The position numbers were made by a program, and so were the translations under genes. A stretch of DNA of 64,000 nt from Lucifuga dentata (lineage: Eukaryota; Chordata; Actinopteri; Ophidiiformes; Bythitidae): positions 62,001 through 126,000 of the forward strand of contig VXCM01000206.1 of NCBI GenBank assembly GCA_014773175.1, written 5' to 3'. The notes under the pieces were generated by a model, which was not told the origin of the DNA, did no database searches, and saw only the letters and a list, made by a program, of their open reading frames with translations. Shown piece after piece: positions 1-64,000 of this stretch; within the stretch, counting starts at the first letter, position 1, and the number at the start of each line of letters is the position of its first letter.

Positions 1-56
1 ACATCAGTGTTTGTTTGCAAAATATACCAGAAAATACCATATAAATGCATATGTAC

Positions 57-391
57 CTGATATGTGCTATCAGGACTCAAAAGCGTCACTCTTCCGTGCC
101 TCCAGCGATTTCCCTGATCTCCATTTCTGGTCCACAGCAAGTGGGGGCTTCTAGTGCTGTCAGGGGTCTGAAGATAAACACTGAGTACCCCCACGCCTCT
201 TCCCTCCATGTAGTACCAAAACATTAAGCATTCCCCATCAGAGGGTGTGNGTACCCCCACGCCTCTTCCCTCCATGTAGTACCAAAACATTAAGCATTCC
301 CCATCAGAGGGTGTGGGCTCCATCACTGCAGTCACCATACAGCCTCTGGACCCCACAGGGTGACTCCACAACTCAGCACTCAGGTAGTAAC
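57..391 (-). other. malrd1: Third MAM domain exon, interrupted by an assembly duplication
   Basis: The exon runs from an acceptor after 391 to a donor at 56. As written it is 335 bases and out of frame with its neighbours. Positions 185-249 and 251-315 are the same 65 bases on either side of a single N (250). Removing one copy and the N leaves 269 bases, which joins phase 1 to phase 0 as required and reads through as a MAM domain segment (for example [12 protein letters not shown] and GDQGNRWR). Confidence 0.8.
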
Positions 392-3300
392 CTGCAGATA
401 AAATGGCGACATAGTATGCGTGTTCAAATTCTTAATTGACTTTGTGTGTGTGTATGTTTGTGTGTGCATGTTTTCATGTATGTGTGTGCATGTATGGAGT
501 CACAAAGTGGCTGCATGTAAAACATCCACAATAAATAAGGCAGGCATCCCTTGAGCCAATCAGTAATAAAATGTATCATCTCTCCTTTCATAAGTAGAAA
601 TTTGAAACTTTAATCAGGATCAGTTGCATCTGAAAGATCAAATTTGTGTAAAAAATGTTGACCTTTACAATTATAGCACCATTTATGTACCAATCAATGC
701 GCAGAGACAGCATTCATCCATTTTAGAAGTTCAAGTTAAAGTGAGACCAGTAACATCTACACTCCGTGGGATTTTACATTTGATTATCAGACAGACGGAA
801 GAACAAGAAGAAAAAAGAATGAAAAATCAAAAGCGATATTTCACCTGTTCTGTCATGATTTTACAAGTTCACTGTATTAGCTGTGTGATCAGATTCATGA
901 TTGAGGAGTGGCTTACCTTGCTCCGTCCCCAGGGTGTGATCTGTGGCTGGGCCTGATGAGTTGTGTGGCTGTGACGTCCCTCTGATTCGGCTCCAGCTGA
1001 AGTCTGCAGAAGGCTGGGGCTGCAAACCACAGAGGGAGCCCTGAAAGGTGCATTCCCTCTCAGCAGAGCAAGAGCCATTCTCACTGCTGGACAGCAATAT
1101 GTCATCGATGGATATGCTCCCTTGCTTATTGCCCACTTCTGCTTCTATAATAAACTGGAGAACAGCATCAATTCATTGGAGTGTAGGTTTAAAGAGTTCA
1201 TCGTGGAGAATGTCTTCACCTTCATCAGGATATGTTACACTACTCTTTCAAATGCCAGTGGAAGTGAAAATGAAAAAACACAGCTCTCAGAAGTGCATTG
1301 AAGTTAAACCATTTTCTCATAGGCTGCAAGAATACTAAAAAAACAGTAACCGTTTAAATGGATTTATCACATCATTTCATATGTCACAGTATCCATGTGG
1401 GTGAATTTACAAAAAATAGCAAAAAAATTACTTGAATTGGTGTGTCACTGGTGAAGGTAAGATCAACAAAGCGCCATTTGTTTCCCTGGGTGCCACTCCT
1501 CATCCAAACAACTGTCTTTGGTTCACCAGAACGCTTTGTGATAAACCTCAAAGAACCTGGAAATAAGTGAAGGTCAGGATAATGTGTGGTTATTAGGAAA
1601 GCCTGGTCATTTCAAATAAAGCTGGCAAAAAGACAGTCAATCTAAAAATGGTCAAATTAGTCTTAATTGTATGGATATTGATGAATGCTAATTTTCTTCT
1701 GTGGATACCTATACATTGAATTATTCCTGGATGTGTTACAGTATGGACAGTATGGAGGTGCTTACCAATGCTGCTGCCATATATGTGGTACCAGAAGCTG
1801 ACGCATATGACTCGACCTGCAGCTTGAGGGTAGCTGATGAGTCTGGCTGCTAATGAGGAATCTGGGTTGTTTCTAGTTGATGCATACATGTAGTAGCCTA
1901 TTTAAAAAAAAAAAAAAAAAAAAAAAAAATCATGTGATGTTAATCTGAATCATCAAGTATCAGTGGAGTGGATAATTTAATTAAGGGTGAATTTTTGAAA
2001 TACATGTGATTTTTTTGAATTGTCGCTGATTTCTTGTTGATTAAAGTGCTAGACTGTGTTTAGAGGTATTTTAATGATGGCTTTGAAGTATGTCCAGGAG
2101 ACCAATGAGTTTTTTTTATATTGTGAACCTTTTGGATCTGTATTTTATGTAATGTATTATGTTGTCTAATCATTTTATATTGTAGGTAGCCATCTTATCA
2201 TCTTGGCATGGGACTACGGAAGAAAATTAGTAATTTTTGGCTAAATTTGGCATATTTACATTTTATTGTTTATTAATGTGCATTGTCCCAATCAAATAAA
2301 TAAATATAAATACAAAATTTGGGTTGTAAATGCCACATATCTGCCTCTGTATTGTGGCTAAATATGAGCAGATATGAAACACCTTCAGTTCCTCTCTTGC
2401 CTGTTTATGCAAAAATTAAAATAGACACGTGTAAACTAAAGGCATTGGCCATATTGCGGTGTTTCATAAAACACTCCTTAAAACAAAATTATTAAATCAA
2501 ATACATATACATGTCAACAGAACATTTCTCCTGTGGGTGAACAACAATGCTGATGTTATTTTTTTAATGAGTTGGCTGTCAGTATAAATACTCACCTTTC
2601 CCAGTAGTGTGGTCATATCCTGGGCCTTCATTAAGAAAGCTGTCTTTAGTCCTTTTCCATATAAGGCTGGCATTGTGATCATGGTACCATGAGCAAGTGT
2701 CCTTTTCAAAATCGCATGAAAGCTGGTCTGATCCTGCAGGGACATCTCCCTCCCAGCAGTGCTCAAACATGATATCGTCCAGCATCACATCCCTCGCTCT
2801 ATGGGCAGGAGGTCTGAATGAAATCAGCAGCTGTGGAAAGAAAACTGTTAATACTACGCTGGTTGTTTGACAAATAGATTTGTTTCCTGAACATCCCAAG
2901 TACGACATATTTACTCGTAAGTCAACACAAGACAAATCATACTTAAAGGACCATACTGGCCATTTTGCATGTTTGAGCCTAATATACGGTATTCAATTTT
3001 CATACACGTAACGTTACTGACAATAATTTCCCAAAGCATACTACTGGAATGGTGAATTTAAAAATTTTTTTCCCCTACCTTCCAGACCAACATTCATTTC
3101 AGTTCATTCTGGTATGCTATTAAAATCAACTTGCTGATACTCGAAACATTCTTGGGATAGGTAATCCATCATGGTGTGTATTCAGTTTTTTTTTCAAAGT
3201 CACATAATTTTAGTGTTTAAGCACAATAAAAAGTGCAGAGTGAGTGTATGTATGTCTCCACTGGAGAATACAGAAGATCTGTGTTTATCAAAAAAAATTA

Positions 3301-5444
3301 AACAACTGTGACTTCATAAGGCTGCATAACTATTAGCCAAACATGGATTTTTAAGGTGGATGTATAGCTTGAATATTTGATTTGGAAAGATTAAGAGACT
3401 TAGTAAAAGATCAGGAAAGCTGAAATACGGTTTTATCCTTTGGGAAATTGTTGTCAGTAATGTAACATGTATAAAAATATTAGGCTCAAACATACAAAAT
3501 GGTCAGTATGGTCCTTTAACACTTAGCTCATTCTTAGAAAAGTTACATTAAAGATAGAAAGCAAACTTAAACTATTATGCTTATGTGCAAATTAAAAGAA
3601 TACAGGATATTTTACCTACCTTGTATCCCCCTGGACGATTACCAATGAAAGCTGTGGAGTTTTCCCAATCAACTGTGTTACTTTTAGAAATCTCCAGCAA
3701 TTCTTCCCCAATGGATTCTCTCTCCAATTTGAATTTGAGAAAAGATGAAGATGTCGGCAACTCATTGTCATAAATGTGGTAGGTACCAGAAGCTGAAACA
3801 CATAACTAGTCAAATTAAAAAGAAAAAAACAGGCAGCAAATTCAGAGTAAAAGTGAGAGAGTAAAGTGCATTGCCACAAACTTGTTTATTCTTATTTTTC
3901 CATTGTTTTTTAAATTTTATCATCTATGGAGGGTGTAGACAACCATGTGCCACCTCAGATGACTGAAGCTGAGTTTCACTGGAGGGTGTAATGCTGCATT
4001 TGGCTTAAACTTGGAAATCAGATCACACATTTCTGATCTCTGATTGGGAAAAGTCAAAGAAAATGTCCCCTCAACTCGGAAGTCCTTCTTGGAAACTTGA
4101 GCAAGGTTTCTCAACCTGTCTCCCACTTTGTTTAGTTCAAATGCGAGACGGTTGTAAATGACGTACTTCCAAGTTATGACTTCTCAGCTCCCAAGTATAA
4201 CGAACGCAGCATGACATATAGGGGTTCGTGCTACCCCACTCATATCCTGCCTCCCTTCTGTGCAGGCACCCCACCAAGTATAAGTAACTGTAACAAAGCT
4301 CGTTCTTAGTACCTGATCTGACATCCCAGAGCTGCCTGGTTGTCAACAGAAAAAGTTAAAGTGGCCTCAGATAAGAACCCAGATCCTTGTTTCTTATCTG
4401 CGTGCATGACATGTCCTGTGAAAGCAAATGCAAATCAGAAGGGTAGAAAGGAGAAACAAATATGCAATTATATGATTAAATTAGCTATCATTAAGGGCTA
4501 GTTCCTGTAATATAATGTTTATACTGTATTCAACACATTTATAATGGCAGTATATCAGATGACAGTTTCTAAACATCAGCATAATAACACAGACGGAACA
4601 TGATTAAATGTTAATGTTTACCCCATGGGCTTCCTGTGGTATGGTCCTTTCCAGGTATGGAGGTGACATTGGCCATCTGCAGAGTCCAGCGGTAGGAGGG
4701 TTCACTGATGTCTCTCCAACCACAAGAGTGTTGCTCAAAGTCACACGACCCTGAGCCAGGAAGGAAGGCAAGATTGAATTAATGTATTCAATACAGAAAA
4801 TATTGTATATGCAGAAAAAATTTAAAGATTTTCTGACATGTGCAGTTGAGCAAAAGTATTTTTGTTCTCACTGTCCATTGTTCCCTTAATTCTATGTCAA
4901 AAATAAATAGGTAATGTTTTTTTTTTTTTTAATTTGAAAAAGTTTTGCAACAAGATCAACATACCACAAAACTCCTCATCTGAGCCATCTTTACAATCTG
5001 TCTTAAAATCGCAGTTTACTCCAGCAGGCAAACATTCTCCAGATGAACAATGGAACTCGCCATTAGGACAAGATGACACAATGACCAACAAAGCTGCAAA
5101 GACAGTTTTATTAAAAACAGAGAATAACAATAAAAGAAATGGGGGGAAGAAGTTACATCTTTGAATTCCTTTTTTGTAATTATTTCTCAGTGGTGAAGTA
5201 TTTTAAGGCTACCAGATGATGACAGCATGGCAAGCCAAATGAACATACTCTTTTCAAGCCACCATACACACCAAAACGTCTGTCACTATGCCCTGTATCA
5301 GTGACAACTCTAATGATTTCTCTGTCATATTTTTTAAACCCCTTATTTGTCTATTAAATACACAAAATACTGTACATTACGTGAAACAATAACAGCAATG
5401 GATTAAAGAACCTTACCTGAGAGCTGAACCAATAACTGCTTCAT
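57..5444 (-). CDS. malrd1: MALRD1-like protein (LDLa plus MAM domains), 5' part; gene continues past left edge
   Basis: Ten coding exons, in transcript order: 5444-5417, 5093-4965, 4750-4622, 4415-4313, 3792-3620, 2830-2596, 1897-1766, 1556-1432, 1154-917, 391-57. All have AG/GT borders. Exon 1 starts MKQLLVQLS and, with exon 2, forms a short signal peptide. Exon 2 encodes one six-cysteine LDL-receptor class A module with the acidic calcium motif DCKDGSDEE. Three MAM domains follow without LDLa modules between them ([22 protein letters not shown] and [11 protein letters not shown] starts, each with a DHT-x-G motif). In mammals MALRD1/DIET1 is an intestinal protein that affects FGF15/19 output and bile acid balance. 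The name rests on domain order and on the MRC1/CACNB2 neighbourhood; MAMDC4, a paralog of similar design, is the alternative. Two breaks: exon 3792-3620 has 4 extra bases that shift the frame, and exon 391-57 contains a 66 bp assembly repeat. The gene is divergent to mrc1 copy 1, about 2.85 kb apart. Confidence 0.8.
185..315. other. Assembly duplication around N at 250
   Basis: Positions 185-249 and 251-315 are identical 65-base sequences separated by one N. This looks like two overlapping contig ends joined without merging. It lies inside the third MAM exon. Confidence 0.85.
2943..3519. repeat. TTAA-flanked MITE, full-length copy 1
   Basis: 577 bases bounded by TTAAAGGACCATACTGG and its inverted form ending GGTCCTTTAA. 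The outer 90 or so bases at each end are inverted repeats of each other, including CATGTTTGAGCCTAATAT near each tip. No coding capacity. It lies in an intron of the malrd1-like gene. Confidence 0.85.
4965..5093 (-). other. malrd1: LDL-receptor class A domain exon of the malrd1-like gene
   Basis: A 129-base exon, phase 1 to phase 1, encodes the end of the signal peptide (ALLVIVSS) and a complete LDLa module. Cysteines fall at the standard six positions, from CPNGEFHC to EEFC, and the segment DCKDGSDEE carries the acidic residues that bind calcium in this family. It is joined to a 28-base first coding exon (5417-5444) that supplies the start codon. A short phase-1 signal-peptide exon followed by a phase-1 domain exon is the usual layout for modular secreted proteins. 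Confidence 0.85.
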
Positions 5445-7784
5445 GTCTAGACAAACATGCCACAGGTCAAATAATCCAGAGAAACTGTAAGATCCAAAAG
5501 CATGATCTAGATGCCACCCTAACCCTCTGATTAACAACTAGTGGATATGGCATTGGATCAATACATTTATTACAAGAACTTAGCTAAGGACACAAGTTGT
5601 TATCGGCAAACCCTTGCTTAAAGTCCAGAGTGTACTCAGTGGCCTGCCTGTACATTTTGCTTTGCTTGACTTTATGGCTCTCTGCATGTTTCATTCCTGT
5701 GACTTTTGCAAAGCCAAGCTGAGGACAACAGAATGTCACACAAATGTCAAAGATGATCCAACAAATTAAGAATTTTGTAATTACCTGTTGTACACAAATG
5801 CAATGCAAAATAAAGAAAAAAAAAACTGGCATTTGTCATCATATCATGTGTTATAATAAATGTGTTCTTTAACTTAAAAGGGCAGACAAGTACAAACTTT
5901 CCCAATAAAGTGAAAGGTGGGTTTATCCTGAGTCAGTGTAGATGTTGTTAGTCATGGCCAAGGTCTACTTATCTTTCCGATAATAGAAACTGGGAGATAA
6001 GCAGTCAGTGAAAGCATCTATGTTCCAGTTTCAGTAACAAACATCCATAATAATACTAAAATCAAAACAATATGGGTAGTTCAATCTTGAACCGCAAATT
6101 ATTAGAAAACACAGGGTTTGTTAATTTGCAAAAAAAAAAAAAAAAAAANAAAAAAAAAAAAAAAAGGTGTTATTGATATTAAATGTTGTTGCGTATTTTT
6201 TCAATGTGCCGGACTCACAATTTTAGGTTATTTTAAAGAATGCTCGGTTGCATTTTCTTCCCTGTAATTCATGCAGAGCTTTTAAAAACCACTGTTGCAG
6301 CTCATGTGGGTCACGCTTTGATTAGTTTTTTATCAGCAATGTTAGTCCTCAAATACACTTCATCTATTTGGTGTGCACCCTCTGGCCAATAAAACTAATG
6401 GCGACATCACATCTATCATCTGACAAACCACAAGTTATAAAAATGTTCGAGCAAAAGTGTGTGTGTCTGCAGAAAGTCATTCATGGAAAGGGGAGCATGA
6501 TGAGAGGAAAGGAGATAAGGGTACAATGATCAATGATAACAAAATCAGTAAGGATACCCCCCCCCCNCCCCCCCCCCTCTCTTTCTCTGTCACACACACA
6601 CGTGCACAATCACAAACACGCTGACAAAATTGCCAAATTGCAAAATTTGGCAAAAAAATGACAACTGCAAAATTGAAAAAATCAAGAAAGTCTCCAACTG
6701 CAGAAACTGTCATTCTCAACATTAGTTTATGATCGAGTCTTAAAAGCAAGAGAAAAAAAAACAACAATCTTACCAACTGGCTCCAATACAAATGAATTAA
6801 TTAAAAAATACATAGAATAGGTATTTTTATATTATTATCATTATTGATGCAGTAATTTGCCTTCTTCTGTCTAATTTTGTTTCTTTTTATAGCAAAATAA
6901 TCCTTCAGTAAAGGCACAAATGGGGCTCATTTCACAAGAGGAGACCAAAATAATTCATGATTTTGGATTAAAAAAAAAGATTTAGATGATAATAGGGTTT
7001 ATTTCTGCAGTATTAGAGTACAAAGTATAATTCTTAATAGTGCCATTCATATTCCTCCAAAACCCATTAAATCTTTTCTCAATGCAGGATATGCCTGCAC
7101 AGAATGAGAAGACTTTTCTAATGAAATTAAGGTCAGATTCATGTCTCCAAACCAAGAATAACAAAGTTGTTATCAAATAAAGCAAAACTACTGGGTCCAA
7201 TCACTGCAAAACAAGTATTAAAGTATTATACAAGGAAATGCTGGTAAGAGGTTCAGATTTCTGCATTTTACTACCCAAAACAGAGAATAACTAAAGAGGA
7301 AGTGAAAATACAGAATGCTATGATTCATATTAAGGAAGAGTGATCTTGGCAAATACTTAGTGAGCCACAATATCTAAATGCCTCCACCCCAAAACAGGAC
7401 ATTGTGCTGCTGCCGTTGCTACACTCAGAGTGAACAAAATGTTCTCCTGATCAGCAACAGTGCAGCAATATTCTGATTTAATAACCTTAAGAAAATCTGA
7501 CTTTATAGCTAACATTTCTTGCGAATAGTCTCCATTAATGAATTGCTAACTTTTAGCCTCTTTTTATGATCGCAGGTTATTCTCAATGGCACGCTTATTT
7601 ATGGCTTGAGACAGTTTGGTTAAGTATGTGTTTTGCTGTGCATACTCACTCAGGGTAATAAACATGAAAAAAAAAGAAAACTACTTAGAATAATGCTACA
7701 TCATATACAGCACGTTGTTGTTTGTTAGTTGTCTGATGTTGGTTCCACATTTTGTAAAAAAAAAACATGAGGCACAAATAGCCA

Positions 7785-7823
<39 letters not shown>

Positions 7824-8298
7824 CCAAAAAATCCAGTTATGGTTTCATTACTGTTTTGGTTGAAAACAGTTAAAGGGATTCAAACACAAAATTAATAATA
7901 TAGAACTTAGAATACTACATACTGCATACATATACAGTACATGCTGCACTATATAATGTAACAGTGGATTTGATCAGATAGATTGATTGACCTGAATTTA
8001 TCTCCCAGTTGGTTCAGTTCTGTTTTGCCTCAGTTCTGATGAGTCATATTTGGGGTAAATCTCTTCCACATAATGTTTCTGGTGCAACAAAGTGAAGGGG
8101 CACATCTGTTGGATGACGCATGCATGCACGTGCGTGTGTGTTGTTGTTGCCCCTCCTTCCCTCCCAGTTCAACTTCTTAACTGGTAGCAATAGGTTGAAA
8201 TATATATATCTGAAACATGACACTTGAATGAAAAAAAGTGATAAGGCTGTTAAGTTTCCCTCCTTTTCATGGTCATGCTCAGATGTCCTCTGCTTGCA
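5445..8298. other. Divergent spacer between malrd1-like gene and mrc1 copy 1
   Basis: The two flanking genes start on opposite strands, so both 5' flanks must lie here. The stretch is AT-rich and holds a poly-A run with an N (6131-6165), a poly-C run with an N (6557-6578), and another long poly-A run near 7792-7822. A short TATATATAT run lies about 95 bases before the first mrc1 ATG. I see no coding exon, and no promoter element I can defend. Confidence 0.6.
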
Positions 8299-10739
8299 AT
8301 GCATGGACAGTCTGCAGCTCTAACACACATCAGAAGAATGCTGAACACAAGGATAACTGTTGCAGCTTTGATGCTCTTCTTCCAAACATTTCAGTGTTTG
8401 GCTTCAAATGGTAAAGTGTGACCTCAAGTTTTCATATGCAAAGTGTAAATTAGTAATGAAGAATGCAAATGCAAATTGATTGCAAATTATTATTGTAGAA
8501 AATGAAATATCTGCAACTGGAAGTACTTTTGCCTATGAAATATTAACATTGAACACAAAAGCATAGATTATTTGATCTACTATGTAATAAGTTTAGAATA
8601 ATATTTGTGGGCTATTAAAAATATAATTTTAAAAGAAAGTCTTATAATGAATCCTTGAACATTTTTTCCTGCAGATTCACCATTCTCACTTACTAATAAG
8701 GCCACTGGGTTTTGTTTGGTGAAAAAAGCAACTCGCTGCCTTGATGTGCGCTGGACAACTGGTGACCGACTCTATGTTACTTTAAGCAAAAAGTGCCTGG
8801 GAGCCCAGGGGAGAAGTGTGGGAAGTGAAGTCAACCTCTATGATTGTGATGACAGGAGTGCTCTCCAGAAGTGGGAATGCACAAATGAAACCCTGATTGC
8901 CCTCAAAGGCCAAAGGCTTTACATTGAAATCAAAGATGATGAAACTGTTGCTCTGTCCAGAACAGTAGGGCCCAACAATGAACTCACAATTACAGGGACA
9001 TCCAGTGGTGCTTGCACAAGAACATACAGAGGTAAGGTATGAAGGGTTTTGTTTGTCAGGCCTTTTACTGGATATACAGACTTGAAATGCAAGTAATTTT
9101 ATTTTGTTTGAACGCTCACATTGTCATGATGTATGGCAGTCATCTCTGCTGATGGGCAGGCTGGTAATTTTCTGCTCGATTTATTGACTAACCAATTATA
9201 AAACTGTAAAATCTCACGTGAATTATGAACAAATTCCTCCTTACTAGATTTTGGCTCTGCTTGCCACCAGTAGGTCAGTTGTGTTTTTCATTTAAATCAC
9301 CTCCTCCCTTCTTTCAGAGCTTTACACTATTGAAGGAAATGCATTTGGTCGGCCCTGCATGTTTCCCTTCCAGTACAAAGACCGATGGTATTCAGACTGC
9401 ACAACATTTGACTCCTCAGTGAGGCGACTTTGGTGTTCAGTTGAAACTAAATATGAACATGAACTCTGGGGCTACTGCCCAAGCACCTGTGAGTATTTCC
9501 TTTACGACTTTAAATCTTACTACAATAAATACTGGGGCATATATAATATATATGCATCTTGTGCTCATTGTTTGGAAGCAAGTGATCAATATGCAGGTTT
9601 AGCTCTTGTGGTTGTAATTAAAAGTGCAAATGTAGGTCTGAATCAAAGGTTAATTATTCATTTTCCATATTTCTCTGTCGATGGTTCACAGCCACTGAAC
9701 ACTGGTATAAGAATACTGTAACGGGAGCTTATTACCAGGTCAACCCACAGTCAGCTCTGAATTGGGCCCAGGCTCAGACCAGCTGCAAGCAGCAAGAAGC
9801 CTCCCTGCTCAGCATCACAGATCCACACCAGCAGGCTTTTGCCACAGGTAAAGCGCCACCCTGTGGATATCTGCTGGTACTGATACTCTGAGTAAATAAT
9901 GATGACCTGAAAAATAAAACGAGGCTGATTGCTGATTTGTAGTTATTGGGCATCACATTCCACACCTAAATGTTAGCTTATATTACCTAAATTGTTTCTT
10001 TTTTTAAAAATTTAATTAGAAAATTGCAATGTGATGAAATATTTTCAAATGTAAAGTGGACGTCCTGTTAAGGCAATTGCGCCTCAAGTTATATATTTGT
10101 TGGATTTTGTTATAAATACACCTCATTTTATATTATCATAATATTTTAATAAAGTGCTATTTAAATTATTAAGTAAATTGATAAAAACTTATCAAGAATT
10201 AATTTAAAATAACTGAGGGAAAAATATGTCAAAGGACAAAACCGGTGATAAGGCTTACTTTAATCCAATATATACAACCCACATACACGTTACTGACAAC
10301 CATTTTCCAAAATATATTATGAAGCATTAATATTAGAATTGTTTTTCCTACCTTCCAGACTGTCAGTGGTTTCAGGTCATTCCATTAAGCTCTAAAAATC
10401 AACTTGTGGAGACTTGAAATGCACTTGAGATAGGTAATTCATCATGGCTAACAGAAGACAATGTATGTCTCTGCCAGGGAATATAGTCCCACGAGAAGAC
10501 GACTTTCAATGAGATATTAAAATGATTGTGCCTTCTACAAACACATAAGTGTGAGAGGGCGAAGTGTTGGTTGCCTAACATAAAATGGATGCAAGTTGTA
10601 TATATTGGGCTTAAACATGCACAAAATCTCCGGTATAGCCCTTTAACTCTGTCAATAATATAGGTCTGTTAAAGACTGTCTTAAAAATGTCATTATTTCA
10701 GGAATTTTCTAGAAATCTCTGGCACTTAATTGAAAAATG

Positions 10740-10779
<40 letters not shown>

Positions 10780-11963
10780 NCCCCCCCCCCCCCGGCAGCA
10801 ATTGGTAGATTTTTTTTTCACAGTCTCCTGTCAGTCACTCTCAGTTTATTCATAACCACTTCAGATACAATGATAAATGCACTAGTGCAACAATCACGCC
10901 ATTATGTTATTATGCTATGAAATAGAGGAACTGAGTGAAATAGAGGAACAACTTCTTCACTTTGTCTTTTCCCCTTTTTTCTTTCTCAATCACACACAAA
11001 CACAGCATTCTTTGGCAAAGAGAAATATAAACTTTGGATTGGGCTGGTTCTGGACCCGGAACATGGCTGGCAGTGGAGTGANCAAAGAGAAATATAAACT
11101 TTGGATTGGGCTGGTTCTGGACCCGGAACATGGCTGGCAGTGGAGTGATGGGAAACCTTTCTGTTATCTGAGATGGAATTCTGGTAAGTGGGTGAAAAGT
11201 GCTTCAGCTCTGAGGAACTTTTTATTTGTTGGTCAAAATTATAAAGAGGAAATGCAAACATTACTTCTCCTACAAGCAGCACTGGAATTTCCTTCAGCAG
11301 TAACCCAGAACCTCCCAGCCCTACAGCCCAGCGGTTGAACGGAAAAGTACAATAATAAGGGTGTTAAGCATAACCCAGCTATGAATATGTAGAAATCCAA
11401 CTTTTCCTGCAACTAGTTACAAAGAAATTTCATTCACTTAAAACAATGTGGTGCTTTTCCATCAAAAAAAAAAAAAAAAAAAAGTTATGGTTCTCAAACA
11501 AGTTCCATTTAAGTATCCATGGAACTAAGGCATCATCTAGCAAACCAGCCTGCATGTCCACTAATCTGTAGCGAAATCATTGCATCACCTAAGTCACACC
11601 AGCAGAAACAAGCAAGATGGATGGCCCTATTGTTTACCTGCAAGCTTTTATCATCTTATTCAATGTATTTACTTCAATCCAAAGAAGTCACATGAGCCAA
11701 ATGTGGATGTTTCACAAACCACTGTACACGCTTTGACTTCTCCATTGTTTTTAAATTTTGCAGAGGTACAATAATACACATACTGCACACTTATGCTGTC
11801 ATCATGGTTCCCACTTCAGATCCAGCTTTTTATTTTTTCCAAATGGGAATCAAGTTTTTTTTTTTATTCCAAACCAATTAATGTTTTTGTTGAAATGCAC
11901 AGACCGGAACCGGTTCCACAATGGTGGAAATGTCCAGTCTGCTTCTGGCATCAGTTGCCAAAC

Positions 11964-11999
<36 letters not shown>

Positions 12000-12809
12000 C
12001 AGTAAAAACCATAGAAAACACATTACTCTTTTTACTCCTTTAAGCTTTTTCCTTTCCTTTATATTGACAGTTTTAATTATTTCTTTCAATCCCCTTCAGC
12101 TCTGTCGCTATCTATAATACAAATTCATTCTGGGTGAAATTTATTTTATTTTGATCCAAGCTGTTTGCATGTTATGTCGGCAGCAGATCTCAAATTGCAA
12201 TAGCTGGAATCTCAAAATTGAATCATCATTTTGTTTTAGGACACCCACTTCCTAACCCAGGACACAACTGTGCAATGGTTGATTCTATGGTACAATACTC
12301 CTGGCAAACTTCACCCTGCTCCAAGAAAATGGGCTACATCTGCTACAAAGGTGGAGCTGGGATGCTTCCTCCTCAAGGTAGAGAGAATAGAGATTCTATT
12401 CTATTCTATTCTATTTGAGCCTACTTGTGGTTACTGCATAATTGCATCATTTCACTGTAATTCTACACTTCCTGTTCTTTTTATAATCAGTTGAGACAGG
12501 ATTTTGTTCAAACCCTTGGATTCCCTACAACGGCCACTGTTTCCACCTTCATCGCACTCAGAAAACATGGTCTGATGCTCAGCTTGAGTGCCGTAAGGAA
12601 GGAGGGGACCTGGTGAGCATCCGCAACGTGGAGGACCAAAGCTTTGTCACCTCTCAACTTGGATACGGTATGTTAAGACAATAGACATGAAGGTAAATCC
12701 AAATTTGTCTCACATTGTGGAAACTGCTTTGTGATCTTCAGGGTGTCATTCATGTTTGCTCGATTGCTGATACACATATGTGACTGAAAGACTTGCCTAT
12801 TTAAGTTAA

Positions 12810-12857
<48 letters not shown>

Positions 12858-15800
12858 AGCAGATATCAATTTAGATAAGGTGCTTTTTTTTCACTGTCCA
12901 TGTCTGTAGCAAGCAACGATGAGCTCTGGATTGGACTGAATGACAAGCAGATGGAGGGTCTGTTTGTCTGGAGTGACAACTCTCCTGTCACCTTCACCAG
13001 CTGGGAGTTTGGGGAGCCAGCTGTCTCCGCTGATCAAGAGGACTGTGTTCTCATCAGGGGAGAGGTAAGAAGTGTGGATGCATAAACTTTTTATTGTATA
13101 TCTGCACACATGATACATCAGGAAATTGTCAGCTCGTTCAGTGCTCATTCAAATACCAATTGCACATATGAGAGATAACTCTATAGCAGCAGAGAATTTG
13201 TGTTTTTGAGTGCTTAAATTGTGCTTTGATATGCATGTTTTATCTATATTCATATTGTTACATACACATTGTGTACAAATATGTCCTATATTCAGGTCTT
13301 AACTTTATTGATGAAGTATGGGTGTGTGTCACGGCATTACCTTTATACAGAAAGGAAACTGGGCTGACCGTATGTGTGAGGAGAAACATGGCTTCATCTG
13401 TATGAAGATGAGTGCCACTGAGCGCTCTGGAGATGAAGTACAGATGGACATCGGCTGCAAGGCTGTGAGTGAAAGTAACATCATCCATGTTAAAAAAAAA
13501 AAAAAAAAAAAAGGTGCTGCATCTGCATCTGGTTTATCAGGGTTTATTAAGGTGCAAATCTTTGTTTCAAAATATTGAATGATGAATGCCAAATAATGCC
13601 TTTTATGATTAACATAGCTACGTAGTTCTTTAATCATTACTGGGTTTCCTCTATTCCAGGGGTGGAAACGGCACGGCTCTTACTGCTACTTTGTAGGGTC
13701 AGAGACAAAGACGTTTGATGAGGCTAAAGATGACTGTAAAAGCTCAGGCTCTTACTTAGCTGATGCAGCAAATACGTAAGAACATGCTTCACTCCATATA
13801 TTTAAACTATTTTGCAGTTTGGAATTTTGGGACACTAGAAATCCAATACATTTCTGTAAATATTTCCAGGGTGGATAATGCATTCCTTGTCAGCTTGGTG
13901 GGAATAAGACCAGAGAAATACTTCTGGCTCGGTCTCTCAAACCAAAAAAACATTGACAACTTTGTGTGGACAAACACAGACTCAGTGAGATTTACTCACT
14001 GGAATGCTGAGATGCCAGGTACTGCATGTGGAAACTTAAAATTCCACTCATAAATTGTTGCAATAACAGTAGTTTCACAATATATTTTTCCCTCAACAAT
14101 ATCAGGTCATCTTCAGGGCTGTGTTGCCATGACAACTGGGATTTTTGCTGGACTCTGGGATGTGCTACCCTGTACCAATCAGGAAAAATATATTTGCAAG
14201 CATCTGGCAGAGGGGGCAGTGTTAACCCCTGCCCCACCGACTCGCAGCCCTCTACAGTGTGCTGAAGGCTGGTCTCCAGCGGGATCCAGAAACTTCTGCT
14301 TTAAGGTACAGCCACAAGAAGGACTACCTCAGATAAACACAAATGAAATACAGTATGTTGCCATATATTACCTACATAAAGAGCTGACTGCTGTCCTCCA
14401 CGATCACTGTGATGTTATTAGTAGTTGAGTTATTGACCAAAACTACCAAACTATTTTTTTTTAAATAGCTTTTTACAGGGCCACGTTCAGGTGAGAAAAC
14501 CTGGTTTGAGGCCAGGGATTACTGCCGCGCCATTGGAGGAGATCTACTCAGTATCCACAGTCCTGCTGAGCTACAAGTGGCAAGGTACATACACAGTCTA
14601 AGACCTTTCCACTCAAAAATGCATTTGTCCTTTGGTTTCTTCCCTTGGATATTTGACTTGCACAGATCAATGCAGTGGTTCTCTGTCCTGGTCCACCCTA
14701 CTCCATATTTTCCCTCTCTCCTTGTTCTACCCACACCTGATTAGCTAAATCAAGTGTGTTTAGCCAATCAAGACCTGGGAAGTACCAACTCCTGATTAAG
14801 TGAACACACCTGTTTAGCTAATCAGACCTGGGTTATGTCAGAGAGAGACAGAAAATATGTGGTGCAGCACCACCAGATTGAGAACCACTGAGGTTAACAT
14901 AATGTATGTGCAGTTTGGCAAGAGAAGTTGCAGCCTGCAGAATGTGAGACTTGTCACCATGATTGTCTTCCTGCACTGAAAACAACGGCATATTTGTCCT
15001 GTAGTGAATATTTTACATTGCTAGCTGGAGCGTCTTAAATTAACGGCAGCTCCCAAACAGAAAAATACATCCCACCACCAGGGGACGACAATGTGCTCAA
15101 AATGATGTATTTCAGCTTTTAAGGAAGACTCCACTGATTTTTTTTTTTTTTTTACACATTAAATTCAATTGATGCTAAAGTCTTATAGTGTAAAAAATGT
15201 GTACAGACGTATTAATGATATGTAGACATTTTTTTTTTACACTTGTAAACTTTATCACAATACAATCATTTTTCCAGACTTTACACAGCACGCTCTTCAG
15301 CTGCAAAAACCTTTTTACAACTGTTTTCACATGCTAAATAGTGCTCCCAAGACTAATTACAAAAAAAAAAAAAAAAAAAAAAATCAATGAGTAAAATCAT
15401 CCTGGTTTTAAGATAAGTACAAAATTAGCCAAAAACTGTATTTCAAAGAAAAGTTGGAGACTCAGATCACTGATATGATGTTGTGTACTATAGTTATGGA
15501 AAAGCCTGGATTGGACTTAATGCTCCAGACCCAGCCATCGGTTATGTGTGGAGCGATGGATCACCAGTGAGTTAGCTGTTTTCTACTTTACACAATTATG
15601 TTCATATTTTAACTTTAATCTTTCAATTTTAGTTGATTACCTGTTTTCAAATATGCAATAAAACCATGAGTTTGTTGTTTGTTTTTGTTCACAGCTAAAT
15701 TTCCAACACTGGCAGGAGGGAGAGCCAAACAATAAAAATAATGTGGAATCTTGTGCAGAATTCAAAATATATCACCAGGATGAGATCGGGTCTTGGAACG

Positions 15801-17139
15801 ACGCTCACTGTGAGAGCTACAATGACTGGCTGTGTCAGATCCGTGCAGGTAAACTTTAGAAAATGTACTTTGATCATCACACCAAACTACGCCTGTAACA
15901 AATTTCAACAGACCTGAATATGCTATAAGCTTCACATAGGTTTGGATTAAATGGTACAGGTGTTTTACAGGTGTTGTGGCTTTAAAGGAACATACAGATC
16001 ATTTTTCATGTTTGAGTCCAATAAATGTGACCGGCATTACTGCCAAACATTTTCCAAAACATGCTATTGGAGCAGTAAATATTAGAATTGTTTTGGTATA
16101 TGCGGGTAGTATTTACTGGGCTCAAACATGCAAAAAAAAAAAAAAAAAAAAAAAAATCACTAAATCACTAGTATGGTCCTTTAAACCAATTTTGACAACA
16201 AAAAAGAACTCAATATGAAAGCCACCGCTATTTTGTTTTTGCTAACTGACTGTGTCTTCACAGGAGTGATGCCAAAGCCGCCACCAAATGATACTGTTGT
16301 GGGTATGTTGAGTAATCATACCATGCATGCACGCACGCATACATGCAAGTGCATGTACACAGTGAGGAAATATGAACAACAACTGATAATAATTAATACA
16401 CAACAGAATATTCTGTGTTTTGTATAGGAATACATTTGGCCCCAAATATGATCTAAAATGCAAGCTGCTTGAGTTGACATCTCAGTCAGATTGTACTGTA
16501 AAATTATTTAGAAAAACAGGTACAATCACAAGTATAATCCTCATAAAAAATCTTACTTTTGAGAGTTCAGTACTTGGCTTCCACATGTTTTGCTGAAACT
16601 GGTGAAACAGGATCATAATAATGCATTAAACTTTTAAAATTTAAAAAAAGACTGTCATAAATGTCAGGCAGCAGTTACAGTATCAGACTGCGAAACTGTG
16701 ACATAAACTTCCAATCAAATCCCATATCTGGGGATGAGTTCTGAAATGTTGTGCATCTTAGATTTTAGTTAGATACAAGTGTCTCTTGATTAAAAATGGA
16801 CACTATGAAATGGTTTGTAATTTTCTGAAATTCTTTATTTTGTATGATGTCTCTAAGAAGTGAAAGCCACAAAAACTCATAGCTTCTACATATTTCTGAA
16901 ATCTTTGCAGACTATAATATCACCTCAGATGGCTGGCTCAGTTGGAGAGGAAATCATTATTATATTAACTACAACTCAGTGGCCATGGAAGATGCTCGAC
17001 ACTTCTGCCAGCAGAGACACAGCGACTTGGCAGTTATCAACAGTGAAGCTGAAAATACCTTTATATGGAAACAGGTAGGTACAGTACTTCAGCATGCAAT
17101 GAGGGACAGTTCACTCTGTATAAACTACAGTAGGTCTTA

Positions 17140-17180
<41 letters not shown>

Positions 17181-18553
17181 TACAGATATCCAGAAACTAT
17201 GGAACCTATTATATAGGCATGACAGTGGACCTTGATGGATCATTTTGGTGAGTTTGAATGGAAGATTATTATGTATGGCATTTTATTAAGAAAATATGTG
17301 TCAGAAAATCTAAATGATTCCTGTTTATTGGTTGTAAGGGAGATCAAGAAAGTCTTGAGCCTTTTTAAAAGTAATTTGTAAGCATCAACTGTATCTTCAT
17401 TACACTGTCTAAGGCTCAATAAGACAATTAAAGGAAATTTAAGGTGACAAAAGAAAACCCAACATGTGTCTAAGTTAGGTGTGGTGTGTCTATATGAGCC
17501 ATCTTACAGTTATCTTCTGATTTGAGACCAGAATTTAGTCTCACAATTCCAAAAACTATTCCAATGTTTCATTTTGATTTTCTAAGACATTCAAAGATTT
17601 TTGGTTTTTGTTAACTTGTCTAAAAACATGCCTGCCAGCAAAAAAAAAAAAAGGTCTGCCAAGCAGGTATTGTCTGTAGTTATAGTTCAATTTATATACA
17701 CTTTATAATATTTTGATTTGTGCTTCAAGGTGGATGGATAATTCCCCAGTGGTGTTTCAAAGATGGGATAAAAATCAACCTGATTTTGCTAACAATGATG
17801 AGAATTGCGTAGCTATGACTTACTATATGGGTGAGTAACGTTCAGAATTCACATGACAGATTAAATGTAGTCATTTATTGTAACAATTTAATGTATGTTG
17901 TTTAAATAGGCTGCTGTCTGAATTTAATGTATTAATTTCTGCCAGGCTTCTGGAGTGATTGTAATTGTGGGCAAGAGCATCGTTCCGTTTGTAAACGCAG
18001 AGGCTCAGCACCTGTCAACACCACTGTAGCCCCGACTGTGGCTCCTAAAGGCGGCTGCCCGCTCAAGTGGACAAAATTTGACTCAAAGGTCAGAGGTCAC
18101 TCTTAAACCAGGAGAGGCATATAAATCTCTCCATGTCTGTTTTATGAAATTACCATAAGATTTATCCTGGTTACTGGGCTTTGCTGTATAAAATTTGTCC
18201 CACAATAAAAAAAATTTATCCCACAGTAAACCCATTAGTGTCCATTCAGCCATCTATAATATGTTTGCTTAGGAATCACAGCAATAAACTTTATCTGTAA
18301 AACATTTTCTTAACACTTGCTTAAATAAATTATAAAAAGAAAATAGAATGAATGATAATAAATGACAGTTTCAATGAAGACAAAAACATTAAAGTAGAAA
18401 AAAGAAAAGACAAAAAAGACAAAAATTAAGAAATTAAAATACTATGAATCATCACACGAGGCTTAAAAGATAGAGAAAAAGTTAAAAAAAAATTAGGTTT
18501 CATATACTTATATGTATTTGTGTGTGTGACTATATATTTATATGTACTGTATG

Positions 18554-18591
<38 letters not shown>

Positions 18592-21500
18592 TCTCTACAC
18601 AAACACACACACACACACACATATAATGTATGTCAATGTGTTTGTATTTGGTTTAAACGTATAGTTTTCAGTTTTCATGTTAAGGCTACAAAAAACATGA
18701 TGAATAAAGATTTTGATGAAAAATAGGCTTATGTCCATGAAAGCTTGATAAAAGAGCATCACTGGATACTCTGTTTAAAAAAAATCTATTCTTCCTTGTA
18801 GTGTTACAGCATCATTACTAACCGAAAGGGAACATGGGATGAATCAAGAAGACAGTGCATTGCCATGGGAGGAAATCTGGCGTCGGTTCTCTCAAGGCGT
18901 GTCCAAGGTTTCTTTGATTTATTTTAATATCACACATTATGTACACAGCGTAAATGCAACATTAATAGATATTTTGAACAAAATGCACATATTATCAATG
19001 AAACCTTAGATGAGTTTTTTGGTTTGTTTATCAGTGCATTTTTTGTATTTAGTTATTCATTCAATTAGCATGAAGGGAAAAAATGATGACACTAACCTAT
19101 TCCAAACTGTGAAATTTTCAGCATTTTTGATGACCTGCATGGCTGAATTCGCCACTACAGACCTGTGGATCGGTTTGAACAGTTTAACAGATGATGAATT
19201 TTACTGGACTGATGGAAAACCGAGACGATACACCAATTGGGGCTATTCTGTAAGTCTATACAATCTATATTCAGGGATGTAAGTTCAGCGGATATAAAAT
19301 GAATATAAATATACATATTTTTCTGTTGGTGTACTGTTAAAACAAATCTGATATTTGTTTTCTCTCCAGAAAAATCACCGTCACCAAGGCAGTTTTTATC
19401 AACGATGGAATGAGGTAACATATTCCAACATAAAATATCACTATTTATTTATTGTCACAACGTAGAATAGTTTTTAGGAGACAATGTTGCATAACATCAC
19501 ACTGAATTCCCTTTCTCTCCATTTTCCTAACATTCCCTCTGTACTTCACCAGGAACAATGTGTGGTGATGAACAGCAATCCGACAATTGGGATTGGGAAG
19601 TGGCTGATAAGGTCCTGCAATGATACCAATGGGTTTGTCTGTCTTCGAAATGTTGGTGAGCGTAACCTATATTTCTTTTAGATTTTATCGATTTAAACTT
19701 ACATTTTTTCCAATAAATAAATTCCGTGACGCTACAGGAAAGTGGAAAATTTAGCCAAAATGTGTTGCATCAGCAAAATTTACAACAAAGTGGTTGTATT
19801 GTGTGAATGAGGTGCATTATGACCCAAGAGTGAGTTAATTTTTCTACACTTTATGACACAAGTGCATTGATAATAATAGTAAATAAAAATTTTAATGACC
19901 TCTCCCTCCTCTTCCCCCTCAACAGACCCACTTATCCCAGCCTCAGCAGATCCAGTAATTCCTAAAACCTTTGTGAAACTGGCAAATGACTCCATCAAGG
20001 TTGAGACTCAAAATATGACCTGGGATGCAGCCAAGACAAACTGTGAAGCTAATAAAGCCACCCTAGCTAGCCTGAGAAATGAGTGGACGCAAGCCTATGT
20101 GGAGTTGCTGGCAATGAATCTCCAAGCTCCTCTCTGGATTGGACTGAATAAAGTGCAGGTAAAGAACTGACACACCTGACATTACTGATTTTAGGTTTTA
20201 TCCATGATACACAGCACAAAATCCTCATGATCGTCTACTATGGCCAATTAGATCTGAGAGTGAACCAATGAAACATACAGCAGACAGGTAGGAAACAACT
20301 AATTACGAGCAATGGAGGTTTTTTTTTTTTTTTATAAATACTAATACATTCCCTGTGTAAAACTAATCCCCTGCCAAAAATATGGTAAAAATATAGACCA
20401 ACCTCAGTTGTTGTTACTGTTGTTACAGATAAGAGTCTGATGCAGAAATTGCATATTCCCAAAGTGATTGTATGCTAATTCCCCCTTGCTTTCAGACTCA
20501 GGGATATTTTAGGTATATTGATGGCTGGCACATGAACTTTGCCAATTGGGCTGCAGGTGAACCAAGCAGTAATCAACCTTGTGTGTACCTGGATGTAGAC
20601 GGAACATGGAAGACGGCCTTCTGCAATCAGACCATGAGCAGCGTCTGTATGCAGTCAACAGGTATGACCATTAGCATGCTAATGTAAAGTCAAATAAGTG
20701 AATACAGTGATAAAGTATCAGCATCATACAAGGTGGATTATGCTGTAAATGAGTCCTAAACACTATGTCATTACCGTTTCTTCCATTCACAGAAGTGCCA
20801 CCAACAGAGTCTACCACTTTCCCAGGCTTTTGCCCTGAAGAGGTAGACATAGAGTACTATGGGAGTTATTCCTGGTTGCCGTTTAAGGGTCATTGTTATT
20901 TGTTTGTCACTGGGGAAACTGAATGGCCAAATGCTGCTAGCAGCTGTGTGAAGTACGGTAAGCTCAACTGCAGCATCTTTTTTTTTTTTTTTTGTTTTTG
21001 CAGTTCTTTGATATCACAGACTGATTGGTTTGGAAAACATGAGCAAATAGTATATAGCTTCTCAACACCAGTGCACTTTAGTAAACTACACCTAGTAAAT
21101 TGTGATTAGTTTACATTGAAATCTGACTATTTTTTGTTGTTTAGGTGGAATTCTTGCCAGCATTGAAGATTCTTTTGAGCAAGAATTCATAAAAAGCAAC
21201 GTGGAAATATTTCAAGATAGCGAGACCTCTTTCTGGATCGGCCTGTATAAAACCCATAAAGGTACGATTACACAGTCTGTTCTTTCATAAAACATAATTT
21301 CAAGACAAACTGAAAATAAAATTGAATCAAACCAATGAAAACTTTTTTTTTTTTCTGTTTGTTCCTAGGAAACTGGTTGTGGTTGGACAAAACTGTCATG
21401 GACTACACTAACTGGAGTGAAGATGAGCCTGATGATGACGCTTATGGAGAGATTACAACTTCAGATGGGATGTGGAGGACAGGCCACCGATGGTACGACA

Positions 21501-22286
21501 GAGCCTACATCTGCAAAACCCCCAAAGGTGAGACGACCACAGTCTGACTGGATTTTTATGATGACTTTCACACATGCTGCTTGTTGTGGAATCTTCTATG
21601 AGTCAGAGGAAACCAGACACAAGATTCTGGTACTGGTGATGTGTAACTTTACAAGAAAAATACTTAGTCTTTGACTAATAAATGTGGATCTTCTTCCATT
21701 AGCTTCCTTAAACTCAACATCCATCCTCACCCTCACATATTGTATCTGAGACTGAAAGTATCTTGTTGCAGAAATATAGAAGTAAAGTAGAATGGAATTC
21801 ATTAGCACAAATACCGCTGCCAAGGCTGAACAGACATAGAAACACTTCAGCAGGGAATTCCTCCTCTGCATAGAATGTATGTCTGGCACAGGGCTTCAAA
21901 CCCACAACCTTCCTGTTGCTAACCACTGCAATGCCATAGTGCCCTAAAGAGAAGAAACGACTATAATAACAGTAGGACTTAATTGGTTTATTTGCCTTAA
22001 GAATCAGTAGTTTTTAAAATGTATCTGAATCTGGACCAAATTGAACTTGTTGATATACTATCAAATGATCAATGTGCCTGATTTTTTTTTTTTTTTTTTT
22101 TNTTTTTTTTTTTTTTTTTTTCACTCAGATGGTGAATCAATTTTTAAGAAATAGACAAAAACACTGGAAAATCCTCCTATTTTAGAATCGGAATAAATCA
22201 TTTCAGAAATTCCTGGATCTGCCTCTGGATCCAGATCTGTATCGAAATTCATTCCACCAACTTTCATCCGAACTTTTTGAGTAATC

Positions 22287-22320
<34 letters not shown>

Positions 22321-22878
22321 TGAAAATACAACCTCCTTGGAAGAGGAAATTACCAATTAGTTTTATGCTTATATATATGTATTTTTTTTTATTATATATT
22401 AGTTATCTGATCAGTGTTCCTTTCTTTCCCGCCAGTGATGAAGCAAGACTTGTTGCCAACAGCTGGTAAGTTACACCTCTTCATCTCCTGAAGTAATATT
22501 TGAATATTGGAAACCTGTTATATGACTGAATGCAATATTTACAATAACCAAATCCCACATGATTAGTTTTATTTTACTGTGTATTTTAAGTTAAATTCAT
22601 ATGGATCCTCCTCTTTCTGAATTTATGCAGTGCCGCGTCTGATATTGGATCCTCGTCACCGTGTTCACACAAATTTGGCAGTTGTGCTGGTCATTACTGT
22701 CATTTCCATGCTGGCTGTCATCGCTTTCTTCCTCTACAAGAAGTCTGGTCGTCCCTTACCCACCTTTGACAACCCACTCTACTTTGGTGGTGAGAAATCT
22801 CAACCTGACGTGGTCGACACCAACAAACTGATAGAAAATGCTCAGGAAGAGAACACTGAGCCGATGATAACTCTGTGA
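8299..22878 (+). CDS. mrc1: Macrophage mannose receptor 1, tandem copy 1 (complete, 31 coding exons)
   Basis: Exons: 8299-8410, 8675-9031, 9318-9488, 9692-9847, 11006-11183, 12240-12377, 12491-12667, 12910-13064, 13351-13464, 13660-13775, 13870-14018, 14106-14305, 14469-14584, 15494-15566, 15695-15848, 16264-16302, 16911-17074, 17186-17247, 17730-17830, 17946-18088, 18802-18907, 19122-19249, 19370-19414, 19553-19655, 19926-20158, 20496-20661, 20793-20957, 21145-21261, 21369-21527, 22436-22465, 22631-22878. Every junction is in phase once a 67-base assembly repeat in exon 5 is removed. Numbering from the ATG at 8338 gives 1,422 residues (human about 1,456): signal peptide 1-22, ricin-type domain 25-143, FN2 144-200, eight CTLDs about 201-1330, membrane span about 1356-1376, tail to the end. 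An in-frame ATG at 8299 adds 13 residues. The family is an endocytic and phagocytic receptor of macrophages and sinusoidal endothelium for mannose, sulfated sugars and collagen. CTLD4 keeps the EPN/WND mannose motif and the tail keeps FDNPLY, so this copy looks like the conventional receptor. Confidence 0.95.
8675..9488 (+). other. mrc1: Ricin-type (CysR) and fibronectin type II domains of mrc1 copy 1
   Basis: Exon 8675-9031 (357 bases) encodes a ricin B-type trefoil lectin domain; KCLGAQG, LYDCDD and LQKWEC are typical repeat core segments. In mammals this domain binds 4-sulfated GalNAc. Exon 9318-9488 (171 bases) encodes one fibronectin type II module with its four cysteines and the aromatic core ([27 protein letters not shown]), the collagen-binding unit of the family. 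Both exons are phase 1 to phase 1 and have the same lengths in copy 2. Confidence 0.92.
10231..10646. repeat. TTAA-flanked MITE, copy 2
   Basis: Diverged copy in intron 4 of mrc1 copy 1. Left end AAAGGACAAAACCGGTGAT, right end GGTATAGCCCTTTAA, with the shared internal CTACCTTCCAGAC and AGGTAATTCATCATGG segments. Confidence 0.75.
11016..11148. other. Assembly duplication around N at 11082
   Basis: Positions 11016-11081 and 11083-11148 are identical 66-base sequences separated by one N, inside exon 5 of mrc1 copy 1. Removing 67 bases gives a 111-base exon, exactly the length of the matching exon in copy 2. Confidence 0.92.
12814..12856. repeat. CT dinucleotide microsatellite
   Basis: About 21 CT units in the intron between exons 7 and 8 of mrc1 copy 1, about 50 bases before the exon 8 acceptor. 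Confidence 0.95.
14106..15848 (+). other. mrc1: CTLD4 of mrc1 copy 1, with intact EPN and WND sugar-binding motifs
   Basis: CTLD4 is built from the end of exon 12 (14106-14305) and exons 14469-14584, 15494-15566 and 15695-15848. The last exon reads [15 protein letters not shown] and later GSWNDAHC. These supply the five residues that hold the sugar-binding calcium in mannose-type CTLDs: E and N of EPN, the following E, and N and D of WND. In mammalian MRC1 this is the main sugar-binding domain. The intron at 14585-15493 hosts a hAT-type MITE. Confidence 0.9.
14673..14889. repeat. hAT-type MITE in an mrc1 copy 1 intron
   Basis: Begins CAGTGGTTCTCTGTCCTGG and ends AGATTGAGAACCACTG, so the ends are inverted repeats of the type common in teleost hAT-derived MITEs. 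Inside is ACCTGATTAGCTAAATCAAG followed by a diverged inverted form of it. Confidence 0.65.
15982..16184. repeat. TTAA-flanked MITE, short internally deleted copy
   Basis: About 200 bases in intron 15 of mrc1 copy 1, with both family ends (TTAAAGGAACATAC and GTATGGTCCTTTAA) but little internal sequence, and a poly-A expansion inside the right end. Confidence 0.75.
17142..17179. repeat. mrc1: GT microsatellite directly before mrc1 copy 1 exon 18
   Basis: About 19 GT units end six bases before the acceptor AG of exon 17186-17247. Copy 2 has the same arrangement. Confidence 0.95.
18553..18621. repeat. CT plus AC microsatellites in an mrc1 copy 1 intron
   Basis: A CT run with one interruption (18553-18596) is followed by an AC run (18601-18621) in the intron before exon 21. 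Confidence 0.95.
19370..19414 (+). other. mrc1: CTLD6 loop microexon of mrc1 copy 1 (45 bases)
   Basis: A 45-base exon with phase 0 at both ends, bounded by CTCTCCAG and GTAACA, encodes the 15-residue loop [15 protein letters not shown]. It sits between the NWG segment of exon 19122-19249 and the QCVV segment of exon 19553-19655. The length matches the loop between the NWG and DCVV segments of CTLD6 in human MRC1 as I recall it. Copy 2 has three smaller exons at this place. Confidence 0.8.
21145..21527 (+). other. mrc1: Distal half of CTLD8 in mrc1 copy 1, lacking the inner disulfide pair
   Basis: Exons 21145-21261 and 21369-21527 encode the second half of CTLD8. The fold is recognisable ([33 protein letters not shown]) and the outer cysteines remain. 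The two inner cysteines expected after the EPD segment and before the final YIC are absent, replaced around AYGEI and GHRWYD. Copy 2 shows the same loss, so it predates the duplication or was homogenised. Confidence 0.8.
22125..22321 (+). repeat. Dispersed fish repeat ending in a CCAG tetranucleotide tract
   Basis: CTGGATCTGCCTCTGGATCC, TTCCACCAACTTTCATCCGA and TTTTTGAGTAATCCTACC are followed by CAGC/CCAG repeats (22291-22321). The layout of a fixed 3' segment plus a short tandem tail suggests a retroposon 3' end. The family is not certain. Confidence 0.4.
22631..22878 (+). other. mrc1: Transmembrane and cytoplasmic exon of mrc1 copy 1, with FDNPLY motif
   Basis: The last coding exon encodes a juxtamembrane segment, a hydrophobic span (about [20 protein letters not shown]), a KK stop-transfer pair and a tail of about 46 residues. 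The tail contains TFDNPLYF, matching the FENTLYF internalisation site of human MRC1 and the FxNPxY consensus found in the LDL receptor. The tail ends with an acidic region ([12 protein letters not shown]). The stop codon is TGA at 22876-22878. Confidence 0.92.
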
Positions 22879-23146
22879 TATAAAAACAATCTATTTCAGG
22901 CTGATGAATGAGACTCTGATAGCCCAGAAGTTCTTTTTATCAAATGTATATTCAGTTATTTAACAATATGTCACTGTGAGTTTCAATGGAGTTGGCAACG
23001 CCTGACTTCATGGAACAGAATTTAGGCTCTAGGATGTCTCACTGGGAATGATCAGTATTTGAAATATTTTTCTGAATCTATGACTGAATGTGTAGAATTC
23101 TTGATGTGCATTTTATACCCACTGGATGTTGTTAATTGCTTGCATT

Positions 23147-23202
23147 ATTAAAATTTGTAAAAAAAGAAAAAAAAAAAAAAATTACCGTTGTCTAACAATA
23201 AA
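23147..23202 (+). terminator. Candidate polyadenylation signals of mrc1 copy 1
   Basis: ATTAAA at 23147-23152 and AATAAA at 23197-23202 lie about 270 and 320 bases after the stop codon. A genomic poly-A run lies between them. Either could end the transcript; no choice can be made from sequence alone. Confidence 0.5.
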
Positions 23203-23329
23203 CAGGCACTAAGCATCACACGTCTTCTGTGTTATGTTAAGATATAAAAAAAAATTAACATCACCATTATAGTGAATTAAATGGATTGATTATATTGACT
23301 CACTTTCCGTAGTCCTTCCTTTCCAACCC

Positions 23330-23535
23330 TTAAAGGACCATACCGGTTGTTTTAAAATTTAAATTTAGCTCAATAAATATTACCTGCATACTCATTAAGT
23401 TACTGCCAACCATTGTCCAAAACATAAAACCATATTTTATCTTTCATGTCATTTTGCAAAATTCCCTAATCTTTCAAAATGGAATGTTCAGGTGATATAT
23501 CCATGTTAAAATTCAATGTTTTATCTGCTAGCACT
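23330..23535. repeat. TTAA-flanked MITE, left half only
   Basis: Starts TTAAAGGACCATACCGG and runs through the family's internal AATCTTTCAAAATGGAATGTTCAGG segment, then stops where a SINE begins. The right end is absent. Confidence 0.65.
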
Positions 23536-23539
23536 TACA

Positions 23540-23953
23540 GGTCAGCTCGGTGGCTCAGTGGTTAGGTTGCCTCACAGCAAGAAGATCCTGGATTTGACCC
23601 CTGGGTGGGACAGGGCCTTTCTGTGTGGAGTTTGCATGTTCTCCCTGTGCCTGTGTGGGTTTCCTCCGGGTGCTCGGGTTTCCCCTACCATCCCAAAAAA
23701 CAAAACAAAACAAAAAAAAAAAACAAAAAACAAACAAACAAAAAAAAACAAACAAAAAAACAAAACAAACAAAAAAAAACAAAACAACATATATGTTAGG
23801 TTTAATTTTCTTGTTAGTACCCTTGACCAGGGCACTGGCTTAAGACTGGAGTTGGTCCCTGGGCACCATAGAATGGCTGCCCACTGCTCCCCAGGGATGG
23901 GTTAAATGCAGAGACTGAACTTCAGTTGTACTTGTGCATATGACAATAAAAAG
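23540..23953 (+). repeat. tRNA-derived SINE with internal A-rich expansion
   Basis: The head has an A-box-like GTGGCTCAGTGGTTAG and a weak B-box-like TGGATTTGACCCC, then the teleost-typical body (GTGGAGTTTGCATGTTCTCC, TGTGGGTTTCCTCCGGGTG). An AAAC-rich stretch at about 23697-23788 interrupts it, then the tail region (GATGGGTTAAATGCAGAG, TGACAATAAA) follows. Confidence 0.8.
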
Positions 23954-24052
23954 GACTGACCATTTATACATGATTGTAGAAGGCATGCTTATTTTAATTT
24001 CTCCACTGAGTAACACCTCAGATTCTAATCCAACTAGTGGCACTGCTGTATC

Positions 24053-24053
24053 T

Positions 24054-24095
<42 letters not shown>

Positions 24096-24948
24096 TTATT
24101 TAAAGTTCAAAATCACCATGCATCATGGTCCCGATACACTTTACAGTAAAAGAAGGAAAAAAAAAAAAACAAGTAACAATAAAACACTAAAGCCCCAAAT
24201 ATTAGAATAATTATAGTACAAGTAGGGACATTAAAAAGATCAAAGCAAAGTTACAGTAAAAACAAGGACATTAAAAGAGCAAAGTTAAAAGGATGCTTGA
24301 AAAAGTGATAATCTAAGGTAGGCTATAAAATAATGAATAGAGGTGGGTTTTCAACCTTGATTTAAAATTTTCAACTGAGCTTGCTTCTTTAACATGTAGT
24401 GGTAGTGTATTCCAGAGATAAGGGGCACGGTAAGCAAATGCTCTGAAGCCAAGCGATTTTTTGTTAATTGAAGGAATAACCAGGAGAGCAGCATCGAGAG
24501 AACGGAGAGGACGAGCTGGTGTGTATGGTGTAAGTAGCTCAGATAAGTAAGGTGGTGCAAGTCCATGCAAGGCCTTATAAGTTAAAAGAAGAACCTTAAA
24601 ATCAGCTCTAGCTTGTACTGGTAGCCAATGAAGAGAGGCCAGAACGGGTGTTATATGATCATATTTTCTAGTTTTTGTCAGGAGTCTAGCTGCAGCATTC
24701 TGGACAAGCTGCAGACTTCTAATAGCACAGTTTGGAAGACCAGAGAGAAGTACATTGCAATAATCAAGTCTGAAAGATACAAATACATGGATCAAAGTTT
24801 CAACATCACGTAATGATAGAATAGGCCGGATCTTAGCAATATTACTGAGATGAAAAAATGCTGTCTTGGTAATGGACTTGATATGAGACTGGAATGTTCA
24901 ACGGGAATCAAAAATCACTCCAAGGTTTTTGATGGTCAAGCTTTCAGG
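24053..24948 (-). mobile_element. 5'-truncated LINE (L2-like) reverse transcriptase fragment
   Basis: A 160-codon frame at 24313-24795 has the conserved C-terminal part of a non-LTR reverse transcriptase (LDYCNVLLSGLP, LQLVQNAAARLLT, ITPVLASLHWLPV, FKVLLLTYKALHGLAPPYL, WNTLPLHVKEA). Related but broken coding runs further upstream to about 24948 (TIKNLGVIFDSR, then a stop). The element ends in a tetranucleotide repeat (TCAA on the plus strand, 24053-24091), as L2-like elements do. Confidence 0.8.
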
Positions 24949-26559
24949 ACAGTATCAGGTCCTGATAACAGTATCAGGTCCTGATACTGTTAGCCCTCCT
25001 CTTTTTCCAACCTTCAGGACTTGATCATACAAAGATAACTGCCATCACTACGGGCTGCCAGGAAGAAGGTTATGATATGTTCCAGCATCCCTCTTCCTTG
25101 GTATGAGGGACATTCTGGTGTTCAAATGCACAATTGCTCAACTGGCATGAATCAACCACAAGAAGAGGTCAGATGGGGTTAGCAAGATGTCATACACTTC
25201 CTGGATCCTGATCTTTGCCTAGTGGGGCTCCGACTAGCAAAGTTCAGTCCAGGAGATTTCCGGTCTAATGACTGTTCCCACCCCACTCATGCTCCCTGCT
25301 GTTGCATCTCCACCACTCTTCTGGTTTGTTGTAGCAAATGAATGGTAAATCAATGAACTGCCACCAACTCCAGAAGGTACTACTACATTCACCTAGGATA
25401 TTTATAATTATTCGGTTTAGACAGAGAAAAAGTTGAGAAGAAGCTGCAGTTGCTTGGATGCTTAATGACATTTTGCCAAAGTGCTGATGAAGCCAAAAAA
25501 ATCTTACTCAACTCCTTAGCTGCCCTTTGTCCTGGAATGAGGCCAGAGTCATACTTGATGTTGCCCAATTGCTTTGTCTACTACACAGTTTGTCCATGCG
25601 CGTCTCGTCTGTTTGACCGTTAAACCCGAAATGAGACTTCCTCACCCTGCATGCATGTCTATTGTGAATAGTTGAGCAAATTCTGAGAGTTCTCACCAAT
25701 CGCAGTTGTGACTGATTCACGCCGGTTGGGCAATTGTGCATTTGGCCATCTTTGCTCTTCCTGATGTTGTGCCTGAGTACACACGTTCTGAGATGTCAGG
25801 AGACATCTCTCTTTTCTGCTGAGGTTCATGTGTTCATGTTGGGTGAACGCGTTCAGGTCCATGAAACATTTCAATTCAATATTATGACATGAATTGAATG
25901 AAGTGAGCAAGACAAAAATGACAAAAGAAAAAACAGGACTGTGCAGGACACCCCCCCCCCNCCCCCCCCATTTTTTATTTTTTTTTGTTTTTTATTAAAA
26001 ACCTAAATTATCTACAGATAGATTCCCTCATGTCACTCCAGTTTTTGTAGTCAGAGGCTTTCACCTCAGCTCAGAGGCACCACTTTTTAAAATATTAAAA
26101 ATTTGGCTTTGGTATGTTTTCAACAAAGGCCAAGCTCTAAGGAGTACATGTTTTATGGATACATCTTAACTATAAACTTTACTATAAAGCCAGAAATCTG
26201 TCTGTCTGTCTGTGGCACCAATATCTCTAGAACCCGATGCTGTATGAAGTTGAAATTCAGCAGGTTTATTGCTCAGGATCCAAGGATGTGCAGCGTAGCA
26301 TATGTGTGAAGTTGTTTGGATGAGCGGTTCTAGAATTGAACTGTGCTGGTAAAAAGTAGTCCATGTGGCAGGATAGCCACTGGGTGCAGCAGCATATGCT
26401 TCGCTCCACAGGCACTTATGGCAGGCTGCGGCGCACACCATAAAGTCCGGCCCGGTCTGAACATGCATGTTTTCAATGGGCACTGCACTAGTATAAGACA
26501 ATATTACAAAGTTTATTAGAAACAAAAATATCTCTGACGTTCCTACCACCACCACCATC

Positions 26560-26586
26560 ACTACTACTACTACTACTACTACTACT
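26560..26586. repeat. Triplet (ACT) microsatellite
   Basis: Eight or so ACT units after a short ACC run, in the spacer between the two mrc1 copies. It has no coding context. Confidence 0.9.
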
Positions 26587-27242
26587 GCTAGTGCTACGAG
26601 TAAAACTACCTGTACACTATCTCCCCTATTTTACTTTCTCAGTGTGACAGATTTCTTAGACATGCACACAAACAACAACAAACACTCTCCACACTGAACA
26701 CTGCAGCATATTTGAGAGTTATGTAACACCAAGAGAGGTAACACTAAGAGAGATCACAACATGAGGGATTTTGGTACGGCACTGATTTCTTAAGAAGTTC
26801 AATTATTCACTTTCAGAGGAAAAAAAATAGTAAGTCAGCATTAATATGCTTTCTGGTCACTAATATTTCACAATACCAAGTAAAACATGTTGTTCTGTAG
26901 AATCTTGTGCATCATACTGTTCTCAGATTCAGCATATAATATGTATAAAATGTAGGAATATTAATATAGACAACTGCTTGCTGCTTTTGTTTGAAATTAG
27001 TATGATTACAAAAAATAAGTAAAGCAATAAGAATCAGAAATATCCTTTAATCTAATATGTTTTTATATCTGCATATTCTGTCTGGCGTTAACGGTAAGAG
27101 GGCACTTCCCGTTTCCCACGTTGTCTGTTTATTATGCAACGGCATATAGTGTAGCCACATAATAATATGTGGGTGTAACTGCCACAGCAAAACAGCCAAA
27201 TGTGCATATATCAGCATCTGGGTTACAGTAAAAATTAGGACA

Positions 27243-28367
27243 CATATACTGGCGTTTAAAAGTTTGGAATCACCCAGAACTGTCACATATTTGATAGAAA
27301 TTGAGACTTTTATTCACTAAGGTACCATTAAATTGATCAGACATTGTAGTCAATACAAAGACAATGTCATAACATTCTTTTTATTTAATAAAATTGTTCT
27401 ATTTATCAAACTTTACATTCATTAACAAATGTTCCATTTGCAATAGTTACAGCTTTGTAGATCTTTGGCATTCTAACTGTCAGTTTTTGAGGATATTCAG
27501 GGATCCTTTCATTTGATCTACAGTATGTCTCACTTAAGTTCTCCTCCTTGATCCGAACATCTCAAGCTTAGACTCATCTGTCTACAGAACTCTTTTCCAG
27601 CCATCCACTGTCTCAGATAGCCAGCATTGGTCAGCATCCCAGAATTGTCTTTTCACTGTTGCAGATGACATTGGTATTTGGCTTGTACTATGTCAGGAAT
27701 CAGCCAACTGATGACCTGTAAGGTGTCTGTCTCTCAAACTATAGACTAAAGTACTTCTGTTCTGTTGAGCAGTTGTGTATCTAGGCCTTCCATTTCTTTT
27801 CCTGTCCTTGGTTAGATCCAATTTGCCCTTTTCTCTCAAGAGAAAAGGTAACACCTTTGTATGAAAACACAAGGTAATCTGATACACATCTGACAATATC
27901 CTTTATTTTGCAGACTGACATGTGTCTTGAGAAAACTGTTTTGTTTTGGACATTTTTGAAGCCAGAATTGAACTTTAGAAATATCTTTACCTTGTAACCC
28001 AATTAAAGACAATTTTATCTGCTTATTTGAACAGAATAATAAGTTTCGATTGTGCTAACACAATTAAAAAGGTGTCTCTAATTAACCAATTAGCATTTAA
28101 ACATGACTTATTAAGGATAAGCAACAAATTTATCATTAAATAAGTTTATCATTAAAGTAATGGCTGCTGAAAATTGGCCTTTGCAGTTTTATGTCAATAA
28201 ATAATTATAAATGTGATTTCCAGCTGTAGTACCCATTTCACCCTTATTAATGTCCTGGCTATATATTTACATCAACTTAATGCCACCTCAATGAATAAAA
28301 ATATTAATTTCTATCTAAAACATGACAATTTGTGGGTGATTAGTGATTTTGAACACTAGTGTATGTT
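27243..28367 (-). mobile_element. Decayed Tc1/mariner-type transposon
   Basis: About 1.1 kb with terminal inverted repeats of roughly 85 bases: the left tip TACTGGCGTTTAAAAGTTTG and the right tip GATTTTGAACACTAGTGTA are inverted, diverged copies, both followed inward by TAGATAGAAATT-like sequence. Next to the tips is TA. The minus strand has broken transposase coding: NGRPRYTTAQQNR matches the DNA-binding linker and TDESKLEMFGSRR matches the catalytic TDES-F-FG region of Tc1-type enzymes, with stops between. Confidence 0.75.
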
Positions 28368-28524
28368 CCTCTGTACCTTAGTCTGAACTAAAACATTCAG
28401 ATGTGATGCTCATGATGTCATGATGATCACATGGTATAACAGGATGTGTCAGTACTATTAAGAGTCACTTCTTTCCCATGTCATTAACAGAACTCTCAGA
28501 TCCGCAGAAAGCAATACAGAGCTA

Positions 28525-30510
28525 ATGTCTCCTGCTGTGAGACATTTCAGAACAATGAGGACAACCTGTGCAGCATTTGTTCTTCTCATCCAAACATTCC
28601 ACTGTTTGGCTTCAGATGGTACAGTAGTCCAAGTTTTAATTTAAATCTTTTTGTGTAACTGTGTAGCCACGTTTGATCTACCTTAAGCTCATTCTTTAAA
28701 CTCAAAATATTGCATGCATGTCACCAGTGTTACCCTAAACATTTCTAGATTTGTTGTAGATGAAGACAAACTTGTATTTCTGTTTTGCTGAGGAGCGTTT
28801 GTAAGAACATGCTGCTTAATAGAATTTTGCTTAATCAACACAGCTGAAATAACGCCAATGACACAATATCTACATTGTTTTACGGTTTTAATAAATTATT
28901 AAAATTAATAAATGCACAATCTTTCTCTGTAGATTCATACTTCAACCTTTCTAACAAGACAACTGGTTTTTGTTTGGCGGAAAATCATGACTTCTGCTAT
29001 CCAATGCGCTGGACAAGTGGGGACCGAATTATGGTTCTGTATAAGAGGAAGTGCCTGGGAGCCCAAGGGAAAAGTGTGGGAAGTGAAATAAACCTCTACG
29101 ATTGTGACGAAAAAAGTGATCTCCAAAAGTGGGAATGCAAGAATGAAACAGTGCTTGCCCTCAAAGGCGAAAATTTTTATATTGAACTCAAGGCACAAGG
29201 TGTTGCAGTTCTGTCCAAAACTATCGGGCCTAATAACCACCTCATAATTTCAGGGACATCCAGTGGTGCTTGTACAAGAACATACAGAGGTAAAGTACAA
29301 AACACTGTTGTTTTTTAATTATCTGTGCATAACATTTTCTAGTATACTGTATCGTCAGTTGATTTATGATAACTAATTCATCTTTGTTTGATAAATCTGT
29401 GGTTTGGAAAGGATAAAACCTGTATTTCAAAGACTCTTCAGCCTTCAAAAATAGGATTTGCATCATGTTTCAAAGTGGTGTGTCATATTTTCTTACTAAA
29501 CGTTTATCAGTGCAGGGACACACGTCCTCACACCAACTATGCCTTTATGTTCTTATTACCTTTTAGAATGGTTCACCATTGAAGGAAATGCATATGGACA
29601 ACCCTGCATGTTTCCTTTCCTGTATGAAAACAAGTGGTATGATGACTGCATAACATCTGACGCCTCAGGCAAACGTCGCTGGTGTGCAGTTGAAACAAAA
29701 TATGATAATGGGATCTGGGGTTTCTGCCCAACTAACTGTGAGTATTTCCTGTGAAACACATAACTATAGTCTGTATATTACTAAAGTGGGAAAAACACAT
29801 ATTTACCCTGTAGCTTTTCCTGCCATAACTAGCATGCAGTGAATGATCATAAGTTGCTCTTTATCTACATTCTTAATTACTGCAAATTCAATTATTTCAG
29901 AGCATTTTAATTCATTACTACTAGTTCAGAGTTAGTCTACCTTTCACATTCTATGCAAAATACAGAACCATATAAATTTGCAATTTTAAGGTAGAGGGGA
30001 AAATCATTACTTCTTAAAAAATAAACTCAAATAATCATTTACCTGTTTTTGTATGTAAATTTCTTAGCCAAAGAAAACTGGAAGAAACACCCTATAACAG
30101 GAGCTTATTACCAGATCAACACCCAGTCGGCTCTGACGTGGTCGCAGGCCCAGACCAGCTGCAAACAGCAAAGTGCCTCCTTGCTCAGCATCACTGATCC
30201 ACACCAGCAGGCTTACATCATGCGTAAGGCACAACTGATTTCTGATTAACTTGTTAAAAATGTGAAAAGGACAGGCTGATAATTCAACCTTTGCTGAGCT
30301 CGGCAGTCCTTAGTTACTCTTGCCTATCAAGTTTTTGAGGCTAGCTTGGCAAATATTCCACTGTTACTATAATTTCTTGAAAAAAACAACCAACAACAAC
30401 CATTAATGAATGCATAAATGCATGGATACTGTTATAATGATCAGGACAGCAATTATGATTTGGACACAATGCTAATGAAAACTTTTGTCTTTACTTTTTC
30501 AACCACACAT

Positions 30511-30548
<38 letters not shown>

Positions 30549-33500
30549 AGAGCTGTTAGGCACAGGGAACTCTCAAGTTTGGACTGGGCTGACGCTGGAT
30601 ACAGAACACAGCTGGCAGTGGTCTGATGGGAGGCCCTACCGTTATCTGAAATGGGACTCAGGTAAGTTTTCTCCCCATATGATACTCTTTGTTTGCTTAT
30701 TGGATTATCTGTACCTGTCTCAAAGAGTAACAAAGTACATTTACTCAAGTGCTCTGCTTGAGTGCAATTCTGAGGTACTTCGCTTGAGTAATTGTGCTAC
30801 TTTAAACTTCTACTCCACAACAGAGGGGGAAAATTCTGCCATTATTCTTATTGTATTTATTTAATGGCTTTACTTCACAGAAAAGATATTACTTGCAAAC
30901 CATGCCAAGGTTCTACATAGAGTGCATGGCCATTGCTTTGATATTAAAGTGCTGCTTACATATCATTACATAAAGTATTTTGGGTCTAGCAGTATGTATG
31001 CTGTTTGAAACCTGAGGCTGAGGTCTGTGTCCTAAAATGTACACTGTATGTTATTTTTTTATTTTTATTTTTTTTACATCTTCAGCATTGCCTGCCTGCA
31101 TTTAACTACATTCAAATTGGTTTTTATTCATTCAAAGTGAATGTATTCATTATTTGTATCACCATTCTCAATTGGGATACCAGTAGTGCTGACTTGATAC
31201 TGGGAGTATTATTTGAAATGTATAATTTATTGATTAATAAAGTTCAACTACTGTTGAATTTGATGACTGAAATAAAGCTACGTTCTACAATACTACATCA
31301 ACATGACTGGAAAATCGATATCTAATGGTCTTTTTTTTTAATTTTAGGACATCCACTTGGAAATCCAGGACATAATTGTGCAGTTCTTAATGCTGATGTA
31401 CAATATTCCTGGCAAAGTTCACAGTGTTCCAAGAAACTGGGATACATCTGCTACAATAAAGGGACATTAGATCCTACTCCTGAAGGTACAGAAAAACACC
31501 CATTCTGTTCAAGATCACTTGTAGTTACAGTATTATTTTTTGGTGTAAGAACTTTCCCTGTGTGACATGACTCATTCAGTCTCTACACTTCCTGTTTTTT
31601 CGTGATCAGTTCAGACAGGATTTTGTTCAAACCCTTGGATTCACTACAATGGCCACTGCTTCCACCTTAATCGCATGCAGAAAACATGGTCTGCTGCTCA
31701 GCTTGAGTGCCGTAAAGAAGGAGGGGACCTGGTGAGCATTCGCAACGTGGAGGACCAAAGCTTTGTCATCTCTCAACTTGGATTTGGTATGTGAAGATAT
31801 TTTTAGAATTTCTACAAAACTGTAGAGGAAGCTGCTGTGTAATGTGTCTATTCAGCAGTTTTCCACATATTACCTTTACTGTCTTAAAAAAAAAAAAAAA
31901 AAAAANAAAAAAAAAAAAAAAAAAGAAAAAAGATATTCACTCTGTTTGACTATGCTGGTTCGTTTTTGAGATCCAGCTGTGTGGGTGAATTTCACTTATT
32001 TCAGTCACCACCCTCCTACATATTCCATATTAAATGAATATTTTCTCTGAGTTATGTGACTACAGCTGATCTTTCCCTCATACCAGATCTGTACAGACAC
32101 ACTGTAAAACCAATACTTAATAATTTAAAGTAAAAACTCAACTATTATTGGCAATGCACTCCAAATCCTTCTCACAGCATATCATTGCACTCTAAATCAG
32201 AGGCTGAGTATTATGGTACTTAATATTATTTAACATTAACAGTGATTAATTATGACTGTGAAGAAACCATTTGTCTTAAAAAATAAAAATTCTTTAGAAC
32301 TGCACTCATTTTTCAATATTTGATGAGATCTAAAGAATGTAAATGGGAATTAAGAATCTTACCTCAATAGAACAGGCATGATTTACAACATTGCCACAAA
32401 TTGCTTCATCCTACACAAACCTCTGACACGGGCCATTGCCTGAACCAACAGTGGTCTATAACTGACACACAAAAGTCACATTTTTCATTGGGTGAGCCAG
32501 CCAGAAAATTCCTATTTTTCACTAAATGGTCCATGATTTATGTAAGATGTATTTTCCTGTTTCCATAAACTGCAGCAAGCAGTGATGAGCTGTGGATTGG
32601 ACTCAATGACAGGACGACTGAGGGTCTGTTTGACTGGAGTGACCATTCCACTGTCACATTTACCACCTGGGAGTTTGGGGAGCCTGCTATCTCTGCTATT
32701 CAGGAAGACTGTGTTCTCATCAGGGGAGCGGTAACATGAAACACATGAATACGAGAAATGAATATGTGACTTGTATATCTGCACTCATTCTTAAGATAAA
32801 ACTGTCATGATGTAATCTCCATTAATTTCCCCAATCTCCATTAATTTCCCCAGTTACAAAAATATAAGCTGCAGCAGTATGTATAGCAGTTCAGTTTTAA
32901 TGACAGCACATTTTTCTTGCAGAATGGTAACTGGGCTGACCGTGTGTGTGAGGAGAAACATGGTTTCATTTGTATGAAGCCAAGTGCCTCTGAACCCTCT
33001 GGAGATGAAGTGGAACAGAATATAGGCTGCAAAGCTGTATGTAAAGTTTACATATATATATATATATATCTGTCTTAACATGGTTTTACTCAAACATCAT
33101 AACCAACCAATTTGTATCTGTAGGACTGAATAAGTGTTATACTATTTTTAAGGTTCTTGTACAACAATATTATTCGCTATACACAAAAATTGTTTGTTCT
33201 TTTGAATATGAATTAATATTTAAAAAATGAAGTAAGCCATGTAATCTTTCTTCATATTTCCTTTCCTACAATCCAGGGATGGAAACGGCATGGATCCTAT
33301 TGCTACTTTGTTGGGTCACAGACCAAAACGTTTGATGAAGCTAAAGATGACTGTAAAAGCTCAGACTCTTACTTGGCTGATGTTTCAAATGGGTAAGAAC
33401 ATGTTTTTTTTTCACTCCAAACATTTTTGAGCATACAAGACTTTGAAGAAGTTGAAATATGCAGGATGTAATTTACTTTGAATTTACAAGTGGAATAAAA

Positions 33501-36500
33501 CATGTAATACTTTTATTGTTTTTTTTACTGGGACTTTTTCCAGGGTGGATAATGCATTCCTTGTCAGCTTGGTGGGAATGAGACCAGAGAAATACTTCTG
33601 GCTCGGTTTCTCAAATCAGAAACACACTGATATGTTTGTGTGGACGAACACAGATTCAGTGAAATTTACTCACTGGAATACTGGGATGCCGGGTACTGTA
33701 TGTGGAAACTTAAAATTACATTCATAAATTGTTGCAAAAACAGTAGCTTCACAATACACTTTTCCTATTTTTTCCTCAACAATATCAGGCCATCTTCAGG
33801 GCTGTGTTGCCATGACAACTGGGATTTTTGCTGGACTCTGGGATGTGCTGCCCTGCACCAGTCAGGAAAAATATATCTGCAAGCATCTGGCAGAGGGGGC
33901 AGTGTTAACCCCCGTCCCACTGACTCTCAGCCCTCCAAAGTGTGCTGAAGGCTGGTCTCCAGTGGGATCCAGAATCTCCTGCTTTAAGGTACACGGACAT
34001 TACATTTTTACATACAATTACTCAAGAAACACCTGAATAGAGGCTGTATTTAGAGGCATTGTTGTATTGGATTATGACATTATATGAGAACGTACAACCT
34101 TCACAGCACCTTAAAGTGCCATACTGATGATTTTACATATTTGAGCCAAATAAATACTACCTGCAAACATATTATGTTACTAATAGCCATTTCCAAAAAT
34201 ATAAAACTATATTTTAATTTTCTTGTCCTTTTGCAAAATCTCCTAACCTTTCAAAATTAAATATTCAGGTTGTAACCCAATTGTAACCCACTTAAAATTC
34301 AGTATTTCTCCTGCTAACACTTATACTCGACTGTAGAAGGCATTTAATTTCTTGGTAAAAGCAGTCTTCTCCTGGAACTATATTCCCTGGTGGAGACATA
34401 CATTTTCTTGCATGTACCTCCATGTTGGATCAATTAAATTAAGTTTCTTCAAAAAAAAATTTTGCGCGCTGCAATGGATTACTCAAGCACGTTTCAAATA
34501 GCTACAAGATTTATACAGGTATTGGGATGAACTGAAACCAGTGGCAATCTGGGAGGTAGGAAAAACAATTCTAAAATATACCACTCCAGTAGCATGTTTT
34601 GGAAAGTGGTTGGAAGTAATGTAACATGTATGAGGGTTGTATATATTGGGCTTAAACATGTAAAATCACTGGTATGCTCCTTTAAAGATTATCAATACTT
34701 CTGGTATTTTAGAGCACTTGGTTAACAATCTTACATTGTCACACATCAGTCCCCTACACCAGGGATCTGGAGGAAAAACACTAAAAAAAAAAAAAAAANA
34801 AAAAAAAAAAAAAAATGTCCCTTTCAAAATCAGATCCCTTTCCCTTCCGTTAGTTTAGCAAGTAAGCCTCCTTAGACAAGTCAGACAACAGTATGTGAGA
34901 AGAAACTGAAATCTTGTGATTTTCTTAAACTCTCAACTCATGCACAAATCTTTGCAACTACTTTAGGATTTATAATGAAATCATCTACGCCTAAAGAGAC
35001 CTGTCGTATCAGTTGAGATACACATAAATGTCTGCGCACTTAAATTAAACATTTGAAACAGATTGAAGTGACCCTATCAAATATGGTCTGGTTTAATCAA
35101 AGCTGCACTTCTTGTTCAAGGTATTTTCAGGGTATAGTTCAAAAAAAACCTGGTATGAGGCCAGGGATTACTGCAGGGCCATCGGAGGAGATCTGCTCAG
35201 CATCCACAGCGCTGCTGAGCTACAAGTGCAAAGGTAGGACCTGGTTATTTCCAGTTACAACTGTATTCATTTTTGTAGAAAACACAGTACTTCCCTGTCT
35301 AAATCACATGTTGTAGCTGCAACAAGGAAGACAAAAAATTACTTGTTAGCCAAACAACCTTGACCTGGTAAAGTAAGAGAAAAACAGTAAAACTGATTAA
35401 TTTCAATTATTGAATTAGAATTAATGACATTCAAAACTGGTTGCTACAAAAAAACAAAAAAAAAAAAAAAAAAAAATTAATTTAAAAAAACAAAACAAAA
35501 CTGAGGTTGGCTTATGTGCACCAGGGCATGGGACTCTTATTATTTTATATATATATGAATTTACTTTAACATTTTCAATTTACATTACATAAATCATTTA
35601 ATATCTGCTTTACAGAGGTGCATTAGCCTGGATTGGACTTAGTGCCCCTGACCCTGCCACTGGTTACGTTTGGAGTGATGGAACCCCAGTGAGTTACTTT
35701 TTTCAATTTCTACATCTAATTTCCACATTTGATTTCAGTTTAGATACTCTATTTACCATTTATACCATGAGTCTTTATTGTGGTTTGTTTTTGTTTGCAG
35801 CTAAATTTCCAACACTGGGAGGATGGAAAGCCAGACAATAAAAACAATGTGGAATCATGTGTTGAATTCAAAACATATAGAAAGGACAGCAGCGGGTCTT
35901 GGAACGATGTTCACTGTGAGAGTTACAAGGACTGGCTGTGTCAGATTCGTGCAGGTACAGTTGAGAAAATATGGGCTGCAGTGTGGAAGCTTTCATAATC
36001 TTTCTTTAAAGTTGCCTCATTGTGCATGCTGTTCTTTCACCAGTGTTTTTCTTCACATTTACGCCGCCAACTTCCTCCCCACACTTCTCTTTTGTAATGT
36101 CATTATCTTTTATCTGCATCCTTACAGGAGTGACTCCCAAACCACCTCCAGATAATCCTGTCCCTGGTAAGTAGTAATTTGCAACCACATAGAAATTCTG
36201 AAATTTTATATCACTGAAACTTTTATATCTTTGAAGCTTAATTAAAACCTGAACTGGATTTAGAGACTTTTTCTTTTAGTAATTAAAATATTTCTAAATA
36301 TACATAAATTGCTCAATTATGTATGCTAATTTTCTAATAAAACATACTTAAATAAACATTTTTGAAATATTTAAATATTAATAAAATATATTGTACAATA
36401 AAATTATAAAATTAAATACAGTGTTATGAAACAAACATATTACGTGACAATTATTTTTTGTTATTTTGTCTTTGATTATAATTAATATTATAATCAATTT

Positions 36501-36939
36501 AAAATGTGATAAATTAGAGAATTACACTGGAGTCACAAAAATATTTAAGTTCAATTCTTTTTTGTTCTATTTAATGATGTAACATCTTTTAATATTTCAA
36601 CAATTTCTTCCCTACTTTAACATTTACATTTTATATTTCATAAATGCATAAAAGTTTTCAGTAAGTCAGAAATTACACATACAGTATATTACAACTGTTT
36701 CTGACATCTTTGCAGACTATAATAGGACTTCAGATGGCTGGGTGGAGTGGGGAGGGAATCAGTATTATTTCAGGGATGCGAGAGTGGCCATGGAAGATGC
36801 TCGCCACTTCTGTCAGCAGAGACATGGCGACTTAGTAACTATCAACAGTGAAGCCGAACGTGTCTTTTTATGGAAAAGGGTAGGCACGGACATTTCTACT
36901 GTATTACACATTGAACTAAACTTCAGCATAAACTAAAAG

Positions 36940-36975
<36 letters not shown>

Positions 36976-39900
36976 AGATATCTAGACAGTATTGGAATTA
37001 CTACATAGGCTTGACAGTGGATCTTGACAGAACATTTGGGTAAGTATGATTAAATACAAAAAGGAAAAACTCAATTGTGAGGAAAAAATGTTGAATTCTT
37101 AGTAAAAATTCAAATCAAAGCCAAATGGTTATAATCATAATATGTAACAATTAAAATATGCTGGGTGTAACAAAATATCCCAAAAGTTTTCACCTGGGTT
37201 GGAACCTGGTGACTGTGAAGGACATAGCATGATTTACAATATTTTCATACTTGGCAAGCCATTCAGTGATCCCCAAACTCTTTAAAAAACCTGAGAAAAA
37301 TTTTTTCTCCTACTAAGCCTGTGGTAAATGATGTCTAAGTAATGCGGAAAACAAAGACAGATGTAATGGAATCAGCCAAATAGAAAAATTATAAGTTCAG
37401 TCTTGTTTGCTTGATCACTTATGAGCAACATATTAATAAAGAATAACACTGTTTTTGTTAATGTTGTTTGCCTGTATTGCACAAAGGTGGATGGATGGTT
37501 CTCCAGTGGTGTTTCAGAGTTGGGAGGAAAATCAACCTGATTTCCAGAACTTTGATGAGAATTGTGCCATCATGGTTTCCAGTACTGGTGAGTAAAATAA
37601 GGAAGAGCTCATCTTTAATTGGCATAAATGCACATCATACACAGTAGTAATGTATTTATATAGTGAACATATATACAGTATGTAGGGTGTAAAGGGTCAG
37701 CGTAATAAGCTTTGGCTTCAGCCTACACCTTTTTGATTTAACTGTGTATCCTTGACTATTTTCTTCTGTATGAACTCAGTTATGCTTGTGAGCAGGTTTA
37801 AGTGTGCATGATCTGAAAGTGTTAAGCATGATCGAAATAACAAAAACAAAACAAAAAACAAAACAAAAAAAAAAAAAANAAAAAAAAAAAAAACAAAGTA
37901 TGCGGAAATGTTAACTTCACAGGGTTCTGGCATGACTGGAACTGTGGGACGCAACATAAGTCCATTTGTAAACGGAGTGGCTCACCACCTATCAACACCA
38001 CTGCAGCACCAACAGTGCCTCCTAGAGGTGATTGCCCACTCAACTGGCAAAAGTTGGACTCAAAGGTCAGAGGTCATTTTTAAAAATATGTGTGTTGGGG
38101 GGAGGGGGGATTACTACGTAAAGACATGCAAACTTGGGTAACTCTTATCCTCGTTACTTGCATTACTTGATTACTTGTATTTTATTGATTGATTTAAATA
38201 TAAATCAGTATCTTGTGATTTTTTTTTAACATGTCACATCAACTTTTCAGTATTTTTGTTACATGAGATTGGTACTTTCATAAGGAAGTTTGGGTGGCTG
38301 TATTTGGTATATTTTCAAGAGCTGAAAACTATCATTTTTCATCTATAGTGTTACAGCATAAATACCAGACAAATGGACACATGGGATGGAGCGAGGAAAC
38401 AATGCCAAGCAATGGGAGGAAATCTGGCCTCTATTATGTCTAGAGGTGCACAAGGTTTGTTGTATTTGTTTTAATTAACATTATCATTATAATTCTTGCT
38501 GTCACGATGAATTTTATAAATAATATACATATGATGCTAGGTTTTCAAAGATAGTCCTAGTGACATTGGGCACTATTCTTCATCATTTGAGCTTAAATTC
38601 TGTATATGCACATTTTTGGGATTCGCCAATATTTTCTTTTTCTGGAATGTTTGTACATAAGAATAAAACTTACATGTAATTGTGGCAACTCAAACCAATA
38701 TAAACAAAACCTTATTCTGATTTCTGGAAGGTTCCAGAGCAGTGGTTCTTGATCCTGATCCTAGTGTACCGCAGCACTGCATGTTTTCTAATTCTTCCTG
38801 CTCCACCCACATCTGATTAGCTAAATTAGATGTGTTTAGCCAATCAGAATCAGACCCAGCTCTTGATCACTTGAAAGGATTTGATTTTGCAAATCAGATA
38901 TGGGTACAGCAGGAAGAGATGGAAAAATCAGCTGGTGTGTTGTTTTTTGGTTGGATTGAAGACCTGCAGCTTCATGTTTTGATACATGTTCTAGACTCTT
39001 AACATCTGCAATATTCAAAAGAATTTGATATATCGTAAATAAATAAAAACACTATGATTGAAATCACGCCAATAGATGATTAATTTGATATTACATGAGC
39101 CATGACCTAACATATCTGAATTTGGTGTTTGGATTGCTGATAGCTTCTTGTTCTACTTGTACTGCAGTAGGTCTACATTTACTTCCAAAAAAAAACAAAA
39201 AAAAAACAAAAAAAAAAACGACATTACAAACATTTAATCACCCCTATCCATTCAGTGTCTTTGCTTTCTAAAATGGCTGAGACACCCACTTCAGACCTGT
39301 GGATTGGTTTGGTTGCCCTACAATCAAGTTCGTATCGCTGGACTGATGGGCGACCACTGCGATACTCAAACTTGGGCACTGATGTGAGTAGATATATTTT
39401 GTAGCTGAAGTGAATGAGTTCTGTGCAGCACTATTTATATAGCGTTTTTATGTGCTTAATAAAATCTGACACTATGATTCTCTCTTGTAGAGGTCCCTTT
39501 ATTCCATGTCACTGTATGAATTTAGGATGAAGGTAATTAAACTTCACTTTAGTTGAAGCATAACTGCATCTCCTTGAAGCATACCCAACCAAATTTATGC
39601 CTCAAGCAGACACAATATATTCAATGTTGTGATTCTGTATTATCTATATGATTGTTTGTGTTTTTATAAGAAAAATTCTGACATTGATTTTTTGCGTTAC
39701 AGCATCTTTTCTCTGAAAGGCATAGGGTAACCTTTTCTATCTTAATTAAAACCATTGCATTTGTCAAACTCAGAAGAACCCAAAAAATTTCTTACATTGA
39801 TTTTTTTTTTCATTACAGCACCCTTTCTTTGAATTGAATGAGGTAACATTTTCTTGATTCTAACTGCTTCATCTGTCAATTGACTCAGAGCCAAAGAACA

Positions 39901-42900
39901 GCACAATTAAAAACAACATATGTGTTAAAATATGACTGATTTGATGCCCTCCATGTGAAAACGTAAAACCAGTCAATCTATCCCTTTATTTCTACCAAAA
40001 AGAGGTTTAAACTCAATCAGAGGCAATTCTTCACAACCAAGCTGTAGCTATGCATAGCTACTCTGCTACCTGGAAGCTTGTTAACAGCTTTGCCACCTGT
40101 TCCTTGAAGCTAGCATGGCTAACAACCAAAGCAAAGAGAATGCACAGTGAAACCAACACAGCCACATTTACCTTCTCTACCCTCTCTACAACCATGCTAC
40201 CTGATAGCTGGTTATCCATGTATGGTCTTAGTGATAAAAGACACTGTTAGCGAAATAGTGACCTCCCTTGTAAATACTAATGCTAAAATTATGATTTAAA
40301 ATTGTAATGACGGTGGCTTTGAACTGGTTCAGCGCCCACCCTGCTCACCTGATTTGGATCAATTAGATTTTAACCTCTTTCGAAACTGGTAAAGGCTTTG
40401 AGCAAATTTTAGAAAAAAAATCTTTTTTTTTTTTTTTCCCCATGGAGTAACAGACATTTTAAACAAACCTATAATGTTATTGGTAGTAGAGGCGTGCTCT
40501 ATTCCACAAAACGCATCATGGTTTGCTCTTCTAACTATTATGTCTCTGTTTTAACCCAGAAAAAGTGTGTTGTGATTAATACCAATCCTTCTTTTGGTGT
40601 TGGGAAATGGATGCCAATGCCTTGCAATGACACCAAGGGATTTGTGTGTCTTCGCAATCTTGGTGAGATCATCTTCTCTTCTTTCTCTTCAATCCTTCTC
40701 TTATAATTAAGAAATTACTGCAGTAGATTGCATAGTGTATTTCTTAAAAATGACAGGTGAAACTTTGCTTCATGCATAGTAATGGCATGATAATATTTTA
40801 ATTTGTCAGAACTAATTTTTATGTAGTCTGGCAGATGGAATTGCATTTCAATCACAAAGTGTTCTGCTTGCATTTCAGTTAGGCTAAAAACAGTTTATTT
40901 CTTATCTTTGAAGAAATTGATTGTAGGTCCTGACCTGAAGTAGAACAGAAAAACTAAATCCATTTCCAATTTGATTTCTCTTCTTTAACAGATACAACTC
41001 TTCCAGACTCCCCTGAACCACCAATTCCTATCACCTATGTCAAAGTAGCTAATGACTCCATCAAGGCTGTGATTCAGAATATGACATGGGATCAAGCCAA
41101 TAAACAATGTCAAGATGATAAAGCCAACCTAGCTAGCCTGAGAAATGAGTGGACACAGAACTACATGGAGCTGCTGGCTTTGAAACTCCAAAGTCCTCTG
41201 TGGATTGGACTGAACAAAGAGAAGGTACAGAACTTCAACCATTTCAGAATAACTCAGGAACACAACTTAATCTGTATTTGGTACTGACTTTTGTTGAAAA
41301 CTGAAAATCTTATCTCCATCTATATTTGTATCAATAATTTTTATAAAGCCATTCATGAAGCTGTTTAAAAATACTTGTTCATGATTTGTAGAATAAAACC
41401 ATCAGGGGCAGAGTTGAGAGTTTTATTTATCTAATTCATTTTGTCAATTACATCCACAAAATCTAATAACTAATGAAGAAACTAATCTCATAGACTTTCC
41501 ATCAGGGTTGGGAGCGACGGATAGCAGCAAAAGGGAATAGATTAAAATGTTTTTACTGATCAGTTCATTAAGCCAATGGCATATTTTATGAACTGGATTT
41601 TTGAGTTGAATAAAACCAAAATAAAAACATATAATTAGTTTAGCTTTTTCTAATAGAATGTGTTTTGATCCATCCTTGTTTTTAGACTGGCGGTTATTTT
41701 AGATACACTGATGGTTGGCACATGAGCCTTGCCAACTGGTGGTATGGTGAACCAAAAAGTGACAGATCCTGTGTGTATGTGGATATGAATGGAAAATGGA
41801 AGACTGCTTTCTGCAATCGGACCATGAACAGTGTCTGTATGCAGTCGACAGGTATGACAGTTTTCTGGCTAATGTCAATTCAAATTAATATGTCGGGCTT
41901 CCTAAATACTGACTTATCTTCACAGATGTGGCACCGACAGAGTCAAATGATTTCCCAGGAGTGTGCCCTGAATACAAGGAAGAATCATACGGACAGAGAC
42001 CTTTTACCTGGCTACCATTTAGGGGTCACTGTTATGTCTTTGTAACAAATGAAAAGACATGGTCAGAAGCATCTGTTAGCTGTGTACAACATGGTAAGGC
42101 TCTTCTGCAGATGGTCAGATACAGATGTTTAAATTTGTTTAGTTTTCATTCAGAGCCAACAGTTTGTTCTCTGAAGGTGGAGTCCTTGCCAGCATTGAAG
42201 ATCTTTCTGAGCAAGAATTCCTCCAAAGGAACGTAAAAACATTTCAGGACAGTCACGTCTCTTTCTGGCTCGGCCTATTTAAGACTCACAAAGGTAAGTT
42301 AGACACTCTGGGGTCTCACGAAAAGAAATGTTCTGTTACACTTGTTAGCTGTAAATTAAAAAAAATACATTTTTAAATCAGCAGCATCAAAATAAATGAT
42401 GAAATTACTGCTGTTTCTGAATTATTTGCTGTATTTATAGAGTACAGAGCATAAAAAAATAAGACTGTGGATTTCTTGGCGAAAACAAAGAAATATTTGG
42501 TTATGTTGGATGGACTGCCATTGTTTTAAAATTACATATTTCAATGACTCTTTTTCATTCATTCTTTGTACTGTTGGCAAAAGCGAGATTTCTTTTTAAA
42601 TTAAGTGAAACAAAATTTAATGAACAATGTGAAAATAACTTGAGTTTCTACGCGTCCATAGGTCAGTGGCTATGGTGGGATAAAACAGTCATGGATTACA
42701 CAAATTGGGCTAAAGATGAGCCTGATGATAACATTTATGGAGAGATTTCAAGTGCAGATGGGACATGGAATGCAGGCCGCCAATGGTACAGGAGATCATA
42801 CATTTGCAAAACATCCAAAGGTGAGACCATCAAACTTTAGTGAACTGATTTTGAGTTGCAGGTATCCTTTATAAAAACTGAAATATATAATACATGCAAT

Positions 42901-43671
42901 GTAGGAACTTATAAATTGAATATTAAAAATGTTCACATCATGATTTTGACCGCAATTATTTGATGGAATTGTCCCTAATTTGCTAAGAGAAACTAACCAT
43001 TTTTAAGAATTAACATGTAACATCAATCATAGGCATACTGTTGTTGTTGATTTCGATGACCTTTTCGTGCAATGATAAATATGGTAAATGAGAGAGAATT
43101 TGAGAACAGAATGTCATCCATAGTCAAAGCATCTCTCAGCCCTAAAATAAATTACTGGGACTCAATTTAAAATTCACATTTTGTCAAAATTTACACTTTA
43201 TGATTGTTTATTTGATCACATTTTGCTTCTCTCTAAACAGTGATACTTCCAGCACCAATACCAGTACCTAGTAAGTTTCTTTCTTTCAGTTGTCAGAATT
43301 CATGACAGCCTTTTCTCTTTGAATCTGTTTTAATGCAGTGGTTATGATTCAATTTTCTGACTAATGATCATCAATGAATCTGTGCAGGAAAACCTGCAGT
43401 AGTGGATCCTCGTATGCGTTCCCGCATAGGTATGGCAGTTACACTGGTCATTGCTGGGCTTGCCATGGGAACAGTCATTGTTTTGGTCCTTTGGAAGAAA
43501 ACTGGTCATCGCTTACCCATCCCAGAAAAGATAACCACCTTTGACAACCCGCTCTTCTTCAACAATGAGCGAGCCCATCCTGGTGTGGTCGACACCACTA
43601 AGCTGATAGAGAATGCAGAGGAACAGAACTCTGAGCCTGAAGTGAGCACTGAGCTTGTTGTAACTGGTTGA
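28525..43671 (+). CDS. mrc1: Macrophage mannose receptor 1-like, tandem copy 2 (complete)
   Basis: Exons: 28525-28618, 28933-29289, 29567-29737, 30068-30223, 30551-30661, 31348-31485, 31610-31786, 32576-32730, 32923-33036, 33277-33392, 33544-33692, 33789-33988, 35121-35233, 35616-35688, 35801-35954, 36128-36166, 36716-36879, 36978-37039, 37487-37587, 37923-38065, 38349-38454, 39256-39383, microexons 39491-39532, 39703-39726 and 39819-39842, then 40560-40662, 40992-41224, 41686-41851, 41926-42093, 42177-42293, 42662-42820, 43241-43270, 43388-43671. All phases agree and no stop interrupts. From the ATG at 28555 the form with all microexons has 1,446 residues; an in-frame ATG at 28525 adds 10. 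Exon lengths equal copy 1 except exons 1, 13, the microexon region, 27 of copy 1 numbering, and the last. Domain order is identical. Differences of note: CTLD4 has KPD for EPN, the tail has FDNPLF for FDNPLY. It is a tandem duplicate that may have lost or changed sugar binding. Confidence 0.95.
28933..29737 (+). other. mrc1: Ricin-type (CysR) and fibronectin type II domains of mrc1 copy 2
   Basis: Exons 28933-29289 (357 bases) and 29567-29737 (171 bases) match the same pair in copy 1 in length and phase. The ricin-type core segments (KCLGAQGK, LYDCDEK, LQKWEC) and the four FN2 cysteines (QPCMFPF, WYDDC, RRWCAVETK, WGFCP) are kept. These domains look functional even though CTLD4 is altered. 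Confidence 0.92.
30513..30543. repeat. AC microsatellite directly before mrc1 copy 2 exon 5
   Basis: About 15 AC units end seven bases before the exon at 30551. Copy 1 has a shorter CACACACAAACACAG at the same place. Confidence 0.95.
33789..35954 (+). other. mrc1: CTLD4 of mrc1 copy 2, with KPD in place of EPN
   Basis: Built from the end of exon 33789-33988 and exons 35121-35233, 35616-35688 and 35801-35954. The key segment reads [15 protein letters not shown] followed by GSWNDVHC. Against copy 1, the first calcium ligand is changed from E to K (AAG codon) and the third motif residue from N to D (GAC codon), while the later E and the WND pair remain. Two of five ligands are altered, one by charge reversal. 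Confidence 0.88.
34111..34685. repeat. TTAA-flanked MITE, full-length copy in mrc1 copy 2
   Basis: 575 bases in the intron after exon 33789-33988, from TTAAAGTGCCATACTG to GGTATGCTCCTTTAA, with the same internal order as the 2943-3519 copy but in the opposite orientation. Confidence 0.8.
36942..36973. repeat. mrc1: GT microsatellite directly before mrc1 copy 2 exon 18
   Basis: About 16 GT units end just before TTTAG and the acceptor of exon 36978-37039, at the position equivalent to 17142-17179. Confidence 0.95.
38740..38985. repeat. Diverged hAT-type MITE in an mrc1 copy 2 intron
   Basis: Begins CAGTGGTTCTTGATCCTGAT and shares the CACATCTGATTAGCTAAATTAG and TGTTTAGCCAATCAGA segments with the element at 14673-14889. 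The right end is decayed. Confidence 0.5.
39491..39532 (+). other. mrc1: CTLD6 loop microexon a of mrc1 copy 2 (42 bases)
   Basis: Bounded by CTTGTAG and GTAATT, phase 0 at both ends, encoding RSLYSMSLYEFRMK. It lies at the position of the single 45-base exon of copy 1. Its last eight codons (SLYEFRMK) resemble microexons b and c. Confidence 0.75.
39703..39726 (+). other. mrc1: CTLD6 loop microexon b of mrc1 copy 2 (24 bases)
   Basis: Bounded by GCGTTACAG and GTAACC, phase 0 at both ends, encoding HLFSERHR. The exon and its flanking intron bases are repeated, with changes, around microexon c roughly 115 bases downstream, which marks a tandem exon duplication. Being in frame, it can be included or skipped without breaking the receptor. 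Confidence 0.6.
39819..39842 (+). other. mrc1: CTLD6 loop microexon c of mrc1 copy 2 (24 bases)
   Basis: Bounded by CATTACAG and GTAACA, phase 0 at both ends, encoding HPFFELNE. It is similar to microexon b in sequence and flanks, and its end resembles the end of the 45-base copy 1 exon (both end in NE before GTAACA). Confidence 0.62.
43388..43671 (+). other. mrc1: Transmembrane and cytoplasmic exon of mrc1 copy 2, with FDNPLF in place of FDNPLY
   Basis: Encodes a hydrophobic span (about MAVTLVIAGLAMGTVIVLVL), a KK pair and a tail about 12 residues longer than in copy 1. The motif region reads TTFDNPLFF: the tyrosine codon of copy 1 (TAC) is a phenylalanine codon (TTC). The following acidic region is conserved with copy 1 (VVDTTKLIENAEEQNSEP). 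The stop codon is TGA at 43669-43671. Confidence 0.92.
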
Positions 43672-45372
43672 TGTTGTAAAAACAGGCAGAATGTCAAGAA
43701 CAAAGTTGAGCAAAGAGTTCCAGTTAACAAAAAGTACCTGGAATTCTGCCAATTTGTTTGAAGTTACAGTAAATGTGTCCTATGAAGTAAATTCGATTGA
43801 ATGTGTAGGATATAATTTTACTTCACCTTATTTTGCTTTATATTTCTGTACTGTTTAGAGTAGTATTGTCTGTTGTATATTGTATTTGCAATGGAATATT
43901 AACTATGTAATGCTGAATTTAATGTCCAACAAGAAAATAAATATAACATGTGGGCAGTATTGTAACTCAAGAAAGATGCTTTGTAAATGAATATTGCAAT
44001 TCCTCTCATTACTTAAAATGATACTGGGCTTTATTGGTATTGGAATTCCAGTGATTCAGTGTTTTCCTGAGGTATGTCGTAAATTCTGCAGCAACACTGC
44101 ATGAACACTCAGGCAGAGGGAACGCTGATCTTCTCCTCCTCAGGGGCCAAACAACCGCTAGAAAAGTGCATGAAATGATACAGGAAGGAGAGCTCCTCAT
44201 TTTAAGACTCAGCTGTCTAGCTATTAAAGACGAAGAACAAGTTTTTGACAACAAAGTACATATTTTGGCCAGAGAAGGCTTATAATGCTGTCCTAACACG
44301 TCCACCCCAGCATTGTCTATTGCAGAGCAGTTTGCACCTCCATTCAATGATGTAACAACTCCAACAACCTTCACGACTCCCATGCGACCGAAGTTGTCAC
44401 CTTGCTCAAGATGTGATCAGCTCTCAGAATAAGTGCCTCTCAGAACTAATGAAGCTACTTGGATAACCGCTGGATCATTTTAAGACTAAACAGCAAGTTT
44501 AGTTGCCTCAAACAATTACTGCTAGAGCTCAATAATCAACTCTTTCCACATCAAGCCAAGTGAAGATCAATGTGCTTTCTTAAAACTTTGTGGAATAAAT
44601 AATAGGGTTTCAAATGAATGCTATAGAAATCAACTCAAATGTAGGGTAGTACTGTAATACTGTCCTCACATTTAACTAACAAGGCATTTATGAAATATGT
44701 ACAAATGCATAGAGATTGTATTCAAGCAATATATTTTATCATGAGAGGATGCATAGAGTATCCAGCACACAGCACAGGTCAGTGTCACTAAAAAAAGTAT
44801 TCATGCTTTCAGACGGAACAAATGCAAGTCAGTAAATACCGTATGCTTCAACTCCATTAGAAAAGTAGGACGTGAACTATAACTTCCTTTTACAGCTGTG
44901 TAGAAAAATAGTTTTGGAATGGGAAGAGAGTGACACAAACACAAACCAAACCTTCAATGACGGATTAAAGGCAAGACATCCCTTTTTGAAATGTAGAAAG
45001 AAAAGGAAAAAAAAAGAAAATTTAAAATCTATTCAATTACATAACCAATTGAAAAAGTTAAGAAAATGAATACAGTTCAGCATGAGTGAGCCATTTCTGT
45101 TCACTGTCAACCAATGTATGTGCAGAACACACAAACAGACTAACATGTGGTTTAGGTGACAGTAAAGAAATGCATAAGACAGATCAAACCTGGCAATACT
45201 AGTGATAAAAGAACTTTTGTTACAGAATTAGAAGGATGAGTGTTGTGCGCATGGCAGTAAGTGAAACTGAGAAGGGGAAAAAGTCCACAAAGACAACACA
45301 ATCTTGCCATCCATTAGTGCATTTTAACTTGCATAAAACCACGTACCAACCCACAGAAGAAACAACAAACAC
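43672..45372. other. Convergent spacer: 3' UTR of mrc1 copy 2 and likely 3' UTR of cacnb2
   Basis: The flanking genes end toward each other. TTTATT at 44030-44035 reads AATAAA on the minus strand and could end cacnb2, which would give that gene a 3' UTR of about 1.3 kb. No other gene is supported here. A 124-codon minus-strand frame at 44009-44383 has no recognisable domain and probably lies in this UTR. Confidence 0.45.
43936..43941 (+). terminator. Polyadenylation signal of mrc1 copy 2
   Basis: AATAAA about 265 bases after the stop codon, followed by a GT-rich stretch. It lies about 90 bases from a possible minus-strand signal for the convergent cacnb2 gene. Confidence 0.6.
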
Positions 45373-57033
<11,661 letters not shown>

Positions 57034-57048
57034 CTGAAGAGATGGAGG

Positions 57049-57050
<2 letters not shown>

Positions 57051-57079
<29 letters not shown>
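57051..57079. repeat. GA microsatellite beside a cacnb2 acceptor
   Basis: About 14 GA units on the plus strand (CT on the transcript strand) lie just upstream of the acceptor of exon 57033-56968 and would serve as its pyrimidine tract. Confidence 0.9.
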
Positions 57080-57083
<4 letters not shown>

Positions 57084-57644
57084 ATTAGGTCTTTGTATTG
57101 ACGTGATGTGTTTGTTATGGTAATGATTGTAACATGCTCCAATGACATGCTTGTTTTAGGGCTTTAGATGGAGAATTGTGAATGGCTATAAACAGACAAA
57201 AATCTTGAAATAAATAGACATAAGAAAATAAGACTTTTTGAACTCAGTAATGGACATTAATTGCTTTTTGCTGATCACAGTGTATCCAAGTACATCCAGG
57301 GGGTGGCAGAAACAGAAATAGCCATACTGTCACCCACAAGATTTTTTTGTATATTTTTAAGTGCCATGCATCTGACAGTACATTCAAAGAGCCTTTCCCC
57401 TTCTCTCTCTTATAACAGGTGGAGCTACAGTCAAGCTTTTTTCCATTTGTTTCAGGTAATGTGATGTTTTAAGCTGTTTTTTTCCCCCCCAAATAAAAAA
57501 ACTGATTCAGCTGTCACAAGTACAGAATTTAATTTCAATAAAGCCACTGGATCCACAGGATTCTACATAAAACCTAGGAAAATAAGAGGGTGAAGCGAAA
57601 ACTGGAGCCATCAAATTTAAGAGCATGTTAACAGTTACCAGCTG

Positions 57645-58095
57645 TTAAACCTCAGAGTTTGGACCCAAAAGCAGAACTCAGACAACAAATAAGGTAAAAC
57701 TGTGTTTACTCAAACCACAAGTATAAAACAAGCCAAGGAAAAGCTCAAGAAGGGGCAGGATAAGTACTGGAATCATGGCTGGTAATGTTCAGTAACAAAG
57801 AACAGATACAAGAACCTGAAGGCGTTTGACTGAATCAATAGTCAAAAATCAGGCTTACTGTCTAAACCAGGAGGTTTGCCAAACCAAATAATCAGAAGCC
57901 GGGGCTGGAGTTGGTCAGGAAACACAGACAGGCAGAATAAACAGACTCAAGCAGGGCTACAGAGAATAAAAGCAAACTGGTTTATACTAAGAGGCTGTTG
58001 GGAATGGGGCTGGTGGACTGAATAACAGGTGTGTTAGTGAAAGGTAAATTGAGTAAATGTGGAGGATGATCAAGAGGTCACCATGACAACCAGCT
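57645..58095. repeat. Possible dispersed repeat in a cacnb2 5' intron
   Basis: A stretch rich in AACAAG/CAAGAA/GGTCAGGAAACA motifs (for example GTTGGTCAGGAAACACAGAC) has the look of a common teleost dispersed repeat. No ends or coding could be defined. Confidence 0.35.
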
Positions 58096-61000
58096 ATTAT
58101 TGTGTGCTGAAATTTATGAATGCACTTTGTGCTGGGTTCTTTGAATTATACAAACATTATACAGAAACTCCACCAAACCCACAGACCAGAATAAAATATT
58201 AATGTTGCACCGCAATTTTACATTCAGCGAGAGTTTCTGAATGTTTACTGGCAACATTTTTTTAATGGCTACCTTTTCCAGGACTTGCCTAGTATATTGT
58301 CTAAGCCAGAGTGATCTAACCCAAGTCATATTTAAATATTAATCTGGTGGATGGGTGTACTCCAATTTAGTAAACATCAAACGTTTTTACAAATGAATGT
58401 TATAAACCATAAATTCCTTAAAATTCCCTATAATTTCAGCCCTAATTCAAACCGATTCAGCACATCTATTTTAAAGCTTGTGACCCATTGTCTTCTCAAT
58501 TATTGTTCCATTTCCCAGAAGCCTTAATTGTCAGAAAGTGATGTTTTGGATCCCTCCCGGGACCCTCAGGTTTATGTGCCATGTGTCCCAGAGATTAGAT
58601 TGTCCTCTCAAAGACATGGTAATTAATGCCCTCTGTGTCATAGCCAGGAGGTGGCACAGCCCTCCTGCTTCAATCTGGCACTCAAGACACACACTTGCAT
58701 CCCAAAGTCAGAAATCAACTCTCTCCTTGCAGACAGTTTGTTCCCCAGTGCATTTTAACAATGCAATGCTGCTGAGTGTTGAAGTGTTTTCAGACCCTGT
58801 GTATTTGCTGGGAGATGAAATGTGACACTCTAACACCACAATGCTGCATCTTATTGCTGTTAGTGTCACATATGCTAAGAAGTGGTGCTGAAACTTTAGA
58901 CAATGTTAATTTGAAATGTTGGTTGAGGTTAAATTGCACTATTTTACCAAGCACTATAGGGCCATGTCAGGGAGCAATCACAGCCGTATATGTGCCTCCC
59001 CCTATAGAAGGAATCGTCTCAAAGTAAAAAAAAAAAAAAAAAAAANAAAAAAAAAAAAAAAAAAATACTTGTACATTTTAATATATTGTACATATTAATT
59101 TTCAACTCTGTGCTATGTACTTCTGACTTTATGTTATGAATAACGTGTTCTGATCTGTCTGTCTATGTTGGCTTGAACACTCTTGTTTTCACGGATCCAA
59201 GCCACACCCAGTTTAAACTGAAATAATTCAAGAAAAATAATAATTAAAATAGAAATGAGCAATACATCTCAGAAAGCTATACAAAAAAACAAATGACACC
59301 CTGAAAAGTGAGAGAAAACAATGCAGCAGGAGACACACCAGCTATGTTAACAAGGTGAGGGAGTTTTATGGAAATCTGCAGAGAAGAAAACGTAGAAAAC
59401 CTGCAGGAAACTGAAAGAAGAGAGAAGACATAATTCCACCTCACAAAGAGGGAGTAAGAGAGGAGGAGGAAGTTATCTCCCTGGTGCAGAATTATGCACT
59501 GGCATGTGTTTTTGTTTACCCGTTGCTAGTGTGTAGACATCTGCTCACACAGCATCCGCCTCTCCTCCAAGCCAATGTCACCCAGCCAATAGAACCAAAT
59601 CCCCCTGCTGAATTATTAAGTAATGTTGAGCCGGTGTTAATTTTCAAAACAAATGTTAATTCTGCTATTTTCTAATAAATATCAGCGTATCCACAAATGT
59701 GTCATATAGCTATTTACAATAAATTTTACATAAACACATATTTAAGTGAAATTTAATTATAAAATATACCCTTTATTAAATAATAATAATAACCTTAATC
59801 CTGCGCTACAGTATTACCTTTTTTTCTTACATCCATGCCACAAACACACGTATCATTATATCTGTTTTTACAATCTCTCTACCCCATCCCTCTCCATCCA
59901 TCCAATCTTCCTTTCCTCTCTCTTTGCTCTCTCTCCCTTGTTGGAGAGTCATCCCAACCCATTATTGTGATTACACGACTTTGACGCTGGGCAAAGGAAG
60001 TGGGGGACAAGACTGGTGGGAGGGTGGGTGAGCAAGTAAAGCCACATTCAAAGTCCCACCCTGAAGTGCTACTTGAAGGTGACTCCTTTCCCACTCAAAA
60101 GCACAGCTCTTTCAGCGTGTGCCAGCAGAGGATATTACAAAAAAAGCTTCTAGTTGGAGTGATGGAGTCCAGCACTAAACTCAAACACTAGCAGCCACTG
60201 AGTCACCAGTCAGTCAGCTGATGAGCCTGAAGGATCCCAATACAATGGAGGACAAACTGGACTCTGGACTGGGTCTGTCAGAGACGGAAGCTGTGTTCAC
60301 ATGAAATATAAATTATTCAAACTCTGATCTGTTTTATTTGTTTATTATATGTCTTGGTGGTGAAAGCTAGATGCACTCCAATGGGGTAAATCATAAAACG
60401 CAGTGCCATATTTAACATGTCAATAAGAGCAAACAGTGTCACGCATCCACATTCCCACACTCAGAAACGCCTGCTATTGGCATCTTTTAGCATTCACCTT
60501 GAAAGGTATCACTACAGTGTCACTTCCTTATTTACACGTCTGCATTGTGACCATGTGCACCTGAGAATGTGACTGTCTCCTGCTCTCCGTCTGTAAAGAA
60601 TAAGCACATACTGAGAAAATGAGCCAAGAAGCAGGACAAAAAGACATGACTACAAACTGCATTCTCCATTAATGGCCCTGATTATCTCTTTCTTCATGAT
60701 ACTGTACCTGGTAAGGATAAAGCCTAGAAAACTGAGTGAACAAGGCTTTCATGCTAAACTAAGCTCACAGGATAAATTAACAAGAATAGAAACAGAGGCT
60801 ATTGATCCAGTGCCATGGTCCACAGCCATCAATTACTGTTCTTAAATATTATTTTTCATGTGAATGGTTCTTTTCTTGAATATTTTTGCAACCTAGGTGT
60901 TCTTTCAAAACATTAAGACACTGCTGTAGTGCATTACCGTCCATTGGGAGCATCGTGAGTGATCAGGTGATCACATAGGTTTGAAACAAATCCACAGCTA

Positions 61001-63779
61001 TAAAACTCAAAGTTATACAAGTAAAAAAAAAAATCTGTAGTACCTATTATAAAAAATTACAATGGCCAATTTAAGTAATAAATTAAGTTTACCAGACTTC
61101 TTCCAGCTTAGCATAAGTAGAGTATTGAAGCAGATAGTATGCATTTGTCTCCCTAAAGACACAATTCCTTTCACACACGCCTCCAACAATTGGGACGTTT
61201 CCATGGAAACCATTGAAAGAAATATGCAACCTAAGCATAAATAACTCCCACTAATGAAATGCCTCTCCTGTTGTATGTACTTGTATGCTCTGATGCTCTC
61301 AGAAAATATGCATGAATCCATCCTGCAAATTACACCTGGAAATCTACATCCTCAACTTCAACATGAATAATAATGCTTTACTGTTTTTGTAAAAGCAATT
61401 ACATCCTCACAGATTGATTAAAACAGCACTTCAGCTTTACAACTCCCCAGTGCTGCCTCCATCTATATACCATTAGTAGCACTGAAAAGTCAAATAAGGT
61501 TAAATCTTTTCACGCCACTGTAGATCTGCTCCTTTATAAGATCTGCCGCAACTTCAACCCACAGCAGCTGAACTGGTAAATTTAGGGAAATAACAGCAGT
61601 GAGCTCCAGAGCCTGGCAGTTTTTCTCCAGCAATATGTGTGGAAATGCAGTGACAGTGGAACCATCCACTGCTCTCCCAAATAGGATCACTATTTAAGGT
61701 GTAACACTGGTAAATGTCAAATAGAAAAGGCTGTAGGTCAAATAAAAATAGTACGTTGAATGTACCAAAATATTTTCCCAACATTTGTACCCTGCAGAAA
61801 GTGGCTTCTTAAATGTACTGATGTGAGTAAGCTTAACCCTGGCTTCTACACTTTTATTTTATTTTTTTTTTATGAAACTCTATACACTATCATTATCATT
61901 ACTAATGGATAACATGTGCAACTAGGAGGTAATTCTAATATGTATTGTAATACTGTGTTTTTCTAGATATGACTGCTGTCCAAATACCCACATGTCCCCA
62001 AGTCAGAGAAACATGTGTGGGTGCCAGTTAATGTTGTACTGTGGTGCGTTCGTGTGAGTGGTAATCGCCACCTAAACCTATAGAGCTGCATCCTGAACAA
62101 CATCCTGTCTAATGGAAGAAGAGCCGAATTCTTTTGACGACATCCATGATGTGTACTGTTTAATTTTCTGAGATATTGAACAGTATCAGAATTCCAGAGT
62201 TTCACACCAGCACATGAACACACCAAATGCACACAGCCACATAGGCTATGTCTAATAAGAATTGGTAAAATGTTTGGAGCAGTCAAATCATATTTGTAAA
62301 GGTATTCCATATTAATTCAGGCATCTGAGTGACAGATTGCAGACCTGCATGTGTGCAGCAGCAACACAGATGCATCATTTCAGAATTTTACAAGACATTT
62401 CAAGCATGCTGAGCTGTGTGTGAAACTGCATGCGTATGTGCATGTGTACAGATGTAGGCGTGTGTGTGGGCCGATAGGCAGTTGTGAGTTCATCTGAGGG
62501 AAAAGAAAGCGAGCTGTGGGAAGTTGTAGCTGGTAGTTTTATGATAAAACATCAAAATGTAACAGGAAAAAAGTGGAGTTTTTCTTTTTAAGATGTGCTG
62601 ACAAATTGATGAATATTGTTCTAATTAGTATGTGTGTGTGCTGTAAGGTATTGAAAGCATATTTATGCAAAACCTTAAAAATGCATCATGTTCACCCAAA
62701 ATCCCAATTTATTCTAGTTGCTCTTTAGATGCATTCATACATAGAAGACTTATGAGCTTCATTATAGCTGGTAAGCTACAGTGGATAGAATCCTGCATTA
62801 AAAAAGAAAAACCAACACTGACTGCTTCTTACCTTTACTACAATACATTATGGTCTGTGGAGCAGGTGACTTATCTAATTGTGACTAATTTCCTGTCAGC
62901 CCTCCAATCAGCTGCTGGCACTGAGCTCCGGTATTCACATATTCCTCATGTTTTCCTGTATTTGTTTTCTATTGGCTATTTCTGTTATTTTCTCTGATAA
63001 CTTCTGTCCTGCCGTCTTTAGCTGGTGCTCATTTAGCTTCTTTATTCCTCCCTGCAATGGTTTCTTTGCAACTGTCTCTTGGTCGTCATCATTGCGCTCA
63101 TTTACATGCAGTGTTTGCTCAGTTTTCTGCTGGCTCTGTATGAATCTAATCAGTGGCTTTGCATCGTTTGTCTGGAGGAGACTGCATCGTGTCGCCAGCC
63201 TGATCTGACCAGAGAGCCGATGTGGCCGCTGCCATCTTTACTTTGGCACGAGTCACAGTCTGTGGAGTTAAAGGCTGCATTAAAGATCCCCAATTATAGA
63301 TCACAAGTGGCAGCTGAATATAATTTATGCTTATGTGTTAAAATGGGTTTTATTGTTACTGGAAATGTTGCCAGTTTGAGGCTTCAAAATTTAATTAAAA
63401 AACAAAATCAAAATATGTTAGTTAGTGAAAGTAATTCTATTTTCATTCATTTCCTTTGGTGTGAAATCAGGGACCACCCAGTTCATGAATGCAGAAATAG
63501 TAATATAAAAGCAACATATACTGTATGTTGTCACGTCATATTATCATCTTTCTTTTTCGGTGAATGAATAAATCTTTTGTTTGATTCATAGTATTTAGCT
63601 GCTTCTGTAAAAAGATTTGTGCGCATTTGACAGATCATTACCAGGAAAATGATTAAAAAGCAAGTAAGAAAATTTATAGCATTATAAACCATAAAATCAT
63701 TAAAAATTAAATGTGCTCTCTCGCTCACATGATTGTCTCTGACTAAGGAGATTAAGATAGCATGCGTCAATCCAGGATT

Positions 63780-63803
63780 TAGAGAGAGAGAGAGAGAGAG
63801 AGA
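63780..63803. repeat. AG microsatellite
   Basis: About 12 AG units near the right edge of the window, with no recognised gene nearby. Confidence 0.9.
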
Positions 63804-64000
63804 AATGCAAACTCCTCACAGACAACCAACAATACTGTGTGCTCCAGCTTCCTTACAGTCATCAGATAATGAAACGATAACTGCATTAATATTATCTATA
63901 CTGCTTAATGCCTGGCTTGGTTGGGTTCTGAAACAGACCTTTAATATCATATACTGTATGTCAAATGACAAGTCCCTCTACTCTTCTGCACTGTACATCA

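Follow-up and report, generated by a model that had tools for sequence, protein, structure and literature searches.

A KPD motif in place of EPN in the fourth lectin domain of an old tandem mannose receptor paralogue of Lucifuga dentata

The window analysed here, a stretch of 64,000 nucleotides from Lucifuga dentata (contig VXCM01000206.1, positions 62,001 to 126,000 of the forward strand), contains two mannose receptor genes lying in tandem on the plus strand. Copy 1 (8269–22878) is an mrc1b-type mannose receptor, LDENG_00014620, whose predicted protein P0017 maps exactly in 32 pieces. Copy 2 (28525–43671) is an MRC1-like paralogue, LDENG_00014640, to which the predicted protein P0001 maps in 22 + 8 pieces, the middle of CTLD6 excepted. 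MAM and LDL-receptor class A exons detected with Pfam at 861–5202 on the minus strand belong to a neighbouring gene, which we take to resemble MALRD1. A dispersed repeat occurs in both orientations, in copies of about 100 to 600 bases (2940–3525, 34109–34685, 46461–46820 and 50097–50704). Three exact or near-exact direct duplications of 66–67 bases carry a single N at or near the joint (11016–11148, 182–313 and 50485–50619) and are probably gap-closing artefacts of the assembly. The duplication at 11016–11148 lies inside a CTLD1 exon of copy 1 and leaves the public model with two odd pieces there (11006–11046 and 11141–11183).

Copy 2 has the architecture of MRC1 (CD206), with an FNII domain, eight CTLDs, one strongly hydrophobic TM stretch, a short tail, and a CTLD4 that carries WND and E733. 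Pfam recovers eight Lectin_C stretches in each of P0001 and P0017, and one fn2 stretch in P0001 (52.6 bits). The CysR_MRC2_N model for the N-terminal cysteine-rich domain scores 21.7 bits on P0001, below its cut-off of 27, and the putative CysR region is 60 to 67% identical to that of other fish MRC1 proteins. By hydropathy there is one TM candidate near the C-terminus, the single peak of at least 1.6, at residue 1379 of 1456. All 30 mapped exon pieces of copy 2 are open and have AG/GT borders with one exception, the start of a piece set by hand inside CTLD6. The protein keeps 50 of 50 conserved cysteine columns and 276 of 277 near-invariant columns. The earlier note had called the whole gene intact; the 30 pieces, their borders and the full set of cysteines uphold this for the bulk of copy 2, but the middle of CTLD6 leaves intactness nearly, not fully, established. 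Within CTLD6 (39256–40662), the Trp of copy 1 (RYTNWG) is Leu in copy 2 (RYSNLG), and in this part of copy 2 the public model strings together improbable pieces.

The CTLD4 exon of copy 2 spans 35801–35954 on the plus strand. AG precedes it, GT follows it, its frame is open, and spliced mapping of P0001 sets the exon borders at exactly these positions, so the open frame and clean splice sites that had been read from the sequence alone are borne out. Translation likewise confirms KPD in place of EPN, in an exon that reads on to SWNDVHC (SWNDAHC in copy 1). The motif lies at 35828–35836, with K encoded by AAG (35828–35830), P by CCA (35831–35833) and D by GAC (35834–35836). The corresponding exon of copy 1 (15695–15848, plus strand), located by translation and P0017 mapping, keeps the canonical site, as claimed previously, with EPN at 15722–15730 (GAG CCA AAC) and WND. 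The two motifs thus differ by two single-base transitions, GAG to AAG and AAC to GAC, both of which hit codons for the calcium/sugar site. P0017 contains EPN once, and P0001 lacks it altogether. P0001 contains the same residues as the genomic reading, but it was probably predicted from the same assembly and is not independent of that reading.

Both exons belong by domain order to CTLD4, a domain encoded in several exons, with the putative CysR, FNII and CTLD1–3 upstream and CTLD5–8 and the TM stretch downstream. The best solved match of the copy 2 exon is the human mannose receptor (7jub, 1egg), and in this alignment KPD sits on EPN and WND on WND. Copy 2 retains WND and E733 and lacks the mannose-type EPN that is present in copy 1. 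The galactose-type QPD is absent from copy 2 CTLD4 as well, KPD having only Pro and Asp in common with it. Both Lucifuga copies have Lys at the position of human Tyr729.

To place the two copies, protein searches (best 120 of 622, 75 of 75, and best 120 of 904 matches) supplied 170 distinct fish proteins, all of which were used; close relatives are over-represented in this set, and several rows are isoforms of one gene. In a FastTree phylogeny of the 170 rows, built with the CTLD4 exon columns omitted and rooted on 12 non-percomorph acanthomorph rows, the matches listed form an MRC1-like clade of 107 rows that holds copy 2 (support 97) and an mrc1b clade of 51 rows that holds copy 1 (support 100). 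The first branch of both clades is Lucifuga with Genypterus, supported at 100 in MRC1-like and at only 71 in mrc1b, and the second is the toadfish Thalassophryne, followed by all others. An IQ-TREE of 27 chosen rows, for which the CTLD2–3 and CTLD4 exon columns were left out, sets 12 MRC1-like rows apart from the 15 others with support 100. On these 27 rows, the tree loses 220.6 log-likelihood units when the two Lucifuga copies are constrained to group (p-AU 0.00019) and 174.3 when the four ophidiiform copies are (p-AU 8.9e-06).

Lucifuga and Genypterus belong to the Ophidiiformes, which fall within Percomorphaceae, and Diretmus lies outside the percomorphs. Because the Ophidiiformes branch first in both clades, the duplication predates the percomorph radiation, that is, the split of Ophidiiformes from other percomorphs. 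The trees, the tail character and the gene structure show copy 2 to be the Lucifuga member of an old percomorph MRC1 paralogue (MRC1-like), in tandem with a conserved mrc1b. A recent tandem duplication with loss in one copy is ruled out by these trees. The account given in the earlier note, in which copy 2 lost or changed mannose binding after a tandem duplication, needs correction: the duplication is old and KPD came much later, since Genypterus has the same two copies with EPN in its copy-2 orthologue. Record names are a poor guide to clade membership, because fish records for these genes bear mixed names (“mannose receptor 1”, “1-like”, “C type 1b”), and P0011, named “Mannose receptor, C type 1b”, sits in the MRC1-like clade.

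The cytoplasmic tail separates the two clades. The TM and tail exon of copy 2 (43388–43671, plus strand) encodes FDNPLF, and the tail exon of copy 1 (22631–22878, plus strand) encodes FDNPLY. Among the matches listed, the last position of the MRC1-like motif (FxNPxF) is Phe in 95 of 107 rows, Val in two and Ile in one, with nine gaps and no Tyr; that of mrc1b (FxNPxY) is Tyr in 49 of 51, with one Phe (Lates) and one gap, and non-percomorph rows have Tyr in 12 of 12. This Tyr-to-Phe difference supports the clade assignment of copy 2. The pattern [YF]xNPx[YF] is listed as an endocytosis motif, and it is in a different type, Yxx-phi, that Tyr is described as irreplaceable, according to excerpts of a survey (PMC4584282). 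The tail sequences suggest that MRC1-like receptors may still enter coated pits and could not be phosphorylated at that residue.

Aligning CTLD4 with other fish mrc1 proteins, a check proposed at the outset, sets KPD apart from the EPN of 148 of the 170 rows among the matches listed; the others read QPD (6), EPD (6), QPN (4), KPD (2), GPN (2), APN (1) and EPT (1). With the core site counted as EPN, E733, N747 and D748, alterations occur in 36 of 107 MRC1-like rows, 0 of 51 mrc1b rows and 2 of 12 non-percomorph rows among the matches listed, the last two being both Diretmus rows, with QPD. Within the MRC1-like rows listed, the three-letter motif is changed in 20 of 107 and N747 in 24 of 107, and EPN is kept in 87. 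Parsimony assigns 18 state changes at the core to MRC1-like and none to mrc1b; given tree lengths of 21.3 (107 rows) and 7.7 (51 rows), the probability that 0 of 18 changes land in mrc1b is 0.0039. Thirty species labels among the matches listed have both kinds of protein, and eight of these combine an altered MRC1-like row with a canonical mrc1b, with no case of the reverse. A further 39 labels have MRC1-like rows only, 21 of them with an altered row (again among the matches listed). KPD in copy 2 is thus real and less singular than first supposed, being one of many changes to this site in MRC1-like proteins.

Among the 170 matches listed, only two rows carry KPD, Lucifuga copy 2 and Epinephelus fuscoguttatus P0089. 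P0089 is sister to a Plectropomus QPD row and distant from Lucifuga in the tree, so KPD arose at least twice; inheritance of KPD from a common source is ruled out, as the two occupy distant places in the MRC1-like clade and EPN rows separate them. Genypterus P0023, the copy-2 orthologue, has EPN in CTLD4, and KPD therefore originated on the Lucifuga side of that split. An ancestral KPD in copy 2 is ruled out by EPN in this orthologue, in 51 of 51 mrc1b rows and in 10 of 12 non-percomorph rows. Elsewhere in the alignment, almost every row of either lineage has QPx in CTLD5, and Lys occupies the human Tyr729 position in 86 of 107 MRC1-like rows (both among the matches listed). The Diretmus proteins P0012 and P0073, from a non-percomorph fish, combine QPD with WND in CTLD4 and are possible galactose-type mannose receptors.

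We then compared the core site with other conserved columns, taking as background the 316 columns without variation in mrc1b. Change in the six core columns does not exceed that in random sets drawn from these 316 (p 0.24), five of the six show no more change than the remaining E, N or D columns (p 0.53), and parsimony changes of the five show no excess over all columns (p 0.11) or over E/N/D columns (p 0.37). These column tests lend no support to a site-specific pressure beyond a general loosening of MRC1-like. By region, the ratio of MRC1-like to mrc1b changes is 3.72 in CTLD4, 4.07 in the TM stretch and tail, 3.56 in FNII and 3.25 in CTLD8, and 1.99 to 2.76 in the remaining regions. Judged by these sequence counts, CTLD4 is very tightly constrained in mrc1b and loosely in MRC1-like.

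The estimate of selection that had been proposed for each copy was obtained for the pair. Over 1302 codons (NG86), copy 1 and copy 2 differ with dN 0.20 and dS 0.54, a ratio of 0.37, in a total that omits the signal peptide, the linker, the damaged CTLD1 exon, part of CTLD6 and the short exon before the TM stretch. The CTLD4 exon alone gives 0.35 (NG86), and the short pre-TM exon, nine codons outside the total, gives 2.03. The pair is thus under net purifying selection, with the qualification that a pairwise dN/dS averages both copies and is not a value for copy 2.

Two CTLD3 exons have a lowered copy-to-copy dS of 0.09 and 0.24, and one CTLD2 exon has 0.17. In the intron that separates the two CTLD3 exons, identity across 87 aligned bases reaches 93%, against 40 to 77% for the other 20 introns compared. 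This stretch of CTLD3 adjoining CTLD4, comprising exons b and c of copy 2 (33525–33993) and its partner in copy 1 (~13851–14310), both on the plus strand, is likely a gene-conversion tract between the copies. The last exon of the tract also encodes the first CTLD4 residues, and in copy 2 the tract stops about 1.8 kb upstream of the KPD exon. Conversion between the copies means that a comparison of the two copies alone underestimates their age, and conversion this close to the exon implies that KPD persisted despite sequence exchange between them.

Copy 2 departs from MRC1 (CD206) in KPD for the EPN of CTLD4, in Lys for human Tyr729 and in its NPxF tail. CRD4 of the human receptor is reported as the only CRD that binds monosaccharides on its own, with Asn747 and Glu733 as ligands of the principal calcium, and changing Tyr729 to Ala lowers affinity fivefold (PMC7949135, in excerpts). 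The zebrafish receptor likewise has EPN and WND, and the Glu/Asn of the former and the Asn/Asp of the latter are described as one calcium site (PMC4463687, in excerpts). Because Lys stands at the Tyr729 place in copy 1 too, copy 1 may bind sugar more weakly than the human domain.

We consider it moderately probable, and the best explanation overall, that copy 2 is a largely intact receptor in which the calcium-dependent mannose binding of CTLD4 has been lost or weakened. The trees and codons assign the two transitions from EPN to KPD to the Lucifuga lineage, once Genypterus had diverged, with WND and E733 unchanged. Lysine offers the principal Ca2+ no oxygen ligand and would bring its ammonium group close to the position of the ion. 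Given lysine in place of a calcium ligand and no EPN elsewhere in P0001, the most likely outcome is that CTLD4 binds mannose far more weakly or no longer at all. Copy 2 otherwise looks folded and endocytic, with its conserved cysteines all present and an NPxF tail, and would most probably serve as a scavenger, using either a different CTLD4 ligand or its remaining domains. Of the latter, CysR domains bind sulfated sugars and FNII domains bind collagen. Classical mannose uptake would fall to mrc1b. KPD is a single instance of the loosening that affects the CTLD4 site across the MRC1-like lineage.

Other explanations were weighed against loss or weakening of mannose binding. An error of sequencing or assembly, or a rare allele, at both codons is extremely improbable: the single assembly examined has 12 Ns, with an exact duplication around an N at three places, among them a copy 1 exon, but 35801–35954 has no N, repeat or homopolymer at the two bases, and two separate bases would both need to be wrong. 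An assembly artefact at the KPD exon is rejected, because this exon, unlike a CTLD1 exon of copy 1, is free of Ns and duplications. Relaxed selection, under which copy 2 would be redundant and slowly losing function in a cavefish with KPD as one neutral step, is rather unlikely. It agrees with the looseness of MRC1-like over the whole protein (1.99 to 4.07 times as many changes per region; tree lengths of 21.3 for 107 rows and 7.7 for 51), with site columns no looser than matched columns, and with the Trp-to-Leu change in CTLD6, where the exons of copy 2 are poorly defined. The open mapped exons with AG/GT borders, 50 of 50 cysteines, 276 of 277 near-invariant columns and a dN/dS of 0.37 speak against it, as do the many percomorphs that retain MRC1-like copies and the occurrence of KPD in a surface grouper.

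A changed specificity with calcium retained is unlikely. The N-to-D change would move the site toward the galactose-type xPD, with D720, E726, N743 and D744 of P0001 holding Ca2+ in a broad or galactose-leaning lectin. QPD is present in 4 of 107 MRC1-like and 2 of 12 non-percomorph rows among the matches listed, and one such row is the sister of the KPD row of Epinephelus, but lysine is not an oxygen ligand, and the Lucifuga line has no QPD intermediate, Genypterus having EPN and both codon changes being direct transitions. The closest parallel is Aalb_CTL2 of Aedes albopictus, which also has KPD and WND in one CTLD and for which calcium-dependent sugar binding was measured, although it is a single-domain secreted insect lectin and no orthologue of copy 2 (PMC10317052, in excerpts). 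Its calcium-dependent agglutination is inhibited by mannose, galactose, glucose and maltose (3.1 mM for mannose and 6.25 mM for galactose, at 40 mM Ca2+), as given in the same source; binding of both galactose and mannose with Ca2+ by this mosquito lectin means that KPD need not abolish binding. A new protein or acidic ligand, bound as in tetranectin by a calcium-free site formed by lysine and acid at the EPN place, is very unlikely. Independent gains of KPD favour such a site, but two occurrences among the 107 MRC1-like rows listed are few. In the CTLD of tetranectin (CLEC3B), the EPN positions do include a Lys and an acidic residue, and Lys148 and Glu150 are reportedly used for plasminogen kringle 4; tetranectin differs from copy 2 in family and architecture, and in having a kringle ligand. 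The tetranectin CRD is described as binding kringle 4, with calcium inhibiting the binding of plasminogen (PMC10770464, in excerpts).

Copy 2 resembles other percomorph “macrophage mannose receptor 1-like” proteins (Genypterus P0023, Epinephelus P0089 and others) in its clade, its tail Phe and a repeatedly changed CTLD4 site, and differs in that 87 of the 107 keep EPN and only P0089 shares KPD (among the matches listed). Several mannose receptor duplications were reported in Fugu in 2004, an earlier case in a percomorph; these MManR paralogues, F1 to F5, are mostly fragments in a draft genome, according to excerpts of that report (PMC514892). No report of a CTLD4 motif change in fish MRC1 paralogues was found in the titles and abstract starts of the open-licence literature, which mostly excludes subscription journals.

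The KPD change is genuine and was read correctly, and the old paralogue that carries it is largely intact. It is more interesting as part of a lineage-wide pattern that includes the change in the tail than as a single motif. In a broader and doubtful form, MRC1-like would be a separate receptor line that left the mannose job to mrc1b: the tail Tyr changed at the base of the clade, CTLD4 was then rewritten repeatedly, and Lucifuga and Epinephelus each acquired KPD separately for a new ligand, a protein or acidic glycan, bound by lysine without calcium. The two independent cases of KPD make it testable whether lysine kills calcium binding or creates a new binding site. The pair in one genome offers a natural test of a multi-domain scavenger receptor with its one EPN lectin site altered. 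If MRC1-like has its own tail motif and an unreliable mannose site, results would not be transferable between the two genes.
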